Assembly: GCA_964036045.1 (NCBI GenBank)
Contig: OZ038390.1
Span: forward strand, 36,022,974-36,086,973
From: Eutreptiella sp. 'Long Island Sound 2002'
Taxonomy: Eukaryota > Euglenozoa > Euglenophyceae > Eutreptiales > Eutreptiaceae
Reading direction: 5' to 3'
DNA: 64,000 nt
Part shown: positions 1-64,000 of the stretch, one piece after another
Layout: each line of letters opens with the position of its first letter
Numbering within the stretch: the stretch's first letter is position 1
Program-made: the position numbers and the translations under genes
The notes under the pieces: model-generated
What the model was told of the DNA's origin: nothing
Seen by the model: the letters and a program-made list of their open reading frames with translations, nothing else
Database searches by the model: none

Positions 1-16
1 GTGTTGTGGGAGGTTT

Positions 17-2158
17 TCACACCTGGTGACATGGACACATGCCTTGGCCCTCCTTCTTGGCGTCGTCCAGCACCAGGCCCAGCCTCCGCAGCCACACGAA
101 GTCCGTGACGGCCGCATACTCCCCCACCTGCCGCCACTCCACCACCTGGGCCACCCCCTCCGCCTCAGGGGCCACCCTTGCCACTCCCCCATACAACCCC
201 CTCCTCACCACCAAAATGGTGCCCGCCGGCACCTTCATCCCAACATGCCCTTGCAGGGTGGGCCAGGGCAGTGCCTCCCCATGGCACACCTTGGCCAAGG
301 GGCACTGATCGGGGTGGCCTGCGACCGCCCCCGCCTCCTCATTAGTGAGGGGGGCAATCACCTCCCTCCCAACCCCCCACCCCGACAACAAAAAATGCCC
401 GGTGGTTGTTCCCACCGGGAGCAAGCACTGAGCAGATTGCTCAATGCTGACCCCATTGGGGTCCACCACCACCTCCTCCTCCTCCCCCCCCTCCACCTCC
501 TCCCCCTCCTGGCATGGCACACAAAGGCCATCTTTGTGGGCGGTGCACAAAATCAGCCGATTGCATCCGTAGCAATTGGCTACCACCTTCCCCCTACACC
601 TAACCGCCCCATCACACTGGACTGTCCTGGCCACCCGGCCACCAGGTGCCCCCAGCTGGGGCCTCTTAATGGACTGGGTCACGTGCAGGTTGGGGAATCG
701 AAGATTTTCCCCCTGGGTAAGCTCAATGGCAAAAAATGCCATGAGGCGGGGGTGGGACACCCCCGTTACAGTGGGGGAGGCCTTGGGAATCCCCGACCCC
801 CTGTGGACATCAAGGGCATTAAAAAAAAAGGCAGTGCCCCTCTTGAATGGCACAGCCCTCTCCACCCAAGGGTCAGGGAACCCCGAACTGCTGGAGGGCA
901 CAAAAAGAAAATGTGACCCATCCTCCTCCTCATGATTATGGGTTAGCATAATAAGGCAATTGACAATCAATGTGCCTTCAGGAATGGTGTAGGGGGGGGC
1001 GTCGCGATGGAGGTGCTGGGGGGTGTGGTCATAGCTCGAAATTTCGGCCATGTCAAGGATGGTGCAGCTCCATCCAACCCCCCCCACCACAGTCTTCTTC
1101 GCCGTCTCAAGCACACGATCTGCCACCCTTTTGAGGACTGGCAGATCATGGAGCTTGTGGGGGTTGTGCCTGTGGTGGTTGGCACCCCCATAGTTGCCGT
1201 ACAATGTACGGCGGGTCCCAGAATCTTGGGGCCTGCCGACAATGGGGGGGTTCTCATTGAAAATGGGTGCCTTCTCTGAGAGAGGCACCCTATCCAAATC
1301 ATCCAAAAGACTTTGGAGCTGCACAGCACTCAAAAAATCGTGCTCCAGGAGGTGGTTGACCACCAGCTTCCCCCCCACCGTGAGCACAAGGTCATTGGGG
1401 TCCCTATTAAAGGCCCCCAAGGGCTCGGCGGCAACCACCTCCTCCGCCTCCCCAATAAGGGGGTGTGTTGCCCCAAATGGAAAAAGAATCACCCCCTGCC
1501 CCGAAACAATGTTGGGAGTGGTGACCCCATACCACTCACGCTCCCACTCCCTTGTGGGGCAAAGGGAGTGCATGGGGAGCTTGTTTTCGGGGTCGTCAGT
1601 GCAGACCCGGCGGGTGTTGTGGGTGAGGGGTTGGGGGAACCAACCATCCGACTGCCCCTTCCCCTTACCCTGTCGGATCCTTACCTTCTGGACACTAATC
1701 ATGAGGGGGTTGTGGGGCTTCTCCTTCCTCCCCCCAGCCCCCACCCCCCCCGCATCCTCCTCCTCCTCCTCCACTTCCTCCACTTCCTCCTCCTCCTGAC
1801 CCACATAGAGGGTCGTCTTCGTCCCCGCACCCTTCTCGGCATGGGCGGTGACGGACTCCACCACCGCGTCCACATCGTCCGGATGAAGCTGGATCAAAAA
1901 TCCAGCAACCCCTGGATTTACCTCTAGCAACTCGAAGATGTAGTTGCTGAGAACCAGGGGGTCTCGGTCGTCCGCCATGAAGGGGGACTTATGGACAAGG
2001 AGTCCAAAGTCCACACCATGTTCAAAGCGGGTCGCCACAGGGCGCCTCACATTGGCATCACCCATCGTAAACCCCTCAGGACCGCCAAGGCGACGGACCC
2101 CAAGGAGCTTTTGATGGTGCTCGCACCAAGCGTGGGCAGCAGCAAGGGCCATTATCAA
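17..2158 (-). CDS. Putative 2-oxoglutarate/Fe(II)-dependent oxygenase with C-terminal zinc cluster, 713 aa
   Basis: The ORF is single-exon and complete, starting MIMALAAAHAW and ending PCHQV. The middle shows what looks like a double-stranded beta-helix iron site: H384-R-D386, then H452 (DVHRG) and R471 (SHPRLM). The 66-residue gap from HxD to the distal His is usual for 2OG oxygenases; the 19-residue gap from His to Arg is longer than the common ~10-14. A Glu-rich run (about residues 121-136), encoded by a CTC/TCC microsatellite, precedes it. From about residue 515 a Cys/His cluster (CDGAVRC, NCYGC, LCTAH, LCVPC) could bind zinc. The family is inferred from these motifs alone; substrate and pathway are unknown. 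A truncated copy lies just upstream at 2436-3866, and a GCGATAAC array lies between the two. Whether it is a host gene or cargo of a repeat is open. Confidence 0.6.
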   Translation of the reverse strand: MIMALAAAHAWCEHHQKLLGVRRLGGPEGFTMGDANVRRPVATRFEHGVDFGLLVHKSPFMADDRDPLVLSNYIFELLEVNPGVAGFLIQLHPDDVDAVVESVTAHAEKGAGTKTTLYVGQEEEEVEEVEEEEEDAGGVGAGGRKEKPHNPLMISVQKVRIRQGKGKGQSDGWFPQPLTHNTRRVCTDDPENKLPMHSLCPTREWEREWYGVTTPNIVSGQGVILFPFGATHPLIGEAEEVVAAEPLGAFNRDPNDLVLTVGGKLVVNHLLEHDFLSAVQLQSLLDDLDRVPLSEKAPIFNENPPIVGRPQDSGTRRTLYGNYGGANHHRHNPHKLHDLPVLKRVADRVLETAKKTVVGGVGWSCTILDMAEISSYDHTPQHLHRDAPPYTIPEGTLIVNCLIMLTHNHEEEDGSHFLFVPSSSSGFPDPWVERAVPFKRGTAFFFNALDVHRGSGIPKASPTVTGVSHPRLMAFFAIELTQGENLRFPNLHVTQSIKRPQLGAPGGRVARTVQCDGAVRCRGKVVANCYGCNRLILCTAHKDGLCVPCQEGEEVEGGEEEEVVVDPNGVSIEQSAQCLLPVGTTTGHFLLSGWGVGREVIAPLTNEEAGAVAGHPDQCPLAKVCHGEALPWPTLQGHVGMKVPAGTILVVRRGLYGGVARVAPEAEGVAQVVEWRQVGEYAAVTDFVWLRRLGLVLDDAKKEGQGMCPCHQV

Positions 2159-2211
2159 AGAATACGAAGGCTTTGAGAGCTAAAGCGAAAAGGGGAAACA
2201 TAAAATGAAGC

Positions 2212-2362
2212 GCGATAACCCACGCGATAACCCACGCGATAACTAGTTATCGCGCGATAACCCCCGCGATAACCCCCGCGATAACTAGGTTATCGCGCGA
2301 TAACCCACGCGATAACTAGTGCTCTAACCCCGTTCTAACCCCGCGATAACTAGTTAGAGCAC
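2212..2362. repeat. Ordered array of GCGATAAC motifs with palindromes (copy 1)
   Basis: Nine direct GCGATAAC motifs start at 2212, 2224, 2236, 2254, 2266, 2278, 2297, 2309 and 2343, and two inverted ones (GTTATCGC) lie at 2246 and 2289. Spacing is 12, 12, 18, 12, 12, 19, 12 bp, so the set reads as repeated triplets, each third motif forming the palindrome GCGATAACTAGTTATCGC or a close variant. The array ends in a separate 10-bp inverted repeat, GTGCTCTAAC / GTTAGAGCAC. It lies about 55 bp 5' of the oxygenase start codon, so a regulatory or replication-site role is possible but unproven. Confidence 0.85.
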
Positions 2363-2435
2363 ACAAAGATCAAATCGCAAAAAGTGCAAAACGGGCAATA
2401 TCGAGCAAACAATACATGGAAGGCACATTGTTGCA

Positions 2436-3866
2436 TCATAGTGCACCCATGTAACATGTGAAATTCCGGGTTCCAACCATATTAACAACACCCAAAATTG
2501 GGGGGGTTCCGCACCACGCCCTAGAACGCTGCATCCCAAAGGACCAACCCTTAAAACAATTTTTGAGCCTCCTCTTGTAAGGGTCAGGGAACCCCGAACT
2601 GCTGGAGGGCACAAAAAGAAAATGTGACCCATCCTCCTCCTCATGATTATGGGTTAGCATAATAAGGCAATTGACAATCAATGTGCCTTCAGGAATGGTG
2701 TAGGGGGGGGCGTCGCGATGGAGGTGCTGGGGGGTGTGGTCATAGCTCGAAATTTCGGCCATGTCAAGGATGGTGCAGCTCCATCCAACCCCCCCCACCA
2801 CAGTCTTCTTCGCCGTCTCAAGCACACGATCTGCCACCCTTTTGAGGACTGGCAGATCATGGAGCTTGTGGGGGTTGTGCCTGTGGTGGTTGGCACCCCC
2901 ATAGTTGCCATACAATGTACGGCGGGTCCCAGAATCTTGGGGCCTGCCGACAATGGGGGGGTTCTCATTGAAAATGGGTGCCTTCTCTGAGAGAGGCACC
3001 CTATCCAAATCATCCAAAAGACTTTGGAGCTGCACATCACTCAAAAAATCGTGCTCCAGGAGGTGGTTGACCACCAGCTTCCCCCCCACCGTGAGCACAA
3101 GGTCATTGGGGTCCCTATTAAAGGCCCCCAAGGGCTCGGCGGCAACCACCTCCTCCGCCTCCCCAATAAGGGGGGGTGTTGCCCCAAATGGAAAAAGAAT
3201 CACCCCCTGCCCCGAAACAATGTTGGGAGTGGTGACCCCATACCACTCACGCTCCCACTCCCTTGTGGGGCAAAGGGAGTGCATGGGGAGCTTGTTTTCG
3301 GGGTCGTCGGTGCAGACCCGGCGGGTGTTGTGGGTGAGGGGTTGGGGGAACCAACCATCCGACTGCCCCTTCCCCTTACCCGGTCGGATCCTTACCTTCT
3401 GGACACTAATCATGAGGGGGTTGTGGGGCTTCTCCTTCCTCCCCCCAGCCCCCACCCCCCCCGCATCCTCCTCCTCCTCCTCCACTTCCTCCTCCTCCTC
3501 CTCCTGACCCACATAGAGGGTCGTCTTCGTCCCCGCACCCTTCTCGGCATGGGCGGTGACGGACTCCACCACCGCGTCCACATCGTCCGGATGAAGCTGG
3601 ATCAAAAATCCAGCAACCCCTGGATTTACCTCTAGCAACTCGAAGATGTAGTTGCTGAGAACCAGGGGGTCTCGCTTGTCCGCCATGAAGGGGGACTTAT
3701 GGACAAGGAGTCCAAAGTCCACACCATGTTCAAAGCGGGTCGCCACAGGGCGCCTCACATTGGCATCACCCATCGTAAACCCCTCAGGACCGCCAAGGCG
3801 ACGGACCCCAAGGAGCTTTTGATGGTGCTCGCACCAAGCGTGGGCAGCAGCAAGGGCCATTATCAA
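2436..3866 (-). pseudogene. Truncated tandem copy of the putative oxygenase gene
   Basis: The first ~440 residues are almost identical to the neighbouring 713-aa protein, apart from the length of the Glu run and a few substitutions. Just after the HRD motif and the SSSSGFPDP segment the reading frame enters unrelated sequence (YKRRLKNCFKG...) and stops at 476 aa. The distal iron-binding His, the 2OG-binding Arg and the Cys/His zinc cluster are all missing, so the encoded protein should not be an active oxygenase. The cause is visible: the duplicated block starts inside the coding region. The upstream GCGATAAC array is duplicated with it. Confidence 0.75.
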
Positions 3867-3917
3867 AGAATATGAAAGCTTTGAGAGCTAAAGCGAAAAG
3901 GGGAAACATAAAATGAA

Positions 3918-4072
3918 GCGCGGTAACCCACGCGATAACCCACGCGATAACTAGGTTATCGCGCGATAACCCCCGCGATAACCCCCGCGATAACTAGGTT
4001 ATCGCGCGATAACCCACGCGATAACTAGTGCTCTAACCCCGTTCTAACCCCGCGATAACTAGTTAGAGCACA
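3918..4072. repeat. GCGATAAC array (copy 2)
   Basis: Duplicate of the array at 2212-2362, 5' of the truncated oxygenase copy. The first motif is altered to GCGGTAAC and one palindrome carries an extra G (CTAGGTTATC). The spacing pattern and the terminal GTGCTCTAAC/GTTAGAGCAC inverted repeat are kept. Confidence 0.85.
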
Positions 4073-4247
4073 CAAAGATCAAATCGCAAAAAGTGCAAAA
4101 CGGGCAATATCGAGCAAACGAAACATGGAAGGCACATTGTTGCATCATAGTGCACCCATGTAACATGTGAAATTCCGGGTTCCAACCATATTAACAACAC
4201 CCAAAATTGGGGGGGTTCCGCACCACGCCCTAGAACGCTGCATCCCA

Positions 4248-5523
4248 TGGCACGGCCAAACAGAAAAAAAAAAGTGAAACGAACGACATCGACGTGGGGG
4301 ACATCGAAAGGCACAACACCCGTACTCCACCCCATTGAACAATCACATACATGTCTGTTGTTTGATCTGGAACACGATGAACGCGTTGTGCTTCAGTGTG
4401 GCCGCGCTCCCCCAACTGCCCAGGTGGCCCCCCTTGGCGAGCCACTGCTTGTGGCTATCCGGGAAAAGCGGTGCGGGCATAAAGAAAGGGCTGAGGTACA
4501 GGAGGACGCGTAGCTCGCGCAAAACGTGGGTTCCGGCCTCCAGAAGCGTGATGTCGGTTACGTGCGGAACGCGGAACACGCCTTGCACGGATATGCGACA
4601 CGAGTTATTCGAGTTCCAGAGGCACACCTAGAAGCGAACGCTTAGAACACGTAACACGCGTAACACGCGCGGCACACGGAGCACGAAAGCCAAGGTAGAG
4701 GCAACGGCACGATACGCTTCTCACATGGAAAACGGTGGAAATGAACAAAACGGATGCTTCCATGACGTCCGGCACGTTCGAAAACCCCCCGGAACAACAA
4801 AACTTTATGGATTCATTTTTGACGAACAAAAAACGTTGATTCCGTTCTGCGCGTGGTAGACAAAGGAATATTATCCCAAATGTGTTGGAAATTTTCCGAC
4901 AATTCAATCTCCTCAACGGACCAAGGTAACGTAGGAGTAGGGGCACCGTCACCAAGGGCATCGCACAAGGCAAACGCTGCTTGCTAGGCATCCCCATCCA
5001 ATACTTTTGGTAGGGAATTCAATCGCCAATGTAAAGCAAGCGCGACCAAGATAACATCCCGATATACATCGAATCGTGTTGATAGAACACCAACCTTGGA
5101 CATGTCAAATATTAGCCGGGACAAATTTCCCTGTCCATATACGGCTCCAGACCAGTGACCACCACCCTGGATAATATTGTCTTAAACCCTCGGGGGCTAT
5201 AGCAACCAGCGGGACCAAATCTTCCATAAATAACTTCCAGGCGTGGTCCAACGTCCCCTGATCACCAGAAAATAAATCCGACCATGAGTTGAAAGGGATG
5301 GCGTTGATCGCTGCCATTTGTAAATTCCAAATAAATTTCTTCTGAGATTTGTGAGGCAGGACGATCCGCCAACTGCCGGCGACAAAAAACAGTGCCGGCG
5401 ACAAGAGACGCACTCCAAGCCCGTCTTGTGCTGCAGAGGCGCCTTTGAGGCATGGGGCGAAGGCATTGGACTGAGGCATGGGACCAGAAAATCAGAAGCC
5501 ATTGGATTGCGGCATGGGCCCAG
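4248..5523. other. No supported gene
   Basis: Nothing recognisable. Two open stretches on the minus strand (4605-4997 and 5105-5479) have a protein-like composition, for instance GWWSLVWSRIWTGKFVPANI near 5110, but no family could be recognised and no intact gene can be built. They may be decayed coding DNA. Confidence 0.4.
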
Positions 5524-5690
5524 AAATCACCTCGAAGAGAGGTTGTTAGATCAAACGCAGGCGAGGGCGTCGTATACCCCCCCTTTTTTGGGGTCATTCA
5601 CGTAGCATACCCCAAGGCATAATATTGGATGTCCAACCCCTTGTAAAATCATTATTTTGCCCAATAAGACCATCCCCCAATGGATTTTTC
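5524..5690 (+). repeat. Short interspersed repeat R1, forward copy
   Basis: Starts at CACCTCGAAGAGAGGTTGTTAG, followed by GATCAAACGCAGGC, a C/T run, a segment related to TTTGGGGTCATTCACGTAGC and then ACCCCTTGTAAAATCATTATTT. The same ordered blocks recur at 9777-9915, 10075-10263 (reverse), 13320-13522 (reverse) and 13889-14085. Confidence 0.75.
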
Positions 5691-5700
5691 CATTCTGAGG

Positions 5701-5817
5701 CCTCTATCCCCTAAAACTATATTACTTTTTTGAGGGGGGGGGCTGGGGGGGGTGGGGGGGGGTCAAAAGTTTTCGCTCAGAAGGCTCCAAGCAGTGGGGA
5801 GGCATACTGCTGTCACA
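5701..5817. other. G-rich low-complexity spacer
   Basis: A purine-biased stretch with long G runs around 5735-5762 separates the R1 copy from the tRNA-like pair. No gene seen. Confidence 0.5.
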
Positions 5818-5892
5818 CCACTGCTGGTTGAATGGTAATAATGCAGCCGAAGCAAATTTTTTGGTCGGCGGTTCGAATCCTGGTCGGCCGAC
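5818..5892 (+). repeat. tRNA-like sequence (SINE head or tRNA pseudogene)
   Basis: An A box TGGTTGAATGG (5825-5835) and a perfect B box GGTTCGAATCC (5870-5880) sit at a normal tRNA spacing, so RNA polymerase III promoter elements are present. I could not fold a convincing acceptor stem or anticodon arm, so a working tRNA is unlikely. It faces a second tRNA-like copy on the other strand. Confidence 0.6.
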
Positions 5893-5918
5893 TGTTGGCG
5901 GCGGCGGCGGTGCCAAAT

Positions 5919-5995
5919 TCGCCCGACCGGGGTTCGAACCGCCAACCTTAAGGACTTCGGGCAGCCGCACTACGATTCGGCCACTGCTTGCCCTG
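5919..5995 (-). repeat. Second tRNA-like sequence, facing the first
   Basis: Read on the minus strand, an A-box-like TGGCCGAATCG (5973-5983) is followed by GGTTCGAACC (plus-strand 5931-5940). Its T-arm region is about 85% identical to that of the plus-strand copy at 5868-5892, making an inverted pair with a GC-rich spacer (GGC repeats at 5896-5911). A degenerate tRNA or SINE head is the best reading. Confidence 0.55.
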
Positions 5996-5999
5996 AGGC

Positions 6000-6720
6000 A
6001 AAATGTCTCCCAACTGCTTGGGGCCGCGTCTGCCACTGACAAAAAACCGAAACTGTGTGTTTCTGTCTGACTGACTGCTGGCCTGGCTAAGGGACTGATT
6101 GGCTGACTGTCAGCCTCTCTTCGAGGTGCACTGCCGAAGGCAATAGAATTTTTTTGGAGGGGCTGGGATGTGGAACCAAGAAATCACATGGGATGAGAAG
6201 CAGCTTTGTGTTGGATAGAGGCATGAAACCGGAAAACCCGAGGCCCTAGTGTGAGGCATGGGGACAGAAGACATTAGGCATTGGGTTAAGAAATAGGACC
6301 GAAGTTTCTTATGGCATGGGACTAAAGCTGAGAACCCAAAAGGAACAAGGCATGGGATTGAGGTATGGCTGCATGCAATTGAAAAATTCCTTAGATCACC
6401 TGATATCATCATTGAGACTATAGAGGGCTGTCAGGCATGAGTGGCACTGACTGAGTGGACACATCACTAGAAGTCAAACCTTCAGACCGAAGCCTTGAAA
6501 CACCAGAAATCATCATTGAGACCCCCCCCCCCCCTTGGGGGGGGCAACTCTGCAGGTCGTGGGACACCAACCATCCCCCCCCCCCTCCTCTAGGGGGCCT
6601 CCAGCCAACAGTTAGTTGCCAAAGGTGCCGCCCTTAGGAGTCCATGGGGGCCCAAGGTGCCCGACGCTTCATGGGCACCAAAGCCACCTGAAGAAAAATT
6701 TCGTCCACTTTGCATCCCAA
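6000..6720. other. No gene; low-complexity and repeat debris
   Basis: Contains GCCGAAGGCAATAGAATTTTT at 6133-6153, a fragment also found in the satellite at 10.4, 14.35 and 14.9 kb, and C/G homopolymer runs around 6521-6600. No coding signal. Confidence 0.6.
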
Positions 6721-6725
6721 CACTA

Positions 6726-6822
6726 TCTTTAAACCCAACCCTGACCCTAACACCAACCCTCACCCTAGTCCTAACCCTACCCCTATCCCTAGCCCTAACC
6801 CTGGCCCTAGCCCTAACCAGGA
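6726..6822 (+). repeat. Degenerate telomere-like hexamer tract
   Basis: About 95 bp of hexamer-phased units related to CCCTAA: ACCCTGA, CCCTAAC, CCCTCAC, CCCTAGT, CCTAACC, CCCTATC and CCCTAGC. The irregular units and internal position indicate an interstitial, mutated telomere-type sequence, not a chromosome end. Similar CCCTGG/CCTTGG-rich stretches occur at 31690-31735 and 35205-35305. Confidence 0.65.
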
Positions 6823-6873
6823 TTGAATATTGGGACCGAGCTAGTGGGGGAAGGAACATCGTCGAGGGGACTT

Positions 6874-7211
6874 CAACGACAAATGAGGTACGCATTGGAA
6901 AGTGGATGAGAGCGGCTCAAAAGGGGCTCAAAATGAGCTGTATTCATCCGTTTGGGCATCACAACTGGACTAGAATCATTTTTGGAAAACCATGGTTTTG
7001 ACCCGCTTTTGTGGTCCCAAATTGGTGGATTTTCAAGGCCCTTTCGGCCTTGAAAGGGGCCAAAATTGGTCAACATGGGCTCAAAATGTGCTCATTCCAC
7101 TTGTTTGTGGACCCCGAAAGTCCAAAAGTACCTTTGGAAAAACACATTTTTGACCCATTTTTGACCCATTTTTGGTCGCAAAACAACCCATTTTCGAAGG
7201 CATTTTGTGAG
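6874..7211 (+). repeat. Satellite S1, two degenerate units
   Basis: Diverged copies of the ~160-bp unit that fills 8166-9240: the blocks GGGCTCAAAATG, ACTTGTTTGTG, AAAAACACATTTTTGACCCA and TTTTCGAAGGCATTTTGTGA recur in order. The tract is cut at 7211 by the element with 251-bp terminal repeats. Confidence 0.75.
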
Positions 7212-7462
7212 AAGAGAAGGCATTGTACCATGGCCTATGTGCACGCATACTAATATAGCTTGAACTTCGTTCCGCAGTTGGTGACCATGGAAGGACTAAC
7301 TAGAGAGCAAGTCGAGATATGTGCCCGTGGGGTAAGGCAAATTAGCCTTGCATGCAACCCCCAAAGTCATGAAGTTAGCGGTTGGGGCTTCGTCACGGTG
7401 ACTTCATGAACGGGCTCCCCAACTCTCACACCCGGTCCGTGTCGTTCATTTGAGTAAACCTC
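7212..7462. repeat. Left 251-bp direct repeat
   Basis: Begins AAGAGAAGGCATTG and ends GAGTAAACCTC. It contains a 9-bp inverted repeat TCATGAAGT/ACTTCATGA near 7370-7410. Confidence 0.85.
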
Positions 7463-7914
7463 TACTAACGTCTTTGTTCCCGAGCCGCAAAAGGAACATC
7501 GTAAAATTGAACCACATCGTACAATTGAAGCGCCACGCATACAAGGCCGTGTAGACTGCCGCCATGAGCACTCACACATGGGCTACAACTTGGGGGTGAG
7601 GGAATACTATTCCCAATGGAACACATAGCTCAGAACACATGACCTATGGATAGTACAACCCGAGATGGACCCAGCCACACAGCCATTTCGCAAGCGCTAC
7701 AAGCCACGAGCCAAGGAGACACAAGCAAGGTCTCCTGAACGACGCACGAAACACACCGCACCGGACGCACACTAGACAGCTACTAAGCCTCTTCAACAAG
7801 GCATCCAAAGGACCCGCACGTATGACTCGCTAAACACGCCATGCTACCTTGGTGGGTGTTGGGCCACACCACCCCGATGCCTCCAAGCAGTGCGGCACGT
7901 GTTTGAGTCAATGT

Positions 7915-8165
7915 AAGAGAAGGCATTGTACCATGGCCTATGTGCACGCATACTAATATAGCTTGAACTTCGTTCCGCAGTTGGTGACCATGGAAGGACT
8001 AACTAGAGAGCAAGTCGAGATATGTGCCCGTGGGGTAAGGCAAATTAGCCTTGCATGCAACCCCCAAAGTCATGAAGTTAGCGGTTGGGGCTTCGTCACG
8101 GTGACTTCATGAACGGGCTCCCCAACTCTCACACCCGGTCCGTGTCGTTCATTTGAGTAAACCTC
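7915..8165. repeat. Right 251-bp direct repeat
   Basis: No difference from the left copy was found by eye over 251 bp. Confidence 0.85.
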
Positions 8166-9240
8166 GACTTTGGAGTGGGCAAAGTGGCATGCAATGGGCT
8201 CAAAATGGCCCCATTTCACTTGTTTGTGCACCCCAAACGGTCTAGGATCATTTTTGGAAAAACACATTTTTGACCCATTTTTGGTCGCAAAAAAAGCTAT
8301 TTCCAAAGCATTTTATGACTTTGGAGGGGCCAAAATGGCTTGCAATGGGCTCAAAAGGGGCTCATTTCACTTGTTTGTGCACCCCAAATGGTGTAGGGTC
8401 ATTTTTGAAAAAACACATTTTTGGCCCATTTTTGACCCATTTTTGGTCGCAAGACAACCCATTTTCGAAGGCATTTTGTGACTTTGGAGTGGCCAAAGTG
8501 ACTTGCAATGGGCTCAAAAGGGGCTCAATTCACTTGTTTGTGCACCCAAACGGTCTAGGATCATTTTTGGAAAAACACATTTTTGACCCATTTTTGACCC
8601 ATTTTTGGTCGCAAAACAACCCATTTTCGAAGGCATTTTGTGACTTTGGAGTGGGCAAAGTGGCATGCAATGGGCTCAAAATGGCCCCATTTCACTTGTT
8701 TGTGCACCCCAAACGGTCTAGGATCATTTTTTGGAAAAACACATTTTTGACCCATTTTTGACCCATTTTTTGTCCCAAATTAGCCCATTTTCGAAGGCAT
8801 TTTGTGACTTTGGAGTGGGCAAAGTGGCTTGCAATGGGCTCAAAAGGGGCTCATTTCACTTGTTTGTGCACGCCAAATGGTCTAGGAACATTTATTGGAA
8901 AAACACATTTTTGACCCATTTTTGGTCGCAAAAAAGCCCATTTTCAAGGCATTTTGTGACTTTGGAGGGGCCAAAATGGCATGCACTGGGCTCAAAAGGG
9001 GCTCATTTCACTTGTTTGTGCACCCCAAACGGTCTAGGGTCATTTTTGAAAAAACACATTTTTTACCGATGTTTGACCCATTTTTGGTTCCAAAACGACC
9101 CATTTTCAAGGCATTTTGGGATTTTAGGAGGGTCCAAACGGGCTACCACGCTCTCAAAATGGCCCAAAAACATTTGTTTTTGCATTCCATGTGATCCACG
9201 ATCATTTTTGAAAAAAAGTCATTTTTTTTTTTGCACCTGG
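8166..9240 (+). repeat. Satellite S1, six to seven ~160-bp units
   Basis: Units start at GACTTTGGAG near 8166, 8317, 8480, 8642, 8806 and 8958, and as a changed form near 9118, giving periods of 151-164 bp. Length variation comes partly from one or two copies of the internal TTTTTGACCCA motif. The open frames through it are by-products of the repeat and not genes. Confidence 0.9.
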
Positions 9241-9776
9241 TGGGCAATGTTGACCCATTTTGGCACCCACCACTTTGGGTTACCTCCAGCGGCTGGCCGC
9301 AGCCCACTGGGCCTAGGTACGGGGGTCTAGGTCGGTTAGGGCAGTTTTGAGGGGTGCAAACCACCAAAAGTGGGTGGTTGTGGGTGGATTAGGTGCGCTT
9401 TAAAACACGCTCTTGAGCCACGTAGCCCAAGATATGGTCTGTTTTTGGTTTGGGGGTGTCAGCGGCCTATGTGCTCAAATTCGGGGGCTTTTGGGGGCTT
9501 TTGGGGGGCGGTTCGCGGGGAGTTAGACGGCCCAAGAGGGCCCTTCGGCACGGGGAAGTCTAGCTGATGTGTAGAGTAGCCACTATGTCCCCTCATTTGG
9601 CCGTTTTCAGCAGGTTCTAGGGCGGTTTTGGGCAACAAAAGGCTGATTTTGGCCCTAAATTGCAGATTTTGAAATCGACGTCCGGCACTTGCGATGCCCT
9701 TTCCCGGCCGCCACCGTTGCGTTTTTGGCTCATACATTTTGTGGTTGTCCCTCACACCCATCAGTAGCATCCATCA
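9241..9776. other. No gene
   Basis: Unique-looking DNA with GGGGGCTTTTGG repeats near 9482-9510. No coding or RNA signal was recognised. Confidence 0.55.
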
Positions 9777-10263
9777 AAATCACCTCGAAGAGAGGTTGTT
9801 AGATCAAGCGCAGGCGCGAGCATGGTGCCCCCCCCCCTTTTTTTTTGGGGTCGTTCGCGTAGCATACCCCGATGAATGGTTTCTAACGTCTAACCCCTTG
9901 TAAAATCATCATTTCAGGAACACTTTTTGGGCTCAAAATCGAAAAAAACCAAAAGATTCATGATTTTCGACCCCCAAACAAGGGGGGGTCAATCCCACCC
10001 CCCCCCCCCCCCCCCGCCTACCTCAAAACCCCCAAAAAGTGGGTTTCAAGTGGGGGGGTCTAAGGGCGTCGGAAACCAAAAACTCATTGGGGGATGCGTT
10101 TATTGGACAAAATAATGATTTTACAAGGGGATAAACTAACAATTCAACCCCTTGGGGTAGGGTACGCGAATAGGCCCAAAAAGGCCCAAATGGGGGGTAT
10201 GTGGCGGTTTACCGCATATACGCGTGCCTTGCTTTGATCTAACAACCTCTGCCAGGTGATTTT
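9777..10263. mobile_element. MITE-like element: inverted R1 pair, 487 bp
   Basis: The ends are inverted repeats of about 30 bp: AAAATCACCTCGAAGAGAGG... on the left and the reverse of GATCTAACAACCTCTGCCAGG...GATTTT on the right. The interior holds a run of 17 or more C (9990-10016) and no ORF of interest. No target duplication could be confirmed. A second copy of the interior and right arm lies at 13157-13522. Confidence 0.65.
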
Positions 10264-10483
10264 GAAGCTTTTGGGGGGCCCATGGCTCGGGCTAGATGGG
10301 CCCAGTGGCCACTACGTGGGTCCCCATGGGCGCCCAAGTACCCGTATTGTCACGGAATGATCACCCAAACCCATTCCAAGGGCAACGGAAGGGCTTCGGA
10401 AATAGTTGAAATGTGAAAATTCTATTGCCTTTGGCAAGTCCACCTCGTAGAGAATCTACCCCAAGCAACGCACGCACAAAATA
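10264..10483. other. Spacer with satellite S2 fragment
   Basis: Holds AAATTCTATTGCCTTTGGCA...AGAGAATCTACCCCAAGCAA (about 10418-10470), the reverse complement of a variant block seen in S2 at 14330-14370 and 14870-14920. No gene. Confidence 0.6.
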
Positions 10484-10696
10484 GGAAAAAAAGACATAAA
10501 TACGGCCTAAAACATGCTTTACATAGCTTGGATGGTCATTTTAGGTGATCATGGTATCAGAAAACTAAGCTTCGAAAACTTCAATTTTTGAGCTGCCGAG
10601 GGTGAAAAACTGCACAAGCAGGTTGTGTACCCATCCCTTGGGAGACCCCCCCCCCCCCCCAACCTAATACCCAAAAAGGGTGAAAAACACACAAAT
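10484..10696 (-). repeat. Satellite S2 unit, interrupted at its 3' side
   Basis: One unit in reverse orientation relative to 14.1-15.4 kb: AATACGGCCTAAAACATGC, GGTGATCATGGTATCAG, a C run and AATACCCAAAAAGGGTG. It stops at ...CACACAAAT and continues after the 1,774-bp insertion at AAATACGGCC. Confidence 0.85.
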
Positions 10697-10712
10697 GTAA
10701 CTACGAAGCCAA
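10697..10712 (+). repeat. Left terminal inverted repeat, 16 bp
   Basis: GTAACTACGAAGCCAA, an exact reverse complement of 12455-12470. Preceded by AAAT, the probable 4-bp target duplication. Confidence 0.9.
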
Positions 10713-10924
10713 CCCCAGATACTGTACATTCGCCAACTCCTGGTCAACTCCATGTCGAGAGCATTCAACTTGCTTGTACTTGTGCACTGTGTTGTTGCTA
10801 CGCCTTGTGCATGAAACGTGAGGAACTATTGATATTTTACAGCTTTTGGTTGCGTTGCTTTGTTGTTATGATGCAATATGTGGGTTTTTTGGGTCGAAGC
10901 CAACTTTTTGGAAGCCAAGTCAAA

Positions 10925-11056
10925 GTTGGCGCGCCAACTTGGCAGGTGGCGCGCGCCAACTCAAGAGTTGGCGCGCCAACTGCCAAGCTGGCGCGCCAAC
11001 TTGGCGCGCCAACTCTTGAGTTGGCGCGCGCCAACACCGGTTTTGGCGCGCGCCAA
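10925..11056. repeat. Left palindrome array: seven GGCGCGCC/GGCGCGCGCC sites at 21-bp phasing
   Basis: Cores start at 10928 (8 bp), 10948 (10 bp), 10970 (8), 10990 (8), 11003 (8), 11023 (10) and 11045 (10). Most are flanked by TT/AA to give TTGGCGCGCCAA. Centre-to-centre spacing is 21, 21, 20, 13, 21 and 22 bp, about two helical turns, which would place the sites on one face of the DNA. The array sits 70 bp upstream of the gene start, so it may also be part of its promoter. Confidence 0.92.
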
Positions 11057-11126
11057 GTGCCCCATTCTTCCTCTTCTTTTGCACCCTTTATGCATTCCCT
11101 TTCCCTTCTAGGCATTTCACGTTATC

Positions 11127-11927
11127 ATGCCTCCAAAGCAACCCAAGAAGGGCAAGGGGAAGAAGGTGACAGTCACCGACCCCACGTCTGCCCCAGCCCC
11201 AGCCCCCGCTGCACCACCTAACCCCGAGGTGCAGCCGGTGGTCGATGCCCACATCGCCAACGTGGGCTCCGAGCACTTCCCCGGGGGCTATTTTCCCATC
11301 CCCTACACCCTCACCTCCCTGGACGCCGAATCCTTCCCCCAGCTCCCCCCCCTCCGCGAACCCCTGGAGGCCGCCCTCTTCGGCAAGTGGGACCAGCCGG
11401 GCAATCCCCACTTGGTCTGGCGAATTGACGCCACCCGTGTTAACTTCGCCCTGACCAGGGGGGTTCTTAGCAGGTTCTGCTGTGCCGTGATGGGCCGGTA
11501 CCCCACGACGGTCGCGGTCGAGTTGAAGCTTCCTCAAGTCACCCTTGAGGCCTTCAACAAGACCCTGAAGCTGTGCACTGCTGCAGCGTCAAAAGAGTTC
11601 GTTAACGTTCTCGACCTGCAGGAGATGCCGCCTCAGCGTCTCGACCCCGAGGAGCAGTGGCTGTGGGTGGATCCAGTCAAAAAAAGTGGCTGGACGCACC
11701 GCACGGCCACTGACGCCGTCGTGCGGTACCAGACGGTGAAGGTGCAGGCGTGGGATGCAGTAGCTCCCACGGAGTTCTCCACCAACCGTCGCCTGCGCAC
11801 CCACATCCCCGACATCACCCACCCCACCCTCTACGGCAAATTTTCGGTTTGGGAGTCGTCGTGGACGAAGCAAAGGGGGTACATAGAGAATAAGGGGGTC
11901 TTCGTCCAGGCTGAACAAGGCATGTGA
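11127..11927 (+). CDS. Protein of unknown family carried by the TIR element, 266 aa
   Basis: An intact ORF starting ATGCCTCCAAAG with a Lys/Pro-rich basic N terminus (MPPKQPKKGKGKK) that could be a nuclear localisation or DNA-contact tail, then a Pro/Ala linker to about residue 35. The rest (about 45-266) looks like a folded domain rich in Trp and aromatic residues (LVWRID, WLWVDPVKKSGWTHR, FSVWESSWTK). I see no DDE/DDD, tyrosine-recombinase, serine-recombinase, HUH, helicase or zinc-finger signature, and I do not recognise the family. The flanking palindrome arrays suggest a site-specific DNA-binding protein acting on its own element; this is inference. C-rich codon use and an unbroken frame argue that it is a real gene. 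Confidence 0.7.
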   Translation: MPPKQPKKGKGKKVTVTDPTSAPAPAPAAPPNPEVQPVVDAHIANVGSEHFPGGYFPIPYTLTSLDAESFPQLPPLREPLEAALFGKWDQPGNPHLVWRIDATRVNFALTRGVLSRFCCAVMGRYPTTVAVELKLPQVTLEAFNKTLKLCTAAASKEFVNVLDLQEMPPQRLDPEEQWLWVDPVKKSGWTHRTATDAVVRYQTVKVQAWDAVAPTEFSTNRRLRTHIPDITHPTLYGKFSVWESSWTKQRGYIENKGVFVQAEQGM

Positions 11928-12110
11928 CCTCTATATATGATTTATATGATTGATTTGATAGCTTCTTGCACATTCGCAGTCTTTTGCACATTAATCAAAA
12001 AAAGATGGAACAATGCTTTCTTCGTGCCAAGTGTGCAAGGGCAGGTGAGGGACGGAATTTCCAGTGACAACAATGGTATGCAAGTCGATGGTTTGATCGG
12101 TGGGGGGACA

Positions 12111-12250
12111 TTTGGCGCGCGCCAAGTTGCAAGTTGGCGCGCCAAGTCCGGACTTGGCGCGCGCCAACTTCCCAGTTGGCGCGCGCCAAATCCGGACTTG
12201 GCGCGCCAACTTGCGACTTGGCGCGCCAACTTGTGAATTTGCGCGAGCCC
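12111..12250. repeat. Right palindrome array: six intact and one decayed site at 21-bp phasing
   Basis: Cores start at 12114 (10 bp), 12136 (8), 12156 (10), 12178 (10), 12200 (8) and 12220 (8), with a degenerate TTGCGCGAGCCC near 12239. Spacing is 21, 21, 22, 21, 20 and ~20 bp. The innermost centre is 352 bp from the right end, against 353 bp for the left array, so the arrays are mirror-placed even though the DNA around them is not otherwise inverted-repeated. Confidence 0.92.
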
Positions 12251-12454
12251 AGGCCCGGGAAGCCAACTTTGGGACTTTTGTACCGTGTAGGAGTGTTTTC
12301 AGCACGAGAGGGGCATGAAACCCGGGTTTTTTCAGGGTAAGAAGTTTCCATTTACACCAAAAAGGAGGAAAAAGTCCCTAGGTAGCCAGTGTAACAACAT
12401 AATAGACACCCGCCATGATTTGGCTGCATTCCGAAGCAAGTTGGCGAATGTCTC

Positions 12455-12470
12455 TTGGCTTCGTAGTTAC
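12455..12470 (-). repeat. Right terminal inverted repeat, 16 bp
   Basis: TTGGCTTCGTAGTTAC, exact inverse of 10697-10712, followed by AAAT and the resumed satellite unit. Confidence 0.9.
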
Positions 12471-12885
12471 AAATACGGCCTAAAACATGCTTTACGTAGC
12501 TTGGATGGATATTTTAGGTGATCACGGTATCAGTAAAATAAGCTTCGAAAACTTCGATTTTTAAGTTGCCTAGGGTTAAAAATTGCATAAGATGGTTGTG
12601 TACCCATCCCTTGGGAGCCCCCCCCCCCCCCGACCTAATCCCTAAACATTGAACTGAGTGTGGTGGTGACCATGCGCCTGTGACACGGGGGTGTATGCGA
12701 GCCCAGTTTCAGTTGCCGTCCCCAAATAGGGTGTAAAACACGTAAATACGGCCTAAAACATGCTTTACATACCTTGGATAGTCATTTTAGGTGATCACGA
12801 TATCAAAAAAATAAGTTACGAAAACTTTGACTTTTGAGGTGTAAAAAATTGCATTAGGTTGTGTACCGGCCCATTCACTAGGCCA
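12471..12885 (-). repeat. Satellite S2, two units in reverse orientation
   Basis: Unit starts AATACGGCCTAAAACATGC at 12472 and 12753. The second copy carries the uninterrupted CACGTAAATACGGCC that serves as the empty site for the 1,774-bp insertion. Between them, 12655-12730 resembles CCATACGCCTGTGACACAGGGG sequence found near 39130 and 40620. Confidence 0.8.
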
Positions 12886-13156
12886 TTATTGGTGGAAACA
12901 GCCATTCCGCGTCTTTGGCACAGGCGTTGACCGGCCCTCAGCAAGGCTACAGACTGCAAAAAAAGGTCCTCTTGTATCGTAGTAGGCATATACTATCACA
13001 ACATCCCCACTCACACCCCGCAGAGTGGGTACTAGAGGGTCATTGAGGTCGCCGAAACCGCCAACATAGCAAAAATGGCTGGAAAGTGCACAAACATCAT
13101 AAGCGCTCGTCCCACTCCGCCCCATACAAACCCCATGGAGTCGGGACCCGGAAACA
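12886..13156. other. Spacer, no gene
   Basis: Unique DNA between the S2 units and the R1-type element. Nothing recognised. Confidence 0.5.
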
Positions 13157-13522
13157 CTTTTTCAGCTCAAAATCGAAAAAAACCAAAAGATTCACGATTC
13201 TCGACCCCAAAAAAGGGGGGTCGATTTTTGACCCCCCCCATCCCCCCCCCCCCCACCCCCCCCCCCCCTCCCTGAAAGCCTCAAAAAAGCTGGTTTCAAA
13301 TGGGGGGGCTGTCTAGGGGGGTCCGGACCAAAAGCTCAATTTGGGTTACGTTTATTGGACAAAATAAAGGTTTTGCAATGGGTTAAACTAACAATTCAAC
13401 CCCTTTGGGTAGGGTACGCGAATAGGCCCAAAAAGGCCCAAAATGGGGTGGTTTGTGGCGTTTTCCCCTATACACACGTGCCTTGCTTTGATCTAACAAC
13501 CTCTGCGAGGTGATTTTTCGAG
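13157..13522 (-). mobile_element. Truncated MITE-like element (interior plus one R1 arm)
   Basis: The interior (CTCAAAATCGAAAAAAACCAAAAG, CGACCCC, long C runs) and the right arm match 9931-10263, but the left R1 arm is missing. The right end reads GATCTAACAACCTCTGCGAGGTG. Confidence 0.65.
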
Positions 13523-13888
13523 TGTCACTAAATAACCTACATAACAACAATTTTGGGGCTTTCGGAGGGCCCATGGCATGGGCCACATAGGCCTAGCGGC
13601 CACTACGTGGGTCCCCATGGGTACTCAAGTACCCGTATTGTCACCAACTGATCACCCAAACCCATTCAAGGGGCAACGGAAGGGTCTCATGAAAAATCGA
13701 ATTTTCAAAAAACTTTCACGTGGCACTGAACGGCCTATTGAGTGTGAAAATGTCAGTCCTCACTGGCAAGGGGACATATGGGGGGGGGGGGGGGGGCGAC
13801 TGGGGCTACCTGGAGTTGGGACCTGGGACCCCCGCCATGGGTTAGGGGGTTCGTATACAAGACTACTTGGGTAGCTCAAAAATCAAAA
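13523..13888. other. Spacer with G run, no gene
   Basis: Matches in part 10264-10380 (GGGCCCATGGC, CACTACGTGGGTCCCCATGGG, AAGTACCCGTATTGTCAC), so it belongs to a larger duplicated segment. Contains a run of 16 G at 13781-13796. Confidence 0.6.
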
Positions 13889-14085
13889 ACACCTCGCAGA
13901 GGTTGTTAGATCAAAGCCAGGCAGGCGTATATAGGGGCCACATACCCCCCCATTTGGGGCCTTTTTTTGGGGCTATTCGCGTACCCTACCCCAAGGGGTT
14001 GAATTGTTAGTTTATCCCCTTGTAAAATCATTATTTTGTCCTATAAACTCATCCCCCAATGAGTTTTTGGTCCGGACCCCCCCAA
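13889..14085 (+). repeat. R1 repeat, forward copy
   Basis: CACCTCGCAGAGGTTGTTAG through CCCAATGAGTTTTTGGTCCGG. Together with 13320-13522 it forms an outward-facing R1 pair, opposite in sense to the inward-facing pair at 9777-10263. Confidence 0.7.
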
Positions 14086-14104
14086 GACAGCCCCCCCCAT
14101 TTGA

Positions 14105-15412
14105 AACCCACTTTTTGGAGCTTCTGAGGTAGGCGGGCTCACAAGGGCTCGGTACAACCTGCTGATGCACTTTTTCACCCTGGCCAGCTGAAAAATGGAA
14201 GTTTTCGAAAATTGGTTTTATGATACTGTGATCATGTGATCACACAAAATGACCATCCAAGATAGTCAAAGCATGTTTTAGCCCGTATTTATGTAGTTTT
14301 TACCCTATTTTGGGTGTGTGTTGCTTGGGGTAGATTCTCTGCGAGGTGTGCTTGCCGAAAGCAATAGAATTTCTGAATTTCTGAATTTTTTTTTGATATT
14401 GTGATCACCTAAAATCACCATCCAAGATATGTAAAGCGTGTTTTGGGCCGTATTCATGTCTTTTTCACACTATTTGGGTATTGGGTGCCGGGGGGGGGGG
14501 GTCTCCCAAGAGATTGGTACACCACCTGCTAATGCAGTTTTTCACCTTGCGCAGCCCAAAATTGAAGTTTCAAAACTATTTTTTTGACCACTTAAAATGA
14601 CCATCCAAGGTATGTAAAACATCTTTCAGGCTGTATTCATTCGTTTTTCTCCCTGTTTGGGGATTGGGCGTGCGGGTGGGGGGGGGGGGGGGCTCACAAC
14701 GGATTGGTACAATCTGCTGATGCACTTTTTCACCCTGGGTAGCTCAAAAATGGAAGTTTTCGAAATTTTAGTTTTATGATATTGTGATCACACAAAATGA
14801 CTATCCAAGATAGTCAAAGCATGTTTTAGCCCGTATTTATGTAGTTTTTACCCTGTTTTGGGTGTGTGTTGCTTGGGGTAGATTCTCTGCGAGGTGTACT
14901 TGCCGAAAGCAATAGAATTTCTGAAACTTGTTTTTTTGATATTGTGATCACCTAAAATCACCATCCAAGATATGTAAAGCGTGTTTTGGGCCGTATTCAT
15001 GTCTTTTTCACACTATTTGGGTATTGGGTCCCGGGGGGGGGGGCTCTCCCAAGGGATTGGTACACCACCTGCTAATGCAGTTTTTCACCCTGCGCAGCCC
15101 AAAATTGAAGTTTCAAAACTATTTTTTTTGATACCGTGATCACTTAAAATGACCATCTGAGGTATGTAAACCATGTTTTAGGCCATATTCACGTGTTTTT
15201 CACGTTATTGGGGCATTGGGCGCCCGAGGGGGGGTCTCCCTAGGGATTGGTACACAACCTGCTTATGCAGTTTTTCACCTTGGGGAGCTCAACAATCAAA
15301 GTTTCCACAACTTATTTTTTTGATATGGTGATCACCTAAAATGACCATCCAAGGTATGTAAAGCATTTTTTAGGCAGTATTTACGTGTTTTGCACCCTAT
15401 TTGGGTATCGGG
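14105..15412 (+). repeat. Satellite S2, about seven units with a higher-order period
   Basis: The landmark GAT-A-TGTGATCAC...AAAATGACCATCCAA recurs near 14222, 14395, 14580, 14779, 14938, 15131 and 15324 (160-195-bp spacing). Units carrying the GTGTGTGTTGCTTGGGGTAG variant occur at 14318 and 14865, so a three-unit block of ~557 bp has itself been duplicated. Each unit holds a G run. Confidence 0.88.
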
Positions 15413-16894
15413 TGCGGGGGCGCAAGCAGGTCACAAAGCGCTCTACACATGCACGTCGTGGTATGCATATGCAGCAATGTTCAGCAGTTCCACAAGATCA
15501 TTGGTATGATACAAATGTCCTACCATACAATCGTCTGCACCTGATGTCCTTTGTTTTGTCAACACCACAGTGTTTGTATGCTACAAGACAGGAAAAGGCA
15601 CCCTAATGCTACAATCTTTCACCCGAGCCACCATGCGTTTGCTGGCACTCCTTGGCCAAGCAACCTGGACTAAGACCGTGTGCTTCAGGGGAGGAGTGAG
15701 GGGTCGGGTGTACCTCAATGGGTACCAATGCGGCCTACGTGCTGCTAAGCAACTTGGCTGTGTGTGAGGGGGCCGGAGCGGGTCATGGGCAGCTCTGCTG
15801 CCCATGTCGCTGCCAGATTCAGCTCGCATACACTCGCCAGGTAAAGGGCCGATGGTGAGAGTGGCAACACGTTGGGTTGTGCTTCGCCGTGCTAGTGTCG
15901 CCTGTTTTTTGTTGGTGAAAGGAGGCTCTATAGGATTGGCAGAACTCGGGTTCTTGCATAGAGAAATATAGTTCTGCTCTTGCCTATATGACGGCTGTCA
16001 GTACATCTGTGCCCTGTTGTGTGTATCTTGGTGGTCTGCATTGCCCCCTCACATAGCCTGTTGAAAATCTTTACAACCTGGCAATGGAATATGCCCGCCT
16101 GCCCACCCTGTGGTTTGTTTGTGCATGGGGGGGGGGGGCAGGCTTTGCCCTCTGACTCAAATTTGAGATTGAGCATGCCGCCATCGCCTAGGTGTGGTGG
16201 GGAAGCACCCCTGCATCGACACAGAAGAGTGCGCCAAGCGGCACCAAAGTGACACCATGGCCATGCACTTAGGTTGGGAAAGTGCCAGTCAACAATGAGG
16301 GGTCCACGCAGACACCATCGTACCTCCGGAAAGGCGGTTGCTTGCTGCACTAGAGAGCACCTCCTCTCTCCTTGTATATGAGCTATGGGTCTACGCCTTG
16401 TGCCCTGTCTAACAGTGTATCATATACTTGAGTCACCCACTTTCCAAGAACTATCTTTCGTACTTGTGAACATTTTGAGTCAACCCCCCCAACCCCCCAA
16501 AAAGAAAGTTTCTCTCACATCAAGTTTAGCGGGGCCCGGTGAAAGATATTTGGAGTCACAAATGCGAGCCCAGTATGTTTCTACCAACATATGCTAGAAG
16601 ACTATCCAACATGCATGAGCTCAACCTATAGCTTTGTCCTTCTACTAGCATGCATTGTCCCCACCACACACTTGGGTTTTGGTGTCGGACACTCCTTCCA
16701 TGTGTTGTTGCTATGTTCCAAAGAGCTGCGCTATACGTCGCAGCTGCCCAAATTATTTTGCAATTAAACAAATAGTGCCTTTGTCCCCGAATTCGACTTT
16801 TCCAACCCGTAAGGTGAAGTTTTGTGATGTATTGGACCTCTTGTTATGCATGTTTCAGCACGTTTTCCTCTATTTGGTGTACCAATTTGTTAGT
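15413..16894. other. No supported gene
   Basis: A short ORF of 65 codons at 15570-15767 (ending YQCGLRAAKQLGCV) has a plausible composition but no recognisable family and no visible partner exons. A 12-bp G run lies at 16126-16137. Otherwise nothing was seen. Confidence 0.5.
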
Positions 16895-17232
16895 CACTGT
16901 TGCGCATTGATGCTTTCTGTGTGTGTGTGCGGTGCATGAGTTGAACGACATAATTCAGGTAAGCTTAGTGAAGAGACGAAAGGCGGACTAGGTAAGAGAA
17001 GGGGCGCCGACGGTCACAGCATAGAGCGACAGCCGGAACCCACATGACGGGAATTGTGGTGCAGGTAGACTATGCGGTGCAGCCTGTCAATGTATGTATA
17101 TTCTTCCCGCGAGCAGTTGTGGTGTCGGGGCCAGGGTGCTTTCCTTGAACGCTGTGTTTTTCTGCACCTTCTCTCGTACCAGTCTCATGATCATCTGAGG
17201 AGTCTTTTCACGTTTTGTGCTTGCCCCTGCAG
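16895..17232 (+). repeat. 5' terminal direct repeat (pseudo-LTR) with intron-like signals
   Basis: Starts CACTGTTGCGCATTGATGC and ends exactly at TTGCCCCTGCAG. Inside is a donor-like CAG|GTAAGCTT at 16956-16966, and the repeat's own end is an acceptor-like TGCAG (AG at 17231-17232), which would give a 274-nt leader intron. ORF1's preferred start (17353) lies downstream of the acceptor. Confidence 0.8.
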
Positions 17233-17352
17233 CCTGTGGCTCTAACACGTGTGCGACTGAAGCACGTGTGCCTTCCATTGTTCCCCGTCATCTCAAACTC
17301 ATCGACTTCGGCATTATCTCCACGAATTTCCTCCAGATCCTCCTTCAGTGAC

Positions 17353-19332
17353 ATGACCTCACTTCCTCCCGACCAGCTTGCGAAGATTATTGGTGATGCA
17401 ACCGCCCATGCAGTGCGATCTCTTATGTGTCCGCAAGGGCAAATTGGGTCGACGCAGGGGCAGCAGATGCAGGTGCAGCCCCAACATCACAAATCCGACA
17501 AGAGGAAAAAACGCATCAAGAATGCTCACAAGGGCAAACCGGGCCCGTCTGCACAGGGTCAGCAGTGGACGCATTCTACGGACGTGCTTCCCAGATTCGA
17601 CCTCACAGACGTGGATCATACAGATCCGGAGGCTCTGGGCAAGGCTGAGCACAAAATGGGGAATCCGTGCTACCTTTGCAGGAAATTTGGCCATCTCTCA
17701 GGAGTGCATTTTCCTACGTCGCATAAATGGTGTCAAGCAGATACAGTTCGATGGCATGCCAACAGAGAACACTGGCACTGTATACTGGCGGACCTTCGTT
17801 TGAAGCAGTTTTCCAAGTACCAGATTGCTGAACGTCGCTCTGTGGATGTATCAACATGGCCTCCGATGTCTGACCGTGAGTTTCTCGCCGCGGTTATGGA
17901 AGCGGCCACTGGTCTCCCGAGATGGGACGATGGGACAGACCCCAGGAGTACTTCCCCGAGGCCAATAAAGGACGCGCCCGCGGCTGAGTTCTTTCAGAAT
18001 ATGCTGGTACCAGGGCCTGCTCGTTCTCTGGGAAGTGCTAATCAGCAGCAACTTGCGCTGCCTGCGCCACCAGATCCAGCTTTTGCACTGCCAGCACCAC
18101 CAAGTACGCAAGCTAGTCACCCGGGTTTCCCTTTTCAGGCCGATCCCCCTGTTCGCAAGAGGCGAGGAGTGAAAGAGAAGCGGAATAAACGGGAACGCAC
18201 TGGCGATCCGGTCACAGAAGCCCTGGGAGCCTCTCCACAGGCTTTTGCGCAGATTGCGCTAGACCCGAAAGCCTCTGCACTACAACTGCCGTCATATAAA
18301 CCATCGTCAACACCTTCTTCGCTCTCTACAGCAGTGGTTGGTCTTCCTGCTCATGCCCTGAACATGCGTGTGCAAGACGCCGAAAATTCGCTGAAGACCC
18401 TGACCGAAGATCGAAAACATGTCTGGCAGCAGCTGGGACGTATTGATCGGTCGGTTTCTGACCTAAAACGGTCGGGGAACGTGTCACATAGTCTGATGGG
18501 ACAACTGTTGGTCAAAGTTGGGGGCGTCTCGCAGAACGAGGTCCAGCAGATGATGCAGGATGCCAGAGATGCGGCTCTCGCAGAGCTGCCGCCAAGTCTT
18601 GATCCCCAGATAGAGGAGCGACTCCGTCTGGCCTCGATTGAAGACGGGCCCGCAATCCCGACCATTGAGAACCTGCAGTCCAATGCCAGTGGGAGTGACA
18701 CGAATGTGACGCCGGGGAGACTCTCTGTCGCCTCTACGGATAGCTTCCTATCTGCAACGGGCTCCACGGATCTCATGGACGTCACAGTGGGACCAGGGTC
18801 GTCGACGGCGAATACTACGGTACCACAGAGAAAAGACGCATTGGGTTCCTGGACACTGGGATGGAAACCTGCCCAAGAGTGGAAGATGGTGGACATGGCG
18901 GCCCTGATGGAGTGCAGAGGTGCTCTGTCCAGCACTCCAGCCATACGGAGGAGAAATGAGGGTGTTCACGCGCTCAGCCATATGGGCGAAGGGCTTTTTA
19001 TGGTTACTCTGGCACCTACCCCTTCTGCAGATGCGACCAGCAGCCCAACTGCACGCACCTACCAAGTTGTGAAGGTACGCTCAGTGGGTCAAAGGCCAGC
19101 GGGGCACTTGGTGCTGGGACTCTCCAACCAGGTTCAACTCCAGAATGCGCTGGAGCCGGCAGTGGAGAGTACTGAGCCGTGCGGCTTTGATACGTGGGAG
19201 CTGAATGTATTCGATAAGATCTTCTTCTGGGAGGAGGCAGCCCGTCATGCTGCAGAGGAGTTGAATAATGGGAAACCTTGTAAGCGTCCATGTCTATCCG
19301 AAGGACCCTCTGGCACTACGGGGACACCATGA
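17353..19332 (+). CDS. ORF1 of the Penelope-like element, 659 aa
   Basis: I chose the ATG at 17353 (MTSLPPDQLAK) over the upstream ATG at 17215, because the latter lies before the acceptor-like end of the terminal repeat. A basic patch (about residues 45-65, KSDKRKKRIKNAHKGK) is followed by a Cys/His cluster (CYLCRKFGH...FPTSHKWC, about 106-125) that may form a zinc knuckle, then Pro/Ala-rich linkers, another basic stretch (RKRRGVKEKRNKRERTGD) and a probable coiled coil around 335-375. These traits suggest an RNA-binding ORF1 protein, but no named domain was recognised. It ends in ATGA, which overlaps the ORF2 start by four bases. Confidence 0.75.
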   Translation: MTSLPPDQLAKIIGDATAHAVRSLMCPQGQIGSTQGQQMQVQPQHHKSDKRKKRIKNAHKGKPGPSAQGQQWTHSTDVLPRFDLTDVDHTDPEALGKAEHKMGNPCYLCRKFGHLSGVHFPTSHKWCQADTVRWHANREHWHCILADLRLKQFSKYQIAERRSVDVSTWPPMSDREFLAAVMEAATGLPRWDDGTDPRSTSPRPIKDAPAAEFFQNMLVPGPARSLGSANQQQLALPAPPDPAFALPAPPSTQASHPGFPFQADPPVRKRRGVKEKRNKRERTGDPVTEALGASPQAFAQIALDPKASALQLPSYKPSSTPSSLSTAVVGLPAHALNMRVQDAENSLKTLTEDRKHVWQQLGRIDRSVSDLKRSGNVSHSLMGQLLVKVGGVSQNEVQQMMQDARDAALAELPPSLDPQIEERLRLASIEDGPAIPTIENLQSNASGSDTNVTPGRLSVASTDSFLSATGSTDLMDVTVGPGSSTANTTVPQRKDALGSWTLGWKPAQEWKMVDMAALMECRGALSSTPAIRRRNEGVHALSHMGEGLFMVTLAPTPSADATSSPTARTYQVVKVRSVGQRPAGHLVLGLSNQVQLQNALEPAVESTEPCGFDTWELNVFDKIFFWEEAARHAAEELNNGKPCKRPCLSEGPSGTTGTP

Positions 19333-22300
19333 CCACACGGTTGTCCACACTCGATCCTCAACTGCGTGACCTCCTCTTGGAACATGCTAGAGAGGATCTG
19401 CGGCGATCACAGACCATCACAGATTTGGAAACAGCGGCTGTCTTCCTGCGCGCCTCCATCTGTGGTACACGGTCGTGCGATTCTGAGTTTACTTCTGAGA
19501 TTGACGAACTGCTGAGCGAATCAGGAGAACGTACTCACCAGTCCATTGACAGTGGCAACGGAAGTACGAGTTCTAGCAATCCCTCTGCAGAATTTTGCTT
19601 AGAGGCTGATCCAATGCTTCCTGAAGATGAGTGTTTGGATCCACGCCCCTCAACCCTTTCCTCCTCCGGCGATGTCACGAGTGGCGAGTCTTTGCAGATG
19701 AAGGAGGGGGTCTGTGCCCCCACCCTGCAATTTCTACGTGGCATATGCTCTGTTGATTCATTTGCAAGCGCTCTGTCTAGGAACCGTTCGCTACGACCGC
19801 TGTGGGATGGTTTTACGGCCACCAACGGTATCAGGGAATGGGCTGAAGTCTCCGCGACGGACATCGAGCAGTTTTGCGAATTTAGTATACCACTTGTTGA
19901 AGCTATGAAGGCACACCTACCCCTTTGCTGTCGACTGACGGGGGGGGCGGAAGACTTCTTGCGTGATGTATTAGGCATTAGATGCATGCTTTTTGGCACA
20001 CCCTGGTCCTCAGGACTCCCAGAATTTGCGAGCGACATTCCTGAGTGCTTGTATTTTGATGGGATTTTCGACAGTAAGTATGCTTTGTTGGGTCCCACAC
20101 AGACCTTCTTTCTCAGGTCCGACGTGGCCCCCTTCGATTTTTCAGCTGAGATCGATAAATGTCTTGCTGATAGCAGTTTTAGAATGTGCGTGCTACACAA
20201 TCGGAAAGCGAATAGAGGCTGGAACGGACAGTTAGAACGCTGGGCTGTTAGTGGGCGTGCAGTACAGTTTGGTGCGCAGACAAGATTGAAAGTTCGCTGT
20301 TTTGATCAAACAGACACAGGACAAGAAAAATGGCTCTGGCTGGATGGTATTTGGGAATGGTGGCTGGTTGATGGGGGAGTGGGAGAAGTGGGCTCAGGCA
20401 TTGACGCCAAAGGTTTTGGCCTGGCAACTAAAGGCTTTATTAAGTCTTCGGGACCAGACTCCTGGTGCGGACCTTTGCCGGGGCTCTCAGGCCCAGACTC
20501 CCCCTTCCCCTCCAGACAGGAGATGTTAGATCAAGTGAACGAATTCTGGGCCGCGTGGGATGCAGAAGCCGACCGAAGGGCAAAACTTCTGAAATCCAGG
20601 TGCATACCGTGGGATCAGGTGGCAGAGTCCCTGCTGAGGAGTAACCGCCTGCTCAGGGATTGTCCAGATGTTAGGCTTCGTCGCATTGCAAGGCTTGCGC
20701 GGTTACCTCTTGATACCCCCCTGACGATTGCCGACACATGGATCTACGTGATGGTGGGACCTTTTCTGCCCTACGTAGGTCAGGTGGGATTTGTGCAGGG
20801 CACCAGAGCCCCTCTGGAGCGGTATGGGGAACATCTTTCGAGGGCTAAGTCCCTTCGGAATTTATTCCTCGGTACAAGGCACAGGCGGTTACGGTGCCAA
20901 CTCGGTTTTGGGAAGACACCCTCCCTTTCACGCGTGCTGGCCAGCATCGGTGGAGCAAAGGCCTCGATGCTCCTGATGCAGAAAGTAGACCCCCCCCGTG
21001 AGGCCTTTAATGTGGAGTCACATTTTGACAGCGTCCTCGCCCCTACACTCAACCAGATTGACCCTGCCAGAGGGTGGGGCATAGGTGAGCTCAGATGGAG
21101 ATGGAGTCTTCGGGACCAGACATCTTCAGAAGCGAAGACCCTTTCCCAGAGGACAAATGATGTACTCTGGAAGATTCGGAGTAACCAGGGTTCAGTGCTG
21201 GAGGTCGAACATCTGATCGAACTCCTTACCACCTCCCTTGGGAAGGTTCCAGGGCGCCCGTTTGATTCGTTTTTTCGCGCGGTGCAGGGCTTCGTCAAAA
21301 AGGCATGGGGAACAGAATTGCTACGACGCATTGTTGTCAGGGTCCCCACGTATCACAGAGGTACAATTAATTCCATTAAGACCAGTCTTCGTTCACATAT
21401 TGCACAACGAGCCCTGCCTGATTGTCTAAAAGCCTGGCTCAACCGTGCGCTGTCCGTCATGCCTCTTCAGGCAACAAAACTGAAGGATGCCATGCGGGGG
21501 GGTGCCTCCCTCCGCACAGTGCGGATGACAGCCGATGAGCTTACCAAGGGCATTGACTGTGGGGCCTTCTCTGCACTTCCGTTGCACGTAGGAGACCTAC
21601 AGAGGGCATGGGTTTTCACTGAGCCGCAGTCTGTTCAACAGGATGTAGTGCAGGCGGTTACGATGCAATTAAAACAGCGCGGTGGCAGGCTTTGTCGGTG
21701 CTCTTCCCTCATGACCTGTCACCCTGTTCTGCAGAATGACATTGGACATGTCCTGCTTCGTTCCAAGCCACAGTGGGAATGCCTGCTGGGCGAGGAAACC
21801 ATGAATGGTAATTCTAGACAGTGCCTGGTGCCCTCTCTGTCAGTTTTGGAGGAGCGGCTGAATATCTTTGAAGCTTCCCTGAAGCGTATGACAATACCTG
21901 ACAGACCACCAAAAATTTCCATCTCCCAACCTTCGGCGGCTCCCCCTTCTCTCTCCTCTTCCCCTCCCTCTCCCCTGCCTGAGGCTCAGATGCAGGCGAA
22001 GGTAACCCCGTCGACAGATGCGAAGCACGCCCTGCTTCAGCAGGAGGATATTACCCCGATTATCGACTGGGTCAGGGATATCTGTGCCAGGGATATCTCC
22101 ACCTGTGCGCTGGAGACACCTGCGCTCGAAGAGGCGCATGTGGACAACCTTTCCTCTCGCATTTGGGACCTGCGGTTTCGCACAGGGGTTTGGGATAAAC
22201 AACTGCACCGCATGTCAGGTGCATGTCGTGTTTTGGAAGAAGAAAGAGTTTTACAGGCATACCTGGGAGGTGACAGGTTTGTGCTGTGGGGGGTAGCAGA

Positions 22301-24203
22301 TTCAAAGCCATCAGCGCAAGCCGCAGTTGTTTTTGACACACTGCGGTCAGCGCATGCACATGGCATTGTACAACCAGCCATTAGGCATAATACGTTACGC
22401 AAAGGGTTCAATGATCTGACGTGGGCCGGCGAGCACATCAATTCTGTGTATTCCAATCCAGAGCCGGAGCCCTGTGACGGGATCCAGGATGAAGACCCAG
22501 GTCCACGCCAGTTTCGTCCCAAACCACTGTTCGGGGCCCCATCCATTTTCTCCATTTTAAAGTGGAAAACAGTGGAACGAGGGTCAGAGGCGGTGGTGAA
22601 GTGGAGAGACATTGTTTCCTTTAAGTTCCACATTTTGCGGTCTTATGCCCGACTGATCAGTCGCTCTCTGCAGTTGGTGGTCAGCGAGGTGTACAGACTT
22701 CTCTTAACCCTGGGGACACCCTGCATGCTAGGCGTCCGCGATATTCTGGGGGCTGTGGGGCGCACTATGCCCGTTTGGTCCACAGTTTGCCCTGCTGAAG
22801 CAGACATGGCAGACATGTTCTGGCACATCCCCAAATGTGACGTGGTTCCTTCACTGAAGTCCATTTTTCAGCTGCTGGAGCGCGAAAAACGCGGATGCGT
22901 GAATTTTTTTGCCCTGCACAAATCAGGTGAAAAAACACTCGACCGCTTGGGGACAGCCAGTAGCTCTGAATTTAGGGTCATTACAAGACAGGAACTGATT
23001 GATTTTGTGGAGTGGGACCTGCATCATAACACAGCGTTGGTGCTGGGGTCCCTCATGCTGAAGCAGGGTGACAGGGGCGTCCCCATCGGGGGGCACCTCT
23101 CCGCCCAGCTGGCGGAATTGTGGGCGCTAGCCCAGGAACTCACTCTGGTTTTTGGTACAGAAAAAACTGTCCTTGAGACGCGGTGGCAGGAGGCGGTCAA
23201 TGCAGAATCGCCGCTACTGCCCAACAGTTTATGTGATGTGCAGCTGTCCATCACCGACCCTGTGGAAGTGTGCCATCCCTCCTCTCACCCTTCACACCTC
23301 CTGGGCAGGACCCTGGCCAGCACTGATCGAGCATCGGTGTCCCGGGGTATCATTCGAGAGGATAAGTTTGGGGGATGGTGGAGTCCCACCGACTCCTCTT
23401 TCGGGTTTTTGCAAGTGGCGGGCGTGCGGATTGATTTGCTTGTTACTTCGCTGTGGGATGGGGCCCCAGACGGACGGATGGGGACCATCACCGCGTGCGC
23501 TCCAGCCCGTGACCGAGCACATGTGAGGGATTTCTTTAGGGAAATAGACCCGATTACATGTGTCGCCAACGAGGCACAGAGGGGCTGGTGGGGGTGGGCT
23601 ACCCGTCGGGGTGATCCGGAACCCCCTGTCTCCTCCTCCCCGTGTGTTCTTCTGTCGCGTTTCAGAGATAATATATATATAGTGTTCATGAACGTCCTTC
23701 AAGAGTTGCTCCCTGTGGTCCGGCGCAGTGTGATGTGTTTTCTGCAGTGCCTTTACGGCGTTCCCTTGAAGTGGGAACCTGTAGAATTGACTGTGTCGTG
23801 GGGTGAGTGCTCTTGGCGAGTCCTCCCCCTGGGGTTTTCACTTACCAGGAAGGGCGTGGTCTGGGATTTACAGTCTGCAGGGGAGTCAGCGGAATGGCAG
23901 AGGTGGATCCCTGCTGGGTCCGCCAACGCGCGATTCACGCTGGCCTCCATGCTCCCTTCGCTGTTTCTTAAATCAGTTTGGTACGCTGCATCCACGGGTG
24001 ACCTGGTTGCCAATTTTCGCTCCCTGGTGTGGGGCGTAGGCTGGCGTGGGTACCCGAAGGAATGGTGGTTGCCCTGTTTAGAGCGATTCCTGCGCAAGTA
24101 CAACCTGATGGGGGTGATTTCCCTGGGGTCAGTGGCCACGTGGGTTCGGGAGGGCAAGCGAGCTCACATGCAGAGCTCGGGAGTGGACACTGTTGCGCAT
24201 TGA
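19329..24203 (+). CDS. ORF2: GIY-YIG endonuclease plus reverse transcriptase, 1,624 aa
   Basis: The start is placed at the ATG inside ATGA (19329); an in-frame ATG at 19290 is possible. The GIY-YIG domain is at about residues 470-580: IYVM (472), YVGQVG (482), an Arg in LERYGEHL, catalytic-type Glu E563 (NVESHF) and PTLN (~573). The RT palm is at about 1050-1480: motif A D1159 (EADMADMFWHIP), motif B near 1250 (RGVPIGGHLSAQLAE) and motif C D1447-N1448 (SRFRDNIYIVF), followed by a Gly-containing motif-D/E-like segment (LPLGFSLTRKGVVW). The protein should nick target DNA and copy element RNA there. The Asn in place of the second motif-C Asp is unusual; the first Asp, needed for metal binding, is present. 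The last four codons and the stop lie in the 3' terminal repeat. Confidence 0.8.
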   Translation: MTTRLSTLDPQLRDLLLEHAREDLRRSQTITDLETAAVFLRASICGTRSCDSEFTSEIDELLSESGERTHQSIDSGNGSTSSSNPSAEFCLEADPMLPEDECLDPRPSTLSSSGDVTSGESLQMKEGVCAPTLQFLRGICSVDSFASALSRNRSLRPLWDGFTATNGIREWAEVSATDIEQFCEFSIPLVEAMKAHLPLCCRLTGGAEDFLRDVLGIRCMLFGTPWSSGLPEFASDIPECLYFDGIFDSKYALLGPTQTFFLRSDVAPFDFSAEIDKCLADSSFRMCVLHNRKANRGWNGQLERWAVSGRAVQFGAQTRLKVRCFDQTDTGQEKWLWLDGIWEWWLVDGGVGEVGSGIDAKGFGLATKGFIKSSGPDSWCGPLPGLSGPDSPFPSRQEMLDQVNEFWAAWDAEADRRAKLLKSRCIPWDQVAESLLRSNRLLRDCPDVRLRRIARLARLPLDTPLTIADTWIYVMVGPFLPYVGQVGFVQGTRAPLERYGEHLSRAKSLRNLFLGTRHRRLRCQLGFGKTPSLSRVLASIGGAKASMLLMQKVDPPREAFNVESHFDSVLAPTLNQIDPARGWGIGELRWRWSLRDQTSSEAKTLSQRTNDVLWKIRSNQGSVLEVEHLIELLTTSLGKVPGRPFDSFFRAVQGFVKKAWGTELLRRIVVRVPTYHRGTINSIKTSLRSHIAQRALPDCLKAWLNRALSVMPLQATKLKDAMRGGASLRTVRMTADELTKGIDCGAFSALPLHVGDLQRAWVFTEPQSVQQDVVQAVTMQLKQRGGRLCRCSSLMTCHPVLQNDIGHVLLRSKPQWECLLGEETMNGNSRQCLVPSLSVLEERLNIFEASLKRMTIPDRPPKISISQPSAAPPSLSSSPPSPLPEAQMQAKVTPSTDAKHALLQQEDITPIIDWVRDICARDISTCALETPALEEAHVDNLSSRIWDLRFRTGVWDKQLHRMSGACRVLEEERVLQAYLGGDRFVLWGVADSKPSAQAAVVFDTLRSAHAHGIVQPAIRHNTLRKGFNDLTWAGEHINSVYSNPEPEPCDGIQDEDPGPRQFRPKPLFGAPSIFSILKWKTVERGSEAVVKWRDIVSFKFHILRSYARLISRSLQLVVSEVYRLLLTLGTPCMLGVRDILGAVGRTMPVWSTVCPAEADMADMFWHIPKCDVVPSLKSIFQLLEREKRGCVNFFALHKSGEKTLDRLGTASSSEFRVITRQELIDFVEWDLHHNTALVLGSLMLKQGDRGVPIGGHLSAQLAELWALAQELTLVFGTEKTVLETRWQEAVNAESPLLPNSLCDVQLSITDPVEVCHPSSHPSHLLGRTLASTDRASVSRGIIREDKFGGWWSPTDSSFGFLQVAGVRIDLLVTSLWDGAPDGRMGTITACAPARDRAHVRDFFREIDPITCVANEAQRGWWGWATRRGDPEPPVSSSPCVLLSRFRDNIYIVFMNVLQELLPVVRRSVMCFLQCLYGVPLKWEPVELTVSWGECSWRVLPLGFSLTRKGVVWDLQSAGESAEWQRWIPAGSANARFTLASMLPSLFLKSVWYAASTGDLVANFRSLVWGVGWRGYPKEWWLPCLERFLRKYNLMGVISLGSVATWVREGKRAHMQSSGVDTVAH

Positions 24204-24525
24204 TGCTTTCTGTGTGTGTGTGCGGTGCATGAGTTGAACGACATAATTCAGGTAAGCTTAGTAAAGAGACGAAAGGCGGACTAGGTAAGAGAAGGGGCGC
24301 CGACGGTCACAGCATAGAGCGACAGCCGGAGCCCACATGACGGGAATTGTGGTGCAGGTAGACTATGCGGTGCAGCCTGTCAATGTATGTATATTCTTCC
24401 CGCGAGCAGTTGTGGTGTCGGGGCCAGGGTGCTTTCCTTGAACGCTGTGTTTTTCTGCACCTTCTCTCGTACCAGTCTCATGATCATCTGAGGAGTCTTT
24501 TCACGTTTTGTGCTTGCCCCCGCAG
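24188..24525 (+). repeat. 3' terminal direct repeat (pseudo-LTR)
   Basis: Matches 16895-17232 base for base except three substitutions, with identical length. The match ends at CCCCCGCAG; downstream DNA is unrelated to that after the 5' copy. Confidence 0.9.
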
Positions 24526-26914
24526 ACTTGTCTCGGAGCAATTGGCCGTGTTAAAGACATTTTTACACCTTTTGTTTCCGAATGGTCGTCATGCATTATG
24601 CATGGTAACTAGCATGACAAGTTTTTGTACAAAATCCTAAAGCTCGGGTTGACCGGATACGGCAAAAAACATTCGTCATAGGAAATAGTGTTTTTGCACG
24701 GGATGTGACGATTACACAGGCTTTGAGGATCCAACATAGACAGTATGTAATTGGGTACAAGTTGGAGGGGGTAGGACATTGCAAACTCCTCTTCACAAAA
24801 TGCACACCAATGACTGGGACCTGTGGAATGGCGCTCGGTGGTTTGGTGCGGCGGAAAACGTAGTATGGCTGGGCATATGCAATAATTGTTCACCCCACAC
24901 ATGAACCCCCACCATCCCAAGAAGTTTTCCTGATGCGTTCTGTCTCCCACCTGAATGCACTCTTGTGGGACACGCGGCGCGCCCTGATGCATTGCCACAG
25001 GGCCTACACCCTCATAGTCTCTCTGTCGTGCAAGGCCACAGCCTGGATGCATGCCATGCTAGCGGCGTGGAAGCCCCATATGCTGTCTGTTCGGTACAAC
25101 TTCCGCGCCTCCTGCGTCCAGGGTGCGCTATGTGCCAAAGCGACCATGGCTCAGGCGTTGCTCGCGCATCACTCGTTCACGTTGGCTTATGCCCCAAAGC
25201 TCTCGCTGTTCTCCTCCCTGTACGCACCATAGGAGGGGCGACACTGCACCATATGTCCCTGTCCCATCAAAGGTACACCATGTGGGCCTCCATGATCGTA
25301 TATCGCATGCCGAAGCATGAGCAGTGGCTCAACAGATCCATGGGAGGCAGGCAGGTTGTATGCCAGAGCCTTCCATCCCACCTCACGAGCGATCCGCCAC
25401 TCGCACGCGATGTTGGTGTGCTCACGCCTCAATGAGGCATATGCCTCGGTTGGTGCCCAAAAACACCACATTTTTTCCCAATGGTCGGCCCTCTGCACGG
25501 AACGCCACGCCCATGCGTCCAGTGGGTCACCGTAACAGAACATTGGCGAGAGGTGGCATGGAGAGAGAAAGGCCGTCACCTGGCAGACGAAACAACGGCG
25601 CTCAGGGTCCGCAACTGAAGCGCCGCCGCTCGTTATCTCCAGACGCCCGGTCTGGAAAACGCCAGAGGTGCCTTCCCCAGAGCCCGAGCGTGGTCCAACT
25701 GACCTGCTCCCCCGACAGAGCCCATGAGGACGCCCCGTTTATCCAGCTCACGGGATCCCCTATCAGGGAACTCCATTGGTGACCCCCCACTGCTGTCGTA
25801 TCCTGTCGTATCTAGTCTTATTCCCCGTGGATACTCGCCTCTGGAGGGCATACTTGACGCCCGGATGTATGAGTCTATAGATTCTGCACCTTGAGTTTCC
25901 TGCTTTCTCTGACCCTGCACGTTTCATCAGTCCTTACATTACAAGTGCTGACCTTCGTGGTCGTGGCAGGCCCCACCTCTTGCATCGAGTGTACAGTGCA
26001 AACAGGGTACGCGCCCCCATTGGACTCTCCCTTGTGGAGAAGTGACCCGCATCTCATCCAATGGCCAAGCAACCCTTACTGTACATACTTTCTAGGCCCA
26101 GCCGCCTATGTACACTGTCTGCCTTGATGGCCGAACTACTCAGTGTCAGACCTCAAAAAAAAATTGTTCACACCATTTAGTTAGTTTTGTTGGATCCGGT
26201 GAAACTAGTGTGTTGTTGTATCATTCACACAAAAAGTGCAAATGTGATGAATGTCTGTGAAATTTATTTGAAACACTACTATCACTTAATGTTTTGAACT
26301 TACATGATTCATTTTTGAGTAGATCTTCAAGAACTAGCTTAGCAATGTCTGCTGCTCACCTACTTGGTATTGTTGTATGGTTGTACACATTGACGTCCCC
26401 AAGACATAAGCTCACTGGTTTTTTTTTTTCACAGGAAGCGTCACAAGGCGCCAGCCCAGAAGACACCAGATCTTTGTTTCCCAGCCGACCTTTGTTTTGC
26501 CGGATGTTTGGCCAGAAATTGTTTTTAGAAATTTTATGAGCCTTTACTGAACGCGCCTTTTGCCGAATCCGGCAAAAGAGGTATATCGTGATTGAATGTT
26601 GACACCATGGGTAGAATAGCCACTGTCTCTGTATTTCTGGTGGTAAGTTGATTGGCAACTCTGGTTTTTTCTTGATTGACAGCCATATAGGGGCACAGGA
26701 AATATAGAGGAAGAGGGATTACCACTCTGTCCCCATCCTCATCCACCTTTTTTGCGTTTGCCGCGCCTCCCCTGCCATTTCACTCAATGTCTCCATTGCT
26801 CCTATTTTGGTAAGCGCCCGTGATATTGGATTGCTTTCGCTTTCATCCAGGCCTTATGCTGCGCATGTTCTGGGTGTCCATTGTGTAAGGAGAAGCAACA
26901 ACCTTTATCATACC
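24526..26914. other. No supported gene; upstream region of the cyclase gene
   Basis: Open stretches exist on both strands at 24600-25580, for instance minus-strand 24609-25052 with HWCAFCEEEF, but they do not join into a recognisable protein. The promoter of the cyclase gene should lie near its right end, but I see no convincing TATA or other core element. Confidence 0.45.
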
Positions 26915-28376
26915 ATGGCTGTCAGATTTGGCGCAATCCTTGCATTCTTCACTCTCATCCTATGCCTTGTCCCGGCCGCCATTGTCTGGTTCACTTTTTA
27001 TGGCATCCTCACATCCTCGATCTTGGACCTGGAAAAGTCGGCCACTGTCTCCCTCGAAGGCATGGCTGACAAAGTGCAGGATCTACTGCTTTCTGAAAGC
27101 AAGAAATCAATCACGGCCCGAGTGAGTGAGGGAGAGAAGGCACTGAACTCCCTGCTGAGCTACATTGATTGGAGTGGACTGAACACAAAAGACGTAGGTC
27201 CATGGTCCATCCCGTCGCAGGATATCTTCAACCAACTCCAGGGGCCCATTTTTGCCACCATGAGGAGTCATCCATACATTGACTTCCTCGTCGACCCAAT
27301 TTCCCAACTTCCCTCAAGACAACACAGACCCGATCATGTGGTGGGTGCTCTATCAGAGTTTGCTGATAGATGTGGTGACGAACAAGTTGGGCCACACCTT
27401 GTACTACTCCACACTGTCCCGGGAACCGACAGCCATCGACACCACCAACTATCGCATCTTTTATCCAAATCAGACCACTGGCAAGTCAAGGTTCCAGATC
27501 CACGAGCAGAGCTTCCCCTCGGTGGGGCGTCAGGGAATACTTCTGCCTGGGCCCATGACTTGGTATCAAGATCTCGAGTTCAGTGCCCTATCCGGGCAGT
27601 TGCAGATTCTAATTTGGGAGTGGGTCCCAGCCAGCAACAATACCTGGATGCAGATGACGCTTGCTGTCAACAGTAGCACCATCAGCACCGAGTTGCAAGA
27701 GATCCTAAATACTACTGGAAGCCCTGGGGACCGGCTGTTCATGTTTTTTACACAGCCCCACGGCCACCTTATGGCAGCTTCGCATGGCAAGTATCACAGC
27801 CACAGTGATCAGAACCTCCAGATCACAAACCCTCTGGCTGATCCCCCACAAGTTCACCTCTGGCAGCGCTACACATGCCTCAACAGCACCGACGAGTACA
27901 TCCTGGCTGCCTGCAAGCAGTTGATAGCGGAGTACAAGGAATTCCCAGCCATCCCAGCGGGGAATAAAGACATGACGCTCAAGGACCGCCGCTTCTGGGT
28001 AGGCGTTGCCCACACCGGGGGCAGTCTGAATTGCACGGTGGTCCTGCTGAAAGATCGTGAGAGTGTGATGGGACCCACAGAGGCAAAAGTACAAGAAGTT
28101 CGTGACAGTGTCTGGGCCCGACGAATGTTCACCTTCGTCACGCTGGGTGTGGGTACCCTGCTGGCGATTCTGCTCCCGCTGTTGTTCGGGTTGTGGGTTG
28201 GGCGGCGATTGATGAAGCTTGCAGACAACATGGATGAGATTGCGATGCTGCAATTCAACAACCGGAAAAGGCAGTCAACCATGATCAAGGAGCTGCACCA
28301 TTTCCAGTCTTCATTTGGAAAGATGGAACGGGGATTGAAGGCTTTCCAGCAGTTTGTGCCACAGGCCATCGTCAAG
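26915..28376 (+). CDS. Receptor-type adenylate cyclase, exon 1 (membrane and sensor part)
   Basis: The start ATACCATGGCTG is a good eukaryotic context. It encodes ~487 residues: a first membrane segment (GAILAFFTLILCLVPAAIVW, about 6-33), an extracytoplasmic sensor region of ~370 residues with possible N-glycosylation sites (NNT, NSS, NTT, NST), and a second membrane segment (about 404-430, ending WVGRRL). A short HAMP-like helix (LMKLADNMDEIAML) and a linker ending FVPQAIVK follow. This is the layout of Cache-sensor cyclases. A one-base frame change is needed near 27285-27315; the exon is 1,462 nt, one more than a multiple of three. It ends at AAG|GTGTGTG in phase 0. Confidence 0.75.
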
Positions 28377-29734
28377 GTGTGTGTGTTCGTTAGTTTTTAG
28401 GAGTGTTGGTGTGCTTCTAGGTGTGTTTCTATGTGTGTTGGTGTGTTTGTGTGTCAATGTGTGTGTGTTCATATGTGTGTTTGCATGTCAGTGTCGATGT
28501 CCAGTTAAGAGAGGGGTGGGGAGGAGGATGTTGAGCCCAGAGATATTGTCAAGCGTAGCTGTCGGTCAACTGCTGAGCAGTCCTGCAAAAAATGCTAACA
28601 GCAGTAACACACTCGTCTGGCACACAAATTAGATCCATCCCTGCACCGCCCTCCTTCTCAGGACCTTGCATGGAGTCATCACCTTGTGGTGTCCGCTGTG
28701 TGTGTGTGTGTGTGTGTGTAACCCTGGCGTATTCAATTTCTACCCTGTACGTCTCCATTCCATTCCAAACTTGTCCAGCTGGATAGCACTAAAAGACAAC
28801 ATACACTGCCAATAGGGTAAGGGTTCACTGCTCTGTACGGTGTATATTACCCTGTCCATGCCCCGACTGTCCCAGAAAGGCGCCTGGTCACGCAACTTTG
28901 GTTGTTTGCGGCCTGACGGGGCTAATCCACACTCAGACAACCCCCTTGTTGCTCTGTTGGTTTCTGCTTACTCAGGGGGTGGGGGGGGGGGGGTAGTGAA
29001 TTGTGACATGTCACAAAAAATACAATAGGCCATAGTGGGAAAACAGCTTTTCTGAAAATATTGTGACACCCAAAAGGCTCTGTGGTACTTTCCGAGGGCA
29101 GTGGTACTTTCCCAGGGCATGCGGGATGGTTGCTGGATTGCTCATCTTTGTGTTCCTGAGCTTCCTGTGTTTTTGTGACAATTCTGTTTTTGTGACATTC
29201 TGCTTGCATGCGCGACAGAGAGATGAGACGCGGTGTCAACTGACACTGTGTTCTCTGTAGGCTCTCAAGACTGACGACATTCGCAGCAGCTCATTTGTCT
29301 GCCGCATCCTTCCGACAGCCTTTGTCATAGTTCTGTCATGGGTCGAAAGAAGGTGGGTTTTCAGTGTGATCGGCCGTGTGCATGCTGAAAAAAAAGGAGC
29401 CGTGCAGCCTGTCGCGCCGCAGCAATTGCTCTGGCTGTGGGTGCTGCGGGTGCAGCTGTGGGTACTGGGTACTGACAGTGACAGTGACAGTGACAGTGAC
29501 AGTGAATAAGAACCCTGGTGCACCAGCAAAAAAGACAAAAAACTGTTTCCTGGAATATGCAATGGTTTGCATTGAATGCTTCAAGTGAAGGGGTGTGCTG
29601 CTTGCCTCCTGGTACCCTGCATGGCTCAATCTGTGACCGGGTTTTTTTGTGACGCATATCGTGACGCCTGGTCACAACAGGGGGGGGGGTAGGGAGGGAC
29701 ACCCCCCCCCCCAGTTAGATCCATCCTTGGGGCG

Positions 29735-30985
29735 GTGCCCGCCTCATCCAAGGAGTATGTAGAGCACCTGTTTAGAGAATCCCTGAGAGAGCACCACTTG
29801 GAGGCGCTGGAGAAATGGAGACCGAGGCTCTTTGGCGGCATGGGAACTCGGCTCGACAGAGAGCTCACACTGAGCGAGCTGGTGCGCTACGCCACTGAGC
29901 TGGACAGGTCGCTGCTGCGTGGCGTGATGGCGGGGCGCTGTGGACCGTGGACAGAGCGCATCGGAGAGGCCTACGCCGGGGTGACAGGTGCCCCTACTGC
30001 GATCAAGGATCACGGGAGGATGAGGACCACCTCTTGTGGTGGTGTGCGGCCTGGAAATCAGCACGGGACCCCTTCCTACCGGAGCTCATGCTACCGGCGC
30101 GGGCCCTCAAGCTGGGGGCGCTGTCACACTGGCCGCCGTGCCTCCGCCTTTGTGGGCTGCTGTCACAGGCAGTGGTGAGACGCGGTGGCGTGGCGCGGGG
30201 GCTAGGCTGGAAGAAGCGCTGCAAGGAGTTGAACACGGTCTCGAGACGCCGGGTACCGGAGCCGGGGGAAGACCCCTTGGAGGCGTTCCGACAGCGAGAG
30301 GAGCTGGCCTTGGCGGGACATCAATGGGCACACGACGACCAGAACCCGTCAGAGCAGTTTGTACGCTAGCTGCACGGCATGTTCTTGGCGGTGCTGCGGG
30401 CCAGAAAGCAGTGAGAAGAGGAGGAATGCCTCCTGTTCCCCGTGGAGCAGCGCAAGGCGCCCCAGGAGCAGTACCCGTGGCATCAACTGCAACCCCCTTT
30501 CCCACGGCCATGTAAAACGCACCTGCCTAAGATGGGGCAGCTGCCCAGAGGCTGGAAATGGGGGCCGGACTTTCAGCCGGCCATGCTGCTGTGGCTCCCA
30601 GAGCTCCAATGGCTGCCACGTGACGACAACCTGCCCGAAGCGCACCGACAAGTGTCCTTGCTGGAGCTGGCCTCGGATTTCGAGTCATACATAGGGAGGC
30701 CTCCCCCCCCCCACTCCGCAAACGCGGTTCACGGGGGGAGAGATGTCGCTGCAAGAGAAGGGCAGAGTCCTGCGGTTGGCGGTCAGTCTACTGGGGAAGG
30801 CAGCAGGCAGGCAGTGCATTCTCCCGGTGGGCTTCACCAACAGGTGTCGCTCTCTGGTCCCGCTGGGGGCGGGCACCACAGCGGGTGTAAAAGGCTGGCC
30901 CGTCTTCACACGACCGACGGCGGTCCGGCACCACCTGCGCCGTCTACGGCAGTACAGCGCAGCGAGATGGGCGCAACAACAGTAG
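29735..30985 (+). pseudogene. Decayed LINE 3' half within intron 1
   Basis: Frame 1 (from 29735) reads VEHLFRESLREHHLEALEKW...LLRGVMAGRCGPWTERIGEA. After a one-base slip near 29980, the next frame gives the typical LINE C-terminal zinc motif CPYCDQGSREDEDHLLWWC (C-x2-C-x9-H-x4-C). Another frame (30442 on) carries VSLLELASDFESYIGR, and another (30743-30985) SLVPLGAGTTAGVKG...VRHHLRRLRQYSAARW, both in the style of LINE tails. At least three frame changes and a stop (30367) show that it is dead. Confidence 0.65.
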
Positions 30986-31140
30986 ACGAGGGTGGCGTGG
31001 CAGCAGAGCAAGCGGAGACATGTGCAGGGCACGCAGGCGAAGCCGGCAGGGGAGCATCAGTCAAAGAAAGCGAGATGCCCAAGTAAGGGGGAGCGAAACG
31101 CTCAGCGGGGGCGTACGCCAGCGATTTTTATGCGGGCCCA

Positions 31141-32273
31141 GTGATCCTGGCGGGGGCCTGGCGAGTCCCACAGTACCGGGTCACCGATGAGGAGGACATC
31201 CCAGCGAAGCCGGCGTGCCACGACAAGATGGCGCTTTTTACCCCACCACAGAAGTGCGCAGTGGCGCGACGCCCTGAGCAGCGGCCGGTGCAAGGGATGC
31301 CTACCTATGGAGGGCGGGGGGGGGGGGGGCAGCGTGGCGGTGGCCCTGCGGCTGCGCCACCTGGTACGGCTGGCACCGGGGAGCAAGTCTTTGGGGGCCA
31401 TTGTCCGCGATGCTTTGGCCTGCTGGGGCGAGGTGGGGGGCGTCCATACACCCGCCGCCACGGTGGGCCCAACAGAGCTCCTGGCTAGCCCCGAGCGGAG
31501 GGGCGGCGTGCCTGCGGGGCGGGCGCGGCCCACGCGGGCAGCGCATGCAGGGGGGCTCCGGCAAGGTGCACTTGGCCTGCGGGGAAGTGGAGCCTCACCC
31601 CGGACCGGTGCTCGCGAGGGTGCTCTTTGGGAGGATCTGCCGGTGGGGGTTGGGGGCGGTTTCCTGTGTTGCTGGCGGCCATTGCCCTCACCTTGGCCTT
31701 GGCCTTGAACCTGACCCTGGCCCTGGCGCTACCACCGACCACAATGGCACCCCAAGCCTCGTTGGAAGCAGCCGGCGATGCAAGAGTGCAGTCTTGTCAG
31801 GCCTCGGGGGTGTTGCTGGCTATGCGGGGTGTGCCGGCGGCGTGCTGACAAAAGGTGGGGGAGATTTGTGCCAGGAATGCCCATGCCCAGGCCACAAGCC
31901 CCCCCTTCCCCCCCGCGGCCGAGCGTGGGCGTGCAGGGAGGGCAGTGCCCGCCTCGTCCTCCAGCGCTGCTGAGGCGCGCGTGGCCCTGCTACAAGACCC
32001 CTTGCCCACATGGATTACGCGTTTGCGATTGCCGCTGTCATTGCCGTTGCGTGTGCTGCCGGCGGTGGCCACTATTGCGGGGGAGTGTGCGCGGGCACGG
32101 GCCGAGCACTGTGCCCAGTTGCTGCACCCCCCTGCATCCTCCGCCGCTGGTTCAGGGCCGTGGCCACGGTCTACCCTGCCGGCGCTGCGGGCGGGCTGGG
32201 CTGCTGATGCGTGCCCCACCGCCCCCCTGCAGTACCTCCAGCTGGACGTCCTCCGGTATGGCTCTTATGACTA
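31141..32273 (+). pseudogene. Possible LINE 5' fragment with a degenerate 2A-like motif
   Basis: GC-rich DNA with several long open frames. One (31401-31973) contains LACGEVEPHPGP (31572-31607), close to the D-x-E-x-N-P-G-P 2A peptide found near the N terminus of some non-LTR retrotransposons, but with Glu for Asp and His for Asn. No RT or nuclease motif follows. Assignment to the 5' end of a LINE is tentative. Confidence 0.35.
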
Positions 32274-33285
32274 GACTGTTTCTGGGCTGCTCGGCTGCGG
32301 AGACCTAGAATCCAAAAAAAATAGTCGGACACAGTGCCTTGGAATCGGGGCGGGGTCCACAAACATTGTTCAAATCTGTTGAAGAAAATATTGCTCTCCA
32401 AAAATGGCCTCAGTACCAGTTGCCAGTTTTCCAACCTCTCTAAGGAGGTGATATAGTCCACTCGTCCCAGCACATAACACCTCACTACAAGGTCCCATGG
32501 TTGATTGAGGATGGAACATGTAATGAATGACCTTGTCAAGCCGTTTTTGTAGAGTGTTTGTTCATCTGTCTGCATGTGGTGCCCAATTATGGAAACAAGA
32601 TCATAGCGTCTACGAACATACATCACATCTATAGCCCGATGGCGCAGGGGGCTGGGTCCGAGCCCCAGAGGGTCATAGTGGGTGGGCTTCATGACATGGT
32701 CAATGAATGTCTTCTAGCCATCTAGCACCTACCGCTCCCAACCGGGGGTAGAGATTTTTCTGCATTCGGTGCCCCCCCCCCCCCCTATGTCTTCCACAGG
32801 GACGCATATGGTCTGTGGGGCGAGGTAGGGCACACGGCATGCAATGTGTGTCTTGTTGCAACGCGGCTGGGTCACAGGGCCAGGAGCTGCGATGTGTTGG
32901 CAGCGACCTGTGCATATGGAGATGGCCCGATTGGGCTGCCCCCCTCAGGGCCGAACACTGAACCGATGGTTTGCAGTAGCGGTAGGAATGTAGGAATGTT
33001 GAACCTTGCAGTTTGAGCATGATTGAATGGATTCCCTTGGCACACACACACACAGACATAGACAGGGAAGCTGTGAATCAGTGTGCTAGTCGCCGGCCTG
33101 CCAGCAAGGCCCCTCGAACATGGAACACATGGTTTCACTGATGATGTGGTAGGATGTAGGAATGTTGAACCTCGCGGTTTGAGCTTTGATTGAATACTTT
33201 GTAGCCACGACGCGAGATTAGGTTGCCTGCTGTGCAAGCGGAAAATGGGCTATTCCGGCCGCTCGGTGCATCCCAATCACCTCCA
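32274..33285. other. Intronic DNA, no gene
   Basis: Includes two related ~60-bp segments (around 32980-33030 and 33140-33195: GTAGGAATGTTGAACCT...GTTTGAGC...GATTGAAT) and a C run at 32771-32784. Nothing coding was recognised. Confidence 0.5.
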
Positions 33286-33350
33286 GGATTCAAACCACCG
33301 CTTGTACCACACCAGACCCGCTGCTTACCACTCAACTACGGACGACGGTA
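33270..33350 (-). repeat. tRNA-like sequence (SINE head) in intron 1
   Basis: On the minus strand an A box TAGTTGAGTGG (33328-33338) matches the consensus, and a B box GGTTTGAATCC (33286-33296) has one mismatch, at tRNA spacing. No convincing acceptor stem, so probably a tRNA-derived repeat. Confidence 0.5.
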
Positions 33351-33640
33351 CTTGGGCAACACCTTTGTCAACACAAGTAAACCACCGCCCCTTTCAAAAG
33401 CACGCAACCGAAATACAAGCACGCAAGCCGGCGTTTATTAGATGCATCAAAATAAAAGCACACAGCACCATCTCAGCCAATCATTCAATTGCCTTTGCCG
33501 TGTCAAAAAACATTTCTATGCAGTGAGGTCCCAGATTGTTCGCCGAATTTTTTCAAATCCAACACCTTGTTTGAGAAGGGCAACCGCTCGTCGTTTTATA
33601 CACATGGGCGGTGTGTAATGGAATTTTTTCCCTGTGGATT

Positions 33641-34338
33641 TCACTGCCCCCTTCCCGTGGTTAAAATTTTTTTGGTCTTGCTGAAATCGTTTCTCCTTCT
33701 CCTCCGCAAATAATGCCACTGCAATGACAGAGGGTTAGCACGAGCATCAACAGCAGGAACAAGGGCATCTACTGCAATGCCATCAGGAACATCAGGGACA
33801 TCACAAACATCAGGAATATCTACATCAGCATCAAGGAGATCTACTGCAACAGGAACAACGTCATCAATCTCAACAGCAGCATCACCATCACCACAATCAC
33901 CATCTTCGGAAGTATAAGGGTTGTCATCCTCACCTTTATCTGATTCCCCCGGATCAGGTTCTGCAGCCCACACATATTCTCGAGCCTCAGCAAAAGCAAC
34001 GGTTGCAAGAGACGTATCCATACTAAGCATCTTCAAAACATAGCAAAAACTGCCGGCTACTGGGCTGGGCCGCAGCGCCTTCCTCGAAGCCGCCCACGAG
34101 CAACTGTACCTCATCGTAGGCCACGGCGCATGGGTGGCCTGGTGGCAGATGGGTTAGCCCTTGTGGACCTCCCGCGCGTGCTTGCCACCTGCTCGGGGGT
34201 GGGCAGGAGGACCCACCACACCTCGTCCAAGGTGGGCAGGCTTGCGGCCAGGGTGTCAGCCGCATCCTGCCAGCGGCTGTGGGGCGGGAAGGGGGCGCGG
34301 GCCACCTTCCTGTCGATGACACGGCCCGCCTTTTCCAT
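33641..34338 (-). other. Unidentified coding-like stretch, minus strand
   Basis: An open frame from 34114 to 33641 has an acidic, repetitive Asp/Val stretch (DVDIPDVCDVPDVPD) followed by a basic end (YLRRRRRNDFSKTKK). Upstream minus frames (34111-34338) read DEVWWVLLPTPEQV. It could be the tail of a decayed mobile-element protein; no family was recognised. The CAT/CAG-rich plus strand (33740-33900) may alone create the pattern. Confidence 0.25.
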
Positions 34339-35757
34339 GGCCCCTCGACGTCTCTAACAGGGGGGCGGCGACGACGTGGCTAGGCACGGTCCCCGGCTAG
34401 TGGAGCCCGGAGGTGGGCGCCAACTGGGCCACGATCGCGGCCGCCCTCAGCTGGTTCTACCCGGCCGGGCGGCTTGGTTCCTCCGGGCCCCCTGCCCGGG
34501 ATACGAGAGCGCAGCCAGCCCCACACATGGTGGCCGTGGCTGCTGCCGCTATGGATGGAGGAGGCCAGCTGCCCCCCGCCGCGCCGCTACCTCGACGGCC
34601 ACTTTTGCAACGTCTCATTTGGCTTGGGGCAGGTTTGGGCCCCCTCCCCCCAATCAGGCCCGTCTTCTTCAAGGGGGCTCCGGGCCGGAGTGGGGGAGGG
34701 GGACAACAGCGGCCACTGCCGGCCCTCGTACGCCCCTATCAGCAGGTCCTCCGACTCGGTCGGTCACCCAAAGTGATGGGGGCGGAAGTGGGCCTCAGAG
34801 TCCTAGTGTTCCAAAACTGAGCAGCAACAATAAGGCCAAGGCCTCCTCCCTGGGGCAAGGGCTCGATGGCATGGACCACAGGTGTTGCTGGTGCAACAGA
34901 TGCCAATTTGCGTGTGTGCATAACGCCAAACGTAAGCCAAACATGACATCAATCTTCGAAATTCTGCAGTCAAGACCAGGCGTACACGTCAATTGCAGGA
35001 GGTCGGAGGCAAGTCGGCGGTCGTAAGCCCAATTCAGTGGAGCCAACCCTCACAAATTGTGGTCCCATGTGAAGATTGACCAATAGCCCAGGCCGACTGG
35101 GGCCCACAAATACACCTCATCAGCGAGTTGCTGTTGTCCGTGGTCTTGAGGTCGCGCACTTTGTACAGGTCTAGTCCAGTGTACAGGTCCCGGCCTTGGT
35201 CTTGGACATGGCGGAAGCTCTGGCCCTGGCCGTGGCCCCGCTCTGCGCTGTAGATCCAGCCTTGGCTCTAGCCCTGGCCCTGGCCGTGGTCCTGGGCCTG
35301 GCCCTAGGAGGAGGGGGGGGGGTTTGGCTGTGGGGGGCAGTCAGACAGTATGACAGCCGCAGCACTGGCTCTGTGGGACTGACACCCCGGTAGGGCAATT
35401 CATCCTCCTCAGGGCTCCTTTTAACAACTCGGCACCACTGGGGATGGAAGGGGGGGTCCCACACCACCCACCCAACCTCCACCCAAAGATTGGGCCAAAT
35501 TTTCTTCCGGGCCTTCGGCAGATCAAAAATTTTCTCTGGCACCTTTGGTTAGTTCAGACCAAAAATTTTCTTCGGCGCCTTTATTGCCTCTAAAAACTCA
35601 GCACCACTGGGGGAGGCAGGGGGGCTCGACCCACCCACCCAGCCCCCCTGGACCCCTCCCCCCCCCTTAAAAGGAGCCATGCTCCTCCTCCCTCCTACGT
35701 GTCGTGTGCGTTTGTGTGTGTGTGTGTGTGTGTTGATGTGTCAACATGTGCTTGCAG
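34339..35757. other. Intronic GC-rich DNA and CCTGGC repeats, no gene
   Basis: Overlapping frames of 100-216 codons at 34376-35026 all look composition-driven. 35205-35305 is a run of CTGGCC/CCTGGC-type hexamers. A (GT)n stretch at 35709-35731 precedes the acceptor. Confidence 0.5.
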
Positions 35758-36303
35758 ACAATTGTGGGAGGCACGATGCAGATTCGTGAGCCCATGCGGA
35801 ATCAGATGCTGACCATCATGTTCTGCGACATCGAGGGCTTCAGCTCCATCTGCGAGTACGCTGACACGGAGGCACTCACCAACGTCTGCAGCGAGTACTT
35901 CGAGATGGTGTGCAACCACATTGTGCGGCGCAACGGCACTATCGACAAGTTCATCGGGGACACTGTGATGGCGATGTGGAACGCCCCCAACCGCTGCGAC
36001 CACCAGGAGCGCGACGCCATCCACGCCGCGCTCGCGATGCAGACCACCATCTTCCGGCTGCACGACACGTGGAAGTCGCACGGGGACCCGAAGATCACGT
36101 TCCGCGTGGGCATTAACACCGGGCCGTGCCTCGTCGGCAACTTCGGGTGTAGCTACCGCGTGAACTACACCTGCTTCGGCGACCCCGTGAATGTGGCCTC
36201 CCGCCTCCAGCTGCTCAACAAGCACTTCGGCACCTACATCTGCGTGTCCGAGCGGACTGCTGCCGGTGCCCTCAACGACTTCTACTTCCGGCGCCTCGCC
36301 AAG
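35758..36303 (+). CDS. Adenylate cyclase, exon 2 (class III catalytic domain)
   Basis: 182 codons carrying nearly the whole catalytic core. Numbered on the assembled 826-aa product, the metal-binding Asp residues are D511 (FCDIEGF) and D555 (KFIGDTVMAMW), and the transition-state pair is N632 and R636 (GDPVNVASR). The base-selecting positions are K551 and T625 (NYTCFGD). Lys with Asp or Thr is the adenylate cyclase pattern (Thr as in cyanobacterial CyaC), whereas guanylate cyclases have Glu and Cys, so cAMP is the expected product. Like other class III enzymes it should work as a dimer on the cytosolic face. The exon ends RRLAK|GTTCAT in phase 0. Confidence 0.9.
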
Positions 36304-36570
36304 GTTCATTCATTCATGCTCTGGCAGCTTAACCCCTGCCTGGGATGTGTTCGGGTGGTAGGTTGGGCTGCGTGTGTAGGGTCTAGCTGTAACACAGGAG
36401 GTAAGAGGGCTGCGAGGCTAGAAAGCTGAGGTGTTGGGTTAGTTGGCGGTCGCTCAGCCGGGGGGAGGCCGGGTGGGTTACCCTGGTTGCGGTCCAGGTC
36501 GGGGGCATCTGGTGTCACCCTTGTTGTATTTTTTGGTCCGCGTGCGGATATTTTTTTTTGCCTCGCGAAG
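36304..36570 (+). other. Intron 2 of the adenylate cyclase gene, 267 bp
   Basis: Donor GTTCATTC, acceptor TTTTTTTTTGCCTCGCGAAG with a clear T tract. Splicing gives LAK + VKVPGRDEV, the usual transition after the cyclase core. Confidence 0.8.
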
Positions 36571-37044
36571 GTGAAAGTCCCCGGGCGCGACGAAGTTGAG
36601 GAGGTGTCTGAGGTCCTGTGCCCAGCGCAGGGCGCCCAGCAGGTCGACTACGAGGTCAGCGACGAGCTGATCCTGAGCCTCATCGACATGGACGAGAAGA
36701 CCGGCAACGAGAAGCGGTTCGACACGGGGAAGATGATGCTGGCGTCCAACGACCACGAGTTCGTGTACCACTGGGCCAAGGCCGACCCGGCTGCTGTGAT
36801 CGCCAACGCCCGGGCGTACGAGCAGGCGTACGACGCGCTGGTGGCCGGGGACCACCAGACCGCGGCACAGATGATCAACAAGCGCCGCCACGGCGTGCAG
36901 GACGCCGCGTGGGACCTCCTGCAGCGGCAGCTGGAGCGGCACACCACCGAGGGCTTTGGCAAGTGGGACGGCGTGTTCCATCTGAATGACGGCAAGAGCC
37001 AGCAGGACGGCGCAACGGTGACCCCGCGAGGCACAAGGGACTGA
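36571..37044 (+). CDS. Adenylate cyclase, exon 3 (C-terminal segment)
   Basis: 157 codons then TGA. VKVPGRDEVEEVSEVL continues the last beta strands of the cyclase fold. The rest contains a helical stretch (NARAYEQAYDALVAGDHQTAAQMI) and ends in FGKWDGVFHLNDG..., a tail often seen after class III cyclase domains in bacteria and algae. No polyadenylation signal was identified with confidence; the 3' flank soon enters tandem repeats. Confidence 0.85.
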   Translation: MKVPGRDEVEEVSEVLCPAQGAQQVDYEVSDELILSLIDMDEKTGNEKRFDTGKMMLASNDHEFVYHWAKADPAAVIANARAYEQAYDALVAGDHQTAAQMINKRRHGVQDAAWDLLQRQLERHTTEGFGKWDGVFHLNDGKSQQDGATVTPRGTRD

Positions 37045-37125
37045 TACTGCTTCGCTGGTGCTTTGCTTCTGCATGGACTACTCTGCAGGAAGTGAAGGGA
37101 TCCAATGCAGACCCGCTAATGCAAG

Positions 37126-37373
37126 AGGGACGAGGACAAAATCAGAATTGGTGGGGCCCACAAGTGGGCGGAAATGCTACATCACCCCTGCATTCTCGGG
37201 GATCCCCAAAGTCAAGGAGGACAAAAGCAGAATAGGTGGGGCCCACAATTGGGCGGAAATGCCAGATCACCCCTGCATTCTCGGGGATCCCCAAAGAGAG
37301 GGGGACAAAATCAGAATTGGTGGGGCCCACAAGTGGGCGGAAAGGCTGCATCACCCCTGCATTCTCCATCCAT
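37126..37373 (+). repeat. Three tandem ~85-bp repeats
   Basis: GGACAAAA(T/G)CAGAAT(T/A)GGTGGGGCCCACAA recurs near 37133, 37219 and 37303, each followed by GGGCGGAAA-GC and CACCCCTGCATTCTC. They lie 90 bp after the cyclase stop codon, perhaps in its 3' UTR. Confidence 0.85.
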
Positions 37374-38635
37374 GTCTCTGCATGCATGCACTCCATCCAT
37401 GTTTATGTTCTGTGAGGGAGCGTTAGTGCATAGGGCACGCGCATGGCACGCACAGGGCTTTGTTTACGAGGGGGCTGGGCTTTTGGCTCTGAGAGCCACC
37501 CACCCAAAAAACATCTTGATCGAACATTAGGCTCAGGGAAAATCAAGTTTGAATAAGTGGCCCTTTGTGGGACCCCCCCCCCCCCTCTTCCCTGCCTGCA
37601 CATGTCACAGTGAGAGCAGTTGTAGCGTTCTCTTTCGCACACTATGGCCCATGTTGTGTGCACCCGCACACACACGCCCTTTGCACAGTAACTGCCCTTG
37701 AATAGTGAATAGTGACCCCGGGGGCAAGGGAACCATCAATATGATCAACATCCATGGCTCAAATGACAAAAAACTAAGTGTTCTGCATGGTGATGCAGTG
37801 TACAGTGTGGTGCCTTGGATGCAAGAAATTTGAAGTACACAGCACCACACCAATAACACTACCTTGTCCAACCAGCAAACGCACACAAAAAGCTCAATAT
37901 CCGACCTTCTAAGTAAATTTGCAAAACAGACACATATTCACCTGGTGCTGTTGTCAATTTCCAACGTTCAGGGGACAGTGTTGTGCTCGCCAACATTCTG
38001 GGCCCCTCAGAGCGTGGTGCTGACTACCTGCCTCAGGATGACACAGATTCTGATGTGTCATCGTTAACATCTGTTGATAGTGGTTTGCCACGCGGTTTTG
38101 AAGAAGACAGTGACAGTGCATCAGACACTGAGATTGTGTGGGCAAAGAGTGCCTGTGGTGTATAAGGACTGGCAAATGGTTTTGCCAATGGGCAATTGTA
38201 TTTCATACATGAAGTTCCTGAGGCAAATTGCTTGCCATAGGGGCTGGAGCCCCCTGCCAAACCTGCTGCCAAGCCTGCTCCCAAATCCTCAATCAAGAGT
38301 GCAGCCAGACCTGCCGCGGGGGCAGGTGGCAGCGAAGCTGCAGCCAAGCCTGCAGCTGGAGAGCCCCTTCCAGTGACCCCCTGTTGAGCATGTGCAGCTC
38401 TTCAAAGTCAAAATGCTCACGCCAGAAAAAGTGGCACACATGTGGTTCATATGCCCTCGTGTTTGCATGTTTTGCTTCGTGTCACGCGTCCCTTGGGTTC
38501 CTTCGGGGGGCGAGGGAACCGTCACTTTGGGTATGTTCCCTGGGGCTGTGAGGATACCATGCAGGCAGTTACTGTTCAAGGGGGGGGGGGGAGCTGTAAT
38601 TCGTTGCATGACCAGTGCCCCTGCCAGGCTGGGGT
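37374..38635. other. No supported gene; one acidic ORF remnant
   Basis: From about 37920 to 38165 one frame reads ...VVNFQRSGDSVVLANILGPS... then an Asp/Ser-rich stretch and a stop. It looks like a decayed protein end, possibly from a mobile element, but was not identified. A C run lies at 37572-37585. Confidence 0.4.
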
Positions 38636-40155
38636 TGTGGCATTTTGTCAGACTCTCTGTGTCTATGTCTGATGATGCAACCAAATCCCTCTTCTGGACA
38701 CCCGTAGAAGGTAAAAATGTTTGCCCACCCTACTTGCCGCCGGAATACCTGATTTGTGCCATGTTTCTGATGCTGGTGCACGGCATGCTGTGGTCGCTTT
38801 TGCAGTAGTGTGCATTGTTGCTGCCCTTTGGAATGGTGCGCAGCGGTGTTACATGGCATGCTGCAGGCTGGCCATCTGCAGGGACGTTGCCAGTGCCACA
38901 ACGTCCATTGTTTGAATGTTTTGCCCTCCACCCCCTCGACACTCCCTCGACAGACACTCGAGCCGCCCTCGGAACCATTCTACAGATTTCTGCTTCCAGG
39001 TTGCACACAGGCTACACTAGGAAAATATGTTGTTCACGTGTTTTGTGAACAGGGTTCCGGCCATATTACAGAATTGCATGTTCACCTTCGAATAGCCGCC
39101 CCTCCCCCCCAACAATGTTGTAGCGATGACCATACGCCTGTGACACAGGGGTATATGCGAGCTCAGTATCTGTTGCTTCATGGTCCCCAACGATGTACAA
39201 CTGTGGAGGTCATTTGTTAGGCTTGGGGTCTGCGCCAAGTTTGAGCATGCTTCATGCAGCAGAGTAAACCCCCCCCTCCCCCCTGTATAGTATGAAGTAC
39301 TGGATTGGGAGGTGGGAAAAGGCTCTGGGGGGTGGGGGGGGGACTGTTGTTGCTTTACAGCCTGTGCCTTGTGCGGTAACGGCTAGCACTCGACATCCGC
39401 ATCCCACAGCGGGGGGGGGGGGGGGGCGGGGTTAGGAAAGGGGCTCCTGTGACAGAGCCCTTCTAAAGTGGTAGCCCGAGGATTCATCCTGTCTTAGAAT
39501 GAAGAAGGGTCGCAGAAAAGTTTCCCAATGATATTTATGACATGATTTATGATATTTATGATATTTACCTCAAAAGGTTGTGGTGATCACTTTGAGGGAA
39601 ATATATTGAACTTGACACATCTGAGGCTCCGGTCATTTCAGCCACCCCAGGGCAGGGGTCTGAAAAAGTGGCCCAAAGACCCAACGCCCCCCCAGCAAAC
39701 CTCTCCGCCTTGGCACAGAGGCATGTTGCAGGCGAAAAGATGGAGTGGCTCCTCAGTCTGTACGCCTCCCCCCCCCCCCCCTCTGTACGCCACGGCCCCG
39801 ATTCAAGCCTGTTCAATCAGCACACAGGTTGTGGGTTTTTGTCAGACTCTCTGTGTACATGTATGATGATGCAACCGAAGCTCACTTCTGGAGGGGATGC
39901 TGCAACACCCGCAGAAGGTTTAAAATGTTTGCCTATTGCCAACCCTATTTGCCGCCGGAGTACCTGATTTGTGCCATGTTTGTGATGCTGGTGTGCTGTG
40001 GCCCCTTTTGCAGTAGTGTGCATCGCTGCTTCCCTTTGGAATGGTGTGCAGCGGTGTTACATGGCATGCTGCAGGCTGTCCTTAACGGGGAAAAAAAAAC
40101 TGTTCCGGAACATGGTTTTTTCAAAAACGACCGTGTGTAGCTCATATGTTCAACC

Positions 40156-40315
40156 ATGGTTGGTGGCGATTGGCGGTTGGCGGCTGGTGGAGATTGCCGG
40201 TTGGCGGTTGGCGGTTGGTGGTTGGTGGCGGTTGGCGGCGGTAGGCGGCGGTTGGCGGCAGTTGGCAGTTGGAGATGGGTGGTTTGCGGCGATTGGCAGC
40301 GGTTGACGGTTGGCC
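40156..40315 (+). repeat. GGTTGGCGG minisatellite
   Basis: About 160 bp of GGTTGGC/GGCGGTT-type units with G doublets and triplets at short spacing. The plus strand could form two-tier G-quadruplexes. It lies between A' and B' of the duplicated block. Confidence 0.8.
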
Positions 40316-40934
40316 CCTTAAGGACCATCTTAAATCTGGCCCCTTAAGGACCATCGTGCTGGTCATCTGGAGGGACGTAATGGTACTGGCTTTGTCTGAA
40401 TGTTTTGCCCTCCACCCCCTCGACACCCCCTCGACAATACTCGATACGCCCTCGACATATTTCTGTAGAGTATAAGATTTCTGCTTCCAGGTTGCACACA
40501 GGCTACACCAGGAAAATATGTTGTTCACGTTTTTTGTGAACAGGATTCCGGCCATATTACAGAATTGCATGTTCACCTTCGAATAGCCGCCCCTCCCCCC
40601 CAACAATGTTGTAGCGATGACCATATGCCTGTGACACAGGGGTATATGTGAGCTCAGTATCTGTTGCTTCATGGTCCCCAACGATGTACAACTGTGGAGG
40701 TCATTTGTTAGGCTTGGGGTCTGCGCCAAGTTTGAGCATGCTTCATGCAGCAGAGTAAACCCCCCCCTCCCCCCTGTATAGTATGAAGTACTGGATTGGG
40801 AGGTGGGAAAAGGCTCTGGGGGGTGGGGGGGGCTGTTGTTGCTTTACAGCCTGTGCCTTGTGCGGTAACGGCTAGCACTCGACATCCGCATCCCACAGCG
40901 GGGGGGGGGGGGGCGGGGTTAGGAAAGGGGGTGA

Positions 40935-41172
40935 CTGAAATGAACGGAGCCTCAGATGTTTCAAGTTCAATATATTTCCCTCAAAGTGATCACCACAACA
41001 TTTTGAGGAAAATATCATTGGGAAACTTTTCTCCGACCCTTCTTCATTCTAAGACAGTCGGAGAAAAGGGTCGGAGAAAAGTTTCCCAATGATATTTTCC
41101 TCAAAATGTTGTGGTGATCACTTTGAGGGAAATATATTGAACTTGACACATCTGAGGCTCCGGTCATTTCAG
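40935..41172. repeat. Foldback: 107-bp inverted arms with 24-bp spacer
   Basis: Arms 40935-41041 and 41066-41172 are reverse complements with two mismatches (TTT/GTG context near 40962 and AACG/ACCG near 40945). The right arm is the start of block C'; the left arm is an inverted partial copy of the same DNA. The single-arm original is at about 39507-39640, where the sequence near its start is changed by an ATTTATGA repeat. Confidence 0.92.
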
Positions 41173-41699
41173 CCACCCCAGGGCAGGGGTCTGAAAAAGT
41201 GGCCCAAAGACCCAACGCCCCCCAGCAAACCTCTCCCCCTTGGCACAGAGGCATGTTGCAGGCGAAAAGATGGAGTGGCTCCTCAGTGTGTACGCCTCCC
41301 CCCCCCCCCTGTACGCCACGGCCCCGATTCAAGCCTGTTCAACCAGCACACAGAACCAGCACCATCACAGGCAGGGGTCAGCAGAGCCGTTGCCTTTGCC
41401 CGAGCCAGGGAGGTCAAAGAGCGGGCTGGTGCATGCTGTTGCACGCCTCATTTTTTCATGTTTGCATGCGAGGCAAACCCTGTGCATACCACCAAGTGCC
41501 GTTGTGTGGGTGCTTCATGTTTTCATGTTTGCATGCGAGACAAACCATGTGCACATCCCCAAGTGCTGTTCTGTGGATGTGGATTGGACTGAGATTGCAG
41601 TGAAGGCCATGGGAAGGCAGGCACGGCTGCAGCACTGTAGTGGTTGGATTGCTTTGTCTTGTTCCTGCCTACTTGTTATTCTGTGCCACTTTCTTGAGC

Positions 41700-43669
41700 A
41701 AAACCAGAGTTTTGATGATCAAAAAAGTGAGAGAACACCAAAGCAGAAATCAAAGGGCACCAGGGATTCAAAGCTGGCTCAAGTGCGCTCTACCCGTGGG
41801 TCGTCTCTGTCTACCATAGACGTTGACACGGGTGCACTTTACACATCGTACAAGTACCTGGGTGTATACTTCTTCCCTAATCCAGCCCCTGCCCCTGACG
41901 AGGCATTACAATATCTTACCAACACCACGCGCGCCTTCTTCGCCCGCCTCGCTCCTCTCAACCTGACTTTGTCGGAGCTGACTTCCCCAGTTAACTGCCA
42001 GCTAATACCAACACAGTGTACAGGCTCATGGTGACCACCCTAGCAGATGAGTGCCTCCTCAAGGTGCACAACCTTATTTGGAACCTCCTCTAGAGCCATG
42101 GGAAAGTTCCCCGCAACACTTCCGTCAAGGACATCTCCCAGTCAAGACGAATGGGCGGCTACAATCTAATGGCTACAGTCTAACGCACTTCATGCTCGCG
42201 TACCATTCACAAACCTTCAATTACGGCATCCGGTATATGCTAGACAAAGGGGCAGCTCAAACCCGCCGGCATGTGGCTGCCACCTTGCCGGCCCCTCGAA
42301 CCCCCTCCAAGACACGTGGAGGCCACGGTGAACCCGTGCCCCTGCGACACATCGTAGGATGCAGAATTTTGGGCACTAGTGCAGGCCCTCCGCGACTTGA
42401 TCAAGCACAAATTTAGAGGATATGCCTTTTTCTGCATTGACAACCACGTAGTGATGCTTGCGTCCGCCATAGTTGATGGCACTCACCATACCCTCCCTTC
42501 GAACCACATCCACGGCACGTGGTCTGAGTCACCGCACGACCTGAACTTTGCCATTCGTTTTACGTGGCGACCATTGCGGATAAAAGCTCATGCTGGATTC
42601 TACGGCAACGAGCTAGCGGATGTTTTTGCCAAGTGGGCGGTGCTGGCCCTCCGGGTCACCCACGAGCACTTTGCGCCACCTGACCCAGGCACTGACCTAT
42701 TGGGGCCTGCCATTCCATCACAAGTGTGGGATGGCGTTTAGAAGGAGACTCCTACCGCGCCACCTACACTTCACCATCCACCACACAAATTGTCCATCCA
42801 TTGGTGTGCTACATACGCCTCGTTCAGCTCATTTGCCTCCAAATGAACCTTACGGGTCATAAGGCATAAAGGACCGAGCCCCGTTCTTTGACACGTCCCC
42901 GAGACAGTGCAATCTTTGCAATACTCCACACCCCATGGACTCAATTTCGCGCCTAGCCTACTGCTCTCTTTTTACCACCTGCTACACCCAGCTAATCAGT
43001 AGATGGGATGTTGAGTCTGTGCCCACCATCCTCCAATGGTTCCAAACGTGCCCAATGTGGGAGCAACGCTTGTTCGTATGGTCCCCGGTTCCATTGTCTC
43101 TGCGAGACGCATTAGTCGCATCTCACCACCCCACCGACGCGGCGGCGGCCATGGGGATGATCTATAAAGCCATGCCATTACGGAGGAAACGGCTCACCAC
43201 GGCTATCACGGCTACTTTGACCACCTCCCCCCCCCCCCCCCTAGGTGCAGCCCTCGGGCCCAACTCTTTTTTAATAGAACACGGCAGTTTTAGCACTTTG
43301 TACTCCCCCACAGCCCATGTTGTTGGGCCCGGCCAAATCAGTCTTCTACGTGCTACCGTGTCCCAAGTTCTTTCGCGACGGGCCTTTACAAAGCACAAGC
43401 ACCGTTGCTTGGACAACAGGTCGCGGGCCCACTTTTCAACCCAGCCTTTGCATTCCGTTATCAGATCTTTTTTCACCCCCCCCGCCACCCCATCCCCCAG
43501 AACCCTAGACGGCACCATCTTTTCTTCCCATCCCACCGTCGCGACCCCTCATCCTAGACCCCCCCTGGACGCCCCCCCCCCTTTTTCTTCTCGCTCCCAA
43601 CTTCACGTAGCACTAATCATCGGTCGTAGTCCCGCATCTCCGTCCCCGGATTGGTCGTCCCGATCTTGA
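41700..43669 (+). pseudogene. Decayed LINE: RT end, RNase H and zinc knuckle
   Basis: The frame ending at 42034 has TSYKYLGVYFFPNPAPAPDEA...ARLAPLNLTLSELTSPVN, typical of the region after the LINE RT palm. It continues in another frame (VYRLMVTTLADECLLKVHNLIWNLL) to a stop near 42090. 42379-42741 has the RNase H end (IRFTWRPLRIKAHAGFYGNELADVFAKW). At 42916-42970 CNLCNTPHPMDSISRLAYC resembles the LINE C-terminal zinc knuckle with its His changed to Arg. Several frameshifts and stops make it non-functional. Confidence 0.7.
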
Positions 43670-43670
43670 T

Positions 43671-45544
43671 CCACCTCCAGAAACGGAAGCTCCGTCAGCC
43701 GCTCTTCGGAGAAGTTGCCGCGGGACCACGGGTCGCACGCCCCACGAGGGCCTTCGCGCAGCCTGCCTAGTTGGCCCCAGCCTACGCGCCAGCACTATTG
43801 CTCGCTTTTCGCCCCAGTGTATTTGTCGATGTCAATGCAGCCGACGATGATTGCAGTCCTGCCTGTCATGGCGATGCCTGCCCCGATGTAGAATGGGCCT
43901 CCACGGCGCCACCATGCCACAGGGCCGTCTGATCGGACCAGGGTTCGGGAGAATCAGCGTTTACGTCGCAAAATACGTCGCCCAGGAGCTTAAGCGCACA
44001 CTCACGTCTTGCATGGGCAACATGCAGAGGGCCAAGCGGCTGAAGGTCAGCGCCGGTCGCCGGGTCGCCGAAGTAACTGACTTGGGTGAGCACAACACGG
44101 TCCGTCGCGATCGGAAATGGCTTGCAGCATCCGCACCAAAGCCGCACCAAGCTCCATAGCGGATCTGTCCCGGGTCACTGTCGGTATGCTTGGTGAAGGA
44201 CCAACACGACACGACGACCAAGTCCGGCTGTTACGCGGACAGCCCCCCTCGCCTTTTGCCCCAGTAGCCCCTGCACTACGGTCTCAGCGGTCATCCACCC
44301 CCCCCAAGCCATCAAAGTTTCGGCGCTTTTCCCCCTGCAGCACTAGTCCTCTTCTCGCCACATGACCACTCGCCACTAAGACTTCCGCCTTGTTGTTTCG
44401 GGCGCTCGATTGCCCCCTGTGCAGCTCTCCGGAACACCTGCCTGCCAGCAACGGCCGGCAGTGACCCCGACATCGGCTGCAGGATGGGCCCAGTGGAAAC
44501 AACCACTGGAGACATTCTGGCGCATTAGCAGCCTGCTCGAGGTCCACTTGGAATGAACGGTGGGGGTGTTAGCCTGGCGTTGAGCGGCCTGCTGCCTTGA
44601 TGAGCTACGCCCGCCATCATCAACCCCGGCCCCCTTCACTCCAATATTTACCCTTTCCGCCGCAGGGCTTTTCTTCGCTTCTTGTTCACATACACATGAA
44701 AGAGCACGCAACCCGCGACCCGGGACGCGCAGACGGGTTTTCACGGGTCCAAGTTCGGGATCCATTGTACTTAACTTTCCGTGGCCGACCTCCGGCACTT
44801 CACCTACTTCTCCAACGCCCGAGCAGCTGTCGTCCCCTGCTTCTAGCACAGCTTCGGCATCCTTCGCACTGATGGCGCCACCGACCCAAGCACATCTACA
44901 CAGAAGATGCGCAGCAGTTCAGGTACTTCGCGTACGACACCCACGGGGCTATTTCCCTTTGCTTCTAGCACGCTCGCAACATCTCCCTCATCGACGAAAG
45001 CTCCGACCCACAGACCTCACGCGGGCACAACGCAACGGTAGTGGACGCACTAGCGATGACCCCCAGATGACATACCGTTTTCCGCTTTGGACATGTTCTT
45101 TGCATCATTTTCATAATCGAGGGCACCGACAAAGGCGTCCCAACGCAGCGGGCGCACAGCGGACAATAGGCACGTCGGATACCACGTTTGGTGGGGCTAA
45201 GTCAACCGTTGCGGCAGCTCCTTGGAGGTCACTTTCTATACGGACATCCTCAATACCGAGCCACGGAGCCTAGGCTGCGACAAATGTAAGATTGCACTTC
45301 GCCTAGGAGGAACACGTTGCAATTCTTTGCTGCCGAGCCTCGAGTTTCAAGCTCGGGAGCAGGGTGAGGACGATTCTGCAGCCTCGGTAGCGCCCCCACA
45401 TTTTGCGGCACGTTCTAACTGCAGCCACGATGCAATCCTAGCATCCAAAAATCACAACTAATCCTTCATTGCAACGAGTTCTGCCTGCAGCCCGAGCAAT
45501 CTTCTGACGTCTACGTGACCACAAGTTCTGCCTGTAGCCCCAGC
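43671..45544. other. No supported gene
   Basis: C-rich and CA-rich DNA with many short open frames on both strands and no recognisable motif. Confidence 0.5.
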
Positions 45545-45910
45545 CATTTTCATCGAATGTGCCTCACAAGTCACAAACCTGCATGCCTCTCAGATCTCCC
45601 TAGCTTTAAGATTCATAAATTCATGAATTCCCCATTATGATCAATGCGTGCCCAGATTCATGTATGGCATTCATCCAATGTTCGTCAGACGTCACAAGCT
45701 TGCATGTTCTTTCAATCTTCGCAGATTTCAGATTCGTAACTTCAAGAAATACGAATTGGTCATCAACAGGTGTCTGGATTAGTGTGTGGCGTTCATCCAA
45801 TGTTCCTCAAAGCTCACAAGCTTGCATGTTCGTTTGATCCTCCCAGATTTTAGATTCATAAAACCAGGATTTTCCGATTGTGATCTACGGGTATGGAAGT
45901 CATTCGATAA
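45545..45910 (+). repeat. Three degenerate ~120-bp tandem repeats
   Basis: CATTCATCCAATGTTC-TCA recurs at about 45669 and 45790, with a related form near 45550 (TTTTCATCGAATGTGCCTCA). Each is followed by CACAAGCTTGCATG-TC and AGATTT-AGATTC. Confidence 0.75.
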
Positions 45911-46249
45911 TGCTCACAAGTTTCACGCCCGCGTGGTCATCATGTGTTTCAAAATCATCAATTTAGGAAATGTCATGTACTTGGCGACCAAGTACATGGA
46001 AAAATACGTGGAGTTGGTATAACTGCCCTCTTTGCATGCACTTACACACGGGGCATATCATTGGAAATACCGGAAGCGTGCATACCATATTGTGTGCTTG
46101 CACACCAGAAATCAGCCTTACAAAATGAGATCGATTTCAAAACCAAGCACTTGCATGCGAGTTCAACGACCAACGTTATATAAGAATATAGGCAAACTTT
46201 GGTCCTAGGGTACTGGGTTGGGTATATAAGGCTTGGGTAGGGTTGTAGG

Positions 46250-46965
46250 GCATATATGGGGTCATTTCATGTGCCCATTTGGCGGGTGTACCATTCCAAG
46301 ACAATCTCGACAATGGACCCCATATTAGTTGGAGCCCTTCTTCCCAACAGAAATCAACACTCGAAAAACCTTACCCTTCGCCAAATGATCCATGGACAAC
46401 GCACCCAAAGCGATGCGGTGCGGGCAAGGTGTGTTATTTGCAATTTTCCATTTTTTCATGTGCACACTTGGAGAGCAGCGCAGGCAACCTTCCCATGCAC
46501 CCCAAGTGGAGCCCCAGGGTCGAATCAAAGGTCAGTCGTGTCAAGACAAAGTATGTAAAGGGAATTGCCGGCTACTAAATCCAAGCCCGAGATATTGCAC
46601 TATATGTGTGGGGATTTCAAGTCAATTTTTCATGTGTTTTCATCAATTTTACCATTTTTGGCCGTCATGATGTCAAGTGGCGATCTTGTATCTCCATGTT
46701 GCGCTCAGTTGACATCATGACTCAAGTATAGTATGAAGGTATATACTTCGGTGCCCAACATATCTTGGAGGGCACCAATAACTCGTCTTGCACCGCGCAC
46801 ATCAAGGTCATCTTGCGGGCAATTTGGGTGAATCCCAAATCATGGGCAACCCTGCCGTTCCCAAATCCAGGGGGGTTTGGTCGACGCCCAAACAGCATGT
46901 TGGACACATAGGACAAAGAAAAACACCATGTGGCTCCGTTTTCAGGGTGTTGTTTCATTATAAAA
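46250..46965 (-). repeat. Old LTR fragment, inverted relative to the 52-kb LTR
   Basis: Reverse-complement similarity to about 53400-54085 of the chromovirus LTR. Shared landmarks are GCCCATTTGGCGGGT (46275-46289), CCCAAAGCGATGCG (46410-46423), GCAATTTTCCAT (46440-46451) and CAACATGTTGGAC/GGCGTC-type blocks near 46890. Divergence is high, so this is an old copy. Confidence 0.7.
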
Positions 46966-49900
46966 ATTGCAAAAAGATTCATAAAAACTTTCAAGTCTAA
47001 AGGCTTTAGCTAAACAAAGACGCGAAGCATAGTGTCAATGGATCACATAAATGCCAAACCAATATCGTGTGTGACTCGTAGTTCATTGTTCACCATCGTA
47101 GCTTGCACAAGATACTATGTACATCTCATGTGGCACAAGCTTCTTACTACTCGTCTCCCACAAGGTTCACATCGTACCTTCAACACGCAAACTACTCCTA
47201 GTCCTAATCCCCATGCACCTTAACACCTCATGGCTGCAAAGAGAAAGGTAGGATGTGGTGTGATAAACTACACTCATGTATGCAAATGTGATATGCACTG
47301 AGATACGTGAAAGAAAGCATAATCACGGGGAAAGACGGCGAATATGTACAGACACATGCGAGACGTCCCTTTAATCTGGCGACAGTAACAATGACAATCC
47401 TTCTCTTTATATCAGCTCAGGGACAAATCCGTCAGAACTATTTACGGGGAAACGACAACTTGTCTCTTCATCAAATCTTTTAATGAAAAATGACGACACA
47501 CGTCAATTCTCCCAGATCGCGGTCTTCAGCCCGGCGATCTGCAGTACACACTCCTCCTCACAGAGTTATGGACAAACTACAATCAGTAATCAATCGGCAT
47601 CTGAAGTAGGCGCACCCTTAAGGAAAATGTGTTTTTTCTTACTCCCCCCCAGACCTCTCATCGAAACTGTGGGTCTCTTAGGGGGGCGCCTTCCCCATCA
47701 GGACTCACAAAATGCAGTCTATCAGGTGGGGTGCGGAGGACCCCCCCCCCAATCGGACTTCTGTAAGCTGTAGCATTTCTGTACGGAAATGAAGTGACAA
47801 TAGCAACTAGCTTTAACTGTCCCCAGAACGAGCACTCGGATCTCCAATGGTAGTCTCACACCATCTCGGCACCCTGGGTGCCAATGGAAACCTGGAACCC
47901 TCTACCAAAACAAGGACCTTGGTCAGGCTCACCATCAGTCTGTGGGTGTGCAAACATGATCCCAGCAACTGATATCATTGGAGCTGTCTGCACTATGCAT
48001 TGCAGGGACAATGTGGAAACCAGAGGAAACACAGACATGCAAGGGTAAAGGAAATGGTTGACTTCAGAGTTATCGCTTCTGTTGCAGAAAGTTAAACTTC
48101 CTGCACCATGAGTCACCCCGCATAACCGGACACCAAGTGACCTAACATTCAAACCACCACGTTGAACCTCATCCAGATAAAGGATCAGAGAGAAGGGAAG
48201 AGCAGAGGAAGGTTGTATGTATGTGTGCTGATGCTTGTTAACACAGTGATAGTATCGAGGTAGCAGGTTGCCAATGTTTCTCCTTCACCACAATTGAAGC
48301 AACACTGTCAAATTTACAGTACCAGGCAAATTTGCCATAAAAAAAACTTCTTTTCAGTAGCACCAACGGACATGGGTCGAATTTGACCACAAAAACGTTT
48401 AGGAGTCTGTGGACAGAGTGAGCACTGGTCTTAGACCCGCTTGACCTCGCATCGCCATCACGCATGGTACAGTGAACATGTAACTTCACCACATAGTGAC
48501 CAAGCATTGCAATCCTCCCTGGCGTGCCCGAGGAAGGCAATAGGGAAGAGGATAGATCTGATATGATAGACCCTGTCTGACTCAGAGTGTACTCCTGACT
48601 CACTTCTGCTAGACCGGCGGGTGGAAATCAGTAACTCTTGTTCATGACTGACAATACATCGGGAATGGTCCACCGCTCTCGTTACAAAAAAAAAGCAGCA
48701 GCTTCCTGATTCTACTGCCAAATGACACCACTTTCACCTGAAAAGGTAACAAGGAGCAGGGGTTACACTGACACGCACAGGGTGGTTCCATTCAGGATAC
48801 ATGGCACCCTCACTCAAGTGAAAAGAGACCATACTCCCCCACCAGGCGTCCCTGATATTAGGGCAAAAGAGCATTTTTCTCCCTAAGTGAAAATTCCCGG
48901 TCAGTTTTTCCTCCCTGACTTTTCAGTCCTTGTCCGTCTCAATTTCAATCCTGCATGGACCGTCTCAAAGGGATTGCGGCTACAGGTCTCCTGCGGTACC
49001 CCACCTTCCTTTTCCGGTCCCGGCACACAGTCAAGGCTGACAACTGGGTTTCCTACTCCGGAAGGTTGGGCTCGCTGTAGTGGCCCTCTGGTGGATTCCG
49101 GACCCTGGGTACCCCGGTACAGTTCAGTGGTCTTCGTGTAACTTGAACCGTAGTTAGGTACCCCCGAGAGGTCACATTTTAACTTGGGGACGATAAAAAC
49201 CCTGTTTAAACTGGCCAAGTAAGAAAATCTGTATCTGTAGTGGCATTCAGAGTCTGATGACTGACTGAGGCTGGAACAGAAAAGCACACATTGACTACTC
49301 CTCCAGAGGTCCGATGTGTACTTGGAGAGGTGACATTTCATATTGAAGCGGTACCCAGAACCTATGGCCGATGGCCCAGAGGCCTGTGAGCCGTCACACC
49401 CGTGCGGAAGCCGTTGACACCGGCTGTCAGTGGAATATCCCTGTTCTCTGATCCGCGAAATCTGGAATCCGGTTTCTAACCATTAAATCGATGTAGAATT
49501 AACATAATTTTATTGTCTTGGTCGATTTTCGGTCAGAAATCGGTGAAATACCCGATTTCTACCGCGATGTCTAATTGTCGTGAAATCGCCGCCTGTTGTC
49601 GCCTGTTCGCGCGCTTTCGTCGCTTCTCCGTGGTGAGTTTTGTGAGGGATTTTTCTCGAGTACCTTTGAGGTTCTAAGAGAACTTAAGGGCTGGATCTGG
49701 AGGACTTTTCTTGTACTTTCATCTGGTGTGCTCACCAGAATTTTTCGCCGTTGCGTCTGAGAGAAAATCAGCGCGCAAGCTTTTCCGTCAATTGCTCGAA
49801 CTCATGGTTCTCAAGTACCATGAGTTTGGACGGAACCCTACATTCCCCCCCTATGCCTTTCATCCATGGCCCTTTTACGTGGGCATATTACTTTGTATAG

Positions 49901-51429
49901 GGAAGCGGGCGATAGGGATGTTTTAGGCAGCCCATGGGTTTCGCAAACCCAAGTCGTGTGCGTGCGCAAACGCTAACTTTGTGGCCTTGTGAGCATGAAC
50001 GTTAATAACCGAACACAATGCTCACAAGACCAAAAGCCCTAGGCCATTTTCGTTTTTCGAGGCAACTCAACGATGGCTCCACGCCATTCAATGCGTACCA
50101 AAACTCCATTTTCGAAAGAGGGCAAGTTTTGGTCGAAAATTAGGCCAAAATGGCCAAGCCCCCGAGGTCGTACTCGAAGCCTATGGGGAGTTGAGCCTTG
50201 AACCAAGGCAATATGTAAAGTAGAGACCACGAAGAACATCGTGGATGGCTTGGTTGATTTTTTACAACCTTGTCTTCTATTTTATATAATTTCGCCTTGT
50301 GAGCACGCGTGCCATACTGCCTCTTTGCACACACGCCCATATGCAAGCACTAATGACACAAGTGGATGGAGACAATCTAACCATAGTGGGCATATTTGAA
50401 GGCACCTACTATGGGCCTACTCCAAGAATGTTTACTCACATTTTTGCTCCTCAAGGTCTCAAAGATATCTTCATGCCAATATCGCCGATATATGCACTTT
50501 TTCCCATAACTAGTGTGCTTCAAGGATTGAGGTGTGAAAAATGTTTCCATTATGCTTTGAACCTCAACCCTTGTTGCAAAAGGGAAGCAAAGCTTCGGTT
50601 TGCATCCATGCAAAAGCCCGAGGCTCCTTTCTCTTGTGATACGGAGATACAATTTTTTGAGGCACCACTTTTGGGTGAATGTTGGCCGTTTTGCCAAGAA
50701 TGGCCACAAACCCCTTCTCCCCCTAATCCACCCCCGAGGTTACGTGCGCCACTTGACCAAGGGTAAGGGCGATTCGGAGAGGGCACATAAACCCGCATCG
50801 AATGGGGTGTTTCCCCATGTGGCCTCTCCTGTTGAAGGGAGAGTTGTGAGTCACCCAATTTGGGGTATGTTGCCATTCTGCCCCATTTGTTTGTCACTTT
50901 CCCTCCAATGGGGAAAATAGCCAGAAGCGACCATGAGGGTTGGCAAGCGGCATATATTGGGACCTAAGTCCCATATGTCTATAGCATCTTTGGTTGAAAG
51001 GATCCTCGCCGTGGCCATGGAGATATGGAATCATGAGTGCGGGCCATTTTGGCCAAATTTCCCTGTTTTTGCGATTGTGTACCATATTGGAACCACCATA
51101 TCTCCATGGGGCACGGGATCTAGCCAGAAAAGAGTGGCGAATATTGTAGCATATGACCAAGGGTTGAACGCCATTGAGTTTCGTCTTTGCTCCTCTGGCT
51201 CATCCGGAGTTATTCAACCTTTGGTGCGATCCATGATCTCCCCCTTTGCACGGCATGCTGCTTTCTGCCCCATCCGCGTGTTCATCCCCTCGATGAACAG
51301 CAAGCAGCCAGTGTGACAGCAAGCCATAACCCAGGGCATGGGACCAAAGGGGATATCAAGGAGTGTGAATCAAGGCTTGGCGTGTCAATATCGCCAAGGT
51401 TTCCTACCCTGGACGGTCGCCCGAGACGG
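46966..51429. other. No gene; DNA that separates two pieces of an old LTR
   Basis: The flanking pieces (46250-46965 and 51430-52017) match neighbouring parts of one LTR, so most of this ~4.4 kb is probably a later insertion or rearranged LTR-like DNA. No RT, gag or transposase motif was seen. Sub-blocks near 46020-46100 and 50280-50350 share GCCATACTGCC/TTTGCA-CAC-type words. Confidence 0.45.
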
Positions 51430-52017
51430 CCGATTTTGCCATTTTGGCATTTGTGGACCCAGTTTGCATCATCACCACGCCAAAGGCCATTGAGATCCTT
51501 GAGAGCCAAGTACATGTGAGTCTCTGTTGGACTCCCAGTGGATCGCATATGGAATGGCGGATCAGATCTCCAAGCCGGCGTGGAGATATACCAATTGGGG
51601 GGACCCCCAATTTTGGCTCATTTTGAGCAGCCAAAATGACCCCCTTTTGGGACCCAAATTTCAGCCCCCCGTGTGGTCAATTGGCGGCCCCATATCTCTA
51701 TGCCCACAGGGAGTACGGACCTAATTCCAAGTCGTGCACTCAGATATGGGTTCTAGGTCCTGCCTCCTTTCCTGTGAGCAATTGGCCTTGCCCCGGCCGG
51801 GCGAGTCACGCGTGGGAATGACGCCAATTTTGGTGATTTTGGCATCATGACCCCACTTGACGAACCCGTGGTGCCCTGATACCCGGAGTTCAGAGGGAAC
51901 CAGGTTGGGTGAGGGCTCCAGAGAGTTCGTACACGAAGGGCATAGGGTCAGTTGCCTCGTCCCTACCTCTGGCGGGTCCGGACGAGGGGTCAATTTTGGA
52001 GTTTTCGGAGCTAATAT
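51430..52017 (-). repeat. Old LTR fragment directly abutting the young LTR, inverted
   Basis: Reverse-complement match to 52545-53145 of the young LTR, for instance TTTTGGCATTTGTGGACCCA at 51439-51458 and GACCCCTCGTCCGGACC-type sequence near 51980-51995. Similarity ends at 52017, exactly where the young LTR begins. Confidence 0.8.
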
Positions 52018-55000
52018 TGACGCGTTCCCGTGGGGGGCCGGCCACGGGACGCTGCGGTGACACGCACAGGTGAGCAGGCAGGCAAGGCACTACGCTCACA
52101 AGGGCATCAATACGCTCGTGTCATGTGACAAAGCGTTTCAGAATCCTTGCCACTCTGCAAAGAGGGAACGAAAGTATGTACAGCAACACATCAGGATATG
52201 TACACATGGGGTTAAGACTGGACTGGGGTAAGGGCATTACAGGACAATAGACACTCAGTCCCAACTCATATCCCAATCCCAGGTCCGACCCTCTCAGTGG
52301 CTGGCCGGGGCGGGCGCTCAAACACAACCCATGCCCTGCTCAGTCCGGACCCTGAAACCCTGCCAATAGGGGAGGTGTCTCGCCCAACCACAGGCGAGTT
52401 CCTGGGAACCAAGGCGCTTCAAGGCCAACCGACAGTGGCTCCCTATGCTCCCTTAACGGCAGGTCCCAACTCCTCTCTGAGCCAGAGATATGGCCCCGCC
52501 ATTATCACCCAGGAGTTGGTAGCTGAAAATGGGCTGTTTCAGCCCAAACTGATATTAACTCGAAAATCTCCAAAATTGACCCCTTGTCCGGACCCGCCAG
52601 AGGTAGGGACGAGGCAACTGACCCTATGCCCTTCGAGTACGAACTCCCTGGAGCCCTCACCCAACCTGGTTCCCTCTGAGGTCCCGGCATCAGGGCACCA
52701 CTGGTTCGTCAGGTGGGGTCATGATGCCAAAATTACCAAATTTGGCCTCATTCCCACGCGTGGCTCGCCCAGCCAGGGCAAGGATAATGGCTCACAGGTT
52801 AGGGGGCAGGACCTAAGACTTATATCTGAGTATACAACTTGGATTTAGGTCCGGGCTATCTGTGAGCATAGAGAAATGGGGCCACCAATTGATTACACGG
52901 AAGGGGGAAATTGGGGTCCCAAAATGGGGTCATTTTGGCTGCTTGAAATGAGCCAAAATTCGGTGTGCTCCCAATAGTATATCTCCACGCCGGCTTGCAG
53001 ATTCGATCAGCCATTCCATACGCGATCCACCAGGAGTCCAACGGAGACTCCCATGCTCTTGGCTCTCAAAGATCTTCATGCCACTTGGCGTGGTGACGAT
53101 CCCAATTGGGTCCACAAATGCCAAAATTGCAAAATTGCCCACACTCACTTTGGGCTAGCGCCTTAACGAAGGTGGCTCCGCTTCGCCCACGTGGTGTGTG
53201 GACCATGAGGACCATTACCCATAACACCCATGTCAGATATGGTCCATTGGTCCATGCGTCCGGCGTGCACGAGGGTTAGAACATAGTGCACGGCGGGCAG
53301 CAAAAGTGGAAAATTGCTCAAAATGGCCAAAAATGCGCACACTCATGGTTGGGGCAAATGAGGCACATGCCCGACTTGGACCGGAGTGTGCCATAGGATT
53401 GGTATCAAGTCATGTGTGTCCAACATATCTTTTGGGCGTCACCCAACTCCTCCGGTATTGGTAATGGCAGGGTCGCCAAGTGAGCCCATGATTTGGGATA
53501 GTCCCAAATCGCCAACATGGCGGCCACGGTATGCCAAGTCCAAGAGGAGTTATTCGCCGGGTCCAAGATATGTTGGGCACCGAAGGATGTACCCTCATAA
53601 CATACTTGGGTCATGATGTCAATTGAGCGCAACGTTGAAATACACGGTCGCCACCTGACATCATGACGGGCCAAAAACGGCAAAATTGGCACAAAGACAC
53701 ACAAAAGTGCCTTGAACGGCGCACAATTATATTATAATATCTTCGGCTTGGATCGTGCAATCAACCAATCCTTCTAAACACAATGACTTGACACCAATGA
53801 CCTCCGATCCCACATATGTGCTCCACTTGGGGCGCCTTGAAAGGTTACGAGCGCTACTTCCCAAGTGGGCACATGAAAATATGGAAAATTGCAAAACACA
53901 CACCTTGCTCCCAACGCATCGCTTTGGGATCGCCACACAAGCTTCCCTCCACGAAGGTTAGGCTTGCAATTGATCGTGGGGAGTATGGATAAGGGGCTTA
54001 CACAATACGAGGTCCATTGGCAGGGCCATCGCTCTTAGCCAAACCCGCCAAATGGGCACGCAATACAACACATGGCACATACCACATATTGCCCCAAAAG
54101 GTAGTCCCCACCACGATATGTCATGCCCCTCCAAGGGCATAACTTTGTGTCAATCGCTCATAGGAACTCAAGGAGAGTTCCTATGCAACACCAACACTTG
54201 CGCGCTACACTCGAAAGTTATCTTAACGCACGCAATGTCATGGCCAAAGAGTTATAATGCAAACTCTACCCTCTTGACCATGATCCATTACACTCGCGCG
54301 CACGTGTGGAAACGCAAGGCATATAAAGCTTCCTAAATTACGTCGGGAGTATTGTGAATACATCCCACGTTTCCTTATTGTCATTCCTCGCAAGCAACAC
54401 GAGATATGACCTTCACAAGTGGCCTCACGAATCAACTTTGTTTTGCCCATATCTTTAAGACAAATGGAGGGCAGGATAAAAGGAAAGTTGATTCGTGCAT
54501 AGGGAAGCACGTAGGTCCACTCAAAAGAGGTCAAATCAAGTGCGAGGATGTCGAAGTCGAAAATCCGATTTCGACATCCTGAAAAATTCGGATTAAGGTT
54601 GCGAGTGTAAGATGTGAAAATTGCGGAAGCGTCCATGCAGTTCCTGAAGGCTTTGGAGCCTTCGTGACGGATTGCGTTAAAATTTCCATTATAAACAGTT
54701 AAACTGGCGGTTACGGTAAAGTCGCGATCCAACCGCCAGCAGTCAAAACAGTGAGTATCAGAACGGAAGCGTAAAAATTGACGGAAACAATATGAAAATA
54801 AAACCCTGTTGATTCCTGATATTCTGATACACAAATCTCCGCTGGCGGTGCATCGGTTGCCGATGCGGGGCTTTACGGCACGGAATGGAGCGTCAACGGG
54901 CGTCTTCCCTTCCGTACATGGGGTTAGTGGACCGGAGACCGGTTGTATGCCGTAACCTAGCCATGGGGTTCTGGGTACCGCTTCACCCCCCTCCTTAGAG

Positions 55001-55082
55001 CAAACCCTGGGGGGGGCTCGATAACACCCACGCATGGCAGCGGGTACCCAGGACCACTTCCTGAAAGGGGGGGGGTGTCACA
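52018..55082 (-). repeat. 3' LTR (left), 3,065 bp
   Basis: The outer edge starts TGACGCGTTCCCG (plus strand); the inner edge ends GGTGTCACA, i.e. TGTGACACC in element sense, a common chromovirus LTR start. The outer edge is fixed by loss of similarity with the right LTR, the inner edge by the TG start and adjacent purine tract. The open frame at 52297-52848 runs antisense and is unlikely to be a gene. Confidence 0.8.
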
Positions 55083-55094
55083 TCCTCACTTCAG
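55083..55094 (-). promoter_or_regulatory. Candidate polypurine tract
   Basis: CTGAAGTGAGGA on the minus strand lies directly 5' of the TGTGACACC start of the 3' LTR, where the plus-strand primer of an LTR element is expected. It is only moderately purine-pure. Confidence 0.35.
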
Positions 55095-56464
55095 TAAGCC
55101 ACAGTAAGATAGGTATGATGTTGTATAAGCTCGTAGCACATGTATAGTATCAAGTATCAAGTATCAAGTCCCGGGTCCTGGCGGCGATTGTTCGGCATCC
55201 AAAGGACCCGTTAACCCATACCAGGCGCACCGGGTGCCGGCTGCTACGGTCACCGCCACAGTGGCAGTGGCAGACACGGCCAACATAGGCGACACACGAC
55301 GACCGAGGTGGTCCCACAGGTCGAGAGCGACCACAAAGATCCATCAGGCTACCCCAAGCTTCCCAAGGCCCGCCGACTGGGGAGAGTCCCCACGGGTCCT
55401 TCCTCGGGCGCACCATGTCCATATCCATACGACGCGAGTCCAGAGTGCCATAGTCGAACTCCTTAAGAACCCCAGATCTTAAGGGAGCTCCTCCTTAAGG
55501 GATCGGGCATCAAGGCCGTCTTTTCCCTCGCCCTACTGCCACGAAGGCCATACATGAGGGAGTCCTCATGCAGTGTGGGCGGAGGCGTCGACTCCTCAAA
55601 CCACCAGTTTCCCAGGCAGACTGACCGAGGTCAGGAGCACCGGAGGCCGCCATCCGAATGCAAGTGCGTCTGCGAATCGGTAGGCTCACACTGGGACTGA
55701 CAGTGGCGGACCGCTGGGAGTGTAGTCAGGCAACTGGGCTTCCCGCCTGGCGCCATCAGGATCTCCACACATCACAGCGAATAGGGCAACACGGTATCAC
55801 GGGCACTCAAACAGTAGAATCTGTATTCGGGTACTGGTCCAGGCTGGACCAGGCTGTATGAACATGTACACGGCGACTCAAGGCGCCTTCGTATTCTATC
55901 AGTGAAAAACAGTCCACACTCCGGTGATGGGCAGAAGACAGCAACATACAGATGCACATATCCTGGAGGGCAGAGAAGCAAAACAAGCGGGGTAAATAGG
56001 CGTGTAAACACACTCTGAACAGAGCGCCAAACCACGCCACGGTCAGGATAAGGCAAATGCAGGAGGGTGGACAGGAAAACGCCTGAGTTCAGGCCATATA
56101 TAGTCTCGGGACACACGTCGACTGGTCTGGATTCCGCAAGTGCCATGGAACCAGACCACACACCAAAAATCGCAATGCCGATGACAGCGGCATCCGTTGC
56201 GCAACGTCGTATGGGCTTAAGCCCCCAAGAGCTCAGAAAAATGAAGATCAGTCGCCCTACCTGGTTTCCCAAGGATTCAGCAGGTGGGGAGTGACGAATA
56301 GAATTGAAGGAGAGGGGCCATCCTCCTCTGGATTCAGCAGGGGGGGGTGTATGGCCACTCTGATGGCAGGTCACCGGAAGATGAGAGAGAGCAAGCAAGT
56401 GAGGGACGATCCGTCGGCCTCACAAGCCCCTCAAAGCACATCAGGAGAGAGCTCAGGGCGCTGA
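55095..56464. other. 3' internal region of the chromovirus, no gene
   Basis: Between the integrase stop and the 3' LTR. Only short frames without recognisable motifs. CAAGTATCAAGTATCAAGT at 55149-55167 is a small direct repeat. Confidence 0.55.
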
Positions 56465-57427
56465 TCAGGCACCCCTGGCTGCAATCGCCCGGGTGAGTGC
56501 TGCCAAGTCCGAAACATGGATTTTGGTCTTGTGCTTGCGGATGTACTCCATGAAGGGAGTATTGACCCGCGGCACGAACGAGGAGACGGGTTCCCAGGTG
56601 TCGTGGGACGGCCCATAGCCCCGCCAACGAACCTTGAACTCCAGACCTCCTGGTGCCGAGGCTTTCGGACGCTGAGCCAGGATCTTCTCGACTGTGTAGT
56701 CATCCTGCTCAGCATAGTCGTCGTCCGAGTCAGCCTCATGTGCGGCGTAGCTCAGGGACACATGCTGGCCACGGAGGTCGGGTTGCCGCACACGGAGCTG
56801 ACTCTCGTGGCGCTCCCAGAACTGTCCGTGACCCGCCTTGATGCGGTAGGTGTCCTCACCAATCCTGCGCACCACCTCGCGGGGTGTGAACCAGGTCTTG
56901 GTGCGGTGGGTGCCCATAGGGCGGGGTCTGATCACCCACACCGGGTCTCCCACCCTGAACTTCTGCGCTGTCGAGCTTGGGGCGGACTTCTGACACTCAG
57001 CATGCTCCTTCTCGAGCTGCTGGCGGATGTCCCGCGCCGTTTGCTCTTGCCGCGCGAAGAACTCCTTGGCATCCATGGCCATGTTATCACCAGACAAGGG
57101 AAGTCCCCGACCCAGGGGATCCCTGCCGAACAGAATCTGGTGAGGGGACAAACCACCCGGTGTGGGGGTGTCATGATGGGCCTTCAGAGCAGGCCACATC
57201 TCCTCAAACCAGTTCCGACGTGGATTGGTGATGTGGATCTTGCGCAGCTTCTCGAACAGCTGCCGTCCAGCCACTTCAGCACGGCCGTTAGACCGGCTGA
57301 GATAGGCGACGCTCTTGGCATGACGTATCCCCATGAGGGAACACATAGCCTTGAACCAGCAACCAGTAAACTGGGGCCCTCGGTCACTGTCGTATGAACT
57401 CCCCAAAGGACAGCGGAGGGTCGCCAA
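56465..57427 (-). pseudogene. Integrase C-terminal half with chromodomain (truncated pol)
   Basis: Begins inside the integrase catalytic core: the second catalytic Asp in SDRGPQFTG and the Glu in NGRAEVAGR are separated by 35 residues, the DD35E spacing. Then come the usual C-terminal segment (FRVGDPVWVIRPRPM, TWFTPREVVRRIGEDTYRI) and a chromodomain (YTVEKILAQR...LEFKVRWRGYGPSHDTWEPVSSF) that in chromoviruses directs insertion to marked chromatin. The His2Cys2 zinc domain and the first Asp are gone, as are protease, RT and RNase H. The Met at 57427 is accidental; the frame starts at the deletion junction. Confidence 0.85.
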
Positions 57428-60400
57428 TGCGGCGAGGGTCCCTCTTCTCCTGCTTCCTCCAACCCTGCTGCAGGGGCTTCCAGTTTCCCGGTTTGCTCCC
57501 CGCGCTCAGGTTCCTGGCCACGAAGGCACAAACGGCCACTTCGGCGGGCTCATCGTCGTCGTCATCGTCGACGAGAGTCTCATCGCCGCCGGCTCCCGCT
57601 GGGTCCATGGCATCTTCCCCGCCAGGTCCCTCGCCAACGTAGTTGACGTCGCGGTCGCCGGGCCTCGACCTGCGGGTGTGGCGGAGGTTTCGGTACTCCT
57701 TGAGTACTTCCTCGCCAACCCACTCCAGGATCTCGTCGCAGCTCATCCGCGCCGGGATGGGCTGCAGACGGATTGTCTGGCCGCTCAACTCACAATCGTC
57801 AAGGCGCCACATCGCGGTCTTCTCGCGATCGCCCGAGACGGTGATGAGAAGAGCGTTCCGCAGGGAGTGCCGTTTGACATCCCGGGCCACGTTCTTCTTC
57901 GCCCAAGCCACCACGTTCCTGTGATACTCCTACGGGAGCATCATCTTGACCATGTGGTTGGACTTGGCCCTCTTGGATTCCTCCTTGGTGACCCTCTTGA
58001 TCCATGCTTCCGGCAGCATGGAGAGCAGGCGAGCCTGCTCGTCACCCTCGTTCCAATCCTCCACGTTGCGGCGGAAGAGGGTGTATTTCCCTCGGAAGTC
58101 TCGCCAATCTCGTAGGCGGATCTCCCGTCCATCATGCTCAAGCTTGATGGACTTCCAGCGCTTGGCAGCCACCTGCGGAGCGTCCACCCGCTCCTGCTCG
58201 TTGAGCCACTTCTTGGCTTCCTTGAGGGTCTTGATTCTCCCCTCCTTGGTCGCCACGAAGTATAGCTCTCCGAGCACTTCCGGCAGGCGGTACCTGAACC
58301 GTTTGAAGACATATCTCTCCGCATCCGCGGGAGGCAGGTCTTCAGTGACGGTCAGCCCCCAATCGTCCAGCTTCTCCAAGAAGCGGTCGAGGTTGAGGGG
58401 GTTTCCATCGTACATGGGGGGCTTGATGTCCTTCAAGTCTTCCCACACGGCGGCATCCGCGGCCTTAGAGACCATGAATGCCGGCCGCGAGGTCGACCGA
58501 GGTTCCCATCGGCCTCGCCCACGGACTCCCACGGCCGCCACGTCCATCTCCTCCATGGAATCCCTGTGGCTACGCCGTGGTTCCTCCACGTACGCTGAAC
58601 CAAAATGTTCACGCCGTACTCTTTCCATGTACGCATCCTCATCACGGCGCCGGCGGCTGAGTTCAGCGGCCTCCCGTCGTACACCACGCGGCGGGCTGAT
58701 GTCGAACTCCTCCAGGTCCAGATCCAGGTCCTCACCTTCGCCGACATCCCACTCCACGTCTCCTCTGGGGACCTCGTCCCTGAGTGCACCATAACGTCCT
58801 CCAGCCATTGGGATTGGCACCGGGGCTGGTGCAGGACGTCGGGGGCGTACAGGCGTCCGCGGTGGAGCACGGCGGTTGCGGTACTCCGCGCTGAGCCACT
58901 CATCACGCCATTCCTCACTGCCACTGCCGGGCGGCACGCGCTCGTTGCGGCGGCCCGCGCTGTGGTGAGAGGGGGCGGTGAGAGAGGGGGCACTGGCGCT
59001 GGGGCGACTCCTGGGGGCTCCGCCGGGGGCGTGGGGTCTGCCTGGACCTGGTCCGGGTCCCCAGCCGTCGTCCGACGAGCCAGACTCCAGGGGTGGGTGG
59101 TCGCTGCTGGCGCTCCCACGGGCTTCCAGCGCGTCCAGCCTCTCCTGCAGGCCGCTGACGACGTTGGTCAGCGACTTGGTCTCGGCCCTGGCGATGTCCA
59201 GCTCCTTCTGCGCGCGCGCGGCGACCCTGGAGATGCGAGCCATCTCGCCCTTGCCCGTGTCTACCTCCAGCTCGAGCAACTGGACTCTCCTGCGGAGGTA
59301 GACAATCCACCGCCAGGTGGTATCCGGGTCGCCGTTCCCTGGTGGGTCGTCGGGGTCCCCAGGGGGTCCTCCAGGAGGGCCTCCGCCGGGTCCGCCCGGT
59401 CCAGGGGGTCCTCCCCCGCCCGGTGGTCCGCCTCCAGGGGGTCCACTCGGTGGGCGTCCTCCAGGGGGTCCTGATGGTCCTCCGCCAGGGGGTCCCGGTG
59501 GGTCTCCGCCAGGTCGCCTCGGTGGGTCCGAGGATGGGCGCTTCCTCGTGATGCCGAAGCTCATGTCGTCATCCTCGTCCATGTCGCCCCACCTGGGCGT
59601 CTCGGTCACGGAAGACTCCGAGCTCCGGTAGGGAGGAGGGAGATCCTCATCCTCACCTTCCGGTTCCATGGGGACGTCTCCGCCGCCTCCGCCCGTCCAA
59701 GCCACCACTTGGCGATGTCGGCGGCCTCGTTCATCCCCGTCACTGGCGGTGAAGAAGGGGTCACTGTCGTGGGGGTGCCCACCCGCTGGCCTCCGCGGCC
59801 TCTCGGGGGTCTTCCCCTTGCCCTTCCTCCGTCGAAGGGCGGTGGTGCCACTGCTCCCACTGCTGCCCGTGTCGGCCTCATCCAGCGCCATCCTGGAGGA
59901 GGCGTCCCCTTCGAAAAGCTTTCGAAGGGTCTCCACTCGTGATCCTCCCGGGGGAGTCTCGCGGCGGAGTTTGGCCTCTGCCTCCTCCATTGCGGCGGCG
60001 GTGGTTGCAGCAGCTCGCGCTTCGGCTTCCTCCCGAGCACGAGCCGCCTCGGCTTCCCGGGCCTGCTGCAGCCGCGCCTTTTGCGCTTCCAACGCTGCCA
60101 GCTCCGCCTCCGTCTTGGCCTTCTCCTCAGCGACCTTCCGTCGCGCGGCCTCGATGGCTTCCTTCTTGGCGGCGTCCTCCTGGGCCTTAGCCGTTGCTTC
60201 GGTGTGGGCCCTTTCCTCCGCCTCCTTCTTTGCCCTCTCTTGGGCAAGCGCCTCTTCCAGCGCCTTCACCTCGGCCTCCTTGCAGGCAATGGCCTCCTGC
60301 GTCCGGCGGGCTTCCTCGTCGGTTGCCCTGATCCGGGCAGCCACTGCCTCATGGGCGGCCGCAGCCGTGAGACTGGCCGCGATGGCTGCCACTTTCGAGG

Positions 60401-61346
60401 CGTGGTAGTCCATGCCTCTGCCCCACTCGGTGGCCTCCTCATGGGCGATGCCGACGGCGCCCTCCACGGCAGCGTTCTGCTGCGTGGCCCGTTGCCGGGC
60501 AACCCGAAGGTTGCAGGGCGCCCCACAGACGCGCTCACAGGCGCGCGCCACGTCCCTTTCGGCGGGAGCGGCGCTGCTGCTGGAGCTGGCCTGGTCGGCT
60601 TGCATCCTCCCGCGGTGGGCCGACTCCACGTCGCTGCTGGGGCCTGCTGGGGCCTGCTGGGGCCTCAGGAGCAGCTGACGGGGCTTGGCCCTGGTCTGCT
60701 TGGCGACTTCCATGAAGTCACCAAGGGTGGCGTGGCCGGGGTGATGACCACCATTGGCCCGTTGGGGACTGGGGGCTGGGGTTCCGCCCTTGGCGCCTTG
60801 GGCGGCTTCGGCGGCCAGGGACTCCTGGTACTCCCGCCACTTCCGGTCCCGCTTCTTGTCCCCGGCGGACCGCTTCTCCTTCCCCGGAGACGCGCTGCTG
60901 CTGCCCTGCAGCCTGCGCTCGCTCCCCGGTTCCGGGAAGCTCTTCTCGATCGTGTCCCACAGGGAGACATTGATCGAGGCGCCCGATGGGTACACGTTGG
61001 GCTCCTCGTCCTCCTCAATCCCGTCGGGACGCAGGCCTTCGCCGGGCCTGTCCGGCCGGGTCCACGACCTCCAGCGCCTCTGCTGGTGGCGGTACTCGTA
61101 CCCTTCCGCCCGCAGCCAGTCCTCCGAGGCCTGCAGGCGGTCGGGGGCGATGTCCGTGCGGAGCTCGAAGCTCCTGGGCATGCCGCCTTCGCACTGGGGG
61201 TGGCTGTGGCGGTAGTGCTGGTCCCAAACCAACCCACGCAGCAGGCGTGCTGCATGGGGGTGGGGCCGCGGCCACGTCCTGCCCGCTTCCTGCCAATTCA
61301 CCATGGCAGCGGGGGCGTAGTTGGTCTTGAGGTCCTTGGTATGCAC
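57384..61346 (-). CDS. Chromovirus gag with one in-frame amber codon
   Basis: One frame from ATG 61346 runs 1,138 codons to a TAG at 57930-57932, and the same frame then continues to 57384. The sequence on both sides reads as one gag (KSNHMVKMMLP / EYHRNVVAWAKKN), so the TAG is probably a CAG-to-TAG change or a readthrough site. Parts in order: a charged N terminus, an Ala/Glu/Lys-rich coiled coil (about 350-465), a Gly/Pro repeat (about 610-675), Arg-rich linkers, and a retrotransposon gag capsid-like domain from about 965 (DIKPPMYDGNPLNLDRFLEKLDDWG...). The tail after the stop is acidic (VDDDDDDEP) and runs into the pol deletion. This would form the particle that packages element RNA. Confidence 0.75.
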
Positions 61347-61751
61347 TCGTTCAACTCAACGAACTGGTGGTGGTTGTTGAGGCGGGTGCTGCAGCACTGG
61401 GCTGGGTGTGCGGCTGGTGCTGGTCAGCCGGTGGTTGTGGAGGTGGTTGACGCGGCCTTGCTGGTCGGCCGATGGGACTCCGGGTCGGCCAATGGGGCTG
61501 ATGCAGGAGTCCTGGTCTGTGCACCTCTTTCACGGTCGCTGCGCGGTCAGGGCGATGCTCTGGTCGGCGCTGCGGGCTCCGTGACGAAACGGCGCTGTCG
61601 CTGGGCGGCGCTGCGAGCCGCTGCGCTGCGCTGCGAGCTGCTGCGCTGCGCCTCGAGCTGCGAGCTGCGAGCTGCTGCGACGCGCTGCTCGGGGTTGGTG
61701 GCCCCGAGTGGCACGCGAGGGTTGGGTGACCCCGCGGCGGTGAAACGCTTT
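61347..61751 (-). other. Chromovirus leader with GCTGCG-rich minisatellite
   Basis: Between the 5' LTR and the gag start. 61590-61690 is a run of CTGCGAGCTGCTGCG-type units. A primer-binding site complementary to a tRNA 3' end (starting TGG) was not found next to the LTR on the element strand, which reads AAAGCGTTTCACC. Confidence 0.55.
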
Positions 61752-64000
61752 TGACGCGTTCCCGTGGGGGGCCGGCCACGGGACGCTGCGGTGACACGCA
61801 CAGGTGAGCAGGCAGGCAAGGCATTACGCTCACAAGGGCATCAATACGCTCGTGTCATGTGACAAAGCGTTTCAGAATCTTTGCGACTCTGCAAAGAGGG
61901 AACGAAAGTATGTACAGCAACACATCAGGATATGTACACATGGGGTTAACACTGGACTGGGGTAAGGGCATTACAGGACAATAGACACTCAGTCCCAACT
62001 CATATCCCAATCCCAGGTCCGATCCTCTCAGTGGCTGGTGGGGGCGGGCGCTCAAACACAACCCATGCCCTGCTCAGTCCGGACCCTGAAACCCTGCCAA
62101 TAGGGGAGGTGTCTCGCCCAGCCACAAGCGAGTTCCTGGGAACCAAGGCGCTTCAAGGCCAACCGACAGTGGCTCCCTATGCTCCCTTAACGGCAGGTCC
62201 CAACTCCTCTCTGAGCCAGAGATATGGCCCCGCCATTATCACCCAGGAGTTGGTAGCTGAAAATGGGCTGTTTCAGCCCAAACTGATATTAACTCGAAAA
62301 TCTCCAAAATTGACCCCTTGTCCGGACCCGCCAGAGGTAGGGACGAGGCAACTGACCCTATGCCCTTCGAGTACGAACTCCCTGGAGCCCTCACCCAACC
62401 TGGTTCCCTCTGAGGTCCCGGCATCAGGGCACCACTGGTTCGTCAGGTGGGGTCATGATGCCAAAATTACCAAATTTGGCCTCATTCCCACGCGTGGCTC
62501 GCCCAGCCAGGGCAAGTATAATGGCTCACAGGTTAGGGGGCAGGACCTAAGACTTATATCTGAGTATACAACTTGGATTTAGGTCCGGGCTATCTGTGAG
62601 CATAGAGAAATGGGGCCACCAATTGATTACACGGAAGGGGGAAATTGGGGTCCCAAAATGGGGTCATTTTGGCTGCTTGAAATGAGCCAAAATTCGGTGT
62701 GCTCCCAATAGTATATCTCCACGCCGGCTTGCAGATTCGATCAGCCATTCCATACGCCATCCACCAGGAGTCCAACGAAGACTCCCATGCTCTTGGCTCT
62801 CAAAGATCTTCATGCCACTTGGCGTGGTGACGATCCCAATTGGGTCCACAAATGCCAAAATTGCAAAATTGCCCACACTCACTTTGGGCTAGCGCCTTAA
62901 CGAAGGTGGCTCCGCTTCGCCCACGTGGTGTGTGGACCATGAGGACCATTACCCATAACACCCATGTCATATATGGTCCATTGGTCCATGCGTCCGGCGT
63001 GCACGAGGGTTAGAACATAGTGCACGGCGGGCAGCAAAAGTGGAAAATTGCTCAAAATGGCCAAAAATGCGCACACTCATGGTTGGGGCAAATGAGGCAC
63101 ATGCCCGACTTGGACCGGAGTGTGCCATAGGATTGGTATCAAGTCATGTGTGTCCAACATATCTTTTGGGCGTCACCCAACTCCTCCGGTATTGGTAATG
63201 GCAGGGTCGCCAAGTGAGCCCATGATTTGGGATCGCCACACAAGCTTCCCTCCACGAAGGTTAGGCTTGCAATTGATCGTGGGGAGTATGGATAAGGGGC
63301 TTACACAATACGAGGTCCATTGGCAGGGCCATCGCTCTTAGCCAAACCCGCCAAATGGGCACGCAATACAACACATGGCACATACCAGATATTGCCCCAA
63401 AAGGTAGTCCCCACCACGATATGTCATGCCCCTCCAAGGGCATAACTTTGTGTCAATCGCTCATAGGAACTCAAGGAGAGTTCCTATGCAACACCAACAC
63501 TTGCGCGCTACACTCGAAAGTTATCTTAACGCACGCAATGTCATGGCCAAAGAGTTATAATGCAAACTCTACCCTCTTGACCATGATCCATTACACTCGC
63601 GCGCACGTGTGGAAACGCAAGGCATATAAAGCTTCCTAAATTACGTCGGGAGTATTGTGAATACATCCCACGTTTCCTTATTGTCATTCCTCGCAAGCAA
63701 CACGAGATATGACCTTCACAAGTGGCCTCACGAATCAACTTTGTTTTGCCCATATCTTTAAGACAAATGGAGGGCAGGATAAAAGGAAAGTTGATTCGTG
63801 CATAGGGAAGCACGTAGGTCCACTCGAAAGAGGTCAAATCAAGTGCGAGGATGTCGAAGTCGAAAATCCGATTTCGACATCCTGAAAAATTCGGATTAAG
63901 GTTGCGAGTGTAAGATGTGAAAATTGCGGAAGCGTCCATGCAGTTCCTGAAGGCTTTGAAGCCTTCGTGACGGATTGCGTTAAAATTTCCATTATAAACA
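61752..64000 (-). repeat. 5' LTR (right), partial
   Basis: Collinear with 52018-54697 except that a 431-bp segment (left copy 53492-53922) is missing at 63227-63234. The deletion lies between two copies of TTTGGGAT present in the left LTR, one of which is kept. The window stops about 385 bp short of the predicted outer edge. Confidence 0.88.

Follow-up and report, generated by a model that had tools for sequence, protein, structure and literature searches.

The element and its surroundings

The window, by which we mean the whole 64-kb stretch of DNA that was analysed, belongs to a genome of 2.28 Gb in 2,205 contigs, which its size and content mark as eukaryotic. The window contains a short transposable element with the following parts, given in window coordinates.

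10696-12471: the whole element, a copy with an internal deletion that belongs to a large family of DNA transposons
10694..10695, no strand: left target-site duplication AA (2-bp duplication, in 20/21 copies)
10696..10712, + strand: left terminal inverted repeat TGTAACTACGAAGCCAA, perfect over 17 bp
10726..10738, + strand: second conserved terminal block ACATTCGCCAACT, left end, common to both ends
10926..11056, no strand: left array A, made up of seven TTGGCGCG(CG)CCAA palindromes, two of them with one mismatch
11127..11927, + strand: 266-codon fusion frame joining the start of ORF1 to the end of the transposase, a product of the internal deletion
11838..11924, + strand: what is left of the transposase C-terminus, a stretch of 29 residues 100% identical to P0077
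12112..12251, no strand: right array D, six palindromes and one decayed site
12439..12451, - strand: second conserved terminal block, right end
12455..12471, - strand: right terminal inverted repeat
12472..12473, no strand: right target-site duplication AA

An earlier note on this DNA had described 16-bp terminal repeats with a GTAAC terminus. Exact inverted copies are indeed present, but the perfect repeat measures 17 bp and begins with TGTAAC, and a T and an A lie outside GTAAC..GTTAC in 21/21 copies, the ends of which thus read TGTAAC..GTTACA. A 4-bp duplication AAAT was also considered and rejected, because these flanking T and A occur in every copy. The block ACATTCGCCAACT lies 31-43 bp inward of the left terminus and, on the right, 21-33 bp inward. 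The palindromes were all recovered at the centres given in the note, namely seven in array A (10931.5, 10952.5, 10973.5, 10993.5, 11006.5, 11027.5 and 11049.5, the sites at 10952.5 and 10993.5 each having one mismatch to the word) and six in array D (12118.5, 12139.5, 12160.5, 12182.5, 12203.5 and 12223.5), with a decayed site at about 12244. Five of the array A spacers measure 8 bp and one measures 1 bp. The exact word TTGGCGCG(CG)CCAA is found 11 times in the 64 kb, and 11/11 of these occurrences fall inside the element. When the window was modelled as a first-order Markov chain, 100 simulations yielded on average 0.01 exact words and never more than 1, and such a model of the element gave none in 2,000.

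The 266-codon frame is not a gene of its own, since the deletion, which runs from within ORF1 up to the last 29 transposase residues, joins the start of one gene to the end of another. By tblastn, residues 1-236 of P0002 match positions 432-1139 of the element and residues 415-443 of P0077 match positions 1143-1229. Fusion frames of this kind are found repeatedly, cluster P0001 comprising 25 member sequences and cluster P0002 comprising 85, and the 266-residue product had no match in phage records. Repeats (aaatacggcctaaaacatgctttac...) flank the insertion at 10480-10570, 12472-12560 and 12740-12830 of the window, and the element therefore landed in another dispersed repeat.

Elsewhere in the window, a frame that resembles a retroelement and includes a chromodomain (Pfam Chromo, E 1.6e-9) occupies 56465-57505 on the - strand; next to it lies a frame of 1,141 codons that Pfam did not match (57930-61355, - strand). 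An adenylate/guanylate cyclase catalytic domain (E 2.5e-20) at 35737-36429 on the + strand perhaps belongs to a host gene, and two long overlapping frames of 713 and 1,639 codons, neither of which matched Pfam (17191-24203, + strand), are perhaps a retroelement.

Copies of the family in the genome

The terminal 16-mer, which the first reading of this DNA had expected to be multicopy, was found with at most 1 mismatch at 671 + 644 = 1,315 places genome-wide, against 16 + 15 = 31 for the reversed pattern. The first 100 listed termini yielded 22 convergent neighbouring pairs less than 10 kb apart, all on contig 1, of which 20 were analysed; this sample leaves out two pairs, of 8.4 and about 10.0 kb, as well as every pair of greater size. 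Together with the window copy these make up the set of 21 copies, hereafter family 1. Twelve copies are long (6.3-7.5 kb) and nine are short (0.5-2.7 kb). Arrays at both ends are kept in 8/9 short copies, including the window copy, and this retention could often be due to chance; the ninth, L027, is 549 bp long and has a single array and no target duplication. One short copy only, L016, carries an internal array, and L019 is nested, one copy lying within another. Altogether, the number of termini, the common ends and the duplications support the view that family 1 is a mobile, multicopy DNA transposon.

The long copies carry three genes in one direction, in the order array A, ORF1, array B, ORF2, array C, transposase, array D. 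The arrays are thus not confined to the two ends, where they had been noticed in the window copy: long copies add two, before ORF2 and before the transposase. All four arrays are present in 10/12 long copies when up to 2 mismatches per site are allowed; L023 has no array B and L028 no array C. The genes were placed by tblastn and translation, and ORF2, which looks coiled-coil-like in its translations, was recognised by eye.

The early part of the transposase lies in a different frame, followed by 444 open codons in 3/5 listed copies, and a small intron probably splits this early part. DGT, AD.K and GEGRH are present in those aligned transposases that cover them, and the alignment offers a guess at the D, D and E residues. 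Between the second D and the E, where the CMCT clade discussed below has C(2)C and H(3-4)H motifs, CWLC is present, and HRQVH occurs in P0077 and is absent from P0098 and from the family-2 transposase described below. Pfam returned no family for six proteins (E up to 10) and none for P0077 (E up to 1), at which thresholds a remote similarity is possible. The predicted transposase structure (pLDDT 41) was unusable and a sequence search of the PDB with the transposase profile returned nothing. In viral contigs P0077 had no match, and P0098 gave six pattern stretches, none of which was confirmed.

ORF1, which is open over 755 codons in L010, carries HRD, PGT and VIHRGAGGPGR, an order which we take to be that of Fe(II)/2-oxoglutarate oxygenases. 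The protein matched neither a Pfam family nor a solved oxygenase structure, and its structure prediction (pLDDT 29) was unusable. In the PDB, one weak match of P0070 (ORF1) to lambda-crystallin (E 0.24) and three weak matches of the ORF1 profile (two ribosomal proteins and one hydroxymethyltransferase, E 0.41-1.8) were judged to be due to chance.

Geometry and conservation of the arrays

Over the 21 copies, the edge-to-edge spacer measures 8 bp in 324 of the 343 neighbouring pairs (1 bp in 14, 10 bp in 4 and 6 bp in 1), irrespective of whether the sites are 12 or 14 bp long, and centre distances of mostly 20, 21 or 22 bp therefore result. The centre spacing of 20-22 bp reported in the earlier note is correct, but the 8-bp spacer is the tighter rule; likewise, the protein assembly on one DNA face that it proposed fits these distances and the 22-bp grid of family 3 described below, but the spacer is the stricter feature in family 1. 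Genome-wide, GCGCCAA-N8-TTGGCGC occurs at 6,511 places against 1 for the reversed control. Pooled spacers of N2-7 give 82 places (control 6), and the 419 places with pooled spacers of N9-20 are largely background, since the reversed control gives 652. The listed N9-20 places include 12-bp sites with 10-bp spacers, and thus a 22-bp step, as in L024. Arrays with 10-bp spacers lie at C1:128270585-128270777 (L024), C1:117999025, C1:197321015 and C1:199350991, with 12-bp sites where the letters were read.

The centre of the outermost site is located 236 bp from the left end in 18/21 copies and 248-249 bp from the right end in 18/21. The innermost site varies over the 21 copies, from 279 to 356 bp on the left and from 198 to 355 bp on the right, so that the inner edges at 352-353 bp described in the note hold in the window copy and some others but are not conserved. 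Terminal arrays have 3-7 sites on the left and 1-6 on the right, fewer than the internal arrays, which mostly have 9.

As the note had proposed, sites are conserved over spacers. Pairwise differences for site, spacer and flank are.019,.089 and.030 in array A,.031,.057 and.083 in array B, and.019,.093 and.102 in array C. Sites are thus 1.8 to 5 times less variable among copies than spacers, whereas the flanks of array C vary about as much as its spacers, those of B vary more and those of A less. There are 79 distinct 8-bp spacers over the 21 copies, and 24 of the 26 spacers of L010 are distinct. Position 2 is T in 68/79 distinct spacers and position 7 is A in 54/79; the site is therefore rather ANTTGGCGCG(CG)CCAANT, with about 4 free bases between sites. 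Part of the regularity stems from duplicated three-site units, array B of L010 being 0.72 identical to itself at a lag of 64. The 446 sites contain 177 mismatches, of which 36 are CpG transitions, a count from which no conclusion on CpG decay is drawn because copies share mutations by descent.

Two related families with other words

A second family is represented at the left edge of the window by the following features.

17..2179, - strand: family-2 oxygenase-like gene, 720 codons stop to stop
2211..2360 (approximate limits), no strand: family-2 left array, TTATCGCGCGATAA and GTTATCGCG half-sites
2539..4247, - strand: part of another family-2 copy, with its own array at about 3919-4070

Positions 1-4247 hold two family-2 copies, the terminal repeats of which end at 2538 and 4247, and the first appears to have inserted into the other. 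The oxygenase-like gene was scored at 62 places among 5,748 candidates, and the matches listed are all 99-100% identical and without stops. Its protein has an HxD..H pattern and matches PhyH at E=0.011, below the cut-off of that Pfam family, and 2OG-FeII_Oxy_3 at a sub-threshold E of 0.075-0.097; a PDB sequence search returned nothing.

A family-2 copy read from end to end in two adjacent pieces measures 7,145 bp, with TGGGATG..CATCCCA ends and a TG duplication. The duplication is 2 bp in both copies of which two ends were read, being AT in L047. The GTTATCGCG arrays of the 7,145-bp copy lie at 188-319, 2557-2711, 4886-5028 and about 6830-6890, which places one array ahead of every one of its three genes and a further one at the right end, with the word TTATCGCGCGATAA and the same layout as in family 1. 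The half-sites stand 12 and 18-19 bp apart with a higher period of 42-44 bp, and do not form a simple 21-bp ladder. The family-2 transposase is, by profile comparison, remotely homologous to that of family 1: against a profile built from 13 transposases, that of family 1 among them, hhalign gave a probability of 97 (E 2.5e-11, 22% identity), and DAT, GDGK and TEYRH align to DGT, AD.K and GEGRH.

The family-3 transposase, P0096, is 50% identical to P0077 and has 99 matched stretches in the genome (82 of 6,850 candidates scored). Family 3 was read in three pieces of one copy, in which neither a left end nor a target duplication was seen. In these pieces a near-palindrome, TTTTGCGTGCGCAAAA, follows a 22-bp grid on both sides of the transposase; full sites alternate with half-sites, of which there are many. 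On the upstream side the autocorrelation has its peaks at lags of 22, 44 and 66, on the downstream side at 22, 65 and 43.

What could read the arrays

A symmetric site, a near-constant spacer of differing sequence, constrained sites and a constant outer site are the expected trace of cooperative assembly of a dimer or oligomer. We consider it reasonably probable that an oligomer encoded by the element assembles on the arrays and, in the manner of TnpA (Spm) or VANC (VANDAL), marks the promoters as well as both ends; we infer both the binder and its action. Dimers on adjacent sites would contact each other over the intervening 8 bp and form a filament that follows about one face of the DNA, a filament being proposed because the spacer is fixed and the sites are symmetric and constrained. 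By analogy with TnpA and VANC, the filament on the terminal arrays could help the ends to pair and bring the transposase to them, and that on arrays A, B and C could control three promoters or keep them open. The window copy, which has both terminal arrays and the terminal repeats, would be moved in trans.

Since every family has a different word, the reader of the arrays is probably a product of the element itself, and ORF2 would be the best candidate, because by eye a coiled-coil-like frame precedes the transposase in all three families; no DNA-binding domain was recognised in the translations read by eye. On sequence grounds, this suggests that each of the three families encodes a protein recognising its own DNA word. 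The three words are observed, and protein and word have probably changed together.

Another hypothesis is a variant of this explanation with ORF1 as the effector: the CpG-bearing arrays would be an anti-silencing address recruiting the element's own Fe(II)/2-oxoglutarate oxygenase, which would oxidise methylcytosine so that promoters and ends stay active. We regard it as tentative and rather unlikely, and the role of the oxygenase as a rival or an addition, not as a finding. The HxD..H pattern and sub-threshold Pfam matches of family 2 and the ordered motifs of family-1 ORF1 point in its direction, as do the at least 2 CpG in each of the three family words and a CpG observed/expected ratio of 0.69 against 0.97 for GpC in the window. 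Moreover, TET/JBP oxygenases occur on fungal transposons (excerpts of PMC12730594), and in Arabidopsis VANC proteins bind arrays of motifs in non-coding parts of the elements that encode them and cause methylation to be lost (excerpts of PMC5735166). It is weakened by the failure of family-1 ORF1 to match Pfam or solved oxygenases and by its poor fold model, by the undetectable homology between the two oxygenase-like proteins (hhalign probability 0.65%), and by family 3, where no oxygenase was recognised in 1.3 kb upstream, a stretch that may lie outside the element.

Three further alternatives were considered. The E2F consensus is TTTSSCGC, and the resemblance of TTGGCGC to the E2F half-site, together with the position of arrays ahead of genes, could mean that the element merely exploits a host regulator, for instance an E2F-like one giving S-phase expression. 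This we find improbable: the base outside TTGG is T in just 11/79 distinct spacers on one side and 16/79 on the other strand, which shows no preference for TTTGGCGC; the words of families 2 and 3 are unrelated; and the right-end array stands behind the last gene. The outer base and the other families' words thus disfavour E2F-type host sites. Of equally small probability is the idea that the arrays serve the ends only, the internal ones being end-sequence remnants copied inwards. In its favour, an internal array is kept in only 1/9 short copies (L016), but the internal arrays exceed the terminal ones in site number and lie at corresponding places in family 2. Least likely of all, the regular array could be a by-product of tandem repetition with functionless spacing. 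The duplicated units of array B and the differing number of sites among copies would fit, yet 8 bp are kept by spacers of unlike sequence, spacers are more variable than sites, and a 22-bp grid recurs with another word in a diverged family.

Coming back to the element-encoded oligomer, the boldest form of this reading, which we consider unlikely, is that of a group of TG..CA transposons with 2-bp duplications, each family bearing its own CpG-containing palindromic or near-palindromic word at promoters and ends, read by its own oligomer that pairs the ends and directs the element's own oxygenase to strip these arrays of methylation. If true, transposition and anti-silencing would run from one code. 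In any case, a single genome holds thousands of instances of a code with exact geometry, in which palindromes of 12 or 14 bp alternate with spacers of 8 bp and the outer site is constant. Together with the other words of related families, this makes it testable whether reader protein and word change jointly, and whether the same sites serve the pairing of ends, autoregulation and the escape from silencing. CACTA-type subterminal repeats are irregular, and the complex formed on them is poorly understood.

Comparison with known systems

CACTA/EnSpm elements (En/Spm, Tgmt*) resemble family 1 in having terminal repeats and subterminal arrays. According to excerpts of PMC2613891, an element-encoded protein of the TnpA type binds their subterminal motifs, which are family-specific, and the TnpA analogy covers the ends and suppression. 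Deletion copies are also known among these elements. However, these elements have CA..TG (CACTA) termini and a 3-bp duplication, whereas family 1 has TG..CA in 21/21 copies and 2 bp, and for these two reasons family 1 is not a CACTA member. It further differs by its exact-spacer palindromes, by its extra arrays before genes and by a transposase without Pfam match.

The VANDAL/VANC system of Arabidopsis shares with the families described here arrays of family-specific motifs in non-coding parts, with repeats gained and lost, and the VANC analogy extends to anti-silencing as well as to arrays in non-coding DNA; VANC21 has a motif of 9 bases arrayed in one orientation, whereas family 1 has palindromes with a fixed spacer (PMC5735166, in the parts consulted).

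The fungal transposons with TET/JBP genes (KDZ, EnSpm, ESTA, Plavaka and others; PMC12730594, in excerpts) combine a transposase with an oxygenase gene; family 2 has a transposase and an oxygenase-like gene, whose protein matches PhyH below threshold, and family-1 ORF1 has no match. The word 'subterminal' does not occur in the main text of that article. KDZ elements (Zisupton type) make 8-bp duplications, against 2 bp in family 1. The CMCT clade, with duplications of 2-5 bp, includes the value of family 1 in its range, but its termini are CA..TG 'in most cases' where those here are TG..CA, and only some members here have its H(3-4)H motif (same excerpts).

The literature searched, mostly open-access and including that on transposon oxygenases, showed no description of fixed-spacer subterminal palindrome arrays. 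Transposons with subterminal binding arrays are known; the fixed-spacer palindrome arrays appear to be a new form of these.
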